In this document: piece after piece, positions 1-64,000 of the stretch
How the letters are laid out: the number at the start of each line of letters is the position of its first letter
Position numbering within the stretch: position 1 is the first letter of the stretch
From: Falciphora oryzae
Lineage: Eukaryota; Ascomycota; Sordariomycetes; Magnaporthales; Magnaporthaceae
DNA: 64,000 nucleotides
Direction of reading: 5' to 3'
Assembly (NCBI GenBank): GCA_000733355.1
Contig: JNVV01000012.1
Span: 270,557-334,556 of the forward strand
Made by a program: the position numbers and the translations under genes
Notes under the pieces: model-generated
Told to the model about the DNA's origin: nothing
Database searches by the model: none
Seen by the model: the letters and a program-made list of their open reading frames with translations, nothing else

Positions 1-5
1 ACCTT

Positions 6-293
6 ATGGATATCGACTCCCCTGGGGCTTCCACAGCCTACCAAGACGCCGGTTCATTTGTCCCCGATGTTGGCCTTCGGGATCCAATGAATGCCGGGCA
101 GATGGTTCTTTACGCGGAAATCCCAAGCACAAACGGTTCCCTAGTCCAGCCGACCCCAACGTCAGCCGGAGGGGGCATGAATCAGCCAAGCCAGAGCCCC
201 GGACCTCGAGTGTACGGGCTGAAGCAGCTGTTCCCTAGTCTCGACGGCACGGAGGCCAGCACGGAGGCAAGCAAAAACGCAAGGATCGAGTGA
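6..293 (+). CDS. Uncharacterised disordered ORF, possibly the end of a gene from outside the window
   Basis: A 95-codon frame is open from the window edge to a TGA. It is rich in Ser, Pro, Gly and Thr and shows no recognisable domain, so a disordered tail is likely. A consensus donor-like GTGAGT sits at 290, just before the stop, so an intron is possible, but the acceptors I tried lead quickly to stops. The octapeptide-coding repeat that follows lies in another frame. The real start may lie to the left of the window. It could be chance. Confidence 0.25.
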   Translation: MDIDSPGASTAYQDAGSFVPDVGLRDPMNAGQMVLYAEIPSTNGSLVQPTPTSAGGGMNQPSQSPGPRVYGLKQLFPSLDGTEASTEASKNARIE

Positions 294-304
294 GTTATCG
301 TCAA

Positions 305-400
305 GCGAAGCCTGCTCCTGCCGGTCAAGTGAAGCCTCCTCCTTCCGGTCAAGTTAACCCCGCAGTCCCTGATCAAGCGAAGCCCGCCGCTATCACCCAG
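305..400 (+). repeat. Four imperfect 24-bp tandem units (octapeptide-coding)
   Basis: Units start at 305, 329, 353 and 377. In one frame they read as AKPAPAGQ, VKPPPSGQ, VNPAVPDQ and AKPAAITQ. Third positions and some codons differ while the K/N-P and terminal Q pattern is kept. This looks like an aged coding minisatellite. Confidence 0.55.
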
Positions 401-481
401 CTAAAGGCCGGTCCGGGGAAAAAGAACAATGTCCCCATCAAGGCGGCTGCTAGTTCTCCTAACCTCGGCTCGTGGCTGTAG

Positions 482-1985
482 CGGAGAACTTGGGGGTTGA
501 GGAGGAGCAAGCAGGCTCGCTGGCATTGCATTGTTGGCGTCCTCGTCAGGCTTACAAGTTAGACTGGGTTATTTCACGGGGTACTTATAGCATAGATAGG
601 ACAGATTGGCAGTTCCCGGATATAGGGTAGAAGATTTGGGGACAATTGAATGCTCGCTTCGAGCTCGTATCAACCTGCGGCATCCCGACCGTAATTTGCT
701 TCCAGTGTTCTCCCGTGTCGCAAGGGGAAAAGAACCACGCGCAGAGGCCGAGGTGCAGCCGCCGAGGTCAATGGGCCAGCCCCAGTCGTTTTGGCATATG
801 TTTATACGGCACGTGCCACGGGGATTCACGAAACTCTGTCGGAAGCCGCGCGACCAAAGTTTACTTTTTGCACAAACCTATCAAAGGTTGGCGCAATAAA
901 CCCCACATTAAAACTTTGTTAGAGTGTGATTTCTCCAGTGCAACATTCTACCTTTCGCTAGCAAATCCCACGTTGCGGCTCAAGTCTCCTTGTAATACCC
1001 CTCGTTTTATAACAGCACCTGTTTGTCTCGATAAGTGCGGTCGGTGTACTGCCGAGTAGTACACATTAACCAGCACGCACAAGGGTCTTTGACAAACACA
1101 GGGTTCGACCAGCCGGTCCGTGGCTTAGAATACCCCTTGGTGCCCGCTCCATTGCGACCAGAGGCGCAGAATGACTCGGGTCGACAGGGCGATTACCTAA
1201 ATAAAAAAATAGAATCGAACGAGCGCTTGACGCACTTGGGCATGGGCGGCTTTGCACCCGTCCATCCACTCATACAAATTTGCCAAAGAGAGAAACTACC
1301 CAACGCAGCCACGGCAATCACGACGGGGAAAATCTCCGACGATACGACGACTCAAGTGTCCGAGGCCCGTCTGATCTGCAGAAAGCCTTCGAGAAAACAC
1401 CGCGATCCCTAGACTAGCCAGCAAATATCCACCCAGGGTCCCTTTTTGCCCGCCTTTGTTGCCGAGAATGGAATTCACCACGATTCAGCCCAGCGCGTCG
1501 GGGATGGCCTTCTTTTTGTTTCCCCCCTACCAGCGCCGAAGAGCTGCCCCCAGGTACCTACCTACATATTCGCTTGCAAGGCTCGCCGGCCTCCTCCCAC
1601 CCGACCTGTGACGTATATCTCCGCCAGCCTGACCACCCCCATGGGTGGTTATGGAAGGAGAAAAAGGGTTAGCTGGGCCTCTGCTACATGAGGCAACCCT
1701 TATTACGCAATGGAGTCCCTGAAGTTTCTAGTGCGTGCCACCTTGGGCCAAAAAAGGACGGGCATGCACGCCGATTACGCGGCTTCTAGTGCGCCATCTG
1801 CCGATGAAGCACGGCGTTGCATTTCCGCCACCACCCTTGCAGAGAAGGCCTGGCGGCACGATTCACGCCACTGCTACTGTTCGATTCGTGATGTTCGGCC
1901 ATCGTCGTCGCCGCCTAGTAGGGGCCGGCTTATCGACAGGGCCCAAGGAGAACAGCCGTCGTCAGCGCCGGTCTGGACAGGCGAG
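482..1985. other. Spacer without a recognisable gene
   Basis: Only short open frames without family signatures occur here. I see no tRNA, no transposase and no clear repeat unit. Small TACCTACCTA-type runs near 1555 are common in filamentous ascomycete spacers. Confidence 0.5.
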
Positions 1986-1992
1986 TATATAA
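1986..1992 (+). promoter_or_regulatory. TATA box for the repeat-peptide gene
   Basis: TATATAA lies about 210 bp upstream of the ATG at 2203. It is followed by a long pyrimidine-rich stretch (about 2015-2150), typical of strong fungal promoters and leaders. Position and context support it; there is no direct evidence of use. Confidence 0.4.
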
Positions 1993-2202
1993 CTACCCGA
2001 TTCCTTCTAGCAATCGGTTTTCGTTTTCCTCTTTCTCCTCACCCCTCATCAGTTGTTCTTTACTTTTACCTAGCTCATCATCTCCTATTGTTTCTTTTTT
2101 TCCTACTGTTTTTTCCTTCGTATCTTTTTTCGACTTCCCCTTCTTGCATGCATCAGACTCGTTTCTGTCATTGCTTTGCTCGCTTGCAAAAGCCTGCCCA
2201 AG

Positions 2203-2625
2203 ATGCATGCCAAGTTTCTTGTCTCTTTCCTTTTGGCTGGCGCCCTGGCCGTACCTAGCCAGGCCCCGAACGCTGCTGGGGATCTCGCCGTCTCGCACGT
2301 CCTCGAAGCCCGCCGCGACCCGGGCCCGCAACCTGCCCCAAGGCCCAGGCCGAGGCCGGCATCGCCGCCTCCCCGCCCTATCACTTTGGACGACGAGGGC
2401 GGCCCCCGCCGCCACCCGCGTAGCGTGGCTGATAACGCAAACGTCCTCGAAGCCCGCCGCGACCCGGGCCCGCAGCCTGCCCCAAGGCCCAGGCCGAGGC
2501 CGGCATCGCCGCCTCCCCGCCCTATCACTCTGGAGGACGAGGGCGGCCCCCGCCGCCACCCGCGTAGCATGGCTGATAACGCAAACGTCCTCGAAGCCCG
2601 CCGCGACGACTTGGGCGAGGAGTAG
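2203..2625 (+). CDS. Secreted KEX2-processed repeat protein (proline/arginine-rich peptide precursor)
   Basis: A 140-aa single-exon frame with a classic signal peptide (hydrophobic core FLVSFLLAGALA, likely cut near residue 18-20). The mature part is two 48-aa units plus the start of a third. Each unit carries two dibasic sites, EARR before the unit and GPRR inside it. KEX2 cleavage and C-terminal trimming would release a 30-aa peptide with 12 Pro and 4 Arg (core RPRPRPASPPPRP) and a 14-aa spacer peptide (HPRS...VLEA). The ATG at 2203 is chosen because it begins the signal peptide. Fungal KEX2-repeat precursors include mating pheromones, repellents and ribosomal cyclic peptides (ustiloxin type). 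No UstYa-type or other tailoring gene is adjacent, so an unmodified secreted peptide is more likely than a cyclic RiPP. Function is inferred, not known. Confidence 0.7.
   Translation: MHAKFLVSFLLAGALAVPSQAPNAAGDLAVSHVLEARRDPGPQPAPRPRPRPASPPPRPITLDDEGGPRRHPRSVADNANVLEARRDPGPQPAPRPRPRPASPPPRPITLEDEGGPRRHPRSMADNANVLEARRDDLGEE
2298..2607 (+). repeat. 144-bp coding tandem repeat, 2.15 copies
   Basis: Copies start at 2298, 2442 and 2586, with a period of exactly 144 bp (48 codons). I count four differences between the two full copies (near 2331/2475, two near 2385/2530, and 2427/2571), so about 97% identity. This means recent duplication or ongoing homogenisation. Because the period is a multiple of three, the antisense strand is also open; that is a composition effect. 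Confidence 0.9.
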
Positions 2626-2826
2626 GACGGGCGCGACATTAGAAAAAACGAGAAGAGAAACCGAAGGGGACGTTAGAAAGGACTCTTGTCGGCTGCAGCT
2701 ACGCCCCCCCGCGCCCAAAGACACTCGAAACGTGGGGGCCTGCTGTTTGTGCAACGACCTATCCACTCGTTTAGCGCTGCTTCCCAAATACTTATATCTG
2801 TATTTAACCTTCCCGCCTTGTTCCCG

Positions 2827-3474
2827 TTAAAAGGACCTAAGCGATAGATTTAAATGCCCCCTTTTTTCATATTCCCAGGCGTTTCTCTGCTTGAACTCTC
2901 CCGTGTTTGTACGAGCGCGAGACTGAGGCCCCGACCTCGCGCTTGCCGTCATGCTTGAGAATGGCCCTGTCGTTATGCCGTTGGCGCAGGTCTTCTCCTC
3001 GCGTAGCCCGTCATTTCGGGGGCGCCTGTCGAGCTCGTGGCCCTGGCTGGGGTGCCACAGTATAGCTCGGTCGGAGACGTGGCATGGCAGGGCCCAGAAG
3101 AATACGCGGTGCGGGATGTGCCGCCTCAGGACCTTCATGTTGCCGGCGAGCCCGTGGAGTACGTCCCTCGGGTTCGTAGACTGTCGCGGGTGTACTGCGC
3201 CCGCGAAGGTTGGCGTACTCTGGAACCCCGTGTCCTGGGTGGCGTTTTCGATCAAAGTGGCGCTTGCCAGATATAGCAGTAGCCGCCAGACTGTGATTTC
3301 TCCTCTGTCGGCGGTTAGGCTCGCTGCGGGAATATGCTGGGAGCTGACGTGGAGCGAGCCGAGCCGGCCTTTCAAGGCTTCCCCGCCTCCGCAGGCATTG
3401 CCTGTGCTCCTCGGTGGGCAGTCAGGCATGGATACGGTCTTGACAGGATACAACCGCTTGTCGGTCTCGGGCAT
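2827..3474 (-). CDS. Unrecognised ORF, doubtful
   Basis: A 215-codon frame from ATG to stop. It shows no signal peptide, no clear domain and no conserved motif that I know. The opposite strand is also open for 190 codons (2951-3523), so either or neither may be real. It is listed only because its length is uncommon for this spacer. Confidence 0.18.
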   Translation of the reverse strand: MPETDKRLYPVKTVSMPDCPPRSTGNACGGGEALKGRLGSLHVSSQHIPAASLTADRGEITVWRLLLYLASATLIENATQDTGFQSTPTFAGAVHPRQSTNPRDVLHGLAGNMKVLRRHIPHRVFFWALPCHVSDRAILWHPSQGHELDRRPRNDGLREEKTCANGITTGPFSSMTASARSGPQSRARTNTGEFKQRNAWEYEKRGHLNLSLRSF

Positions 3475-5444
3475 TTACCCATCGATCACCAGTTCTCGTG
3501 GGGTTAAACCCAACATCCTCTGATAATGTAGCCGATAAGAATGCGCTTAGGCGCGATCCTCACTGTGGGAAGCTGGACGGCTCGATGGGATGGCCGCTGG
3601 CTCCCAACGTCGTGACATGCATTCTGCACCGAGTCGAATTAGCACTATCGGACTAACGACGAGTTGGCTCGAGTTTAGATGAAGCTTACGGGATAGATTG
3701 CCCAGCCTGGACCTCCCCGATCTAGCCCCGAGACCTCCACGCACCAGTCCACAGCTTGTCATTGCCGCCTGCGTCCACTGCGGCTGCTCCTCCCATCTCT
3801 CCCGCCGCAGTGCTTTGACGCTCGCACCCCCAGGCCCGCGGCCGACGGGTGATTGACACCGTTCGTCCCAAGTGGATGGCCAAAAGAAAAGGAAGAGGCA
3901 GCGAGAGGGGGATTACGAGCAAGCAAGGTTTTCCATTTGCTTGCCTGCGGACCATGTGTCCTCGCGCCAGTTTAGAAGCCCTGCTATTGCTCGCTCCATT
4001 CTGCCCACCGCGCCCTTCCAACCCAGCCAGCCCGGAACCAGCTGCTCGGGCTACCACCAGGCTCGGCTCAGGCTCGACTCAGGTTTGCTCAGGATTTGCT
4101 TAGGTTGAAGCAGCTAGGGCTCCGGTCCAATCCCCGAAAAGGAAATTGTTAAAGGTCAGATTCCGGCGTGGAATTTGTCTGTATCGGGCCTGGAGGGACC
4201 GGGGTTCAGTTGCGGTGCGCGCTTCTCCTTGCGGCTCACCGCAATGGCAGAGGTTGTCATGACTGGTAGTAGGTGGAAGGGGCAGGATACCCCAGCCCTT
4301 ATCGCGTGGATAAGGGAGTGGGGCACCAGGCCTGCCTTCACGGCCGCCTCCAACTCTCTCCTAGATATGAGAATAGAGCCATTTACCATATATCGCAATC
4401 GAACCCCCTGCCGTTCGCGATAGAGGTGGTGACCCAAGAACCGTAGTCCCCAAAGTGGCGTGCAACGAGCCTGCGAGTTACTGCGGTCAGCAAAACCCCT
4501 CCCACTCATGTTCTTGGGCAGTGTTATTACATACCTTCGGTCATCTCGTACATCTGCCAAGGCTGGTAAAGTCACCAGACCGGCCAGGAGAAGGGTGCTC
4601 CAAAGTTGTGTGAAGTGCACAGTTGTCGAGTGGAAGGGCAAGAAATAGACTAGGGCGTGAGTGAGGGACGGAGCTATTTGCTGAGGGTGTGCTGGTCGAG
4701 TTTCTTGTAGAGCTGTGGATGCTGTTGATTTGTTGTCTCGAGAAACCTCTTACGGACGCAGATGGGCCAGCACTTTATACCTTATACAAAACCATGCGGT
4801 CCAGGTGGATTTAGTAAGTCCCTCGGCAATCCCAGCAAGTCACCACGACCGGCCAGCTGAGCGAAGGTCGCTGCTCCAGAGCAAAGGGCTGTGTTCCACA
4901 TGGATCATCTAACCATATCAGGCAGTGTCTAGCAAAGGCTTACTGATGCGGTTTGGCTTTAACAACTAAAAATAGGAGTTGTAGTGAGTCCCCTCGAAGA
5001 ACGGCGGTCCAGGGCCATGAACTGAGCTATCTCGAACCATCCGGGAGGCTTGGAGACAGGCATCTGTCTATCTTAGGAAACAGTCCATGCTCTCAGTAGG
5101 CGAGTAGGTCTCCACCCTACCTACCTAGGTAGACATGTATCCGACACTACAGAGGCCTTGGCAATGCTCCTATTCTTGGATGTACTGTACACGCGCCCCG
5201 CTGAGTGGGCCGGCCAAGCTTGAGTCCATACCCGCGCCTTTCTCAGTACCTTTTAGCCACGGCTGCTTAGTAGCAGGACCCCTATCATGGTGCCGCAGCG
5301 AGGTCATGGATCGATTGAGCGGGGAACGCGCCGAGTTGAAAGGGCTGATTGGCTCCAAGACGCGACTCGTCTTCTGCACAGCCAGGTGAAGCCTCCTTCC
5401 GCCAGAGGCGCATGTTACCATCGACCTGGACAGCTGTGCCTCTC

Positions 5445-5495
5445 GTTGGTTCTGTCGTTGGTTTTGTTGGTTTTGTTGTTGGTTTTGTCGTTGGT
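5445..5495 (+). repeat. GTTGGTTTT-type microsatellite
   Basis: A run of GTTGGTT(C/T)TGTC/GTTGGTTTT units. On the minus strand it reads as Gln/Asn repeats inside a doubtful ORF. Confidence 0.7.
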
Positions 5496-5826
5496 ACCCC
5501 AGGGCAACTCCCCCGCCAATTACAATCCTGGCTGTTGACATGGGTGGGTCGACAGCTGACTGATGGACCCACAGAACGGAAAGCGCGAACCAAGCGGGAC
5601 ACTATCTAGGACAGCGAGCTCCCCCCTCACGATCCTCGCTGATTTGACCAGACACAGGTGAACGCTCGCTCCCACCATTTCCTACCAGTACCGGCTCAAG
5701 ATTGACACTCACGACAAGAAGTCTTGCACTTCCGATAACAAGTACCGACAATATGGCCGTGGTCTTTATTAACGATCTTTATGCGGGCGAATCATCCTCG
5801 GCTCCCCCCTAGCACCACCTACATGT

Positions 5827-7111
5827 TTCCCTCTTTTCAGCAGCCTCCCAACAGAACTCTGGCGACAGGTATGGCGATGCTTCCTCCCAAGGCAACGCAT
5901 TATTGCCATCCGAATAGAATCTACACGTCCTCAGGCTCCCTTGTCGGTCTCTGATCCCGCAGCCGACTCTTCCTCTTCAGCTGCCGCCGGGAAAGAGGAA
6001 GACAGTGCCACTGCGGTGGGGACGGGCTTGTCGTACAGCCGGCGCAACGAGCTTGGAAACTTCGTGAGCGACGCACCATACCGCCTCCCGCCTGGCCGGT
6101 GCGGAGAGTGTGTTAAGTCCGCTCTTGGGCGTGAATAAGGAAGCTCGTGCTTTCGTGCTGGATTTCTATCGCGCACACATCCCCACCGACGGCGGCCTTG
6201 TGCTACCAACACCGCGACCGGCTTTCAGGCCTGAGGACGACATTATCCATTTCGACCTCGGCTGCTGGGAAATCGGGCGAGACCGACGAAGGGCTGAGCC
6301 TCACCCCGACGTCGACCTGCTCGCCGATTTCCTTTTGGACACTCGGGCTTACGACCCCAAGGGCCTCGGCGTTCTGCATCTTGCGATCGGGGGTCAAGTT
6401 CCGTTTAATAGTGTTCAACTTCCTACAGGTATAATTTGCGACTAGAACTCACCAAAAATGGGTTATACTAATAATAACTTTCCGCCTACAGATGCATCTC
6501 GTCTTTCGGCCTCAGCGGCTTCGGCCCTGCGGACCACCCTTTTCGGATTGCGTACTGTTACCTTTATCGCCATAGCCGAAGAAGACCGTTTAACGTGCAG
6601 TTTGTTGGATTGTTACACCGTCAGGTATAACCGCGCTTTACCCATCTGGTCTCGCGTGGTAAATTTTCAGCTTCTGGAGGGATTGGACGGACGCGGGGGA
6701 GCGGGTGCAAAGGAAAATGAGGAAGCTGAAGGATCGACGCCAGTAGACAGCGACCATGACGTGCCTGACTTTTACCTCGAAAAGGTTGCCGTCGGTTCGG
6801 ACCCTCGGGGACTGGTCCGCATATGGCTATCAATGGAAGAGGCTTTTGGCGTTAACGCGACCACGGCCGAGAAGAGGTTCGCGGTGGCGGCGATGCCCCG
6901 CGCGTGGAGGTTCGACTGGCGTGATGGCGAGGACCCCGAGGACAACTGCGTGCGCTCGACCGCCGACGCTGCGCGGTATGTGGCCCGCGAGGAGGCCGAA
7001 TGGGCGGCCAAGTTCAAACCCGATGGCATATACACGAAGTTGACCTTCAAGAACCCGGACCCGACAGCCCCAGCGGCACGCCTGTCTGTCCCGCAGGCCG
7101 TCGGCTTTTAG
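5827..7111 (+). pseudogene. 2EXR-domain protein, frameshifted
   Basis: The 2EXR family signature is clear but split over two frames. The first frame (5827-6138) has FPLFSSLPTELWRQVWR followed by PRQRIIAIRIE. The second (from 6110) has LSPLLGVNKEARAFVLDFYR, the usual second block, then a DDIIHFDL strand. One extra base near 6109-6113 would explain the break. A clean intron follows at 6429-6491 (GT...CTACAG, branch TACTAAT, 63 nt), joining frames to the stop at 7111. No ATG precedes the first block in its frame (a stop lies near 5772). Family members are large expanded sets of unknown function in Pezizomycotina. It may be a decayed copy, an assembly indel, or a gene with an unseen short intron. 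The rest of the frame is well preserved, so any decay is recent. Confidence 0.6.
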
Positions 7112-7500
7112 CTTTTTCCCTGCGAGGCCCTAGGCCCGCTGCCCGAAGGAGGGAGAGTAGCCAATCTCGAGTATGACAACAACCTCGAGTGGTGTGGTGG
7201 CGCGGCGTGCCTTGTTGGGCAGGCGCAGCCAGTTTCGTTTGCACCAAGGTACTAAGCCCAACATTGGATACAAGTTGGTAACTTGTATCTTCTCATCCTT
7301 TTGGCCTAGTTGGATTGGGCTTAGCTAGACCTGCCAGAGCCGTGACAGTAGCTGTAATAATGGAGGCTGCCACAATTGGTTAATTTCTGTCCATGCCAGG
7401 GCTTCGATGTTTTAAAGGGGCATGGGAAGGATAGAGGGGAGCATAATGGGGAATATGGAAGGGAGCATGGAAAAAGCATGGAAAGAGCATGGGGGGAGGG
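7112..7500. other. Spacer with purine-rich GCATGG minisatellite
   Basis: No gene. From about 7416 to 7510 the + strand is a G/A-rich array with repeated GCATGGAAA and GAGCATGG units directly before the transposon remnant. It interrupts or flanks the RNase H part of that element. Confidence 0.5.
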
Positions 7501-8410
7501 CAGCATGGAGGCTTTCAAGGAGGTCCATTATTTCATGGATAAGTACCGGGTACACGTTCGTTGGCCCCCGGGCCACACGGGAATCCCCGGGAACGAAGAG
7601 GCAGACGCCGAAGCAAAGTTGGGATCGGCCCTGCCGATACCCCAACACGCCAAACGGTGGCGGGAGGAAAAGCTTTGGCCCGGAGAATGGCCCGGGACGC
7701 CCGCAACGCGTGGTTCAAAAACAACCTCCCGGAACGGCACAAGGCCGTAGGCCTCCCGCCGGCACCACAACACACGCCCGACGCTTTGCAACTGCACCGG
7801 AGGGTATTGCAACGGTTGATAGCCGCACGCACATGCCACAGGGACTTCGACTGGTACCACAGGAAATTTAAACACGAGGACGACAACCCGTGCCGCTGTG
7901 GGAGAAACAAATCCCCTTCCCACCCTGTATATTGCAGGTTGGCTAGGGCTCTCGAAAACAAATGGCCAAAGGCGGACCCCGCCCCGGCTTTTGACAGACC
8001 GGGATATTGGAAACGGCTACTCCAAAAGCCTTTTCTTTTTGCCTCGTTCGTCGAGGCTACCAACTATTTCACTATCGCCGGCGATAGTAACGGGCTTTAA
8101 AGGCTTACGCACATCCTTTACCCCTCTCTTGTCTACCTCTTTCCTTTGTTTTTGTCACTTAATCCGGGCCAGCATTAGGTTCGTTGGTCCCCCGCACATC
8201 TGGCTGGGCTTGGGGGTGGTCTTAAGGACCTCCCCGCCTAAACTCAGCTACTACTTCACTCTGGCGCTTTGCCGGCTGACCGCATCACTACCACCCGCAG
8301 CGTTTACAACGCTCTGGCGTCTTTATGCCCTACTGCCGATCGCCCGCTCACTAACAAGGAGCGCTGGAACGCGGCCCGATCTCTGTGTGCCTTCGGGTTT
8401 AATTTGTTAG
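7501..8410 (+). mobile_element. Decayed LINE (Tad/MGR583-like) 3' fragment: RNase H end and C-terminal region
   Basis: In one frame (about 7510-7640) stands HVRWPPGHTGIPGNEEADAEAK, the end of the RNase H domain found in fungal Tad-clade LINEs. The next part is in another frame (to 8100): NAWFKNNLPERHKA, then LHRRVLQRLIAARTCHRDF, then a CRCGRNKSPSHPVYC cysteine motif, typical of the C terminus of these elements. The frame change at about 7610-7640 and the missing reverse transcriptase show a 5'-truncated, dead copy. The stretch 8101-8410 is probably its 3' end. The (CT)n tract at 8526 may be linked to insertion, but this is a guess. Confidence 0.7.
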
Positions 8411-8522
8411 CTGTTTCGATAGCAGCACTATAGCCTGGTGTAGATAAGCTTAGGTAGCGCTAGCACGTCGTATGCACCTAGGGAGGCAGGGACTGATAGA
8501 TCCCGACTTACCGACGCTAAAT

Positions 8523-8525
<3 letters not shown>

Positions 8526-8574
<49 letters not shown>
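8526..8574 (+). repeat. (CT)n microsatellite, 49 bp
   Basis: Uninterrupted CT dinucleotides, about 24 units. Confidence 0.95.
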
Positions 8575-8576
<2 letters not shown>

Positions 8577-8957
8577 ACGAGCTGCCGCCTTTACCGGCAG
8601 ATATTTCCCAGAGGCTGCGTGGCATCAGACCAGGCCTCCGCAGGCACCAGGGCCAATCGCGGCCGCCCCCAGCAGCCCAGCCGTGGTGGCGGAATGCGCG
8701 CGATTAAGTGCAAATGCGAAAAGGTCCTGGTGCTATTGGGGGAGCAGAAGCGCCAGGAGCACATTTCTCGTCTCGTCCAGGGATGATGCATATGGGTTAA
8801 ACACAAGTGGGGGCGCAACAGACGGCCGTTGGACGGTAGGGAACGCTTGGCTGGGAGCAAAGGGGAACAGAGGCGTCCGTTTTTGGAGGCGAAAACCTCC
8901 GTTTCTGGACGCCTTTGATCCCATTTACTCTCGAAACCTCCACAACCCAAAACATGT

Positions 8958-9018
8958 GAGGGCCGAACTAGTACTCAGGTGGGTGACCACTGGGGAATCC
9001 TCGGTGTTGTATGTTTTT
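8958..9018 (+). rRNA. 5S rRNA 3' half (truncated copy or pseudogene)
   Basis: The segment carries the diagnostic fungal 5S end: GGTGGGTGACCAC, then a GGAATCC block, then GTTGTATGTTTTT with its T-rich terminator. The 5' half of the gene (ACATACGACC... and the internal A-box region) is absent; unrelated sequence precedes it. 5S genes and pseudogenes are dispersed in filamentous ascomycetes, so a lone truncated copy is plausible. Confidence 0.65.
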
Positions 9019-10922
9019 GTCGTTTTGACCTATATTACTGCTCACTACTATTTTGTATGTTTCTTTTTCCCTCCAGGTCTGTCGTACGATAACGGCTCAA
9101 CCATTGCAAGCGTCACGGAAAGAACAAGACTTTTGCGCGCGTCAACTCCTGGCATTTGACATCGACGGGGCCGAGAGGCCTATAAGAGGCGCTCTCTCTA
9201 TCTCATCCGTCGGCATAAAAAAAGGAAGCAAAATGGGGGTATATAAAATGATCAAAAGAAAGGAGGCCGAGCTTTGCCTGCCCGTGCAGCTCCGGAAATA
9301 GAAGGGAAAATGCCAGCGAAAGGGGAAGAAGAAGAAGAAGAAGGATATTGGAGGAAGGCGGCGAGGGAAGATAGCACCTAGTCCCGAGCAAGACTAGACG
9401 AGGAGAGAGAAAGACAAAGAAAGAAAAAAAAAAAAGCAGACAAAAAACCACAAGGCCCAACACCCACAAACACCAACAAAAAAAGAACAGCAACCCCTTA
9501 AACACCGACCGACACCAGCCTTGTCCTCAACTGTCTTTGCCTGCTCTTCTAATTCTATCCGGCTCTCCGTGTCTCCCCTCGCCAGTTCTTGGCCTCCTCC
9601 TTTGTCTAGCCATCGACTAGGGAGTAAAAATAAAGAAAACAAAGCCCAGTTCCAAGCGCGCCGATCCATGTTTATTTTAAAAGCGTGTGGTTGTTTTTTT
9701 CTTCGTTTTTTGCTTTGGTTTGCTTTTGTGTAGCCCGATGCGCCACTTTGAAACCTATCCCTCCTCTTTAAACCCCTTCTCCATTTGGAGAAGCGGCTAC
9801 ATATACCCCTGAACAAAGAGCAGAAAGAAGAGGAAAAAAGGGGGAAACACGGGGGAGATTTGGAAGGGGTAAATAGTCAAAGGAAAAAAATAGGGGGAAA
9901 TTTGGCCGAGGTTGGAGACCATGCAACCCAACGAGAGAAAGGAAGACAAAAAAAGAACGCTGGTTTCGCTCCCACAAGATGCGAGAGCGGCGCCCAACGG
10001 TCCTTCTCCCGTGCGTTGTTCATCCCTCCATCCATCAGTATGGCAACAATGCCATATATATCTAAAGCCGAAGCCCCGGGTACAAAAGTGTTGAACATGT
10101 GAGAAGAGAATATGGAGAATAAAAATAAAGGAGAAAGGCGACTCCTTCATAGCAGCCTCGCAAGCCATCGAGGCCTGCGTCGTCCACTCTCCTCTCTCTG
10201 CTCCACTGCCCGCCATCGTATCAAACGAAAACGTTGAGACGTCCCCTACACTCATCCACCAACTCGAAACATCCCCTCGTCCCCTTTACACAAAACCATG
10301 AAACGTCGTTACCTCGTAGGCAAGCATCGTTCCGCGTGTGTTTGTTGCTGAAAATCAGGCCATTAACCGTCATGACGCTTTAAAAGTTGCGGGTTGGAAA
10401 AAAATGTCGTCGTCTTCCTTATCCACCTTTTGGGTATTCCAATCCACTTCAAAGTCTCCGTCATCATCTCTTTCGTCTGTTCTGTTGAAGCCTATGATCT
10501 TAGTCGTGCCCGAGCTCTCGGCTGGTTCCGCGACGTGGCTTGTTGGTGCCCAGGGCCCTCGAGGCCATGGCGGCAGAAACCCCTGGGGGCTGCTCTCGAT
10601 GCCGTGAAGCCGAGTGCCCCGTGACGCAGCCCAGCAATGGTTGGAGCGTGTTTTTGGGTGCTGGGCTGACGGCTGCTACGTCGGGTCTCAAGTGTTGCTT
10701 GGGACGTTGGTATTTGGTACCGATGGGTACAGGTTCAGAATCTGGCCCTGGAGCTGGCTAAAACCGCTGAGAGAGCTACGACTTCTGTGTCGCGACCTTG
10801 GTTGGTTCAAGCATTTGTATCGGTACCTGCGCAAGTGAGGATCCATTTTGTGAGCCTCTCATCTCAATACCCTCATCTTCCTTTCAAACATCGAAGGGGC
10901 AGTCTTGAAGGTGGTGAGAGCC
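9019..10922. other. Spacer without a recognisable gene
   Basis: Purine-rich and pyrimidine-rich tracts (for example 9300-9500) and short frames only. The part near 10900 probably contains the 3' UTR of the demethylase gene on the minus strand. Confidence 0.5.
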
Positions 10923-13900
10923 TTACGGTGACTGCGGCGGATCTGAAATCCTACGAAGTTGCTGCTTAAGCTGTTCCTCTGGCGACGGGTGATGCGATGT
11001 GGCGTTTGATGCCGGCGAGCCAGGCACCGACGGCGTCCCGGGCATGTGCTGGGACATGGACCCGCGGGATCCGGGGGGCGTCGACGGCACGTGGTGAGTC
11101 AGAGGGCTCATCGGTGGAGGCGTCGTCGGGTTCATTGTGAGGCCTGGCGTCGTGAATACAACATCGGCCGGCCCACCAAACGGTCCGACTGTTCGAGACT
11201 GGTCAGAACAAGTCGAACTGATCGGAGCGGCGTCTGAGCTGCCCTTACCTTGCGATGCGGGACCCATCGGGCCAATGGCGCCAAGCGGGCCCATGGGACC
11301 AATGGAGCCCAGAGGCAAGGGACCAAACATGTTCATCGACTCCAACGGGCCCAGAGGCCCGATGAAGGGCTGCCACAAAGGGCTGAACTGGGGCCGCATG
11401 TGCATGGGCGCTGTCGTGGGGGACACGGCCTCCCACGGGTCTAACAAGCTGAGAGAGGCCGCAGGGAAGTAGGAGGGCGGCGGCGGTGAGGCCTCATGCA
11501 TCATAGGGGACGTTGCTGAGAGATCAAGCGACAGCGACGACGGCGACTGTAATACCGAATCGGGCTGAGGGTTAGGGAACCTAAACGTGGTGTTGGGGGA
11601 GAGCTCGTCTTCGGCGCCGCCGTCGCTGTAGTTCAGGTGGCGCGCAGGCTTGCTCAGCCCCATGAGGCCACCCCCTAGCGTGAAACTGTTACCACGTCGG
11701 TGGACGCTCGCCCGCGCCTTGGAGGCCGACATCATCAGCTGCGACCGCAGGCTACCTTCGTAGCCGTTCGTGAAGCCACCCCAAGTGGCGTAAGGCGTGC
11801 GGTACTTGGACGAATCCCTGTTGTTCTGGACCTGGAAGAAAGTATACTTCTGGGCGATGCCTGGGGTTTGTGAAGCTTGCTGCGACGCCTGCTTCTGTGA
11901 CGTTTGTTGCAGCTGCTGTTGCTGAAGTTGCATCTTCTGCTGTTGCTGCTGCACGTACGGCGGCAGTGGCACCTTGGATTGCCGGGGAACGGGCTGTCCA
12001 TTCCCGCTGACGGTCTTCGCAACACTACTATGAGAGGAAGCAGGCAGAGAGTTCCGTCTCTGGATGACGGCAGCGTTTGGCTTGCTCCATGTCCTTGGAG
12101 GGGGCGGGCCAAGGGGGGCTCCGACAGCTGGACGAGCCGCGGATGAAGTTTGGCTGGGAAGTGAGATTGCAGAAGCTGAAGACGTAGTAGTGGAGAGCGA
12201 AAGTGAGGGCTTCTGGAACGACGAAGGGGTGGCAGTGTTCGTGATGGCCGAGGGGGTGACGGCGGCGGCCGGGGCAGGGCTGGGGGCGGGTGCAGATGGT
12301 ATTTTGAACCGTGACTCGGCTGTGGAGACAGTGGAAGGGGGAGATGTCTGGGAGGCAGGGAGGGCGGGAGGGGGCATGGCCCCCTTTGGTGCAAATGACT
12401 GGGGGGTAAAGGAAGTGGTGTCGTACGCCGACTTGCGCGGCTTGTACACATACGGCTTCTCTGTTTTGAGAGCGCCGGGCGGTAGTTTGGGCAGCGGGAT
12501 CGGGGTGTAGGACCTACGCGGCTCAGCCGACGACGACGGGACCGACGGACGCCGCACGGGCGGGGGCCGAGGGATCGTGTCGAGGAAGTTGCTTTTGGCG
12601 TTGTGCCGAGGCAGCGCCAGGTCCTCGGTGTACTGTGGCCGCAGGTCCGTCGACGCCGTACCCAGGTAGTGCCAGAGCTGCATCTCCTTGGCCAAGTCGA
12701 CGGCGACCTGCTCAGGGTTCTTGCACTCGTCCTTCTCGCAGGTGTGGAACTCAGCCCACTTGAAACCCTCGGCGAAGAGGTCGTCGGCGCGCGGGCGCTC
12801 CTCGCCCAGCCGACGTGTGGCGTGAATCTCAGCCTTGGCCTTTGTCGACGTCGGCATCGGCAGGGCGTTGCGCGACGCCTTGGGTAGCCTGAACTCGGAC
12901 GGGTCGGGCAGCAACAGCCACTTCCATTCCACCTCGACTCGGTCGCTATCCTGAGTTAGTCCTCTGCTCTTTCTATTGCCGTGAGTCGAGTTGTCGTACC
13001 CGTGTGGAATGATGTCCAGAAGTAGTGTCTCCTCGTCGGGTCTGTTTTCGACGACTACTCCGGCGAAAATATCCCCACGGTAGTATTGAACTTGGCATAT
13101 GGCGCCCTTCTCGAGGGCCGCCGCGCTCTCTCGGACGCGCGCGTTGCTCTCGAGCGCGTATCCGTCCAGTTTCTTGTCTCGCTTGACGCGGTGGAATCGA
13201 CAACTGAACTCGAAGGCCTGCTCCTTGTATTCAGTACCGTCCTCACCGAAAATGGGCACATCCGCCTCCTCGACAAAGACGCCGGCTGCCGCGGCGCACG
13301 TGCCGTGGTAGGACCTCGGGCACTTCTTCTGGGAGCACTGGAAACACGCGCCCCTCTTGGAGCGGCAGTACAGGCACTTGAGCTCTAAGCGCGCCTTGCT
13401 GATGTTGGCCACGTTGGCCACCGTGTCTTGACCATCCACAGTCTCGATGTAAGGCTCAGGAAGATAGAGAGCACAAAGACGGTGGGCTTTGCGTCCATCG
13501 TCCGTCGGCAGAATCTCGGAGCCCGGGATGTTGTTCGGGCACAGGCAGCACGGCGGCTCCACATGCGACCTAATGCGGAGTCTGATCTTCTTGATCTTGG
13601 GCTGGCCCTCGATGTCGTCCCCGGTTCTCTTCCTCTTGCGACCCGGAGCCCTGACCCGCACAACAATGCCCGAAGGAGGAGTAGGCAGGCCAGCCATGGC
13701 CACATCATTGTCTTCATCTTCGTCGTCATCATCATACTCGTCCTCCGTCTCCTCGTACTCGGTGCTCTCTCCGCGGAGTTTTCGCTCAATCTCGTACACG
13801 TCGACCCAGACGCTGTCCTGAGCCTGCGCACACTCACACTTCTTGGCAATCTTGCCCATGGGAAGCCAGGTGTCCAAGGCAAAGTTGACAGCCTCGGCGC

Positions 13901-15632
13901 AGTTGTATCCGAGGTTGTAGCCCGAGTGGTATCCATACGGATACGTAACCACGAACTCGCCAGGGTATGAGACGCACTTGTTCACCTTGATGTTGTAGTA
14001 CTGCTGCAGGTGAGCAGGCGAGATCAGGAATGCCTTGTGACGCAAGAACTGGTCGCAGGCCTTGGCCTCGGTAGGCCAGATGCTCTTCATGGCGGCCTCA
14101 AACCGACGCGCATCGCCCTGAGAGATGCTGTACCACTGCTTGGGCGCGCCGAAGTGGAGGTAGTTGATGCTGTATAGATCCACATCCTCGAGGTGCCAGG
14201 CAAACGTGGCCTTCCACATACCCAAGTAGAGGTAGGCCGTGTTGACCCCGGGAACCCTGGTCCCAAGGACATCCAGGAGGTTCGGCAGCTTGTTAAGGTT
14301 CCAGAGATCGGTCGATTCGTGGAACAGTGTGCCAGGAAGATCGGCGCCGTAGAGCGGCTGCGCATAGGTGAGGGTCTTCCAATATGTGCGCTCCAACTCC
14401 TCGCAGCGCTCCGGCGTGTAGTCCGAAATGTCCATGTGATAGTCCCAATCCTTGAACGCGGCCTCGTCAATCATGGCAGAGCCCTCGCGCCTGATGTACT
14501 TGCGACGAGCCGAGGTGGACTGGATCTTGGGCTTGGCCTGTGTGACGCCTCCCATGCGGCGAGGCACATTAGACATGATCTCGTCGTCATCATCCTCCTC
14601 GATCTTGATTCCGGGCTCGGTCTCGATGGTCTCGGCAACCGAGCCCTCCTCGGCGTTGGGGGACTCGGGCGTCATTGGCCGCGGCTCGGGCTCGGCAGTG
14701 GACTCATTCCTGGAGCTGGCAACGCTCCTCCCTCGACCCCGGCCCCGACGGCCAGCCCTCCGACCGCGAGTAGCCGGCGCGGAAGCCGCCGTCGTCGTCG
14801 TTGCGGGCTTGGGCTTGGGCGCAGGCTTGGGCTTATCGGCGTTTGCGCGACGCTCACCCCTGCGTGCGGGTGGCTGGTGCTCGCTCTGGTCACAGAGCTG
14901 CCTCCATTGGGGAAGGTTGTAGGAGCGCTGGTGCAGGATGTTGACCTGACGATAGGTCCCATTGGAGCCCATGATGTCTTGCTTGATAGGCTCTCGCACT
15001 CGAATGGTCTTGACGAGATCATCAATCGGGGGCAGCGAATCTTTCCACTCCTGAGGGGGGATGATCTTGATGATTCCGGACTTCATGCCATAGGGATCGA
15101 CTTTTCCCATCTGCGAGCATTTCGAGGAGGCCAGTTAGCATAGGTGTTATAGGGAGTGTAGAGAGGTGGTGTATCACAATGTTGTAAGGGCGAGTGCTAA
15201 GTCTAGTTCGGCACCTGAGACGGGGCGAGGGTCTAGCAACTTATTTCCGACGCGGATGTTGGCACGACATACAAAGCGTTTGAAGTCCCGGAACTGGGCC
15301 ATAGTCGGACGGAAGACGGGAACGGTGCCGGACCATTCGGCCGGAAGGACTGGGCCGATGTCATCGTCGTCAGGGTTAGGCTGAGGCCCGGCCGGGGGAT
15401 CAGCCGGAATGTCAGCCGGGGGCGCATGGTTTGAGAGGATGGGGATGTCGTCCGGCTGCAGGTCGTCGGCGAGGGCGTCGTCGAGGTCGCTGAGCTCCGA
15501 GTCGCTGCCGTCGAGCTTCATGGCATTGTTGCTGTCCGGGGGCGAGTGCAGGCCGGTGGGCTTTGCGGCGGCCGGGGCGACGACGGCGATTGTGTCGGCC
15601 GACGCGACGTGGTCGGCGTCTTCGTTGGACAT
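10923..15632 (-). CDS. JmjN/JmjC histone demethylase, KDM4 (Rph1-like) type
   Basis: Two exons (15632-15273 and 15110-10923) with a GTATGT...GCAG intron at 15111-15272 encode 1515 aa. JmjN is split by the intron: VPVFRPTMAQFRDFKRF ends exon 1, and DPYGMKSGIIKIIPP follows. A basic/acidic disordered linker leads to JmjC (about 390-540), with the Fe(II) ligands HLE (about 422) and the His of GYHSGYNLG (about 513). An extended PHD finger follows (about 639-760, CCLCPN to CRFHR), then a Tudor-like strand set (about 787-825), then a long Pro/Gln/Ser-rich tail with Gly-Pro-Met repeats. KDM4 enzymes demethylate H3K9/H3K36 methyl-lysine in the nucleus using 2-oxoglutarate; the domain order is diagnostic of that group. 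The ATG at 15632 is used because the frame extends upstream only to a TTG. Substrate preference cannot be read. Confidence 0.92.
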
Positions 15633-18600
15633 GATCGCGGCAGCAGGTTCGGAAGGTCGGGGTGCTTCCAGGCGACCAATCCCCAACGCAGGGGGGCCGG
15701 GATTTGGATGGGCGGCGCGACTCCCTCCAGGCCGGCGGTGGTGGGCGAGGCTGTTATTTTGGTTGGCGTCGTTTCAACTGGCTCGGGCGGGAAAATCACG
15801 CAGGGAAGGAAGGCTGGGCTGGGCAGAGGCAAGCGCTGGCTGCTCGAGAGCAACGCAGGCAGCTCTGTCGGGGCGTCGATTTGGGTTTGACAAGCGCAGG
15901 CAGGCTTTGGTAGGTTTGGATGTGGGTTGGTGGTGTGATTTGTCCCAGAGGCAGCCCTGTGCAATGCAGCGATGCGATTGATGAATGGGCTGGCAGTGCT
16001 GCTCAGTGGTGCCTGCCCTGATGGCAGCTTGCTGGGAAGGGTGGTGGTGGTATGTGCGTTGCGTTCGTGCGTGCAGTCCAAGTGCTTTCGCTAGCGTAGC
16101 CCGGTGGGTCGATTCCTGTGCAATCTGAGCTGAGGGGCGAGTTGGAGAGCTGCTGCTGGGTCTGTCTGCGATGTCCAAGTCCAGTCGCAGCTCAGGATTC
16201 GACGGAATTAATGGAGAAGGCAAGCAGTAGCAGCAGCAGCAGCAGCAGGCAAGCAGAGCGAGTAGAGGCGCGCAACAAGGAGCGAGACTTGCTGCAGCAG
16301 CTAACCATCTGCAACAAGCGCAGGGCACGTCCTGCACCTAGCACGCACACAGTCGCCGATTCGCGCACTGTCGCAAAACCTGGCTGGCCGCCCCAGCCCG
16401 CAGGTTTCCGCTTAGAATGCCAGCCGAATCTTAGTCCCTCGAAGTGGATGCCCAGTGTGTTAACTCGCGAAGGCTGAGCCAGACCGGGGATGGCACCAAC
16501 GATGATCCGTTGTGCTGTCTTGTCCCTGAGATGCAGGCTGCCTTTGGCCAAGGGGCGAAGGGAGGTTCTGGCAATGGCTATGGGCAACACGCGAGACAGC
16601 TCTCGATCTCCAACGTGCTAGGCACGAAAAATAAGTTATTTGACTTTTTATGGACACGCAGTTTTGCACTCCGGGACACCCCTGGCATAAAATTGTGATG
16701 TTGTGTTAATTTTTTTTTCTCCCCTTCTCCGTTCGCCTTCCCCTGTTTCTTTCTCTCGGGCGGGCCGCAAGCGACATCCCCGACACGATCGAGGCTACCA
16801 GCGAACTCCATGGAACCGCCACGAGCCTCCGTTGGTGTGTATGGACGCTTGGTCTGGGGATGCTCGAGATACGGGGACACACCTACCCCTTGACGTCCTC
16901 TTCCGTCGCTAGATAAATGGCGGCAGCATCAGCAGCGGCGCTCTTCATGTATCTTTGCCACATAAAGCCGCAGGTCATGTACGCCAAGTTTCTCCCAAAA
17001 GAGACGGGCGGTTGGCGACCGGGGGGCTCGTCGGCCCTGGTCAAAACGGGACGGGAGCCTGCCTCTGGGCGCAACGAATGCCTGGGTAGCGCGAAAGAGC
17101 GCAGTTGATATCGAGAGGCGCCTCGTCCTGCGTGGCGGACCCGCTTGTCTGCTCCCCACGTCGTCATATCACAGCGCATGGACGCTCACCGCCCCCGATC
17201 ACACACACACACTCGCACACCCACCCTCCCCACCATGAGAGATGGATGGACTCGCGAAGGAGGGGTCCAGCCCAGGGCCTGCCGCGAACGCACCGCCGAG
17301 GCAGGCTGGTTTTTTCCCCTCCCCAAATGCCGCAGGTGAGATCTCGAATCAAAGCCTGGCCTATGTTTCAGGAAATATGGAGTTGCAAGGCCATTTTTCC
17401 CGCCAGCAAATACCAGTTGCTTTGGCCAAAAGCAGCACAGGCGAGCAGGTAGTGCTGCCTCGAGAGCTTCGGCGGGCCATGGTTGCTCCTATCTCGGAGC
17501 ATCCCCGGGAGATTTGGGCGACAACCACGAGCAGCAGCAACCGCACCACACATCATCAAAAGACTCATACTTCTTTGCACGGCATGCCGCCAACCACGAG
17601 CAGCTATCGCCCTAGGTTCCACGGATCATGAGATCTGAGTCCGACGTCAACGAGTGAGAGGTGTGCAAATCTAAAATGATAATGGAGAATAATAAAAAGG
17701 AAGCAGAAGAAAAAAGGAGGAAGAAAAAAACGGCCTGTCTCGTGTCTGCCCGCCTGCACATCACCACTAGCACGCACTTGTCACCATCAATCGAGGGGTT
17801 GGTTGGAGGGGAAGGCTCGCTCTCTCGTTTGCCTAGCCAAGCGATTGTTTTGGCAAGACCCGACAATGCCCGCTGCGAATCCCTTCTCGTTTTCTCTCCT
17901 TCCTTTCTTTTCTTTTCTTTTTTTTTTTTTCTTCCTCTCCTATTCGACACCGTCGGCATTGCAGCTGCAGCGTTGTGTTGTTGCTCAATATTTCATTCCG
18001 TTACCCCTCCATTCCCCCCATTTCATGTTCGCTGTCGCTGCGTAATATCAAAAAAAATTTTCTCTGCTGCATCTTGTGAGCACCAATGGCAGGCCTGTCG
18101 TGGCCCATCAGGTTCTTCGTTTTTCCACCCTCGGGCCAGACCACAGCCAAGTGCAGCTGCAGTGCCGACTCGAACCGTGTCGACCCTTGACCGAGACCAG
18201 GCTGTGTGTGGGTGGGGTCGCCGCGGGCGGGTCTGGGGACTCCACATGTACAAAGAAGCATGAAGCGATCTTGGCCGCGTCCAACTCTTGGTTGGAGCCA
18301 ATGCACGCCACGGCGGCCTGCGTCCTGCCTGAGGCATTTGGCGCCCGATCTGAGTCACGGCAGCTGGTGTTGGTGTGCGTCGGGCGTCGTTGTCCAAATT
18401 CAGGCTAAAGTCCCTGCCCGGTCGAGGGAAGGATCCAATTCCAGCAGCTCCTAGCTGCGCTGCACGTCACTAGCACGTGCCAAGCTAACATAGCTCCGAG
18501 ATGACAAAGCAGGAGCTCCAGCCTCAACGTCTGTGCCCATTTTGGGCATCGGGAATGCGACGCGGCTGAGCTTATCCCTTATCTTCCCCTTATCTTCCAT

Positions 18601-20194
18601 ACGCAGATGTGATGTTGGTTGACGGCCAGTTGTCAAAGGAGAAAAACCAAAGGGCCGGATGTGAGGAGTCCTCTCGCATTCACCAATTTCCAGACGCATC
18701 ACCCCGTCTTTGTCCTCCCAAGTCCCTGAATCACTCGCTTATCATCAAACGAGGGGCGATGGGCCGGCGCGCAATGCGCAGTGACGCGAGTGGAAAAGTG
18801 TCCACCTTCCTCAAACGTCCGAGCCCGGGCCGGGCCGACCACGGGGGTGCTGGACCGCCCGGGACTTTTCGGAGGGACCGGTCGGCCGGAGGAGATGGTG
18901 CATCGCCTCCCGCCCGGGGGCTTTTTGCTTTGCAGGGACTGCTTCGGACCGTCGCGCATTCTTCTGCTTGTAGAGTCTTTCAGGCATCACTGGACGGTCA
19001 TGGTGTTCAGAAGAAAAAAAAGCAACGAAAACTGCATTCCCTGTAGGAATGGTCCTCAAAAACGGGTCTGCGCATTGCGATGATTCTGAAGAGTCTGCCT
19101 TGGCGGCAGGGACGCTCCGCCTCCACATAAGTTCCAATCCATGTACCTGATACCATCATATGTCGTCGTCAGAAGATTACGGTCGCCTGTGAGGATACCT
19201 TTAGTGTTGGTGACACAGTCATGCCCCAGATATTGCTCCACGAAGTCCAGTTAGGAAGAGTCACATCACGCTGAATCCTGCGTACTTTTTTTTCGCAAGC
19301 CAGTGAGCTCTAAAGCTACCTGCGCAACCACAAGCCACCACCCATTATTCCGGCCAGGCGTGGTATTTGGCAGCGGCACGCAGTCGAGGTGTTGGCCCAC
19401 TGCGCCGGCTTAGAAAGAAGGTCTCCATGGTGCAGCCCTTGACAAGAAGACGATCTTCCCGCAGAAACTTCAGGGGGGCAAGGGGTTTGAATTGGGGATG
19501 CTGATGGCATAGTTATACGCTGGAATACCAGATAAACATAAAAAAGAAAGGGAAGAGGATGAATAAAACGACGGATGACCTACGCGGCGGCATGGGTTGC
19601 TGGGCGCCTTCGAGTTTCTTCTTTCGCCTTTGCCTGGAACTAGGTAGAGACACGCCACACCTAAAATACGAGGCAACTTTGCTGCCTACATACAACATCT
19701 CGATAGCCTCATTATCTACCACCGTAGATAGCTTCGTGTAAGATACTGTAAAGCCTCGGACCAGGGTAATCTGACCACAGCGCCCCCAGTAGAACGGACT
19801 ACGGGACGGCGCGGGTGCCAAATCGGCGGGGCGGCCTCCAGATCTTGTACTGAATGAACGAGGCCATTCCCAATTCACCGCTCTCTTCCCGGCCATATCA
19901 TCGCTTCCTTCCTTCCCTTTACGTCCCAATTTGCCCACCAAGCCACATAAAAGCCTCTCTCCTTCTCGCCTCTGCTCTTCAGCCTCGTGCGCCGTCTCTC
20001 GACCAACCCGAGTCTTGCCGCCCAGCCCAGGCACATCCTGCACAGCCTGGCCTATACCCTACATCTAGAGTCTCGCTGTCATCTCTTACCCGAGCTCGTC
20101 TCTCGAATGAAGCGTCCGCTGGGAAACCCCTGCTCTGCCACCCAAGCTTTCCTACCTTACCTAGATTCTCTGCAAAATCCTCAGGCACCGCAAG
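15633..20194. other. 4.5-kb gene-poor region
   Basis: No domain-bearing frame on either strand. It contains a (CAG)n run (16231-16248), long T/C tracts (about 17905-17935) and purine tracts (17690-17735). The left part should carry the promoter and leader of the demethylase, the right part that of the F-box gene. Non-coding transcripts cannot be judged from sequence alone. Confidence 0.45.
16231..16248 (+). repeat. (CAG)n microsatellite
   Basis: Six uninterrupted CAG units, with related AGCAG(T) units on the left side. Confidence 0.85.
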
Positions 20195-20968
20195 ATGTCG
20201 TTTGGACAGAGGCTTGAGTATTTGATGGATTCGATGATAGGGTCCTGCAGGCGCCGACTGTGTCTGGATCCCTTATCCGATAAACCCTCCCAGCACCAGC
20301 CTGTCGTCCAGCATGCGCCGGCGCGAAGTTCCCAACAAGCTCCTGCCCTACAGATCCCCACAAGAACCAAGCCGCGAGGATCTAAGAGCACAAAGGAACC
20401 ATCCCTCTCCCGGCTCGAGACACTGCCGGCGGAACTAAAGACGGAGATATGCTCTTACCTAGACTACAAATCTGTCCTGAATGTCTCGATGGCGAGCAGA
20501 CGACTGTAAGTACCACCTCAACGCCCTCTGGCTGCTCCCTTGAACCGAACCCGTCTGACATGTCATACTCGCCGCCACCACTGCAGCCACCACGACATCG
20601 GCCCAGCGCGGTGCGACGCCGGCGTCAGGGCCGAGTTCCTCGTCCGCGCCCAGGGCTTCAAAAAGCACTGGCCCACAGGAGCCTTCGAGTTCAAGTACCA
20701 GCGAGCCAAGGACGGCGTCATCCGGCGCCGGGTGGTGAAGACACCCTCGGGAAGGCACGGAAACTTGGCGTGTTTCCGCTGCAACAAGGTCTTGGCAGCC
20801 GAGAACTTTTCCCAACGCCGACGCTGCGACCGGGCGAGCCGCTTCTGCCTGAAATGCGGCCGCGCCGCGTCAGCCGAGGCGCTGGCGCGCGGCCGGGAGA
20901 CGAGACGGCGTAACCGGGCTGCCCGGCTGGCAGGAGCCTCTGGGGAGGCCGCGGACTCCAGCAAGTAG
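20195..20968 (+). CDS. Small F-box protein with CxxC zinc-ribbon-like motif
   Basis: Two exons (20195-20505, 20587-20968) give 230 aa. The 81-nt intron (GTAAGT...CTGCAG) closes the frame across the F-box. The F-box starts at about residue 70: LSRLETLPAELKTEICSYLD, then LNVSMASRRL at the splice point. The C-terminal half has CFRCNKVL, then C...FCLKCG, a Cys4 pattern common in small Pezizomycotina F-box proteins, followed by an Arg-rich tail. F-box proteins bind Skp1 and recruit targets to SCF ubiquitin ligases; the target here is unknown. The C-terminal region after the F-box carries no LRR or WD repeats. The ATG at 20195 has A at -3. Confidence 0.8.
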
Positions 20969-22079
20969 CTTGGGAGTGATACTGATAATCCGCAGCTACT
21001 TGACAACCAAGGAAAACAAGGGCGTAACAAGGATTGGAGAGCAGATATCAAGCAAAAGAGCTGATCTAGACGGGCGATGAGAAAATACAGGCGTTGATAT
21101 TGCGATTGTCTTTGGAGTTTGGGAAGGGACATATCGTCGACTTGATAGCAGATGCGGTGCATACACATCTCTAGCATTTTAACAGAATTATTTGAAAGTC
21201 CTTCGAGAGGTAACACGACGAAAAAGTCACACCCATCGTTTCCTCGACTGTCTGTAGGATCAAGAGAGGTGGTGCTATTCAAACAGGTGATTTGTTTGCT
21301 GAAAGACAGGAATCGATAAGAAGGCTTGATGCCTTCCCAAAACATCGATTGGCCAAATATGGAAAATTCTCCGTGTTAGTTGCCCGACTCGGTGCCGGCA
21401 AAACAAAGGATCCGAGCGAACACAATGGAGAAGAATGTGAGATTTGAGATTCGACATTTGACCCAGGCCCCAGAAGCAAAGCGCCCGTTTCAGGGGCTCA
21501 GGCCAACAGGCGTCGAAATAGGATCCAATCATGTGGGCGGATGCAGCCTCAAAAGGTCGCAACGGCCCAACTGCAGAGCCCCCCTCCTCCATTGTCGCTG
21601 TCGCTCTGCAATTTAAACAAAGGTGGTCCCGTCCCGCCGTCGCTTTTTTCTTGTTTCCCCTTGTCGCGTCGCGCGCATGCCAGCTAGGGGGTCTCGATCT
21701 TGTTTCAAAAGAGCCGCGCTGCTAAAAAGCTCGGCCACACACAACCTTAGACGCAACCTCACACAGCTCAGCCTGCTGAGCGCCTTGGGTGCGAGGGCTG
21801 GCGAGGCTGGAGGCGCGCTTGGATTGGTCAGCGGGAGCCTGTTTGCGTCATACTTGGACGAGCGGCTCGGGACACCAACCAGCCTATCACAGCCCAAGGA
21901 AGGGTGGTTCGAGCCGGCTTCCGTCCAAGCAGAGGCATGGGCTGGAACCAGACCCACCAATGTGTTTTGAAAACTTCACCAAAGGAACTGCCGAGGAACG
22001 GATTCGCGGTTCCTTCATCTCTCGACTCTTGTCTCATATCTGCCAATCATCACCATCACCGTCGTCATTTTCCTCCCGG

Positions 22080-22114
<35 letters not shown>

Positions 22115-22447
22115 CCGCCTCGCGTTCAGGAAACGAACAAAAAAAAAAAAAACCCCGACAAACCGCATCGTTTGCGACGAAGAAACGGCCCCACGCAAAG
22201 CGCGACTCGCGGGCTTGTTCAAACCGACGTGTTTGCGCTGCGCGAGCCCCAGCACAGAGTGGCGAAGTGCTCCAGATGATGGATGCTAGCGAGAGTCTGG
22301 AGTGGGCTGTCATGGACGCTGTCAGGGCCGACTGGACAGTTGATAGCAAGCGCACTGGCCAGGGCTTTGATGTACCCCACTCCCATCGGCAGTCGTCGAT
22401 GGATCATCTGCTGCATAGATGCGGAAAGAAAAAGCACGAAGAAAAGC
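20969..22447. other. Spacer with homopolymer tracts before the assembly gap
   Basis: No gene recognised. It contains a 29-nt T run (22084-22112) followed by an A run (about 22139-22152), which together can pair as a hairpin. Confidence 0.5.
22084..22152 (+). repeat. T29 tract and facing A tract
   Basis: T at 22084-22112 and A at about 22139-22152, separated by roughly 26 nt. Length in the real genome may differ because homopolymers are error-prone. Confidence 0.8.
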
Positions 22448-22629
22448 NNNNNNNNNNNNNNNNNNNNNNNNNNNNNNNNNNNNNNNNNNNNNNNNNNNNN
22501 NNNNNNNNNNNNNNNNNNNNNNNNNNNNNNNNNNNNNNNNNNNNNNNNNNNNNNNNNNNNNNNNNNNNNNNNNNNNNNNNNNNNNNNNNNNNNNNNNNNN
22601 NNNNNNNNNNNNNNNNNNNNNNNNNNNNN
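22448..22629. other. Assembly gap (182 N)
   Basis: A run of N. Open frames that cross it are artefacts. Confidence 1.
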
Positions 22630-23774
22630 GGGGCTCGAGGGACGTGTCTGGTAGCAACCGACGCAGACGCCCGCTCGCTGGCCCTATTGGACCGACGCGG
22701 CTAGGTATTGCTCCCGGAGCGCAAGCTCCCTCACTCCCCTTCCCATCTGATTTGCAGTCCCGACGCTTGCTTGAAGAATGGCGCATTTTCGTCCGAAGCA
22801 CGACTCCTGTGCCTCCGCCGATAATGAGCGGGTTTCCACAAGGTTTCCGGGACCAACGTCCGCCCGGTCTTCTGTACCTGATCGCATCCTGGGGGAAATG
22901 ACGCAGCCCATCTCAAGTCGTATTCGGAGCCTCAAACAAACGGCGCCTGTCCGTGTCGGCTCGACTCGCCCGCAATCACGATCTGCTGCCGGCGTGCACC
23001 CTGCTCTGTTCTCCTTGGGCACCCCTATATCAACGGGGTATTAATAGAACGAACAAGAGCTTGGTTCGACACAGGATGGGGACCTGGGGACATGCCCGTA
23101 CCCCTGCACGACCCAACACATGGCCAGTGGCAGGCTCAGGAGGAGCCGCTGTGGCAAGCAAGTGTGGAGAGCATCTCCCATCGGCCGATAGGAATGGGTA
23201 AAACTACCACCTGTGCTGGCCCTGTCATCACCGGACGGGGATCTTCTCGTTTCATGGTTCAGACCACTTCCGCACCGATGCTGGGTGCTCAACCACCCAT
23301 GGATCATGGGTTGCCCACCCAGCACAGGCGCTGTCCGCGCTTTCTTGTTTGAATTGAGACGAGAGCGGGCGGCCTGCCATGGGTGCGCGGTCCGCCTCCC
23401 GGCCCAGGAATTCTATGATACCTGGTTATATATCCGTCTGCCTGGAAACATCATGAAAGCCGGAGTCTGCTGGAATTTCCTCCGGCCAAAGTCAAGATCC
23501 AACTTGACCCAGACGCCACATTTTTGATGGTGAACTGGCGCCACCACATCTCTTTTTCACTTCTCGAAACACTTTAATATTTTTTTTTCTTTGTTTCTTA
23601 TGGCTGGCCCAGTCGCCGCTTTCTTGGCCCGTTTACAAGTACAAGTGTTGCAGGCGCCATCACATCACAAACCGCAAGGGTCAGGAGGGCACTTGGACGA
23701 CAATTGAATGCTTGGGTTATTGTCTTCTAGTCGTTATCTCGGGTTTCATTCTCAGAACATACACTTTCACAAAA
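22630..23774. other. Spacer upstream of the membrane-protein gene
   Basis: No gene recognised. It holds an imperfect inverted repeat (23280-23323). T-rich sequence near 23575-23600 and CT-rich leader sequence precede the ATG at 23775. Confidence 0.5.
23280..23323. repeat. Imperfect inverted repeat, ~20-bp arms
   Basis: Left arm GCTGGGTGCTCAACCACCC and right arm GGGTTGCCCACCCAGC are nearly complementary, meeting at CATGGATCATG. It could be a hairpin or a dimer binding site; there is no evidence for either. Confidence 0.5.
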
Positions 23775-26580
23775 ATGGCAGTCCAGTCAAGGGGCTCGGT
23801 GAGCTCGAGGCTCAGCCACAGTAACCTCGTGGCGGTCCCATTACTTCTCTTTCTTGGTACACTCGTCTTACTGATATGGAGAGGTGGGGATACATTGGGC
23901 CAACTATCAAGGAGGCTAGGCGGCGATGACCAGGCGGGGGTGGTCAACAACCTCGGCCCCTGGAGGGATACGATCGAGAGCTTCGTATCACCCGAGACGG
24001 CCGATGCGATCGAGCATGACCGCCAGCTCCGCCGCAGCATCGGTGCCGCCGTCGACTTCACTCGCGGCCTGACCAAAGATCTCGCCGAGCGCTTCGAGCT
24101 GCCCTCGCTGATGGAGGCCTCGGACAGCCTCGCGCTGGCTAGGAGGAACCTTGACGACAGCGGCATCAGGGGCACCGCAACGACCCCCAGTCCCCCATCC
24201 CTTAGCAAGCGCCAACAGCTCTTCCCCAGCGTGTCGGGCTTGCCGGGTATCCCAGGGCTCACGGCACCACTATTCGGAGGGTCCAAACCGACGCCTGATA
24301 CGACCAAGGACGCGACGGCACCCGCGACATCATCACTGGCGGCATCGAGCAACCCGCTCGCGGACCTGGGCAACGCCGCGCTCGACGCCATCCTGTCGCC
24401 GCTCAAGGACGCGCTGAGCGGTATTACTAGTGGCATCACCAAGAACCTGGGCGGCGCCGCCATGTTCCTGGGCATCGGCATCGGCGCCGGCGCGGCGCAG
24501 GGGCTCAATCTGGCGCCCGCAGACAAGCTCAACAAGCTCGCCGCCAAGATCGCCGCCGACAACGGCCAGCAGGCCACGGGGCTCAACCCGGCCATCCAGA
24601 GTCTAGGCCAGGGCGCATCGGCCGCCATCGTCGGTGCCCTCAACGTCACAGGCGGCGGTGGCGGGGCCCTGAGCTCTTTCAACATCACCTCGCTGCTCGG
24701 GGGTCAGTCGCTGTCCGAGGTCGCCCTCAAGTTCGGCGACGGCCTCGGCTCCGGCGTCTCGTCCGGGCTCAAGCTGGGCGGCAACAACAGGCAGGTCTCG
24801 CCGCCACCCTCCGGGTCTAAAGCCAGCGACGTGGCGGGCGCCTTCGCCTTTGGCCTGTCGGACTCGCTCGCCCGGAGCGTGAACCTCTCCGGTGGGCTGC
24901 CGGGCAGCAGCGGCGGCAAGGGGCTGGACCTCTCGGTGCTGCAAAAGGTGTTCCCGGGCATCAACGCGGGCAGCGTGGCGCAGGGGTTCGCCAGGGGTCT
25001 GCTCCAGGGCGCGAGCGACTCGATCGAGGCCATGGGCGGCGTCAAGGCGCTCATGAACGGGACGGCGCACATGCCTACGACCATGCCCAACGGCACCATC
25101 GCCTTCAACGACACGCTGGGCGGCGCCTCGAGCGGCTTCGGCCAGGGCATCGGCGGCCAGGGCGTCCTGGTCGCGACGCAGCTCATCGCCGAGGCGTTCC
25201 CCGACGTCGTCAGCGTCAACGGCTCCAACACGACCGGCAATAAGGTGACGACTCGCTCTCTCGACGTCGTCCTGCCGCGCCAGTTGGGCGGCGGCAACAA
25301 CAACAACCAGCAGGTCACGATCGGGTTCGGCCCGGCGCTGAACCTGTCGACCATCATCAACACGTCGACGCTCTCGAGCGGGATACAGACCATCGTAGAC
25401 CTGCTGCGCTGCGAGGGCGTCAGCGGCTTCTTCCTGATCCTGTCCGGTCTGCGGAAGAGCGGCGCCCTGTCGGGCAACTCGAAAGACGTCGGCGACACGC
25501 TGGGGCCCAACGTGACGGCCACCATCCGCGACATCATCCCCAACGGCACCATTTCCTTTGTAAGCGGCGGCAACAGGTTCGAGTTCGACGGGCAGGTCCT
25601 CCTCAACGCGATCGGCGGCTCGCTCCTCTCGCAGAGCGACAGCATCAAAATCAACGGGAACAATCTCATCAAGTTTGCTGTCCTGCTGGTCCTCCATCGT
25701 AAGTTCCGAGTTTCCCATTCCCTTGAACCACTCTCTCTCCTTTTATCGGCACTATGATTGACGAAAATAACTTTGCACAGTCCTCATCGCCTTCTTCGTC
25801 TTCGTCGCCGTCCTCCCCCTGGCCATGGGCCTCGAGGGCGCTCGCAGCATCCTCGCCCGCGCCCAGCTGCAGCAGGCGATGCCGCGACAGACCCCTCGCT
25901 GGGTCGGGATCCTGTGGCTGTTCGTCACGGCGCCCTCGCTCATCCTCGTCCTGGTCTTCGGCGCCGTCCTCGCCGGCGACAAGCCCGACGGCCACTTCCG
26001 GACCGCGCACGCCATCCTCGGCCTGCTCGCCGTCATCTTCGGCATCCCCGCCACCGCGCTCTACTACGCCGACTCGCGGCGCCCGGAGCTCAAGGCCCGC
26101 ATCCTGCGCGGCCTCGGCAACGGCAGCGAGCCGCTCAAGGCCGAGACGCGCTTCATCCTGCTGCGCGCCCTGTCGAGCCAGGTCTTCCAGACGCTTGGCA
26201 CGTCGGCGATACTGACGGGCTTCGGCGACATGGCCGCGGCCGTGCTGTGCTTCACCACGGTGCTGGTGCCCTTCGAGGCCGCCATCACGGTCGGCTTCGC
26301 CATCGCGAGCGTCTCAAACGTCGGCCAGCTGCTCGCCTGGCTCGACTTTTACATCGCCTGGCGCACCTCGCGGAACCAGAGCGAGAACCAAGGCGGGGTG
26401 GAAGGGGGCGCGATGCGGGGGAGATCGCCGTCCGAGATCGGCACCGACGAGTACAGCGATGCGGCGGCCGACAAGGAGGCCCGCGCCGGCATGAGGCCCG
26501 CGGAGCCGCCTCGCGCCGTCCACGTCCAGCCGCAGAGGCCGATAAGGGAGATGAGGGTGCTCTACAATGAAAAGATATAG
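23775..26580 (+). CDS. Large N-glycosylated multi-span membrane protein with b561-like C-terminal bundle
   Basis: Two exons (23775-25698, 25781-26580; GTAAGT...GCACAG intron of 82 nt) give 907 aa. One membrane span lies near residues 18-35 (LVAVPLLLFLGTLVLLIW). A ~580-residue Gly/Ala/Ser-rich region follows, with repeated GxGxGxxxG motifs (for example LGIGIGAGAAQG, FGQGIGGQG) and about ten NxS/T sites, so it is probably extracellular or lumenal. The C terminus has about five spans: LLIAFFVFVAVLPLAMG, WLFVTAPSLILVLVFGAV, the HFRTAHAILGLLAVIFG span, and two more, then a charged cytosolic tail. His residues at the start of two spans recall eukaryotic cytochrome b561 cores, but I do not see the full set of four haem ligands. 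Exact function unknown. The ATG at 23775 (AAAATGG) is chosen; the frame upstream has only a TTG. Confidence 0.75.
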
Positions 26581-27459
26581 AGCGCATCCGTCCGACTGGG
26601 TTTGTATTCACTTTCTCTTTTTGCTGCTGTGCTGCGTGCTCTCTGGTGAGGGCAGCCGGCCTACACTCAGGAAACGCTCGAGATGATGCCTTACATATAT
26701 TAATTTCTACTTTGCTCTAGTTGACGCTTTTCTTTTTTCACTTCTATACCCCGTTATTTTAGGCAATAAATATTCATGTTCGAACAAGACTCTCTCTCTC
26801 TCATGTATAGGCGTGCTGTCTGTGCTCTTGATACGTTGAGGAAACCGTTGCGCCATCGTGAATTTATTTCATCCCAGGGCGCCTACGAAAGCAAAGACCG
26901 GAACATATTCGTCCCTTCCAACCGCGCGGGAGCCCAGAAGCGACCTGCATACAAGACGACGCGTCCGAAATGATCCTTTTCCCCCTACCCAAAATCAGTC
27001 CAGCAGCCGCGCCAGCCATCCAAGCCTAGTGATGGGGGACGCGCGCGGCTCTCGCGTCCGACTTACGCGCAATAGACTCCTCTAGGTTTCCGACGTCCCT
27101 GCCCGAAACGTCAAGATCAGATCGAACGCCCGTTGAGAATAAAACAAGAGCACCAAGGATCAGCCCAAGGCCGGTCAACGGAAAATTAACCACGAGATGC
27201 ATCCATCATGCCGGCCATTACAAATGACAATAAGTGAGGTTAATTATTTATATAGTAAAAAGTAAAGATAATGCCACCTATGTAGGAAGGGGAGGCAAAG
27301 AAAGGCCCCAGCCCTCCTTTGTCATTGCCAAGCAGAAGGGACAAAAACAGACTCAAGGTTAAAGATATTTGGAGGACATGATGACGAGAATAGGGGAATA
27401 TTAGGGGGCATGATTTGATCGTGACAGAAATAGCAACATCAAGAGCATTACAACCATCG
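26581..27459. other. Convergent 3' spacer
   Basis: The 3' UTRs of the membrane-protein gene (+) and the phosphatase gene (-) face each other here. AT-rich stretches such as AATAAATATT (26765) and TTATTTATATAG (27244) can serve as poly(A) signals. No gene recognised. Confidence 0.5.
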
Positions 27460-29582
27460 TCACCTCGACGGGCGCAGGTGCTCGACGCCGAGCCCTATAA
27501 ACTCAAACAGGAGTGGTATGCCCTCGACGCTGAGCCATGCGATGCCTGCCATGACGCATAGACCGTTAGTTTTGACGCTGGGGGCGGGTGCGGGTGGTAC
27601 GCAAAAAAGACAGAACCAAAGAGCACAAAACTTACCACAGTAGACAATCAGCTTGGTGACCACCTCGACATCGTACCTCACGCGCGGCTTGACGAGCCTC
27701 TCAAACATCTCCATGTCGCCCAGCTCGTCCTGGTGCGCAATGAACATGTCGGGCTCGTCGTCGCCGTTGCCGCCGTCGTCCGCCGTCGGGCTGAGCACCA
27801 CGGTCCCCTGGCCCATCATGGACTCGTACTCGGCCAGCGTGCCGCCGCTGCGGAGGTTGTATCCGTGGCCGGCGGCGGGAGACACCGGGACGGGACTCTG
27901 CTGGCGGCCAGACGTGTACGCCGCGACGGCGTCGTCCCTCGCGCCGCCGTCGTCACCGTCACCACCAGCCTCCTCGCGCAGGTCGCGCAGGCTCGGCTTG
28001 CTGCCCAGGCTCGCGTTGCTGCCGATGCTCTCGCGGCGCCTGCGCTCGCGGTACGCCAGCGTCTCGTAGGCGTCGGCCGCGCTCTGCGGGCCGATGCTCA
28101 CACTGCGCCCGCGCCGCCCGCCCACGCGCCGGATGCTGCGCACAATGTCGGGCAGCTCGCTGACGGCGGGCAGGACCGTGTCGGTGCGCAGGCGGAGCAG
28201 GTCCGGGATGTTCTTGTACTCGCTCGCGCGCATGAAGAAGCGGCGCGGCAGCGACAGGCCCCGGTCCTCGATGGCGCGGAACAGGTAAGGGAGCGCCTTG
28301 AGGAGGGCCGGCTTCATGGCCTCGCGCCAGGCGAAGATGACGACGATGCCCGACACCAGCCGCGCCGCGACGGTGGGCCAGCCCAGGTCCGGCAGCGGGA
28401 AGGGGTGGGCGGCCGGCCAGGCGAAGGCGGAGCGGCCGTAGTGCCAGGAGCCGGCGTCGACGCCGATCATGACGCCGGCGAAGGCGACGCTGTCGTCGAA
28501 GCAGGGGCAGTCGTCGGCGGGCTCGGGGTGGATGCGGACGAGGACGACGATGACGAGGGCGAGGACCAGGGGCGCGCGCCAGGTGCTCTCGTGCATGTAG
28601 GCGGCCAGGACGGGCCCGTAGTAGAACTCGACGAAGGAAATGGCGGCGCCCATGGCGGAGCCGATGATGACATCGAGGAAGCCGTGCATGCCGCAGTACA
28701 GGCGGCCGAGGACGATGGAGGCGGCGTAGAAGTAGCTCAGCCCCTCGAGGAAGAGCTTGGTGCTGGGCGCGAGCGTGTTGCTGGGGTCGTGGAGCATCAG
28801 GATGGCCAGGACGGCGACCGAGACGGCGTTGGCCGAGTGGGTGGACGGGAAGCCGTACTCGAGCGCGGCGGAGCCAGACATGGTGATGCGGTGCAGCGGC
28901 GGCGAGAGCGGACGGGGCAGCGAGAGCAGATCCTTGACGAAGCCGGTCAGGAAGACGCCGGAGCCGAGGATGTGGATGAGCCTGGGGGGCGTGTGGCAAG
29001 GGCCGGTCAGCAACGAGAGCGAGGGTCCAAGGCGGGGGAGATGCACTCACGACTGGCCAAACTCCTTGAAGCCGCACCAGAACATGATGGGCAGGCCGAT
29101 CATGAAGAAGGTGTGGGTGCCCAGGTTGGCCGTGATGGCGAAGTAGCTGTCGAGGGCGGGCGTGCGCATCTTGCTCTGCATCCAGGCCAGGTACGGCGTC
29201 TCCCACCGGACCAGGGGCAGCATCTTTTGTCGCAGCGAGTACCTCCATTGGGGGAGAGCGCGCTTGTCTAGGAGAGAAAAGTGGTCGGTCAGTTAGATGT
29301 GCTTTTTGCTTCGTTCCGCAGCGCAACGCGACAGAGTAGCAGAGGAGCAGACGTACAGTGATGTAAGCTCTTGAGCCCGGCGTCGATCACGTCGGCGCCG
29401 GCCCCCTTGCCGCCGTGGGCGTGGGCGTAGTCACCCTGGGCAGCGGCGGAGGACCCGTCGGCGGTCGTCACCAGCACTGTTGGGCGCGGCGGCTGGTGGT
29501 GCGCAGAGCCATTGGCCGCCTTCTTGCCGTTCTTGGGTAGCAGCTGCGAGCCAGGGCTCGAGCCGCTGGCTGAGGAATTCAT
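27460..29582 (-). CDS. LCB3: Long-chain-base-1-phosphate phosphatase (PAP2 family, Lcb3-like)
   Basis: Four exons (29582-29357, 29267-29051, 28981-27636, 27545-27460) give 624 aa; introns are 89, 69 and 90 nt. The last intron is a multiple of three and stop-free, so it hides in the open frame; its AACTAAC branch and CAG acceptor show it. Conserved N-terminal block YKRALPQWRYSLRQK and ETPYLAWMQSKMRTPALDSYF. The lipid phosphatase motifs are KDLLSLPRP (about 162), YGFPSTHSANAV (about 190) and a GRLYCGMHGFLD block (about 235) with catalytic His and Asp. About eight membrane spans follow or surround them, interrupted by a ~150-aa disordered loop. The family dephosphorylates dihydrosphingosine/phytosphingosine 1-phosphate in the ER, feeding bases back to ceramide synthesis. 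Confidence 0.9.
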
Positions 29583-30441
29583 GTCGGCGTCGGCTCGGCA
29601 GGCATCCAAGCTCGTGCTCTGAGGGCGACGAAAGGGCACAAAGCAGAAGCAAAAGGCTGGCTTCTGCGCGGATCGCGCCGCAACGCGCTTGCGGTTCGTC
29701 AATTGTTCGGCCCCGCGGAGGGTGGGAGGGGCCTACCGGGTCGAGGTCGTGCGACACAGCGCCTGTGCTGTCTTTGCTGCCTTGTGTTGAGGAAAAGTCG
29801 GAACGAGGAGGTGACGCAGCAGCATGGAACTGGAGGCCGCAACACAGGTACAGGTACCAAAAATGCAATTGAATTCCGTCAACGGCGACGTTGCGTTCGT
29901 CCCGGGTCAGAATAGAAAAAACCCGTCTTTGAGATAATCCACTTCCTTCGACTTCTCGCAACGTCACCCACTTCGGAGCTGCCCCGTTTATTTCTTGGGT
30001 GCTCGCAGCAAATTTGTCTGGTTTCCCTGCTCGAGACAAGGCACTGGCTGGATCCTCCTGCGCGATCGCCTAGGGCCAGGACCCCGGGTCATCGACGATT
30101 GTCGAGGGTGCGCTCACAGCGCTGTGGCGGGAAGCAGGCCCCACCTCAATGCAAGGCCCTCAATTGTCTGCCAGTCGGCGCCAGTGCCACCAGCTCGTCC
30201 GGCGAGACGCTATTTAAAATTGCAAAAGCACGGCCATCAACGGCACGCCAAAAGTGGACTGCCGCGGACGCGTACTGCGTATTTGGCACCCGCGTATCTC
30301 GGCATTGCTCCTTTGGTTTGGTAAATGTCCACCACCTGTTGGTTGGCCGGCCCCCTGATATCTGTCCACCACACGTGACTGCAAGAGGAACAACACCCAG
30401 GCCTAAGCAGTCCAAGAAACAGGGGCTCTGGGCAACAAAAA
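29583..30441. promoter_or_regulatory. Divergent promoter region (phosphatase / SDR)
   Basis: 860 bp between two oppositely directed starts. Several short frames, no gene recognised; no clear TATA box next to either ATG. Confidence 0.4.
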
Positions 30442-31820
30442 ATGGCCGCCCCCAAAAAGCTGGCCGGCAAGCTCGCCGTCATCACCGGCGGCGGCTCCGG
30501 CATCGGCCGCGCCATCGCCAAGCGCTTCGCCGCCGACGGCGCCAGCTGCGTCCTCGTCGGGCGGAGCTCCATCAAGCTCCGCGACACCGTCCTGGCCCTC
30601 GACCGGCCCGCCGACCACTCCATCTGCACCGGCGACGTCACCAGGCCCGAGCTGTGGGACAAGCTGGGTCTCCACTTTGTAAACCTCCCCCATATCCTCT
30701 TTGCTTTTGTATATATGCATATGTCGTCAAAACGTCACAGAAAAGACAGTAGACTAAACTTACAATACATCGTCCTGTTGTAAATGCAGAGGGACATGGC
30801 AATCCTCGTCAACGCGGCTGGCATCTCGCAAAACAAGCTCCTCATAAGGACGCAGCCAGAGACGATAGACGCCGTCATCGACACGAACCTCAAGGGCACC
30901 ATCCTGGGCTGCAAAGCGGCCGCCCTCGCCATGATCAAGTACAAGAAAGGCTGCATCATCAACGTCTCTAGCCTTCTCGGCGTCAGGGGCGGCCGTGGGG
31001 CGTCGGCTTACGCCGCCTCCAAGGCCGGTATTCTCGGTCAGTCTAGTTCGCTATTATGTGTTCTTTTCATTTTTTTTTTTTTTTTCTCTTTCGTCTTTCC
31101 TTTCGTTTCTTTCGTATCTATTCATTTCAGACCCCATAGTTCACAAGGGAGCGAATGTGTGAGGATGATGTATAACGCCACCTATATTGTGTATGTGCCC
31201 GCATGTGTGGCTCAGGGGACTAATGTCGCCTCCCCGCATCTCAACACAGGCCTCACTCGATCCCTCGCTGCCGAACTTGGCGGCGCGAACATCCGTGTGA
31301 ACGCGATCATACCGGGCTATGTCAGCGACACGGGAATGACACCAGGTAAGTAGGTCCCCTTCAGCCCCCTACCGCGATCCCTTGCGCCTGTCCAGCCTTC
31401 TAGGTGATTCTTCCGTTTTTATTCCTCGGCTTCTCTTTTCTCGAGTCGCCTTCTCGGCCGGTCTAGCCAAATAGCCAGCCAGCCGCTCTGTATATATGCC
31501 CTGCGGGTGGTGATGATTGTCTATCCCTCTCTCTCAAGGGGTGAAATAAGGAGAGAGAAAAAAAAAAGATGAAAAGAAATCGGCAGGCGAAAAGAAAAGA
31601 AAAATACCCAGACAAGTCAAGCATCATGGCCCGGACAGATCCGCACAAGCTAATTTACATGTGTCACAAATCACCAGAAATCGGCGAAAAAGTCAACTCC
31701 ATCCCACTCCGTCGCATGGGGACGCCAGAGGAAATCGCAGATGCTGCTGCCTTCCTCGCCACCAACGAGTACGTGAGCAATTGTATGCTCAACATCGACG
31801 GTGGCTACAGCGCCGTGTAA
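30442..31820 (+). CDS. Short-chain dehydrogenase, 3-oxoacyl-ACP reductase-like (FabG/Oar1)
   Basis: Four exons (30442-30678, 30790-31036, 31250-31345, 31678-31820) give 240 aa, the usual length for this family. Introns of 111, 213 and 332 nt end in GCAG, ACAG and CCAG with ACTAA-type branches. The Rossmann motif is TGGGSGIG (about 16-23); NAAG follows. The catalytic set is SSLLG, then YAASK; the C terminus ends in the classic GTPEEIADAAAFLAT and NIDGGYSAV blocks. FabG-type enzymes reduce 3-ketoacyl-ACP with NADPH; in fungi the single-domain form serves mitochondrial type II fatty-acid and lipoate synthesis. The N terminus (MAAPKKLAGK) is short and not a strong presequence, so a peroxisomal or cytosolic SDR is also possible. 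Confidence 0.85.
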
Positions 31821-31903
31821 GTATAGTCAAGGAATGTGTAAAAAGAAGAGAAGGACGCCAGAAAGACGAAAGAGAGCCTGTGTTCGCGGTTCGAATCGGG
31901 GTT

Positions 31904-34289
31904 TTAGTCAAGCACGATGATCCCGGTTGCGGAGGATTTGTCGGGGATGTCGTCGATGACGATCTCGTCCCCGCTACCGCTAGTCTTGACCTTCTTCGGA
32001 TCTCGGGAATCAACGTCGCCCTCGTGAGGGCGCTTGGTGCCCTGAGAAGCCGGTGACGTCTCAAGGACGACGTCCTGGTCGGCCGTGCCGTTGGACATGG
32101 TGACTCCGTTTGTCTCGGGCTCCGGGGCCTTCTTCGGCCTCTTGGGAATCTCGGGCTTCTTGTCAAGCCAGAGACCCTGGACGGGCTTCCCGCCTTCTGG
32201 TGCGCTGTAACAATAGAAATAGACTAGTTAGAAGGGGGTTCTGGTCGCATAGCATAGACACAAGATTTACACTCGCCCTTCTTGAATGTTGATGACAACA
32301 TTGACGAACGGCTCCTCATCGTCATCATCAATGATGGTGACGAAGCTGTCGGGTTTGATTCCTACGCGTTATGTGTTAGTAGTGCTGCCACTCAATCAAT
32401 CTCCAAGTATTCCACAGGGATATTGTATTGGGGGCTTACCGAGATCGGAAAGTTTCTTTGGGAGATTCTCAGTCTCCTCAACGTCGTATAGACATCCAAC
32501 CTCGTTGTTGACGCTGAACTCCTTTCCGTCGAAGCCGAGCTCAGGTTTGATGAAGCCCTCGACAAGATCCTCCAGCGTCGCACGTGACAGGTCAACAGAC
32601 ACTCTCGTCTGGAAGACACTGCAGACGGGGCAGTCAGGGTTGGGGAGCCGTGGTCGGGATGGCGCGATACGGCGATCTGGGTTGAATGGTGTCAAAAAGG
32701 CCTCTTTGGCCGTCTCATAGTCGCCCCGCAGAACCTTGAATGTCTCCAGAACACAGAGCCCGGCTACGATGGCGTTGGTGGTGGCAATCGCTGGGATGAT
32801 GTTGCCTGCCATCTGTTTGATGTCGAAACGCGACTTGGGCTCTATGCCAAAGACTGTGGAGCGAATGTTGGCGCTGGCAGTCACAAAGTCGAGCGTGTCC
32901 TCGTCGTCCTTGTCGAACTCGATCGTCGGCTCGGGTCCAGAAGGTGACTCGGCCTTCTGGTCCATCACGCGCTTGCTCAGCCTGCTGAGGCTGTCGACAA
33001 GGACGGCAAAATTCTCCTCCAGGGACCAGATCTTCTGACCATCTTTGAGAATGGCCTCTGTCCTGCCAAGCGCCTCGGAGGACTTTTCCTTCAGGGCGGC
33101 AAATTCGAGCGGAGATGGCGGTTTTCTGCCGTCCTTCCACATGTCCTCCATAGACCTCAACCTCTCGACGTCGGTCTTGAAGACCTTGTCGAAGAGCATT
33201 TGCGCGAATGGCTCGCTGCCAACGGCCTCGCGGATCTTCCTCAGCGCCTCGGCCTCGCGCTTCAGCTCCTCAACCTCGTTGGCGTTATCCTGGTCCGCGC
33301 TGTGGTCGATGACCGATTGGTCCTCGCTGGTGCCGAAGATCTCGTTCAGAAGGTAGCTTTTGCCCCATACGATGCAGTGTATAGGCTGGCTTGGTGTGCT
33401 CCTGATGGTGCACACTGGGAAAGACTTGGGTGGATCCTTGGGCGTGCAGTCGTAGCAGGCAGTCACGCCCTTCTTGATGACCTGCACCTGGCCGTTGAAG
33501 CCCGTGGTGCCGCTGTCGATGAGGGGCACGTCGGCGGCCAGGCACATCTTGTTGACGTGCCTGCGCGCATCGAAGTTGTCGAGGGCGTTGAAGACGACCT
33601 TGAAGGAGCGGAACCAGGCGACGTTGAACTTGGGGTCCTTGATGTCGGTCCAGTGTGCGACAATCTTGACGTTGGGGTTGAACTTTTGCGCCGCCTCCTT
33701 GGCGATCTCAGCCTTGGGTCGCTTGATGTGCTCGTGGCGGAAGAGGAACTGGCGGTTTAGGTTGCTCAGGTCGATCGTGTCGAGGTCTACCGCGTGAATC
33801 TCGCCAAAGCCAGTCAAGGCCAGGTTTTTAAGCAGCTCGCAGCCGATTCCGCCGGCACCGACCATCAGAACACGCGCCTGTAGAGTGCGTCAGCTAAGTC
33901 GCTGCAAAAAAACGGCAGGCACGCTCGAGCGACGGCGCAGGAGTTGTGGGGCTGGCAGCAAGCGTGTGCGGCCAACAGCCACCCAGAGGGCTCGGGCGAG
34001 GGCTCACCTGTTTGACATGGGCATTGAGTGCGCGTCCCAGTGACTGGCTATTGAAGGAATCGCGATTTCTGGGAGGAGCAGGCGCTGTCGTCGGGGGCGG
34101 TTGCCGAGACTGGACGGTGTATTGCGCCGTCGGCAACGCAGAAGCCGGCGGATATACTGGTTGCTGCGCGAGCGGCGCTAGTTGTTGTTGCGCGACGGGC
34201 GTGGACACGGGCGCAGGCGTGGGAACGTTCGGCGGTGCGGGCGCGAGGTCCCGGGCAGATGAGCCCTGGGTGCTGCCGGACGTGGCCAT
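31904..34289 (-). CDS. UBA2: SUMO-activating enzyme subunit 2 (UBA2)
   Basis: Four exons (34289-34008, 33877-32440, 32361-32271, 32204-31904; introns 129, 77 and 66 nt) give 703 aa. A Pro/Gln-rich 90-aa extension precedes the adenylation domain: RVLMVGAGGIGCELLKNL (about 97), DLDTIDLSNLNRQFLF, then the CYDC zinc half-site (about 236). The catalytic Cys is in FPVCTIRSTPSQPIHC (about 249). The second CPVC (about 511) completes the zinc site, and the ubiquitin-fold domain follows. The C terminus has a KRPHEGD...PKKVK nuclear signal and an acidic EIVIDDIP stretch resembling a SUMO-interacting motif. With AOS1 it forms the SUMO E1 in the nucleus and passes SUMO to Ubc9. The third intron uses donor GTAAAT, which keeps phase; a GC donor four bases off in the same place fits less well. 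It is tail-to-tail with the SDR gene, 83 bp apart. Confidence 0.95.
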
Positions 34290-35236
34290 TGTGGGTGATG
34301 ATGCGGTCTCGAGGGTGCTGCAACGCGGCGGGTGCAGCTCTGATCGCGTTGTCAAGGTGCAGAGCGCCGCATGAGATGGGCGAGGGAGGCAAGGCTGGCT
34401 GCTGCAGCGCAAACGATATGGCGTCTGGGTTCTGGATTCTGGGGTCTAGTCTAGATAGCGATGTTCCTGCTTGGGAGGCCGGCCGAGGGAGGACGGACGG
34501 GACCGGCTCGAGGCGTGGGAGGTGTGGTGTGACGAAGGTTGGCGCACGTTGTTCGTGGCTCGGATCAATCAGTGATGGGTGTTGCAGCCGCCCGCGAGAC
34601 GCACTCGGGTGGGTCGAAAAGCGCCAGAAGCTGCCTCCAAAGACTGCCTCGAGCTGTCAGAATCCAATGGCTGACGTAATTGGTCGGTGCGTCTCGGTGG
34701 TGCTTGCGCCTGTAGGGATGCCAAAGGGGTTAGGGTCGTCACACGACGGGCATCACGGCACTGCAGCTGAATTCCCGACATCGGTGAGGGAAGCGGGTGT
34801 GTTTTTGCTGATGAATCCCAGTCCATCAGTAGGCTCTGCCTTTTCATTGAGTGCGAGTCGGTGACCAGCCGTGAGTGACCTGGCTGCGTGGCTAAATGCT
34901 TTGTGTGTTGCACCGTCAACTCGAGATTTTCGTGCTTGTGATCCGATCCTGGCGACATCCTAGAAAACGGGCAGCCAGCTGCGAGGTTGGTGCAGGGTTT
35001 CACTGCCCCTCCAGGCGACCCGCAGCGACTGCATGCTCCAGGAGCCGCCCTGCCCCTGCCGCTGCAGCGCCTGGGCAATCTGGTAGATATTTTATATCCC
35101 AGCGGGCTACCAGGGAGACCGCTTCAAGGTCAAGCCTTCAAACAAGCCAACTGTTTCTTCCCAAACACCGAGGTAGCGGCTGGAAAAGAATTGTCCACTT
35201 TGACCGACAGCAGACGACCCGCAGACTGCAGGCAGA
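34290..35236. promoter_or_regulatory. Divergent promoter region (UBA2 / queuosine salvage)
   Basis: 947 bp between two starts. Only shadow frames. TATTTTATATCC at 35088-35099 is a TATA-like sequence 138 bp before the + strand ATG. Confidence 0.4.
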
Positions 35237-36774
35237 ATGTCCGACGACGAGGCCGACCCCGAGCTCCTGGAGCTGCTGCGGCAGCACATCCAGGGCCGGC
35301 TCAACGTGAGCGACGAGCCCGAGACGGGCGTGCTCGAGGACGCCGAGTACGTCTACGACAACTCGATCGACGTCGCCCTGGACATGCGGGGCACCAAGAG
35401 CGCCGCCGAGGCCATCTACTCGGTCATGCAGCACCGGGGGTACTCGACCGCCACCTGGAGCGAGCACGAGCTGCACCCAAAGGACAGGGACGACGCCACC
35501 GTCGCCTTCATCTTCGCCATGGACCTGCTCAACTTCAGCTTCTGGTCCGAGCTGCCCGGCGGTGAGCGCTTCGCCGTCGAGTACCGTGGCAAGACGTGGA
35601 CCGGCTACTGGAGCCTCGTCGCGGCGCTACAAAGGGCGCTGGAAGAAGGTAAGTCAAGTTTGGTCATTATTTTTTCTTTCTGCCTATGTCGGTTTAGAGA
35701 GCCGATGTCCGGCGCCGAGAGACATGGATTCTGTTCCGTCCCTCACCGCCAATGCCATGGATATCGGGAGCGGTCGTATTGAACGTGACGATGAACAAAC
35801 CAAAAAGAGATTCCAATCACCAGCTCCGACTTTTGGCAGAGCGAGGACGAGTGCAACATGGAGTTGATGAAACACGTTTTCCGCTCCGCCACGGACGAGG
35901 AGATGCCCCTGCTAGAGGAGCGCCTCGCCTGCCTTCGCGAGGCCGGCCAGGTGCTCTACGAAGTATGTCTCAACTCCCTGTGCATGAAACATTATGAGAA
36001 AGAAGAAAAAAATGAAAAGAAAAGAAAGAAAAAGGGCGCCGGTGGGAAAATATGACGAGAGAGGCCCAATCCCCAGAATCATAAAAGACCGTAACACTTT
36101 GCTTACTCCACGGTTCCGTCGCATCCCTCTCCGACGACAGAAGTACTCGTGTAGCCCCGTAAACGTGATAGCCGCCGCCCAGAACTCGGCTGCGCGGCTG
36201 GTGAACATCCTTGCGCGCGACTTCCCCTGCCTCCGGGACGAGCACCGGTTCGAGGGCCGCAAGAAGCCCGTCCGGTTCCTGAAGCGCGCCCAGATCTTCG
36301 TCGCCGACGTCTGGGCATGCTTCCAGGGGGAGGGGCACGGCGCCTTCCGGGACGTCGACAAGCTCACCATGTTTGCCGACTACCGGATCCCTCAGATCCT
36401 CAGCACGATGGGCTGCATCGGCTTCAGCCCGCCCCTGGACAACGCCATCCGGGCCAAGAAGCTGCTGGATTCTGGGGGAACCTGGGAGCTGCAGCTGAGG
36501 GGTCAGTTTGTTTTATTCTTTCTCTCTTTTCCTCTCGGAATCACCAACCCCGGCGCAAATATTGAGTAATAGTGGAATACCGTGGACTAACTCCCCAACA
36601 GCATGCAGTATATGGTGCGTGGAACTCATCAGGAGGGAGATCAAGCGGAATCATCCAGACACCAAGATCAACGCCATCCTCATCGACTTCTTTCTGTATG
36701 ATCTGATGAAGGAAAAGGAGGCTGCAGGAACGGAGGTTATACCACACCATAGGACGAGAAGCATCTGGTATTGA
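35237..36774 (+). CDS. QNG1: Queuosine salvage protein (queuosine 5'-phosphate N-glycosylase, DUF2419)
   Basis: Four exons (35237-35648, 35808-35962, 36141-36501, 36602-36774; introns 159, 178 and 100 nt) give 366 aa. Family blocks are ATVAFIFAMDLLNFSFW, GYWSLVAALQRAL, PITSSDFW, RFLKRAQIFVADVW, KLTMFADYRIPQIL and INAILIDFFLYDL. The family releases queuine from queuosine nucleotides so that eukaryotes, which cannot make it, can reuse it for tRNA wobble modification. Acidic residues in the AMDLLNFSF and FADYRIPQ blocks form the known active-site region of the family. The family identification is firm; exon 2 start (after AAAAAG) is the least certain junction. Confidence 0.93.
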
Positions 36775-37056
36775 GAAGGCCTAGTGGCCATGACGGAGAG
36801 CTGGAAAGGCAGAATAAAGTTTGGGTTGGTTTTGCCATTTCGACAGCCCGACCCGGCCTAGAAAGATGAAGCAAAAAGAAAAGAGAGAGATGCAAGATGT
36901 ACAATACAAACGCCAGCGCCACCTAATACCGACCGACGCCATCATATCAGACAACTAAGCAAAAGCAAGAGAGGGTGGGCATGGGGCTCGTTGCTCCATG
37001 TCCCAAACACACAAGCGGGAGAGAGAGACCGTGACTCGGAAAGAAGGCAGAAGACT

Positions 37057-37746
37057 TCAAGCAAGATCAGGATCAGTCGCACTAGGGTTCATGATTTCAT
37101 CCATGTGAGCCCTCGAGGGGCCCCCCTTCTCCTCCTTCAACAGGACAGCGAGCACCTCGATAGGCGGCCTCAGCCCAAGCTTCTCGGCCCGGTTCCACCG
37201 CTTGATGCGCGAAACACCGATGCACGGCTGAACGAGGGACGGGTTAGTTTACTTGCTCGGCAAATCCTGTCCATGGAGACTCTGTGCCAGAAATAAGAAA
37301 CTCACCCCATATTGAGAGCTGACATCAAAGTACCGCAGCACCTTCTCGTTGACGTGCAGGTCCCCCTGGTGCACCCTGGGCGCCAGCCGCTGCGCCTCCA
37401 GCGACCTCCAGTACCGCCCGACCTGCGCGTCGCTGACCTGCTCGGCCTCGAGCTCTGATGCAGACTTGACGGGCGCCGGCGCCGGCGCTGTCGTGTACTG
37501 CTCCTCCTCCGCCTCCTCCTCCTCCTCCTCTTCAACATCATCCTTGACCGGAACGTCCACCACCTCGGGGACAGGGGCAGCAGGGGCCTTCTCCGGAGCC
37601 GGCACCTGCTTGGGTGCTGCCAGGTCCTTGCCGACGGCCCTGGCGGCGGACGGCTTGGTGACGCGGTGCGCGAAGCTCAGCTTGGACTGCCTGCCCGGGC
37701 CGGTCGCAGCGGCGTGGGCGCCAGTCGATTTGCGCGACGGGGGCAT
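37057..37746 (-). CDS. DNA polymerase delta subunit 4 (p12/Cdm1)
   Basis: Two exons (37746-37306, 37227-37057; 78-nt intron with GTGAGT, AACTAAC branch and CAG) give 203 aa. The N terminus has a PIP-like QSKLSF at about residue 21, followed by RVTKP, as in other p12 proteins. A long Ala/Pro/Glu-rich linker leads to the conserved C terminus: PRVHQGDLHVNEKVLRYFD, SSQYG, PCIGVSRIKRW, RAEKLGLRPPIEVLAVLLKEE. The small subunit stabilises the replicative polymerase and contacts PCNA. The ATG at 37746 is chosen because the frame before it has no family similarity. Confidence 0.9.
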
Positions 37747-38464
37747 CCTTTCAGGTTCGGAGATGCCGGCTTTGATGTGGGCGGTGTGTTGTGGGTAGGT
37801 TGTGGAGAGGGAGGGTTCCTGGTGATATACTGGCGGGATTATGGATTGCACAGATGCCCGAAATCTCGCCTTGGGTTTCGTCTCCTTCTCAATGTGTGGG
37901 CATGAATTGTTTAATTTGTTTTGTTGCCGTCGCTTGATGTTGTTGAAATGAAAGAGCACCGGACGATGGACAACGGGAGTGGAGTGAAACGACGTCCACC
38001 AAAACCGCTGGGAGCTGAAGGTGCAGTCCGCTTGGCTGGCGGGGCAACACCAAACTGACTCGAAAGCACGTGACTCTTCTGGGCTCATCCATTTTCGACA
38101 CAGCCAATGAGGTCTCGGCTAATTGTCAATATGACATTCCTTTCAGGGCCACTTATTCGGCTAGCATCAGGAAGTTTCCTTGAAGTAAAGTGCTGCGTTA
38201 AGACAGCATTCTGTTGATATTTTTGGATTGAGCGCATGGCCCCCGTCTGGGGTTTGGAGTAAAACTGGGACCTTCTTAGAGACGATGGAGAAAGCCCATA
38301 TTACAGAATAAATGGGCTCACAAGGCTTGCTGGAGGGGGAGATTCGTACGTGTCAATGCAGTTGCCCGAGGATATGGGTGAGGCGTTACAACCAACAGCC
38401 GTGGCCCACAGTCAGCTGCGCAAGGGTTCTAGCATGAGCAAACGACACACAACCAGCATGACCA
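37747..38464. other. Spacer between two same-strand genes
   Basis: Promoter and leader of the polymerase subunit gene, and the 3' end region of the gene to its right. No other gene recognised. Confidence 0.5.
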
Positions 38465-39769
38465 TCAACCCTGCTGCTGCCGCTCCGACTGCTCCTCCTC
38501 CTTCTCTTCCTCCTCCACCTTCGCCGCCCACCACGCCTCGAGCCCCGCAACATCACACCAAGGCAAGTGCCTCGGCGCCTCAAGCCACCACGGCCCACCG
38601 TCCCTCGGCTTATCACTAGCATACTTCTTCAAACTACCCCCATCAAACTGGTGATTCTTAACACCTAGCAGCAGCACCACAGCCCCCGGGACCGGCGCAA
38701 CAGGTTCGAACTGCTCCGGATCGAGAAACACCGTCAACGAGACCCGCTTGCTCGTGGACGGGTCCGCCAGGCGCGCGGTGCGCTGCATGTACGAGGGCGG
38801 CAGCAGCGACGGCTCCGGCCGCGACAGCTCCACCACCACGGCCAGCACGTTGACCATCCAGTTCTGCTTGAAGGGCAGCAGCGGGATCGCGCGCAGCGGC
38901 GTGAGCTTCAGCGGCCGCGACAGGTCGTGGCAGGCCCAGGCAGGTGGGGTCCCACTCCCGCTCCAGGGCGTGGCGGCGGTTTGTCGTCGTGTGGTCGCTC
39001 CCCCAGTCACCACCACCGCCCCCGACGGCGCTTTTTCGTAGACCTGGTTGCTGCTGCCGCTGCTGCTGCGAGCTTGCTGAAGTCCCTTGTCCGCCGGACG
39101 CACCACATCGCGAGATTGCGCCGCGGAGGGCTCTGACGGCGCGTCTCGCGTGCTCGCTGCGGATAAAAACCCGGCCACTGGAAATGGCTGCTTCTGCTTC
39201 CGTTTCCGACCGGCCACAGCGGGAGGCTTCCGAGGGACGACAGTGACGCGGCGCTTCGGAGCGACTTCCCCATCATCAGCCCCCGTAGCCTGCTCAGCTG
39301 GAGCAGGGGGCCTAGGCTTCGACAGCGGCGTGACAACCTCGACGACGAGGAAAACCGTAGGCCGCGTCTCCGACGACGGAGCCTCGGGCTGCACAACCCG
39401 CAGCCAAAAGTCGTCCAGTCGCACGAAGGAGCCTTCGTAGATCATGCCCCCGTGGACGAGCTCGTGCGCCGCCGGCCGGAGGAAGGCCTGCATGCACACG
39501 CCCCCGCCATCGGCGAGGAGGAGCCGGACGGCGCGGAGATGCCGGCCGCGCCGGCGCTGCCGTTTCCGGGTCGCGCGCTGCTGTTTGGCCGCGGCGGAGG
39601 TCCGATTGGGAGCGACGATGGGCTTGGTCACTGTGTCGACCTTCTCGACGAGGAAGACGGAGCCCGAGATGCAGTCTTCCGACTGCAGTAGCTCTGCGAT
39701 GAGCGGCTTCAGCTGCGGAAGCTCCTCCCCCCTTTTCAAGGTGCGCAGATTTGGGCGCCCCCGAGCCAT
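38465..39769 (-). CDS. Uncharacterised protein with OB-fold-like C-terminal domain
   Basis: A single-exon 434-aa frame from ATG at 39769. The N-terminal ~190 residues contain two strand-rich blocks (DCISGSVFLVEKVDTV; VFLVVEVVTPLS) joined by basic linkers (KQQRATRKRQRRRGRH; GRKRKQKQPF), and a second disordered part follows. The C-terminal ~150 residues read like a single-strand-binding OB fold: PLKLTPLRAIPLLPFKQNW, RTARLADPSTSKRVSLTVF, DPEQF, VVLLLGVKNHQFDGGSLKKY. The end is acidic (EEEEKEEEQSE). No assigned function. An OB-fold nucleic-acid-binding role is inferred from pattern only; telomere or replication functions are possible but unproven. An overlapping upstream ATG (39809) in another frame may reduce translation. 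Confidence 0.65.
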   Translation of the reverse strand: MARGRPNLRTLKRGEELPQLKPLIAELLQSEDCISGSVFLVEKVDTVTKPIVAPNRTSAAAKQQRATRKRQRRRGRHLRAVRLLLADGGGVCMQAFLRPAAHELVHGGMIYEGSFVRLDDFWLRVVQPEAPSSETRPTVFLVVEVVTPLSKPRPPAPAEQATGADDGEVAPKRRVTVVPRKPPAVAGRKRKQKQPFPVAGFLSAASTRDAPSEPSAAQSRDVVRPADKGLQQARSSSGSSNQVYEKAPSGAVVVTGGATTRRQTAATPWSGSGTPPAWACHDLSRPLKLTPLRAIPLLPFKQNWMVNVLAVVVELSRPEPSLLPPSYMQRTARLADPSTSKRVSLTVFLDPEQFEPVAPVPGAVVLLLGVKNHQFDGGSLKKYASDKPRDGGPWWLEAPRHLPWCDVAGLEAWWAAKVEEEEKEEEQSERQQQG

Positions 39770-39973
39770 TAAAGTAACTGCCCAGCTTAGCCTGGATTGA
39801 TTGTGACATGAAATTGCGTTAGAGACATGTCAATGAGATACGGGTTGCGTTGTCGGATCTCGAGATTTAGATCATTGCAAAGAGGTATGAACGTTCAATG
39901 TCGAGAGTCGTCGCGTTGTGGCGGAATCTGAGTTTGAGCGCGTCTGATGTCAATGAAGGCGAAAACCGCACCG

Positions 39974-39985
39974 AACCCTAACCCT
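39974..39985 (+). promoter_or_regulatory. Telobox-like AACCCTAACCCT
   Basis: Two telomere-type CCCTAA units about 205 bp upstream of the OB-fold-like gene. Such boxes bind Tbf1/Myb-type factors in fungal promoters. It could also be a chance or interstitial telomeric repeat. Confidence 0.35.
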
Positions 39986-40740
39986 GCAAACCGCGGTGCT
40001 GGGACGGATTTAGCTTCCATATCAAGAACAAAAGTTGCATAAAATCACATTTTCGGACTTTCCGATTGAAGATGGAGCTGGGGTCTCAATACGGACCTGT
40101 CACGCAGTGCAGCGTTGGCCACGACTGCGGGATCACATATTCCCCCTGCTGCATGCATCTACTCCCGGTCAGAAAAGACAGACATGTGAAGGGACACGTG
40201 GTGCGGTTGAGACAAATGGAATTCCACTACGGTATCAAAGCTAACACTCTACTATAGAGGGCCAAACAGGGGAAGCGGCTGGATCATTAGAAAGAACTGT
40301 CAAGGGGAAAAATACTGTGGAAAGCTTTTTCGGCCGGGGGTAATACGAGAAAGGAAGTCAGACGTAATAAAAGCCTTGTGTTGGTTGTCGAAAAAAGAGT
40401 CCAAGCCACAGCGCGGGAAGGGAGAAGGGAAGGGGAGTTCCCGCCGAACAACAAAAAAAAAGAAGCCGTCCAGTTCCTCAAAGGCCAAAGGGGGTATAGA
40501 CCTGCGCCGCCTTCATGCCCACATCACCAATGACCTGGGAACAAAACAGACCGCCTGGCTTGCCTGCCGCGGGTTCCTCCCTGGGAGCTTTTGCTGAGGT
40601 GTCCATGGGGTCAGGGTCGCGCGAGAGGCATGCCGGACTGCATGGTGACGGATGCCGCCGCCCAGGCGATCGGCCGTCAGGCACATGTATCAATGAATCC
40701 AAGCAGCGCCGGGATAGTCACCATATATGATTGGCGACAC
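39986..40740. other. Spacer
   Basis: Upstream part of the OB-fold-like gene promoter and 3' end of the septin gene. No gene recognised. Confidence 0.5.
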
Positions 40741-42039
40741 CTAGTAGCCGTTCATAGTCATCCTTTGCGAGCCGCGGCTCATCTCGCGGTCAGCGGCGGG
40801 CGAGATCGGCCTACTTCCATGGCCCTGCGCGCTGGGGTCCTTGAGAGCAAGCAGCTGCTTGGCGCGGAAGGTCTCGTAGTGGATCTGCGAGGTCGTCTCG
40901 ATGAGGTCCTGCAGATGCGTCCGCAGCAGGAAGTTACGCAGCTGCACAAACTCGCAGTGGTCCTCATCCTCGACGTTGATGACGCCCCACCTGTTCTGGC
41001 GCCCGCGGACCTGCTTGCCATTGACAATGATGGATTTCTCGGAACCGACAACGGCGAAGGGAACAGTAGTCTAGATTGGAAAGAATGTGCGTTAGCAACC
41101 CGCATTGCCTCGTAGGTTCGAGCGTTTTGTCCGCAGCCTGCGGACTGTGGCTGTCCGCGCAGCTCGGGGCAAGTGCTCACCTTTATCTGCTGGTTGACCG
41201 AACGCTCGTCCTCGTCGAGGTCGTCATTGTCATAGGGGTACATCTTCAAGTTGTGGAAGGCAAACTCCTCCTTGATGCGCTCCTTGAAGGCCATGCGCTC
41301 CTCGAGGGTCAGGGAGTCGGCCTTGGCAATGACGGGGACGACATTGACGACGTCGGACAGCTTCTTGAGAACCACAATATCAATGGGCTTCAGCGAATGG
41401 CCCGAGGGCTGGATGAAGAACAGGCAGCAGTGGATGCGGGTGTCCTGAATGTAGCGCTCACGCTGGGCGGTGAGCTCCTTGCGGAGGTACGCAGAATGCT
41501 GGTCCTTGATGTACTTGACGATAGGGTCCCAGCAGCGGTCGTTGTTGATCAGGTCGCCGTATCCGGGAGTGTCGACAATGTTAAGCCGCAGGCGGACACC
41601 GTTCTCCTCGATGATGTGCGACACGGGGTGAATCTCGGTCGTCGACCGAATCACCTCCTCCGGGTGGTGCCTGCCCTTGCTCTCGATCAGGTGCGAGGCG
41701 AAGATGGTGTTGATCAGGGTCGACTTTCCCAGACCGGTTTGGCCTGTAGAGCAGAGAGAAGCATCCAGCCGTCAGTAAATATGGTCATTGCCGGTCACGA
41801 GTACGCCTTTTTAAACTCCGTCGCGTGGCGCAAAACTCTCTTGGACGCGTGGACAGGCAGACTCTATTCGTCCGAATCACGCCAGATGCACGAGACGGGG
41901 CTGCCACGAGGAACTCACCGACGCAGATGATGTTGAACTGGAAGCCGCGCTTCAGCAGCTTGCGCTCGATCTGGGACGTGATGCTGTCGAAACCGACATG
42001 GCTTTGTGGGTAGATGGTGGCTGCGGGCATGGACGCCAT
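40741..42039 (-). CDS. CDC10: Septin, CDC10 class
   Basis: Three exons (42039-41919, 41743-41181, 41070-40741; introns 175 and 110 nt) give 337 aa. The N terminus VGFDSITSQIERKLLKRGFQ is typical of CDC10/AspD septins. The GTPase elements are GQTGLGKST (P-loop, split after the first Gly codon base by intron 1), DTPGYGD (G3) and AKAD (G4). The septin unique element follows (WGVINVEDEDHCEF, LRNFLLRTHLQDL). There is no long C-terminal coiled coil, as expected for this class. Septins assemble into hetero-oligomeric filaments and rings at septa, bud or hyphal tips and, in plant pathogens, infection structures. Gene and exon structure are clear. Confidence 0.95.
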
Positions 42040-42859
42040 GGTTGCTGGTGAAGATGGATGGGTGACTTTGGGCGTCGTCTCCTGCTGCCGCTGCTTCTTT
42101 CTGACCGAGGCGGCCGATTGTGTATTATAAAACCGCGAAGGCGGGAGTATGGGAGGAAGAGTTGGACCTGGACGCGACGTGCAACGAGAGGCGAAAGCAG
42201 CAAGAATGGGTATCTCTGAGAATTATGATGGCGAGCAGGATTGCAAGCCGTGGAAAGCGGCGGTGGGAATTGGGATGGGCTCCTGAGCAACCTTTGCTTT
42301 GCTTCCCGCCTCTCTCGTGCCAAACAATAATTTCCGTGCAAGGGGGAGAGAGCAAGGGTCGACCGGGTCCCACAGAAGGGGAAAGGGGTCGCCCGCGCCT
42401 GGTTGGCTGCTTGGTGCCCGTGCACGGGTCCTCCGCCTTGTTCCACAGCACTCCTGCATCTGCAGGGATTGGGCAAGTGCTGGCAGTGGGGCGACAGCTG
42501 CCACGGGAACCTCACCTTGTGATTGCCGGCTGCCAGCGAGCCAATGTGCGCCTGGCTGATCGGCAGATGCCGCACGCGCCAAATAATTTTTTGGTCGGAA
42601 GCTCAGCGATGCCGGCTCCGTGATAATCGGCGACGCCGCGGCACACAACAAACCTCACCCCGGAAGTACCCAATTGACGAATGCGAACACTCCAGACACG
42701 ATTTGTCGACCCAGAAGCTCTCTGCTCGACTCGAAAACTCAGCCTCCGCGGACCCTTCCGCCGGGCTAAGTCAGCTCTGCTCCTTCCAGCGCGAGGCTGA
42801 CAATTGCCCGCGACACTACCTACAGCACGATAGCCATTGGCGCACACCATTGGCATCTC
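42040..42859. promoter_or_regulatory. Divergent promoter region (septin / MRPL32)
   Basis: 820 bp between two starts. Only shadow frames; no strong box recognised. Confidence 0.45.
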
Positions 42860-43349
42860 ATGGCCGCAACCATGGCGTCCCAGCAGCTCAGGCTATCGTA
42901 CGGGTCACTGTTCCCCAGGCTGTCGCTCTTCTCCTCGCCTGCCCGCTCGTCGAGGTTACAGCTCCGCCAAATATCCCTGCCGCTCCTCCCGTCACTCAGA
43001 GTCGCCATCCCAGCCATAAGTCTAGGGCTGCCGTCAGTGCCTGAGTTGCTAGGGGAAATATGGGAGGGGATTCTGAAGGCGGTGCCAAAAAAGAAGGTGT
43101 CACACATGAAGAAACGCCACCGACAGATGGCAGGCAAGGCACTAAAGGACGTCACAGCGCTCTGCAAGTGCCCAGCATGTGGGAACCTGAAGAGGATGCA
43201 CTACCTGTGCCCACACTGCCTGAAGAGTAGGGCCGTCCCATATATATCATCGTTTCCCAACCCTGACGTCCGGTCTACTGACAGCCACTCCTGTAGAGGT
43301 CCAGAAGGCGCTGAAGGATAAGCATGCGGAAGACGGCGAGCTCAGCTAG
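42860..43349 (+). CDS. MRPL32: Mitochondrial large-subunit ribosomal protein bL32m
   Basis: Two exons (42860-43226, 43297-43349; 70-nt intron, CTACTGAC branch, TGTAG acceptor) give 139 aa. An Arg/Ser-rich presequence of about 70 residues is followed by the L32 core KAVPKKKVSHMKKRHRQM and the zinc ribbon CKCPACG...HYLCPHC. bL32m is made as a precursor, matured in mitochondria by the m-AAA protease and built into the large subunit. The donor GTAGGG is weak but the phase and the short C-terminal exon agree. A second in-frame Met lies five codons downstream. Confidence 0.93.
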
Positions 43350-44582
43350 ATGGCCGGCTAGCTTTGGTTGTGTCGTTTTCAAGGTCATAGATACCTACCT
43401 ATCCGAGAGCCATACGGCCGTCTTGGACACAAAACCGACATAGTCCCAGGTCATGGTTGTATGATAATGTGTTCCAAAAAGGTCCGTCTCTATAAGCAGA
43501 GGGAAAGACAATGAATCATCCGGAACAATACACACACATCGGGGGCCTGCTTAGCAATACCCCAGTCGACATTGAGGATGCCCCTTTGTGGCCAGAACTG
43601 GAGAAACCGACGGTGGTGAGGCGACGCGGCGAAACGGGGCACCAAGTGTTGATAGACCCGTGACTATGACATGGAGCCTGGCGGTCATATCTAGAGAGGC
43701 TAGTGCACTGAATATTCCTTGGAGGCCCGCTCCTTGATCATCAGTCAACAAGGGAGAACTTGCGGCGAAAAAGAATAGTCTTCAACCGGCCGACACCGAC
43801 ATAACGACAGTATAAAATGTCCTCTCGTGGCTTGAACCAGCACATACGACCATACCCACTGGAATATACCCTAGTCAAACCAGTGAGGGCCTTTTTGACT
43901 AGAACAATGGCCGCCCGCCATTGGCGCCCCACCCTCTCTGCCCCTCTCCATGCTCCACACCTTGTAGATGCAGCACCTCCCTCCGATTTCTGAACGTTTC
44001 TCCCTGAGAACGGAATTCTGTCGTCAGGCACATCTCCTGGCCGTACGCCAGTCCGCTGCCACCAACGGACCGCCGCCACCACCTTGATGCCCACCCCCCT
44101 GCCCGCCGCCGCCATGGAGAGGACGGTCACAAAAGCCTGCGGCCCGCCTCGTCGAGGGGGGGCCGGCCGCATTTCCCTGCGCTCCTACCGACACCACAAG
44201 ACGAACGGCCATTCCCCCGCGCTCCCGAGGTCCTTTTGCGTATACGTCGTTGGTTGCGGTTGACCAGCGGCAAGGGGAAGACGTGATGGCGTCTTTACCA
44301 GCGGGTACTTCTGTCAGGACCACGAGACCGGTTCAGGCCTATCGGGCTTGCCGAGCACGAGAAGAAGACAGGCGCCGAGATGCTTTCGCAAACCTTGCCA
44401 AATTCGCCGGGAAGCCATTGTGCGATGCACGCGACTGCAGTGAAAGCTTCCGCCGTGCACAAGAGGCAGTGATGAAATCATGGAAGATGTACGTCCCAAA
44501 TACACTCTCCTCCCTTTTTGTTTTTGCCACATTATTGATATCTTAATCCCTAGGTTTTTTGAAGGCGTTATCACCTGGGGCC
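43350..44582. other. Spacer
   Basis: No supported gene. An 86-codon ATG frame at 44286-44546, with a donor-like GTACGT at 44489, could be a small gene's first exon, but it does not join in frame to the coding sequence that follows. Confidence 0.4.
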
Positions 44583-45305
44583 ATGTTGCTCATTTTCTTC
44601 GTAGCCGGAATCGTTACTTTCGTCATCTCCCGTTGCCTACCAACCAAACGGGGGCCTCTCCCGGACGAGCCGCAGGCCGCCGTCCCTTGCGACGGCATAA
44701 AGCTAAGGCACCCTGCCGTCCAGTACTTTGCAGATATCCTCGCTCGGCACCCCGAATCGCTCCCGGATCCGGTTCGAAACGTCATTTGCGAGGTCGACCA
44801 GATGCTGATAGCGTGCTGCGCCACGCATCGCGGGGGGCACCCGATTGACATCTCCGCCATTGTTGCCGCAGCAGGCGACGGCGAGGACTGGGGCGAGCTA
44901 CTCAACCACCCGATCGGGCGTCTGCCGGGGCTGCAGGCCATGGTGATGCGCGTCCTCGCCCGCTGGATGAACCCCAACGGCAACCCGGACCAGACTCTGC
45001 TCCCGCCAGGCCTCCTCCGCCTCTACCAGACCATCATCTCCAAGCTCGGAGGGAAGCCGGGCCTCCAGGCAGCCCGGAACGCCTGGCTCAACGTCACCCT
45101 GAACATGATGTGCGAGGCTACGTCGGAGTTTGGCCTAGGGTACCCTTACGGATATGCCTTTGCCGAAGATGACCCTAGGCTTCTCAACGTGCTCAAGCTC
45201 GAGGAGCTGCTCGCTGAGCTACTCGAGCCCTTCGGTTATACCGCGGAAGAGATTGCGCAGTTCCCCGAGGAGGAGAGGGGGTCGTTCGAGGGCATACGCT
45301 CCTAG
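44583..45305 (+). CDS. Membrane-anchored orphan protein, frame interrupted by TAG
   Basis: A 240-aa frame from ATG at 44583 (GCCATGT context). It starts with one membrane span, LLIFFVAGIVTFVIS, followed by a mostly helical region with paired Leu/Ala heptads (for example LKLEELLAELLEPFGY). No family recognised. It ends at TAG (45303), but the same frame stays open, with similar composition and Trp/Gly-rich sequence, for 104 more codons. The gene is thus either a recent nonsense allele, an assembly error, or a read-through gene. No acceptable intron removes the stop: the only GT-AG pair spanning it is 36 nt. Confidence 0.5.
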   Translation: MLLIFFVAGIVTFVISRCLPTKRGPLPDEPQAAVPCDGIKLRHPAVQYFADILARHPESLPDPVRNVICEVDQMLIACCATHRGGHPIDISAIVAAAGDGEDWGELLNHPIGRLPGLQAMVMRVLARWMNPNGNPDQTLLPPGLLRLYQTIISKLGGKPGLQAARNAWLNVTLNMMCEATSEFGLGYPYGYAFAEDDPRLLNVLKLEELLAELLEPFGYTAEEIAQFPEEERGSFEGIRS

Positions 45306-45620
45306 CAAGGCCGCAGGCTCCTCCGCAACACCACCAGGGACGCCGCGAGGTACCGCGTCGCCACCGCACCGGGCGCGGACGAGACCGGCGGCGGCGGCGC
45401 GCCGGGCGTGGAATGGCGTGAGACCCTGTGGCCCAGGTTCTCGCTTCACAGCTTGTCGGGTTGGTACTACGCCAGCTGGCATGCCGATGTCACCGGGGTC
45501 AGGGACCCGCTGTTGCCGTGGGAAGACGAGTCGGAGGATGAGGGCCCTACTGCTGAAGATGCCCTAGGTTCGGCAGGCAGTTGGCGAGAAGGCGTGGCCA
45601 CCCTACGCCTTCGCCTATGA
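45306..45620 (+). other. In-frame coding-like extension after the TAG
   Basis: 104 codons, then TAA-less end at TGA 45618. It contains VEWRETLWPRFSLHSLSGWYY and an acidic DESEDEGPTAED stretch. Continuity of frame and G/C-rich third positions suggest it was or is coding with the upstream part. Confidence 0.4.
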
Positions 45621-46224
45621 GGCATCAGCTGCTTTGCGATGCGAGCAGCAAATGTCCAAAGGGATCGGCCGCGACGAAGCAACCTCGAAGAAGTTGTCCG
45701 AGGACCAGTACAAAATCAGGGCTGCCTTGCTGATTTGGCACCTGCACCGGCCCTCCGCTCCTCCGGGCCGCAATGGATAGATTTCCCTGATTTCGTTTCA
45801 CGTTCTCTCTCTGGTTCTCTCTCTGGTTCTCTGGCAGCCCCTTTGGCAGCCCCTTTGCAACAGTTTACTTTCTTTCTGGCAATGTCTTGGCAGTATCTTT
45901 GACAGTCTTGTTGGCAGCTCCTTTTACGCAGAATATCATACTGTCATAGCTGCCAAACGCAAACCGCCGTGTAGCTCAAGGAGCTCATCAATTATAGCAT
46001 CTGGTTTCCGCACGCTCTCTCAAATGCCCGTCTCCTCCTCCCTTTGGCGTCGTGATGCAACAGTGGGAGGGAGCCCTTGAACACCAGGACCAGGGACTTG
46101 CTCTCCTAGGGTGGGCGAAAACGGAGGGAAAGGAGAACCAGGGATACACGTAGATGCAGAGAGAGGTCGACAGCATATGCTATTGTTCGATGCATGTGAT
46201 TCTAGTACATTGTGCCTATCAGCC
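45621..46224. other. Spacer at the left edge of the biosynthetic cluster
   Basis: No gene recognised. Includes a short tandem array and the 3' UTR of the alpha-oxoamine synthase gene. Confidence 0.5.
45802..45858 (+). repeat. 12-bp-period tandem repeats
   Basis: GTTCTCTCTCTG at 45802 and 45814, then a related unit, changing into two GCAGCCCCTTTG units at about 45834 and 45846 with the same 12-bp period. Confidence 0.75.
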
Positions 46225-47768
46225 TCAACTGCTATGCGCAGCCATCAACGCGTAAACCTGCTGCGCCGCCTTTGGGATTTTGTTCTTGCCGCCGCCTGGG
46301 CCGGCCTCGATCTCCATCATCTCGGCGGCCCAGTCGCAGATGGTGCGGGCCAGGTGCTCGACCTGCTCCTCGGTGTTTGCGGCGTGGAACATGAGGCGGA
46401 TGCGGCTCTGGCCGCGCGGCACGGTGGGGTAGTCGACGGGGAAGGCCGAGATTCCGGCCAGCTGCAGCTGGAAGACGAGCCACCAGACGTAGCGCTGGCG
46501 CGACCGCAGCGGCACGATGTGCGCGTTGAACTCGCGCTCCTCCCAGTCCTCGATGACGGGTATGTTGAGGATGCCCTCCTCGTTGGCCCGGGCCCAGTGC
46601 GGGTTGGACTGGATGGTCTTGAAGAAGTGCTTGACCAGGTGCTGGATGTTGTCTTGGTACTGTTTGGGCGGTCAGTTTTCTGTGTCGTTTAATACGGGAA
46701 GGGGTTGCATGCCTTTTGCGTCTCGCCATCGGCCATGAGCTTGTATGCCGCCCTGATGCCGGCGACGGTCGGGAATGAGGGGGCGGTCGTGTAGATGACG
46801 GAGCGGGCAAAGTTCATGATGGTGTTGCGGACCGAGTCGTTCCCGAGGATGACGGCTGGTTGACACGCGAACTGGGGGGGTCAGTAGTCTGCTTCGCTGC
46901 ACGGCGCGGATGGGAGGCGTATCCTCTCACCTCCGGTCGACGCCAGGGCCTTCCCGCAGGTGTGCAACCGCACCGCCACCTGCTTCTCGACGCCCAGCTG
47001 AGACACCAGGCCGGCGCCCTTGGGCCCCAGGATGCCGGTGGCGTGGGCCTCGTCGACGATGAAGACGGCGTTGCCCCTGGGGCACATCTCCTTGGCCACG
47101 TCCATCATCTCGAGCAGCGGGCAGACGTCGCCGTCCATGCTGTAGACGCTCTCGACTGAGATGAGGAGCGAGCGTGAGCCGTCGGCGACCTGGGGCTGCG
47201 AGTCCATGACGCCGGCGATGGCCTCCTTGAGGGCGTCGACGTCGTTGTGGCGGAACTGGACGCGGCACTGGGCCAGCGACGCGCCCATGCCGTCGTGGGT
47301 GCTGGCGTGGACCAGCTCGTCGTAGACGATGGCGTCGCCGGGCCGCGGGATGGCGGCGTAGATGGCCGTGTTGGCCTCGAAACCGCTGCCGACGATGAGG
47401 GCCGTCTCGGCGCCGTGGAAGGCCGCGATCTCGGCCTCGACCTCCTCGATGTAGCCGTAGTTGCCGTCCATGAGGCGCGAGCCGCCAGAGTACATCATGA
47501 AGTCCGGGTGGCGGGCCAGCTCGTCGAGGAAGGCGCGGCGGATGACACCCGTCCTGCCCAGCGAGAGCATGTCGTTGGAGCAAAAGTCGTAGGCGTGCCC
47601 GAGCTTCCAGGCCGACTTTGTGCGCGTGAACATGGAGTGGTCCGCGCGCCGGAGGTCGAGGGCCTCCTCGAGGTTACGGAAGAAGGTCGGCGCGTCCTTC
47701 ATCTGCGGCGCCTGGGGCTTTTGGCTCTTGATCCAGCCGGACAGCAGAGAGATGGCTGCCTCGGACAT
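46225..47768 (-). CDS. Alpha-oxoamine synthase (PLP-dependent acyl-CoA/ACP-amino acid condensing enzyme)
   Basis: Three exons (47768-46931, 46855-46713, 46659-46225) give 471 aa. Intron 1 is GT-AG (75 nt); intron 2 (46660-46712, 53 nt) has a GC donor (AAG|GCATGC), AACTGACC branch and CAG acceptor, and no GT donor preserves the frame. Family blocks: FCSNDMLSLG, GSGGSRLMDGNYGYIEEVE-type segment (MYSGGSRLMDGNYGYIEE), SVYSMDGDVCPL, FIVDEAHATGILGPKGAGL with the PLP-contacting Asp/His, and the Schiff-base Lys in HTCGKALAS (about 271). The family (8-amino-7-oxononanoate synthase, serine palmitoyltransferase, FUM8) condenses an acyl thioester with an amino acid, losing CO2. Here it would release the polyketide and fix the amino head group. 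It is compact like bacterial BioF, lacking an N-terminal membrane region. A biotin-pathway role is possible, but the neighbours argue against it. Confidence 0.85.
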
Positions 47769-48068
47769 GTTGAGGTTTGCGAGGGGGGTACGTTGACGAG
47801 AGAAGGTCCGCGTGTTGGGTTGAGGAAATGCGTTGGTTGTGCTCGTCGTATGATGGCTGGCATGGAACGAACTACGCCATGACGCTGGTGGGTTGGTGTT
47901 TAAAAGCAAAGCCAGACTTGCAGCATCGAGCATCTGGACCTGGCATTGCGATGAAATCCCAGTCCATGGCTAGGGACCCAAGGCAAGTATCCGGAATGCT
48001 TGTTTGCAAGTCATCAGGTCAGCATGAATGCCTCGACGCAGTGCGTCGTGTCACATCTTGGCCTGGGG

Positions 48069-48087
48069 TCGGGGTCGGAACCCGAGG
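48069..48087 (+). promoter_or_regulatory. Cluster motif 1 (CGGAACCCG core at 48076-48084)
   Basis: In the 0.5-kb divergent spacer between the oxoamine synthase and the reductase. The 19-bp TCGGGGTCGGAACCCGAGG is 17/19 identical to motif 3 at 53188-53206. CGG-N3-CCG is an inverted pair of Zn2Cys6 half-sites. Confidence 0.6.
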
Positions 48088-48403
48088 CGGCGGCACGGCG
48101 GGCCCGACATCAGCGCCGCTGAGCGGGATGCAAGGGGCCCGCGATGGGACAGGCCGTTCTGCCGAGAAGGCTTGGTCCGACCAAGAATGCAATTCATATC
48201 ATCGTCCACAGCTTCCAACCGTATCGCACGAGGAAAAAAAAATAAACACACAAACTGCAGCCTTTCCCGAATCTGCTTTCGGCGCAGCAAGTCCAGGGCA
48301 TCGACTATTCGGTACCAAAAATGAAGCAAGACTTGATCGGCAAGGCAAGCGACGACTGTCCACTTCCTGTTCAGAAGATTTGGGGTGAGCGCTGACGCTT
48401 GAG

Positions 48404-49548
48404 AAGACGGCCTTCATCACTGGAGGCGCTGGCGGATTGGGAAGAGCCCTTGCCAAAGAACTGGCGTCTCGAGGTACGCGGTCGGTAGATGTCACCCCCA
48501 GTAGAGTCTACCATTCTAACACAGCCAGGTGCACACATCACCCTCTTCTCCCGAAGCCACGACCCGCTGCAGGAGGCGAAGGAGGAGATCACGCCCTTCT
48601 GCGTCGACAAAAACCAAGATGTCAACATCGTGGAAGTCGACATGGGATATGCCCAAAAGGTAAAACCGTCATTTCCCAGTCCGGTTGTTGCGCGTCTCCA
48701 ACGCCACGGCCGCTGAACTCGCTTCTCTAGGTCGACGAGGCATTCAAGTCGCAGCCCCGGGTCCCCGACATCGTCTACTGCGTGGCCGGAGGCAACTACA
48801 ACCAAAACGGCTTCTTCGTCGACCTCAGCGCCAAGGACCTCGAGGACTGCATGCGCAACAACTACTTCTCCGCCGCCAACGCCGCCAAGACCCTGATGGA
48901 CATCTGGCTCGCCGAGGACGCGTCGGTCCCCAAGCCGCCCCGCCAAAGGCACCGCCAACTCGTCTTCATCAACAGCGCCGCCGCGTTCCTGGGACTGCCG
49001 GGCTCCATCGCCTACACCAGTAAGTCTCGGGGTTTGTGGACATTTCGATGTGAGCCGATCAACAAGATTGACCTTTTCTTCTTCTCGCAGCCTCCAAAGC
49101 CGCCCTGCGCGCCCTGGCCGACACGCTGCGGCTCGAGGTGCTCCGGCACGACACGGCAGAGTCGCACTACTCGATCCACTGCGCCTTCCCGGGCGACTTC
49201 GTGTCGCCGGGCTTCATGAAGGAGCAGGCGACCAAGGTGCACCTGAACAAGACGATCCAGGGCCTGCACCAGCCCATCGAGAAGCTGGTCGGCAAGTTCC
49301 CGTCGTCGGAGAAGGTGGCCGCCATGATCATCAGGGCCGTCGACCGCGGCGACTTCATCGTCACGTACTCGCTCGAGCAACACGCCCTGTTCGCCAACAT
49401 GATGGGCGCCTCGCCCAAGCGCGGCTGGGGCGTGGTCGACACGCTGCTGCAGCCCCTGATGAGCTGGGTCGTCATGCCGTATTTCCGGTCAAAGTGGGAG
49501 GGGCTTGCGAGGGAGGACGGCGAGCGGCTTCGGAAGTCGGGCGAATAG
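48404..49548 (+). CDS. 3-ketosphinganine reductase-like SDR (KDSR/Tsc10/FUM13 type), start unresolved
   Basis: Supported exons are 48404-48473, 48529-48659, 48731-49019 and 49091-49548; introns 55, 71 and 71 nt, all GT-AG. The protein begins KTAFITGGAGGLGRAL (NADPH loop), then CVAGGNYNQNGFF, a motif typical of 3-ketodihydrosphingosine reductases, LEDCMRNNYFSAANAAKT, the Ser of INSAAAFLG, and catalytic YTTSK split by the third intron. A hydrophobic C-terminal segment (WVVMPYF) may anchor it. The start is unclear: an in-frame TGA lies at 48386, and GCTGAC...GAG at 48391-48403 looks like an intron end, but I found no donor and ATG in phase; the ATG at 48321 is in another frame. Expected role: reduce the 3-keto group made by the oxoamine synthase. 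Confidence 0.8.
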
Positions 49549-50078
49549 GTGACAGTGGTACATCCTGCTTCCTGAATGATAATGGTTGCTGTGCGCTGCG
49601 TTCAAGGCTCGGGAATGTGAATTGCAGGTACATATCGGTACTTTCAGCGCCCCCTGGATGCTCGACTGCATTCATCCATGCATAGTGCGCGCCCAGCGAA
49701 CCCCGCGAGACGGGCGATATTCGGTGTCGTAGCGTCAGCGGCACGGCAAACGCTCAGGGTTACATTGGGCTCTTTGAGTCCAGACTCATTGCGCCGGCAA
49801 GCGGCTTTGCTGTGCTCTCGGGAAGGCAGTTCGGCGCGGGCCTGGGACCTAGGGAAGCGTGTGCCGATTGGCGGGCTCCCGGGTTCCGGCGCCCGACTGC
49901 AGGGCTCGGCTGATTTCCGCAGCTTGGCGCCAGTGTTAGGGAGACACGGCAAAGTCGATTTGTTGAGATAGGTACAGCACTAAAGGAAAGCCAGGGGCCA
50001 CGGCCAAGGGCGGGCTCAAACGTTCCCTCCTGCCAGGATAGCTCGCACAGCTGTGCTCCAGAAGACCGAAGCCCCATT
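49549..50078. promoter_or_regulatory. Spacer: reductase 3' end and acyltransferase promoter
   Basis: 530 bp without a gene. It contains cluster motif 2 at 49880. Confidence 0.5.
49880..49888 (-). promoter_or_regulatory. Cluster motif 2 (CGGAACCCG on minus strand)
   Basis: CGGGTTCCG on the + strand, 190 bp before the acyltransferase ATG. Flanks on the minus strand read GTCGGGCGC before the core, resembling the TCGGG flank of motifs 1 and 3. Confidence 0.55.
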
Positions 50079-51644
50079 ATGGATTTTTTCAGGCTCAGGA
50101 GGCGACCTGCCAGTCCAGCGACCGTGCCGACAGACACAATCATCCCCTTCCACTACTATGACGACTCCAAGCACACAAACGGCCTCTGCTTCGACTTCAC
50201 GTTCCGCTTCGACGACGTCCTCGACGCCGACAGGCTGCGCGCCGCCCTCTCTCGGCTGCTAGAGCTGGGCGACTGGCGCAAGCTGGGCGCGCGCATCCGC
50301 AGGGGCACCGACGGGGCGCTCGAGTACCACGTGCCGCGGCGCTTCGACGACGCGCGCCCGGGCTTCGCCTTCTCCACGGCCGCCTTCGACGACGCCGCCG
50401 TCGACGAGCACCCGCAGGCGTCGCGCCTGGCGCGGCCGCACGACCTCGACGCGGCCGGCCTGCCCGTCGCGTTCCACGTGCCGGCGGCGCGGTCGCCCGG
50501 CTTCAAGGCCTTCATCCGCAACCCCGGCTTCCCCGAACGCCTTGACGACTGGCTGGTTTCCGACAGTCCGCAGCTGGGGCTGCACGTCATACGCTTCCGG
50601 GACGCGACCCTCGTCACCGTCTCGTTCCTTCACAGCCTGACCGACATGATGGGCCTCAACGCCATCATGGACGCGTGGACCGCCGTCCTGCGGGGGGACG
50701 AGGCGCAGGTCAAACCGTTCGTCGGCTTCGACCACGACCCGTTGGGGGCGCTCAGCAACAACAGCAAGGCCAAACCGCCGCCGGGGAAGTACCTGTTTGC
50801 GGACAGGCTCCTCACGGGCTGGAGCTGGGTCTTGTTTGCGGCGCGGTACTACCTCTCGATCGAGCTGCTGTGGCCGCGCAGGGAGGAGGAGCGCATCGTC
50901 TTCCTGCCGGCGCAGCACCTCCGACGGATGCGTGAGGAGGCCCTGGCGGAGCTGCTGCAGCAGCAGAGGGGCGAGGGGGAGGCGGCGGCGACGTTTGTGA
51001 GCGAGGGCGACGTCGTCTTCGCCTGGTGGACGCGCGTCGTGCTGCGGGCCGAGCGGCCGTCGCCGGACCGCACGCTCAACATGCGCAACACGTGCTGCTG
51101 CCGGTCGCTGCTGGCGGAGCTCGGGCTCGTCCCGTCAGCGGCGTCGGCGCTGGTCACCAACGCCGTCTTCGGCGCCATCACGTTCCTCAAGGTCCGCGAC
51201 GTGCTCGACAGGTCCCTCGCCTTCACGGCGGCCGAGGTCCGCAGGGCCCTGGTCCGGCAGCGGAGGCCAAAGCAGCTACAGGCGCTGGACGCCATCCGCA
51301 AACGCTGCCTCGACGGCGCGGGACATCCGGCCATTTTTGGAGACCCTGGCATGTTCATGTTCATGGTCTCCAACTGGGAGAAGGCAAAGCTTTTCAAGGT
51401 GGACTTTTCGCCTGCAGTGGTTGGCAAGGGCTTGAGCATCGAGAAACGGAAGAACCATGTGGGGATGCCGTCTTGTCTCCAGGGGAGCGGCACGAGACAC
51501 TACGCGACTCGAAACACGGGCGTGGTGATCGGCAAGGATGCGGGTGGGAATTATTGGCTGTCGTACAATCTGCGTAAAGGGGCTTGGCCGGCGGTAGAAC
51601 AGCAGCTTGTTGCTTTGTCCAAGGAAGACACCAACAGAGTTTGA
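50079..51644 (+). CDS. BAHD-like acyltransferase
   Basis: A single-exon 521-aa protein. The catalytic HxxxD motif is HSLTD at residues 185-189 in VTVSFLHSLTDMMGLNAI. Other family blocks: an N-terminal PFHYYDD and TNGLCFDFTFRFDD, VFAWWTRVVL, and the C-terminal NWEKAKLFKVDF, which stands where plant BAHD enzymes have DFGWG. Fungal relatives in toxin clusters transfer acetyl or other acyl groups from CoA to a hydroxyl or amine. In this cluster it could O- or N-acylate the sphingoid product (sphingofungin C, for example, is an acetyl ester) or protect the producer. The substrate is inferred. The ATG at 50079 starts the conserved region directly. Confidence 0.82.
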   Translation: MDFFRLRRRPASPATVPTDTIIPFHYYDDSKHTNGLCFDFTFRFDDVLDADRLRAALSRLLELGDWRKLGARIRRGTDGALEYHVPRRFDDARPGFAFSTAAFDDAAVDEHPQASRLARPHDLDAAGLPVAFHVPAARSPGFKAFIRNPGFPERLDDWLVSDSPQLGLHVIRFRDATLVTVSFLHSLTDMMGLNAIMDAWTAVLRGDEAQVKPFVGFDHDPLGALSNNSKAKPPPGKYLFADRLLTGWSWVLFAARYYLSIELLWPRREEERIVFLPAQHLRRMREEALAELLQQQRGEGEAAATFVSEGDVVFAWWTRVVLRAERPSPDRTLNMRNTCCCRSLLAELGLVPSAASALVTNAVFGAITFLKVRDVLDRSLAFTAAEVRRALVRQRRPKQLQALDAIRKRCLDGAGHPAIFGDPGMFMFMVSNWEKAKLFKVDFSPAVVGKGLSIEKRKNHVGMPSCLQGSGTRHYATRNTGVVIGKDAGGNYWLSYNLRKGAWPAVEQQLVALSKEDTNRV

Positions 51645-51922
51645 ACTTTGAAGACGGGATCGGCAGGTAGATGCGATTAATATTTGAGTTGTTTAATTCT
51701 CTCAGTAACTAGTTAAATTATTTTTTCTGGCCTTTTTCATCCCATGTTTTGTCCGAAATAAACTTCGAAGAAACCTCTTCAGTCTAGAAATGGACCAAGA
51801 TTCGCCAAGAGCCCAAGTAACGAGCACCCCACTGGGATAAAGCCCTGAAGTGAAATACGATCTTTTGTAATTATAGAATCTCACAGCTCGGCTATGCTCC
51901 TGTAACAGTCACTTTCTGACAA
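51645..51922. other. Short convergent spacer
   Basis: 278 bp between the stops of the acyltransferase (+) and hydroxylase (-). AT-rich, fitting two facing 3' ends. Confidence 0.5.
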
Positions 51923-53017
51923 TTAAGCCTGTTTTCTCAACCTCAGCTCGGAGAGCTCGTTATCAAGAACGAGACCCGTAGTAATAGAGCCGTCCGCATC
52001 ACCATTGATGGGGTCTGCCGGCTTGACGTCGTCGACGGCAGCCTTGGAAGGCTCATAAACCTTGCGAGGCCCAGTATACGCCGTGCCCATCCAAATATCC
52101 CACCATGGGAAGTAAGTCGCAAAGTTGAACTAAGCATAAAAGACGGGTTAATTATCAATGGGGATGTCGCCTCACTGAGAGACTGAATTGGTTTACTTGC
52201 CTGAAATCCAAAGTTGGCATGATGGATGTTGTGCCACTCTGGCGTATATCCAATCAAACCTCCAATGAGAATAAAGGGACTGTAGGGCAGCTTGTAGGCG
52301 CAGTGGTTCTCGCAGGATCGGACCGTGGCCAGCGACAGGAACACGGCCTGCTCGACGTCTGTGAGGCGTGGGATGGCAGAGGCGAGCTGTGAAGCGACTA
52401 TGTCGAAGCAGATGCTCTCGGCGGGGTGGTTGTACGCCGAACCAAAGGAGAAGGAGTTGTAGAGCTCGTGGTGCATCGAATGGAAGCGTTCTACAGGCCG
52501 AAGAGGTCAGCCACGGCAAGCTGCACTACAGTGGGCATCACTTACTGAACCACCACCTGTTGCGGTGGGCAAACAGGTGCGTCCAGTACAGCCAGGTGTC
52601 AAAGATGAAGAAGGCAATGAACTGCCTCACGCCGAGATACGTGAGCCTCGCAAGCCAGGCCAGCGCGGCCAGCTGTATCGAACTACTGTCGTGGGGGATG
52701 CCGAGCAGCTCCGATGCGGACGACTGCCAGTAGGCGTACGAGCCGAAGCAGTCTGAACATTCCTGGAGGGGAGGGAGGATGTGGATGAAGACGAGGGAGA
52801 GGGCGGTGGTGACGCTGTGGTAGGCGACGGCGTGCGTGATGACGGCCGCCCTCGACACCTTGTTCCGTTTCAGCTCCTCGGCGCTGGGGTAGACGCGGTG
52901 CTGCTCCCAGATGTTGAACGTCTCGAGGGTTGTGAAGAAGAGCGTGCCCAGGATGTAGCTCGTCACGGGGGAGATGGCTGCCCATTGGGAGGTTGTCAAG
53001 CTCGGGAGAATGTCCAT
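51923..53017 (-). CDS. Fatty-acid hydroxylase superfamily, SUR2-like sphingoid-base hydroxylase
   Basis: Three exons (53017-52546, 52490-52201, 52129-51923) give 322 aa. Intron 1 is GT-AG (55 nt); intron 2 (52130-52200, 71 nt) is GC-AG with a consensus GCAAGT donor. Di-iron histidine boxes: HLFAH (about 145), HSMHH (about 160) and HNIHH (about 248). Four or more hydrophobic segments place it in the ER membrane. The order FIFDTWLYWTHLFAHRN then FHSMHHELYNSFSFGSAYNHPAE is characteristic of the SUR2 branch that hydroxylates C4 of dihydrosphingosine. In the cluster it is expected to hydroxylate the sphinganine-like backbone near the head group. Alternatively it supports host sphingolipid metabolism as a resistance function. 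Confidence 0.85.
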
Positions 53018-53187
53018 AATGGCAAATGGGTGGGTTGCGCAGGAATGACGGTGCTGTTTTTTTCTTTGCTGGCAAGATGGGGGTGGAGGGCTCACTCTCG
53101 ACTTTGGGTGTTGATTTTTATTGATCTCGAAACCTCAAGGTCCCCAATCGCCGCACAGTCGAGCTTGTGCCTGCAAGGTCCAAAATC

Positions 53188-53206
53188 TCGGGGTCGGAAT
53201 CCGAAG
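53188..53206 (+). promoter_or_regulatory. Cluster motif 3 (CGGAATCCG core at 53195-53203)
   Basis: TCGGGGTCGGAATCCGAAG, nearly identical to motif 1. It lies about 180 bp upstream of the hydroxylase ATG. Confidence 0.6.
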
Positions 53207-53223
53207 GGCGGCCAGACGGAGCC

Positions 53224-53232
53224 CGGAACCCG
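53224..53232 (+). promoter_or_regulatory. Cluster motif 4 (CGGAACCCG)
   Basis: Lies in a larger near-palindrome, GCCCGGAACCCGGGC. Its spacing of 29 bp from motif 3 would suit paired regulator dimers. Confidence 0.6.
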
Positions 53233-53697
53233 GGCTGGGAGATTCCAATCCTTTCCTGCGCAGCGGCGTGATTGGGAGGATTGGATGCATGCGCCCTTGC
53301 CGCACACATGGTTGGACAGACAAACGAAATTGATGCAATGTCAGCGATGCGCAATCCGGCAGCATGTGGTGTTGTCCTCCCGCTTGTGCGACCAGTCTCC
53401 TCAATCCGAGGGAAGGTGAAGGCTGCATGCCTGCCGTGTGAGCCGCGGGCGATTTGGCACCTAGCCGTGGGCGGCTGGGGGTTTTCTGCTGCAGCCAACA
53501 CCGCCTGGAACTTGGCCATGCTCCCGCCTCCAAAAAAAAAATTGGCGCTGCGGGTCCCAGCGAAAACCAACGTTCAATTCACGACAAACTCGAGAATCTG
53601 CGCCCGCCTTGGCACCGTCGACGTCGCTTTGGGTCTCCAAACTCAATTCAGGGCACACCGCGCGCCCGAGTGGACCCCATCTCCCGGCTTCTTCATC

Positions 53698-55512
53698 ATG
53701 CGCCACTCGGACGCCAAGACCGGCGGTCCTGGTGTCGAGGCCGCCGCGGTCGCCGTCGCCGGGGATTTGCTGGAGATGCAAGAACGCCCAAAGGACGCGG
53801 AAAAGGCACCCGAGCAGCCTCGCGGGCCCGACGAGCAGATTGGGGAGGTCAAGACGCAGCCCGCGCCGAAAAAGTCCTTGTCCTTCTGGCTTGCCTTCGC
53901 GGGCCTCGCCCTGGTCCTCTTCGTCTTCCAGCTCGACGCGACCTGCCTGAGCATCGCCCTCCCTGTGAGCCTGACAAGACCATGATCCATGTCCAGCGGC
54001 GTCAACGTTTCGCCTGTTGATCGAGCCCCAATCCTAACCCATGGCGCGTGTCGGCAGGCGATCTCTGGCGATCTTAAGGGCACTAGCCTCGAGGCGTTCT
54101 GGGCGAACCTTGGCTACAGCCTCTGCGGCCTGGTCATGCAGCCCGTCTGGGCCAGCCTCTCGCACGCCTTCGGCCGAAAGTACCCCCTCCACGTCTCGGT
54201 GGCGCTCTTCTTCGTCGGCTCCATCGTGTTCGCCCTGGCCCGAAGCATGAACACCGTCATCGCCGGCCGCGTCCTCCAGGGGCTCGGCGGTGGCGGCATC
54301 GACGTGCTGGCGTCCATCATCCTCGCCGACATGACCACCCTGGAAGAGCGCTCCAAGTACCTCGGCCTGATGGCCATCCCCAGCGCCGTCGGCAACATCC
54401 TGGGCCCCTTCGTCGGCGCGCTCTTCTCCACCTATACTAGCTGGAGATGGATCGGCTGGATCAACCTGCCCCTGCTGGGAACCGGGGCAGTGCTGCTCTT
54501 CTTCTTCCTCAAACTTCGCGCCGTCCCGCTCGGGGCAACCCTCGTTGCCAACCTGAAGCGCCTCGACTGGGTAGGCATGCCGCTTGTCGTCGTCGGAATC
54601 TCCATTTTCTGCATACCCGTCAGCTGGGCAGGGTCGTTGTTTCCGTGGACCTCCTGGCAAACCCTCCTTCCCCTGCTCCTGGGAGTTGCCATCCTCGGTG
54701 TGTTTGCTTGGTATGAGTCCAAGCCCGCGGCACCAATCATCCCTCATCGGCTCTTCCAGACAAAGACGGGAAACATGGCCTTGCTGGGCGGCTTCGTCCA
54801 CGGCATTGTTCTCATCTCGCTGCTTCAGTACCTGCCATTGTTCTACCAGGCTGTCCAGCTCAAGACCGCCATCCAAGCTGCCGTTTTCCTGCTGCCTACC
54901 ACTATTTTGAGCGTGGTGGTCGCGGCCGTCTCCATGATGATGGTCCCCCTGTTTGGAGGATACGTATGGCTCTTGCGGGTTTCATGGGTCATCACCGCGC
55001 TCGGTACCGGCTTGCTAGCCCTCTTCGAGGTGGGAGCCTCGACGCCGATGCTCTACGGGCTGCCGATCCTCTGGGGCCAGGGCGTTTCGCTGCTGCGTCT
55101 CACCATGCTGCCCGTGCAGGCGAGCGTCAAGCAGGTCGACGACGAAGGCCTGGCGACGGCAAACTTCCTCACCATCCGCATGTTTGGCGCCCTCGTTGGC
55201 CTGGCCATCTGCTCTCCCATCTTCAACGTTGTCTTCTCAACCTCCATCTCCCAGGCCGGGCTTGACCTGACGGGAACACTGGCTCCTCTGCAGGATGCCT
55301 CCAATGCCGTTAGCTTCATCGGCAAGCTGATAGGACTGGATGTTTCCCCCTCGACCTTGGATCGGGTCTTGGGGGTCTACCTCGAGTCTTTCAAGGTCAT
55401 CTTCTACACCATGACAGGGCTGACCGGGATCGGCTTGGTGTCTTCGGTGTTCCTGGACGAGATCGAGCTGAAGAGGAAGGACCGGGGGAACCAGCACTTT
55501 GAGGATAACTAG
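53698..55512 (+). CDS. MFS exporter (DHA2/14-span toxin-efflux type)
   Basis: Two exons (53698-53964, 54058-55512; 93-nt intron with CCTAAC branch) give 573 aa. A charged ~60-residue cytosolic N terminus precedes the first span (FWLAFAGLALVLFVFQLDATCLSIALP). Motif A is LSHAFGRKYPL, followed by GRVLQGLGGGGIDVLASIILADMTTLEERSKYLG-type sequence and a GNILGPFVGALFS variant of antiporter motif C. Length and hydrophobic segments fit about 14 spans. Transporters of this group export fungal secondary metabolites at the plasma membrane by proton antiport. It shares a divergent promoter with the hydroxylase, so it is probably co-regulated and the exporter or self-protection component of the cluster. 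Confidence 0.88.
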
Positions 55513-55656
55513 ACCTGCCGGGACATTTTGCTATTGGGATTGAACTTGCGATTGCGAAAGCATGGTAATGGGAAAATATTTCATTCTAATCTTTGTCGAG
55601 GTCCATGGGCAGGAGAACTCAGGTCCTTCGTGGATGTAATCATGGGGATTAGATGT
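55513..55656. other. Convergent spacer of 144 bp
   Basis: Between the stops of the MFS and dioxygenase genes. Confidence 0.6.
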
Positions 55657-56679
55657 TTAGACGGCAGCTGCTTGCCCGTTCTCACCCTTGCCGTTCAACT
55701 TGTCATAGTCGATCATGTCCCACTGCTTGGGCTGGGTCATGACGCCCTCATCCAGCAGCGCCTGCATGGCGCCTTGGAAGTCGTCCAGCCCCAGATGCAG
55801 CGCCAGCTCGGTGTAGTCCTTGGTCCACAGCCCCGGCGAGCCGCGGGGGTACTGGGACCGGAAGCCGACGAAGCGCTGGGCCCGCTTGGACAACTTCCTG
55901 GCAGTCTCGGGGGTGATGATGAAGGGGTGGGCCTCGGAGGGCGTGAGGAAGCTGGGGACGACGGTCAGCTGGGTGCACTTGCGCTCGGTCGCGGTCCTGT
56001 TCTCGCCCATGGCGTGCACGACCTTGCCGCTGATGAGCAGGCAATCGCCCATGTCCATCTCGGCGGGTATGGTCTGCTCCATGCGGCCGCGCTGGTCAAA
56101 CGGCCAGCGGTTGCTGCCGGGGATCACGCGGGTCGCGCCGTTGTCGTCGCGGAAGTCGGAGAAGGCGAACAGGAAGCTGATCTTGGCCTCTGTCCCGTCG
56201 GGCCCCAGCTGCGCGTAGGGCGGGTACGAGGTCAGGTCGCGGTGCAGCACCTGGCCCGGCTGCGGGCCCATGGCGTCGAGCGTGGACGCGGTCGAGAGCC
56301 AGTAGTCGCCGTTGTGGCCGCCCTCGCGGAAGCAGCGGCCGCACACGGCGTGCACGAAGGCGCTCTCGACGACGCGCGCGCGGAACGTAGGCGAGTGGTT
56401 GATGAGGTCGCCCGCGCGCCGCGTTCGGGTGCCGTGGAAGATCTGCAGGTCCTTGTGCGGCACCAGGCTGCCGCGCTGCACCGTGCGCAACAGCGGCTCC
56501 AGCTCGGCGTTGATCTGGGCGGCTTCCGAGCGCGTGAGCATGCCCTTGATGATGACGGCGCCCGATTTGTGCCACGCCGCGAAGACGTCGTCCAGCGGCG
56601 TGTCGACCGTCACCTCGGCGAGCTTGGGCAGGCCGTTGGACTGGGCCGTCTGGGGGACGTCGGTGGGGACTCGCCACAT
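55657..56679 (-). CDS. PhyH-family Fe(II)/2-oxoglutarate dioxygenase
   Basis: A single-exon 340-aa protein. The facial triad is HRD in QVLHRDLTSYPPY (about 146) and the distal His in GKVVHAMGENRT (about 221); the 2-oxoglutarate-binding Arg is probably the one in that last block. The N-terminal block GAVIIKGMLTRSEAAQINAE and the central FLFAFSDFRDDNGATRVIPGS are typical of phytanoyl-CoA-dioxygenase-like enzymes of fungal secondary metabolism. Fumonisin FUM3, a C-5 hydroxylase, is a 2-oxoglutarate dioxygenase with the same role type. Expected action is hydroxylation (or desaturation) of the polyketide backbone. The substrate is inferred. The ATG at 56679 directly precedes the conserved part. 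Confidence 0.87.
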   Translation of the reverse strand: MWRVPTDVPQTAQSNGLPKLAEVTVDTPLDDVFAAWHKSGAVIIKGMLTRSEAAQINAELEPLLRTVQRGSLVPHKDLQIFHGTRTRRAGDLINHSPTFRARVVESAFVHAVCGRCFREGGHNGDYWLSTASTLDAMGPQPGQVLHRDLTSYPPYAQLGPDGTEAKISFLFAFSDFRDDNGATRVIPGSNRWPFDQRGRMEQTIPAEMDMGDCLLISGKVVHAMGENRTATERKCTQLTVVPSFLTPSEAHPFIITPETARKLSKRAQRFVGFRSQYPRGSPGLWTKDYTELALHLGLDDFQGAMQALLDEGVMTQPKQWDMIDYDKLNGKGENGQAAAV

Positions 56680-57387
56680 GGTTGCGTCTTGGGGGTGGGT
56701 GGCGGACGGGATGGCGGTGGTGAATCAGGGCTCGAAGGGTTCGGTAACCGGTCAAGCAGGGCGGGAGAGATGCTGGACTGATACGTTCTAGATACCGCCT
56801 AGTATCGGTGTTTTATCGTAAAAGGAACCCTCGGAAGTTAGGTCTGCCTCAAAAGAAGCCCCAGGCACGGCCCGTCCACCGGTCCGCCGGTCACCCGCAG
56901 GTCGCAGCCATCGGGCTTGCGGGTTCCGGTCCCGAGGCTGGCTAGTCGAAGCACGCAGATCCTGGTCGTCCCACGCCAGCCACAGGATCGGCTCGCCGAG
57001 AGCGGGCAGGGGCCTGGTTCAGGGACATCAGGGGTCGGGACGAAGACGGAGGGGTTTGGGTCATTGCGAGATAGTGAACCGGCGTAGTCTGTCTTGTCGC
57101 GATAGTAACACAGACATCATGAGCCTAGGTACCGACATCAGTTTATAGCTGGGTAGGCTGCTTGAAGGTTCGAGCTTTTTGCGGCTGGCGCAGGAAGATG
57201 TGGAAACAAATAGATTGTATCGCGGATAGATTGGATTTGATCAATAAGGCCATATTTTCATACATGAGAGCATATAGGAATCAACAAAATGAACACAATA
57301 ACTAGTCATCAGAGCAGCAGATGGAAACCAGCGCACAAACGAAACGCCAGAAAAGAACCTTCGCAAAAAAAACAGCCAAAAGCAACC
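56680..57387. promoter_or_regulatory. Spacer: dioxygenase promoter and PKS 3' end
   Basis: 708 bp without a gene; contains cluster motif 5. AT-rich part near 57210-57300 is likely the PKS 3' UTR. Confidence 0.5.
56920..56928 (-). promoter_or_regulatory. Cluster motif 5 (CGGAACCCG on minus strand)
   Basis: CGGGTTCCG on the + strand, 241 bp upstream of the dioxygenase ATG. The minus strand reads CTCGGGACCGGAACCCGC, sharing the TCGGG flank of motifs 1 and 3. Confidence 0.55.
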
Positions 57388-60300
57388 CTACGCTCCCTTG
57401 TCCTCAGTTGTCTTCCTATACAGCTCCTCGGCGGCATGCTGCCCCAGAATGTCCAAAGACCCCATGCTCATCATCTCCAGCATGGGAATATCCAACGAAA
57501 ACACCTGCTTGATCCACGCGCGCAGCTCAAGCGCCACGAGCGAGTCGAGCCCGAGGTCAACCAGGGGCATGCTGGTCTTGAGGCCGTCCTGGGGCTTGAG
57601 CAGAAGGTCGAGCAGCTTCTTACCGATCTCGACGGCGAAGAGCCCGGCCGCCTGCTGGGTCTTGAGCACCAACGGGTCCGCCTGGGCGCCGCTCAGGTAG
57701 GAGCGCAGCACGTCGGTCGACGCGGCCGCGACGGCGGCCGTCGAGTTGTTGTGGTACGACGCCATGCGCCGGTCCTTTTTCCAGATGACGTAGTTGCTCG
57801 GGTCGTGCAGCGGGATCAGCAGAGCGAGCCCGACGAGGAAAGTGTTCTTGTGCGAGAAGCCAAACGCGTTCCTCGAGTTGGCCGCGGCCGCGCCGGCAAG
57901 CGCCGCCCCGAGGCCCCCCTCGGCCCGGCTGTGCACCTGCATGGAGATGGCCATGGCGTCGATGACCTCCTGCTCCAGGACCGGCTTGAAGCCGCTGCGC
58001 GACATCTTGCCGATCATGCCCTGGTGCTCCGAGATCCACCCGACGTCCTCGACGGCGCCCATGTCGACGACCGAGGCCGGGAGGCCCAGCCCGTTGCGGT
58101 ACTGGGCGAAGGCATCCAAGAAGCTGTTGCCGCTGGCGTAGTTTGCCTGACCGGCCTGCCCGACGATGCCCGACACAGAGCTGAACATGAGGAAGAAGTC
58201 GAGGTCCGCGCCCGCGGCCACCGAGGCGTTGTGCAGGTTCCAGGTGCCCCGGACCTTGGGCGCAGTCGACGCGTTCCACTCGTCGTGGCTCATCCGCGTG
58301 TAGTTCTCGTTGGCCACTACCATGGACATCTGGACGATGCCCTTGAGCGGTAGGGTTGCCGCCGCGATCGCCCTCTCGACGTCCTCCAGCTTGGTGGTGT
58401 CGCCCGCGACGAGCTTGGCTTTGCAGCCTATGCTTTCCAGCTCCCGGACAAAGGCGTCGTCCTTGTTGGTGAGGCCGGCGCTGCGAGACATGTAGATGAT
58501 CTCTCGGGCCCCGTGGTCGGCCATCCACGTGGACACGGCGCGGCCGATGCCGCCAAGGCCTCCGATCATGAGGTAGGAGGCGGAGCCGCTGAAGGAAACG
58601 TCCAGCTGCCTCCTGACAGTCTGGAGCGGCTCCGACTCTCGTCCGGCCTGCTTCATGGACACGCCGACACGGCCGATGTGCAGACCCTTCTCCATAAAGC
58701 GGAACGCGTCCGTGGTCTGGGACACGGGGAAGATGCGCATGGGGAGCGGCGAGATGTGGCCCTTGTCGTAAAAGTCCAGGATGGTGAAGATCAAGGCCCT
58801 GGCGACGTGGATCCGCTTCCACAGCCCGTCGATGTCGACGCAGCAGTAGTTGCGGTTCGCCAGGAAGGGCTTCATGTCGAGCTTCCCGTCACCGATCAGG
58901 TCCCTCTTGCCGATCTCGAGAAGAGTCCCAAACTCGGCGACGCAGCTCCAGGTGGCGTGCAGGAGCTCTCCGGAGAGCGAGTTGAGGACGAAGTCGACGC
59001 CGCGGCCTCTGGTCTCGCGCATGACGCCGTCCACGAAAGACCTGTCGCGAGAGTTGAAAATGCGGTTTCTCGGTATGTTGTAGTTGTCCATCAGATACTT
59101 GACCTTTTCCTCGCTACCGACCGTGACGTACAGCTCGGTCTCCAGCATCCGGGCAACCTGGATGGCGGCCAGGCCGACGCCGCCGCAAGCGCTGTGGATG
59201 AGAACGGTCTGTATAATGTTACTATTAGTAACGCCATCTGGAGCCACGCTAGGGCGAGCGAGTTGCGGGGTAGTTACTGACCTGGCCCTTCGTGACACGT
59301 CCGACGTTGATCATGGAATGGATGGCGGTGAAGTAGGGAATCAGCATCGTCCCAGCCTGGTCGAACGAGAGGCTGTCGGGAATCCGCACGCAGACGGCCG
59401 CCAGCGTGGTCGTGTAGGTTGAGAAGGCGTCCTTCCTGCAGAAGCAGACGACGCGATCGCCCACTTTGAGATCGTCCGGGCTGACGTCCGATCCGACGCG
59501 GGTGACGACGCCGGCGGCCTCGATGCCGAACAGGCGGACGGGGAGCTCGACGATCCCCAGGGCGACAAGTACGTCCTATAACTAATGCGTTAGTCGATGG
59601 CACTACCAGTAGATCCGGGGAATGAGGAAGTCGGCCCACCCTAAAGTTCAGTCCCGCCGAGTGGACCTCGACCTCGACCTCATCGGCATCGAGCTCCTTG
59701 CGCTTGTGTTTGGCATAGTGCAAGCTGTTGATGCGCCCGGGCGTGGTAACGTTCAGGGTTGCCATCTCATTCGCCTCGTGCGAGATGAGGAGCTCGTCCT
59801 TGAGAACAAAGGGGTGGAAGCGGGCGAGCTGGACGCGGTCGTTGAAAATGGCCCACTCGAAGTCCGGGTTGAGCTCCTCGTCGTCATACGAGCGCGCCTG
59901 AAACCTGGCCAGGACCTGAAGGAGGCGGCTGATGGACCCGGGGCTGTCAAAGTCGTCGACCTGGCAGGTCCCCAGCTCGGCTAGCTGCTCCGTGCGGACG
60001 GTCCTGGCGAAGCCGAGAACCTGGGCGTACCTGGGATCCTTGCATCCGATGTCGACGAGATGCGTCGCCCAGAGCATCCCGGCGCCCTTCTCCTGGAGCC
60101 CAAGGAGGAATGCCTTGAAGGCCTTGAAGTTTGCCTCCTCAATGTCGTGGAAGAAAGGCTTGTCAACATCCAGCAGGGAAAGCACATCCTGTCCGGCTGG
60201 GGCTTCATCGGCGAGCCCGCACTTGACGATCTCATAGCCGCCCTCCTCGAGCTGGCCCAGGATGCGCTGAACCTGGGCTCCTTCATTTTCCACAAGCACG

Positions 60301-63300
60301 GTGACCTTTTTGACAAGCGCCTCGGCCACGGGCCTGGTGACGATGGTCGCCGTGACCTGGAAAGGGGCCTCGGCGTCGAGAACCACGGCCTCGGGCGCGT
60401 CAAAGCCGGCAACGGCAAGCCTCGACTGCAGCTCGTCGGTGCTAAAGTACGGCGGCTGGGCCGGGCCGTCCGAGGGGCTCGACCACCAGCTCGGGAGGAC
60501 CCCCAGCAGATAGTCCACCCACCTCGACGACGGGCAGAGCTCCTGCAAGAACAGCCTGCCATTCGGCTGGAGGAGCTTCCTCATGTTGGCGAGGCTCTGC
60601 TGGGCACTCTTGGCCTCGCGGAGGGTGTTGATGGCGATGATGAGATCGTAGCTGGTGTCGGCAAAACCCTGGTCGAAGGGGTCTTCGTTGATGTTCAGGG
60701 TCGCATAGTCCATGTTGGCGAACAGCTTCTCCTGGGCCTCGGCTGCGAGGTAGCCCGGCGTGGTCAGCGTGTACTTGGCGCAGAGTATTTCACCGTCCTC
60801 GCGAGTGAGGTGCTGCAGGATCTCGCGGTGGAACGAGACGCCGCTGCTGGTGCCAATCTCGAGGATGCGGAGGTTGGGCTTGGAGTGCATCAGTTGCTGA
60901 ATAAACTCCTTCCGCTCCACGTGTCCGAGGTACTGGTGGACGGGCTCAAAGGCTCCTTCGGATAGCACATCTTCCAGGCGGCCGCCAGACAGCAGCGAGT
61001 CCAGATTCATGCAGACCTGATACATGGCAGCAGCGACTGGGCCCGCAGGCGTGTCGGCCAGCTGGTTCAGCAAGCCATCAATACCGGCGACAAGCCCCTG
61101 TCTGTCGAATCCTGTGGAGAAGAGAGGCAGAGTGGGAGACCCGACTGTCGGCTGGGACTCGATCCAGTCAACGTGCTTCTGGAGATATGCCGGGTTCGCG
61201 CTATACGACGACTCGGCGAGCCGCGACTGGGACAGGCGCAGGCAGAACTCGCCCAGCGCGCCAAGTGCGCCCGAGTGGTGAGCCCGTATCTGAGGCGTGT
61301 GGAAGAGCTCCTGGACGTCCAGGCAGTCAATGTCGGGCTTCCACTCGCACCTCGACGCGGCGTGCCCGTCCGTTATCTCGATGGCGCCGGCGCCGTCCGC
61401 AGGGGACATACGGATGCCAGTCGCGTCGACGACCTTTTTACCATTCGAGAAGCACGAGCCATGGCCGACGACGGAGGAGTTGCTCGACAGCTTGGCCGCG
61501 ACGTTGGTGATTACGTCCGAGCCGCACATGTACACCTTGATCTGGTCGATGCCGGTCGGCAGCCAGGTCTTGGTGTTGCGGGCTTTGCCGTTGATGGCGG
61601 CAGCGCCCAGGATCTGCAGGACCGAATCGAGGACGGTGGGGTGGATGAAGTAGTTGCCCTCGTCCCCCTGTCTTCCGTTGCTGACGTGTCCCATGGCCCG
61701 CTGCTCCCAGGTTGAGGTAGCCATCGTGGTGAGCGTCTGGAAAGAAGGCCCCAAGTTGAGACCACCCTTGGCCATCTTCTCAAACCACTTCCTCACGTTC
61801 AGCTTCCTGGGGAGGTCTTCCGGCTCCCGCATCTCCTCGGGCGGGGTCTGCAGGGCGGAAACCTGCCCCGTGCAGTGCTTTGTCCAGCTGCGCCCGTTGT
61901 AAGACGACACGGCAAAGTTCCACCACTGGCTGTCCAGGGAGTTGGTCAGGCGGTGTGGGTAAAAGGTGGCCACGATCTCGGTCGGCTTCCCCTCGCTAAG
62001 CACGAGAGCGGTGCTCACGAGGATGTTTCGGACGGCAAAGCCCTCCTCGGCGCCGGTCAGCTGCCTGATGGCCTCGCCCGCGAGCGAAATGTAGCCGCAA
62101 AACGGGAACACGATGTTCTCGCCGACCTTGTGATCGCGCAGCCATGGCGCGTTGGTGATGTGGATGAGGTTGCGCCACACCGGCTCCGTGTCGCTGCACT
62201 CGACCACCCTGAGGCCCAGGAGGTCGTGGTGCGGAAACTTGCGGTTGCGCCAGTCCTTGCTCAGGCGAGATTCGTACCAGTACGTGCCCTCGTGGTTGAA
62301 AGGGTACGTGGGGAGGCCCAGGAGGCTGGACCCCGTTGGGTAGAGGGCCTCGAGGTCGACAGATGCGCCGTTGGAGTGAAGGCCCCCAATCGCCGCAAGA
62401 AGGGACACGACACAGTCCTGGTTACGCGCCATCGCCGACACGTAAGGGAGCGGGGAGTTGGTTTGTGCAAAGATCTGCCTCAGTGGCCCCGCGAGCGCTC
62501 CGTGAGGCCCAACCTCGAGGAAGACGGCGTTCTTCCCGATCTCGTGCCTCAGGATGGCCGAGACGGCCTCGCGGAATCGGACTGGCGACTCCAGGTTCTC
62601 TTGCCAGTACGTCGGCCCGAAAGTGTGCTCCGGGTCCACGAGCTTACCAGTAACGCTGGAGAAGAACAGGACCGACGGTGCTCGTCCGACCACCTGCTTG
62701 TCGATGAGCGCCTGGTAGTGGTGGCCAATCTCCTTCATGTGGTGCGAGTGGTAGGCCTTGTCAACCTGCAGCAGTCTGGCCAGAGTCTGCGGCTGACCCT
62801 CCTTGACTGCCGCGACGACAGCCTCGACAGCTTCGGTGTCGCCCGAGATGGTCACACTCTTTGGGGAGTTGTCGCAAGCGATGGTCACGCCGGGGACGAG
62901 ATACTTTCCCGTCTCTCCCCAGCCCAACCCGATCGCTGCCATGGCCCCGGGCTTCTCCTGCTTGACCGTCACGGCTCCGCGGTGGTGGGCTGCCGTGATT
63001 GCTTCCCCGGCCGTGAGGGCTCCGGCAGCATAGGCCGCCGCGATCTCGCCCGAGGAATGACCCACTACGGCCTGCGGCGTGACCCCTGCAGCCTTCAGGG
63101 TGTCGACGAGCGCGATCTGGACCGCGGTGCAGAGGGGTTGGGAGAACTCGGCCGAGGAAATGCGACTCTTCTTCCCGGCCTTCTTGAGTTCCTCCTGTAT
63201 CGAGTAGCGGGGCTTCTCTCCGTCAATAGATTGAAGATGCTGGTCGAGAGAGCGGATGCTGGACTTGAAAGCATCGTTGGACTGCAGCAGTTCCAACCCC

Positions 63301-64000
63301 ATACGGGGCCACTGAGCGCCTTGGCCGGTGAAGACCATGACGACGTCCCTGGGCTTGGAGGGATCTACCTGCACCCGCGGAGAGACGGTTTCGAGAATGC
63401 CGTTCTTGACGATGCCGAAAGCCCGGTGCGATAGTTGTCTCCTCCTTCTGGCGAGGGTGTAGGCCAGATCAGCGATCTTGTCCGTGTTCTGCTCGATCCA
63501 GGGCTTGTAGCCATCGACTAGCCTGGTGAAGGACTTGGGCGAGTTTGCCGAGAACAAGAGGAGCTCGGGAGACTCGGAAGGCTCGTGGACCGCAGCCGGG
63601 ACGCCGTGGTAAGCCGCGGACTCCAGAATGACGTGGGCGTTTGCGCCACCAATGCCAAAGGAGTTGACGCTCACGCGGTCGAGGCGGCCTTCTGGCCACG
63701 GCATCGCCTCCGTCGGGACCGACAGCTTCGCCTCCTCGAACGGGATGTTGGGGTTGGGGGTAGTAAACTTGATGTTGGGAGGAATGGTGCGGTGCTGAAG
63801 CGCCTTGACCATCTTCAAGAGTGACACCAAGCCGGACGCAGCCTCGGTGTGTCCTAGATTGGGCTTGACCGAGCCGATGTAGACGCCCTTCTCCCCGAAG
63901 ACGCGGGCAACGGCCTTGGTTTCGATGGGGTCGCCCGTCGCCGTGCCGGTGCCGTGGCACTCGACCATGGCGGTCTCAGAGAAGTCGTCGATGCCCGCGA
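57388..64000 (-). CDS. Highly reducing polyketide synthase (partial, N terminus outside window)
   Basis: Three exons in view (64000-59640, 59575-59282, 59208-57388; introns 64 and 73 nt) encode the last 2157 aa. Domain order: KS end (catalytic His in VECHGTGTATGDP and VKPNLGHTEAASG), AT (VVGHSSGEIAAAYAAG, about 63040-63070), DH (DHKVGENIVFP near 62130 and HPTVLDSVLQ near 61640), C-MT (60450-60960), ER (HSACGGVGLAAIQVA near 59180), KR (GGLGGIGRAV near 58555; Tyr in QANYASGNSF near 58140) and ACP (LGLDSLVALELRAW near 57545). No thioesterase or reductase follows, so chain release must be done in trans, fitting the alpha-oxoamine synthase. The methyltransferase SAM motif is altered (LEIGTSSGVS instead of ExGxGTGG), so C-methylation may be lost. 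DH, ER and KR look intact, so a largely saturated chain is expected. Confidence 0.95.

What the first reader, a model, noticed from the sequence alone, without database searches (positions are those of the whole stretch)
46225..64000. A sphinganine-analogue biosynthetic gene cluster
Seven contiguous genes combine a thioesterase-less HR-PKS, an alpha-oxoamine synthase, a 3-ketosphinganine-type reductase, a SUR2-like hydroxylase, a PhyH dioxygenase, a BAHD-like acyltransferase and an MFS exporter. Direct evidence: family motifs listed in the features. Known: PKS plus oxoamine synthase plus ketoreductase is the core of fumonisin (FUM1/FUM8/FUM13), AAL-toxin and sphingofungin pathways. Inference: this cluster makes a long-chain amino-polyol that may inhibit ceramide synthase or serine palmitoyltransferase. 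The mix of a SUR2-like enzyme and a PhyH dioxygenase, with no P450 in view, differs from the FUM cluster and could mean a new congener.
Basis: partly seen in the sequence, partly recalled or inferred. Interest (0 to 1): 0.9.

Follow-up and report, generated by a model that had tools for sequence, protein, structure and literature searches.

The report
Sphingofungin-type gene cluster variant
A fungus related to the wheat-root genus Gaeumannomyces carries an intact-looking set of genes that resembles the known recipe for sphingofungins, compounds that block the first step of sphingolipid synthesis, but with a membrane hydroxylase and no neighbouring cytochrome P450.

Summary
Seven adjacent genes encode a thioesterase-less HR-PKS, an alpha-oxoamine synthase (AOS), an SDR, a BAHD-like acyltransferase, a SUR2-like FA_hydroxylase, a PhyH dioxygenase and an MFS exporter. 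The PKS runs 1.1 kb past the window; a Zn2Cys6 regulator follows it. The AOS matches PDB 9pep, named SphA, at 420 bits against 103 for the best enzyme outside that type; the acyltransferase groups with proteins that NCBI names 'acetyltransferase sphE', its nearest relative being Gaeumannomyces hyphopodioides (94%). The likely product is an O-acylated aminopolyol that inhibits serine palmitoyltransferase (inferred). The distinctive part is the SUR2-like hydroxylase, 32% identical to the genome's own Sur2-type gene and apparently recurring beside sph-type genes elsewhere, while no P450 was found in the cluster. It may do the ER oxidation that P450 SphH does in Aspergillus, or serve self-protection; neither is shown. 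PKS-AOS-SDR clusters are already described across ascomycetes, so this is a new variant of a known kind. I found no report of it in Gaeumannomyces, or of a SUR2-type hydroxylase in such a cluster, in the open-access papers searched.

The parts
46225..47768 (-). Alpha-oxoamine synthase, SphA-type (three exons; PLP lysine in TCGKALAS)
   Evidence: Pfam PF00155 on exon 1; PDB 9dos 425 bits (named 8-amino-7-oxononanoate synthase) and 9pep 'Aminoacyl transferase sphA' 420 bits; tree; exon frames
48321..49548 (+). Short-chain dehydrogenase/reductase, 3-ketosphinganine-reductase-like (SphF/FUM13 role); start codon uncertain, its position inferred
   Evidence: adh_short in two of three pieces, under cut-off; weak match to TSC10 8jat, E 0.02; one paralogue match in the genome at 42%; motifs TGGAGGLG and YT/ASK read
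50079..51644 (+). BAHD-like acyltransferase, SphE-type (HxxxD as HSLTD)
   Evidence: PF02458; 94% to Gaeumannomyces hyphopodioides RB595_007794, 63% and 65% to two proteins named 'acetyltransferase sphE'; tree
51943..53017 (-). SUR2-like membrane hydroxylase (three exons)
   Evidence: PF04116; 14 relatives, 4 of them named 'sphinganine C4-monooxygenase' by JGI; 32% to the genome's own Sur2-type gene; exon frames
53698..55512 (+). MFS exporter, DHA2/TRI12-like (SphD role); two exons
   Evidence: MFS_1 102 bits, TRI12 67 bits; efflux_EmrB 110 bits, below its cut-off of 230
55657..56679 (-). PhyH-type Fe(II)/2-oxoglutarate dioxygenase (possible SphC role)
   Evidence: PF05721; fungal secondary-metabolism dioxygenases PrhA, AusE, EasH, SptF are among its best PDB matches
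57388..64000 (-). Highly reducing PKS KS-AT-DH-MT-ER-KR-ACP, no thioesterase found; continues to window-equivalent 65129
   Evidence: Pfam; N-terminal part in L009:1-1686; intron in the ER domain

Best explanation
This is a sphingofungin-type (SAM1-like) biosynthetic cluster. Proposed route: the HR-PKS builds a reduced chain held on its ACP; the AOS releases it by decarboxylative condensation with a small amino acid or aminomalonate; the SDR reduces the resulting 3-ketone; the SUR2-like di-iron hydroxylase, in the ER membrane, does the chain oxidation that P450 SphH does in Aspergillus; the PhyH dioxygenase adds the C-4 hydroxyl; the acyltransferase acetylates (O-5 in sphingofungin C); the MFS protein exports the product. 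The product should inhibit serine palmitoyltransferase. Shown here: gene content, open frames, and the family and close relatives of the AOS and the acyltransferase. Inferred: every reaction, their order, the product and its target.
For: AOS exon 1 scores 420-425 bits against PDB 9pep (named SphA) and 9dos (named 8-amino-7-oxononanoate synthase, but by eye near-identical to the Aspergillus udagawae row P0081), and 103 bits or less against the ALAS, AONS, KBL and SPT chains. It joins the 35-row SAM-type group, apart from BioF and the genome's own Lcb2-like and ALAS-like enzymes (96/80). The acyltransferase has two NCBI-named sphE relatives at 63% and 65%, with A. fumigatus at 63% and P. variotii at 61%, and sits with them in a 19-row group (100/99). 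The Aspergillus sph set (SphA AT, SphB PKS without recognisable TE, SphC C-4 hydroxylase, SphD MFS, SphE acetyltransferase, SphF ketoreductase, SphG regulator, SphH P450; PMC10936153 sections 3 and 5 and passages) has a candidate counterpart here for each but SphH and SphI. SUR2-like hits share exact contig lengths with AOS or acyltransferase hits in 4 of 14 cases (33417, 8821, 28044, 4418486). No P450 was found in the cluster.
Against: No expression or metabolite data. The AOS lies outside the strongly supported 4-row clade that holds the A. udagawae and P. variotii enzymes (100/100) and differs from it beside the PLP-side histidine (HASTHDG against H[FL]STHTG), so amino-acid choice and product may differ from sphingofungin. 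PhyH, SDR, MFS and PKS were not compared with SphC, SphF, SphD and SphB. The genome has 107 P450 matches, all on other contigs or 45 kb away, so an unlinked P450 could still act. Equal contig lengths are only indirect evidence of linkage. No Claviceps or Aspergillus row is named among the 14 SUR2-like hits though both have the acyltransferase, so the SUR2-like gene may be missing from many sph-type clusters; that search reaches only relatives sharing exact words (94 candidates).
Confidence: 0.72

Rival explanations
1. The SUR2-like enzyme is not a tailoring enzyme but a self-protection gene: it converts sphinganine, made by the cluster's own AOS and SDR, into phytosphingosine so that the producer keeps sphingolipids while serine palmitoyltransferase is inhibited.
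For: A sphingolipid-supporting double role of SphA and SphF is reported in A. fumigatus (PMC10936153 abstract and passages). The enzyme is a Sur2 homologue (32% to the genome's own Sur2-type gene) and JGI names 4 of 14 relatives 'sphinganine C4-monooxygenase'. A C-4 hydroxylase for the product may already be present as PhyH.
Against: The genome keeps its own Sur2-type gene, whose step is not the inhibited one; the cluster copy has diverged far, as expected for a changed substrate.
Confidence: 0.2
2. The cluster makes a sphinganine analogue of another sort (fumonisin- or AAL-like polyol, ceramide synthase inhibitor).
For: PKS, AOS and SDR are the core shared by the proposed SAM clusters (PMC7376913 section 5).
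Against: AOS and acyltransferase are of SphA and SphE type; I saw none of the side-chain genes that I recall from FUM. FUM8 and AAL sequences were not on hand for a direct comparison.
Confidence: 0.1
3. The cluster is silent or decaying and makes nothing.
For: Sphingofungin itself was linked to its cluster only through overexpression (PMC11051388 passages); a frame without Pfam match that may be a gene relic lies beyond the regulator.
Against: The frames inspected are open with plausible introns and catalytic motifs can be read; the acyltransferase is 94% conserved in G. hyphopodioides.
Confidence: 0.15

Closest known systems
Sphingofungin (sph) cluster of Aspergillus fumigatus (and Paecilomyces variotii)
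   Same: PKS without thioesterase, SphA-type AOS, ketoreductase, a further oxygenase for the C-4 role, SphE-type acetyltransferase, MFS, transcription factor nearby
   Different: SUR2-like hydroxylase present and no P450 (SphH) found; AOS outside the 4-row Eurotiomycete clade; no SphI counterpart identified
SAM1 and SAM1-like clusters (Fusarium, Metarhizium, Hypoxylon and others; PMC7376913)
   Same: PKS, AT and SDR with a dioxygenase; the AOS shares 71-72% with one Fusarium and two Metarhizium rows, whose membership of SAM1 was not checked; serine at the residue-83 column
   Different: Fusarium SAM1 has a P450; the Metarhizium cluster has the dioxygenase but no P450; SUR2-like and SphE-type genes are not described in the sections I read
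Fumonisin (FUM) cluster
   Same: PKS, oxoamine synthase and ketoreductase core
   Different: Larger: 10 enzyme genes beyond that core (PMC7376913 section 12); P450s and a methylated chain (recalled); AOS not compared directly here

Membership tests
Sphinganine-analogue (SAM) cluster | PKS, aminotransferase (AOS) and SDR genes close together | tested here: met
   (SDR weak, in pieces)
Sphingofungin-type (sph) cluster | SphA-type AOS, apart from BioF, ALAS and Lcb2 | tested here: met
   420 bits to 9pep (named SphA), 425 to 9dos, 103 for the next chain; tree (the three outgroup branches are long)
Sphingofungin-type (sph) cluster | AOS inside the clade of the A. udagawae and P. variotii enzymes | tested here: not met
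   that 4-row clade is 100/100 without the window
Sphingofungin-type (sph) cluster | SphE-type acetyltransferase | tested here: met
Sphingofungin-type (sph) cluster | P450 SphH in the cluster | tested here: not met
   no P450 match nearer than 45 kb to the right (92 of 163 candidates scored); 0 haem motifs in the window and next 18 kb
Sphingofungin-type (sph) cluster | SphC-type C-4 oxygenase | tested here: inconclusive
   PhyH dioxygenase present; no SphC sequence compared
Sphingofungin-type (sph) cluster | Makes a sphingofungin that inhibits serine palmitoyltransferase | not testable with these tools
   needs culture and LC-MS
Sur2 sphinganine C4-hydroxylase | FA_hydroxylase domain and Sur2-like sequence | tested here: met
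   PF04116; 32% to the genome's own Sur2-type gene, its relatives 34-39%; that L020 is Sur2 rests on recalled motifs. No PDB match to a relative at E up to 1
Sur2 sphinganine C4-hydroxylase | C4-hydroxylates sphinganine | not testable with these tools
   needs yeast complementation

The most novel reading that the evidence does not exclude
A distinct branch of sphingofungin-type clusters has recruited a duplicated Sur2 sphingolipid hydroxylase from primary metabolism, so that the fungus oxidises a sphingolipid mimic with a copy of the enzyme that oxidises the real sphingolipid, instead of with a P450; the product is an undescribed serine palmitoyltransferase inhibitor in or near a genus that holds both the take-all pathogen and its antagonist.
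Probability: 0.4. Interest if true: 0.55.

Novelty: new variant of a known kind. Interest (0 to 1): 0.4.

Why it matters
Sphingofungins and myriocin are tools and leads against serine palmitoyltransferase. A branch that uses a Sur2-type hydroxylase points to untested chemistry and gives a direct way to ask whether such a gene tailors the inhibitor or protects its maker. If G. hyphopodioides, described as a potential biocontrol agent of wheat take-all (PMC11905480 abstract in a search listing), carries the whole cluster, its product would be a candidate for that antagonism (inference; only its acyltransferase was seen here).

Tried and rejected
Second AOS-hydroxylase locus on contig C37: matches to PF00155 and PF04116 16 kb apart suggested a duplicate cluster, but the cluster proteins did not match there, apart from a chance row at E 0.46 from a query in the wrong frame; rejected. 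Organism by 5.8S rRNA: no match; placed near Gaeumannomyces by the acyltransferase alone. First AOS tree: void for the two genome outgroups, because I took the longest frame of L016 and L017 rather than the matching one; redone. The 'BAHD' query started one base off and is void. A fold of the SUR2-like family was not obtained: the machine was busy four times. NCBIfam gave no match for the hydroxylase relatives, acyltransferase or dioxygenase.

Full report
What is there. The window is C12:270557-334556 of a 50.2 Mb, 123-contig genome. Between 46225 and 64000 lie seven genes. Reading left to right: AOS (-), SDR (+), BAHD-like acyltransferase (+), SUR2-like FA_hydroxylase (-), MFS (+), PhyH dioxygenase (-), HR-PKS (-). 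Pfam supports each, the SDR weakly and under its cut-off. The PKS has KS, AT, DH, a methyltransferase-like region, ER, KR and ACP in that order, with no thioesterase among the matches. Motifs read: KS TACSS, AT GHSSG, KR GGLGGIG, ACP LGLDSL. The methyltransferase region reads EIGTSSG where I recall a more glycine-rich motif in active ones, so it may be inactive, in line with an unmethylated product (inference from recall). The frame breaks I looked at are explained by short introns.

Edges. To the right the PKS starts at the equivalent of 65129, followed by a Zn2Cys6 protein (PF00172 43.7 bits; Fungal_trans 22.7 bits, just under its cut-off of 23), a candidate counterpart of SphG, the sph cluster's transcription factor (PMC10936153 passage). 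Its exon structure was not worked out. Then come a frame without Pfam match and a WD40 gene. To the left are an unassigned gene (44547-45567, no Pfam match), an L32-type ribosomal protein and a septin.

Which system: the AOS. The AOS exon-1 search scored 8000 candidates and found 5766 at E up to 0.001, the best 120 listed: an unnamed row 94%, Chaetothyriales sp. CBS 132003 92%, Claviceps sorghi 88%, Cercophora scortea 81%, Teratosphaeria nubilosa 79%, A. udagawae 69% (named 8-amino-7-oxononanoate synthase by its source), P. variotii 68%. In the PDB the best are 9dos (425 bits, named 8-amino-7-oxononanoate synthase) and 9pep, named 'Aminoacyl transferase sphA' (420 bits); the third, an ALAS, has 103 bits. 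By eye 9dos is near-identical to the A. udagawae row and 9pep to the P. variotii row, so the biotin-type name on 9dos looks inherited from annotation. E. coli BioF and the genome's own ALAS-like and Lcb2-like enzymes (labels mine) are at 32-34%. NCBIfam's best profile for the AOS is bioF at 174 bits, far under its cut-off of 426. In the tree the SAM-type group of 35 rows is split from the three outgroups (96/80, long outgroup branches), and the window sits in an 11-row clade (99/96) with Cercophora, Claviceps, Chaetothyriales, Teratosphaeria and four unnamed rows, not in the 4-row clade of A. udagawae, P. variotii, Penicillium and Trichophyton (100/100). At the column I equate with ALAS residue 83 (by alignment with the genome's ALAS-like enzyme, plus recall) 32 of 35 rows have serine, 2 threonine, 1 alanine; after the PLP-side histidine 30 of 35 have alanine, whereas the 4 rows of the Eurotiomycete clade have F or L and one other row M. 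PMC7376913 predicted alanine as the substrate of SAM1 enzymes from that serine (section 9), while work on A. fumigatus gives aminomalonate (PMC10936153 passage; the primary paper was not read). So the amino-acid donor cannot be read from these residues.

Which system: the acyltransferase. It gave 86 hits among 8000 scored candidates. The best is G. hyphopodioides at 94%; two at 63% and 65% are named 'acetyltransferase sphE' by NCBI (A. thermomutatus, A. clavatus); A. fumigatus has 63%, P. variotii 61%. Down the list, identities over most of the query then step from 59% (Dothistroma) to 52%, 49% and 42%. In the tree the window falls in a 9-row clade (100/99) with G. hyphopodioides, Discula, two Claviceps, Dothistroma and three unnamed contigs, inside the 19-row sphE-type group (100/99); the tool warned of long branches among the distant rows. 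SphE acetylates sphingofungin B to C (PMC10936153 passages), at O-5 by the wording of PMC9603476 (passages).

The odd part. The SUR2-like gene has 14 relatives among 94 candidates by shared-word search, 4 of them named 'sphinganine C4-monooxygenase' by JGI, with Penicillium palitans at 67% and Discula destructiva as a partial match. AOS and SUR2-like gene are single in this genome apart from distant kin: the SUR2-like exon matches one other gene, on C3, at 32%; three relatives match that gene at 34-39%. I take it as canonical Sur2 from recalled motifs. Exact contig lengths are shared between SUR2-like hits and listed AOS or acyltransferase hits for 4 of 14 (33417 with both, 8821, 28044, and 4418486, which is Discula). 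The three of these contigs that have an acyltransferase hit are in the window's 9-row acyltransferase clade, and the two that have an AOS row are in its 11-row AOS clade. The nearest P450 match on the contig is 45 kb right of the PKS start (92 of 163 candidates scored), and no haem motif was found in the window or the next 18 kb. In A. fumigatus the P450 SphH acts in the ER, before cytosolic SphC adds the C-4 hydroxyl (PMC10936153 passages). A Sur2-type ER enzyme would fit that slot; that is my inference. The rival is self-protection, since SphA and SphF are reported to support the producer's sphingolipids (PMC10936153 abstract).

Known or new. PKS-AT-SDR clusters were surveyed in Fusarium; putative SAM clusters were also found in 43 species of 24 other genera, 26 of them with an SDR gene, including a Metarhizium SAM1-like cluster with a dioxygenase and without a P450 (PMC7376913 abstract and sections 5, 8, 9, 10, 12). 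Its supplementary files were not seen. Papers holding at least three of Gaeumannomyces, biosynthetic gene cluster, sphingofungin and polyketide numbered 135, 20 listed. The genus-wide genome paper among them, PMC11905480, has 0 occurrences of sphingofungin and names five clusters similar to known ones, none of this kind (12 of 18 passages seen). A search for three or more of fatty acid hydroxylase, polyketide synthase, sphingofungin, myriocin, sphinganine analog and SUR2 gave 9 papers; by the counts in the listing none holds sphingofungin, polyketide synthase and either SUR2 or fatty acid hydroxylase together, though one fumonisin review (PMC7652989) holds the last with polyketide synthase. 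A further search listed 15 of 2,677 papers, none with such a title. These are open-access papers only, and absence there is no proof of novelty.

Verdict. A sphingofungin-type cluster, a new variant by its SUR2-like hydroxylase and missing P450, with product and function inferred.

Noticed in passing
46225-47768: The AOS is closest (92-94%) to Chaetothyriales sp. CBS 132003 and an unnamed row, and its clade mixes Sordariomycetes, a Dothideomycete and Chaetothyriales, at odds with taxonomy: horizontal transfer, differential loss, or a mislabelled or contaminated record.
   Followed up: partly
44547-45567: A frame with a hydrophobic N-terminus and no Pfam match lies between the ribosomal protein gene and the AOS; it could be a cluster gene of unknown role, as SphI is.
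   Followed up: no
L009:6516-7028: A short open frame that reads to me like the end of a SNF2-type helicase (recall) but has no Pfam match; perhaps a relic between the regulator and the WD40 gene.
   Followed up: no
L011-L014 (G000:C37:172000-210499): An aminotransferase-type and an FA_hydroxylase match lie 16 kb apart on another contig but are unrelated to this cluster.
   Followed up: yes
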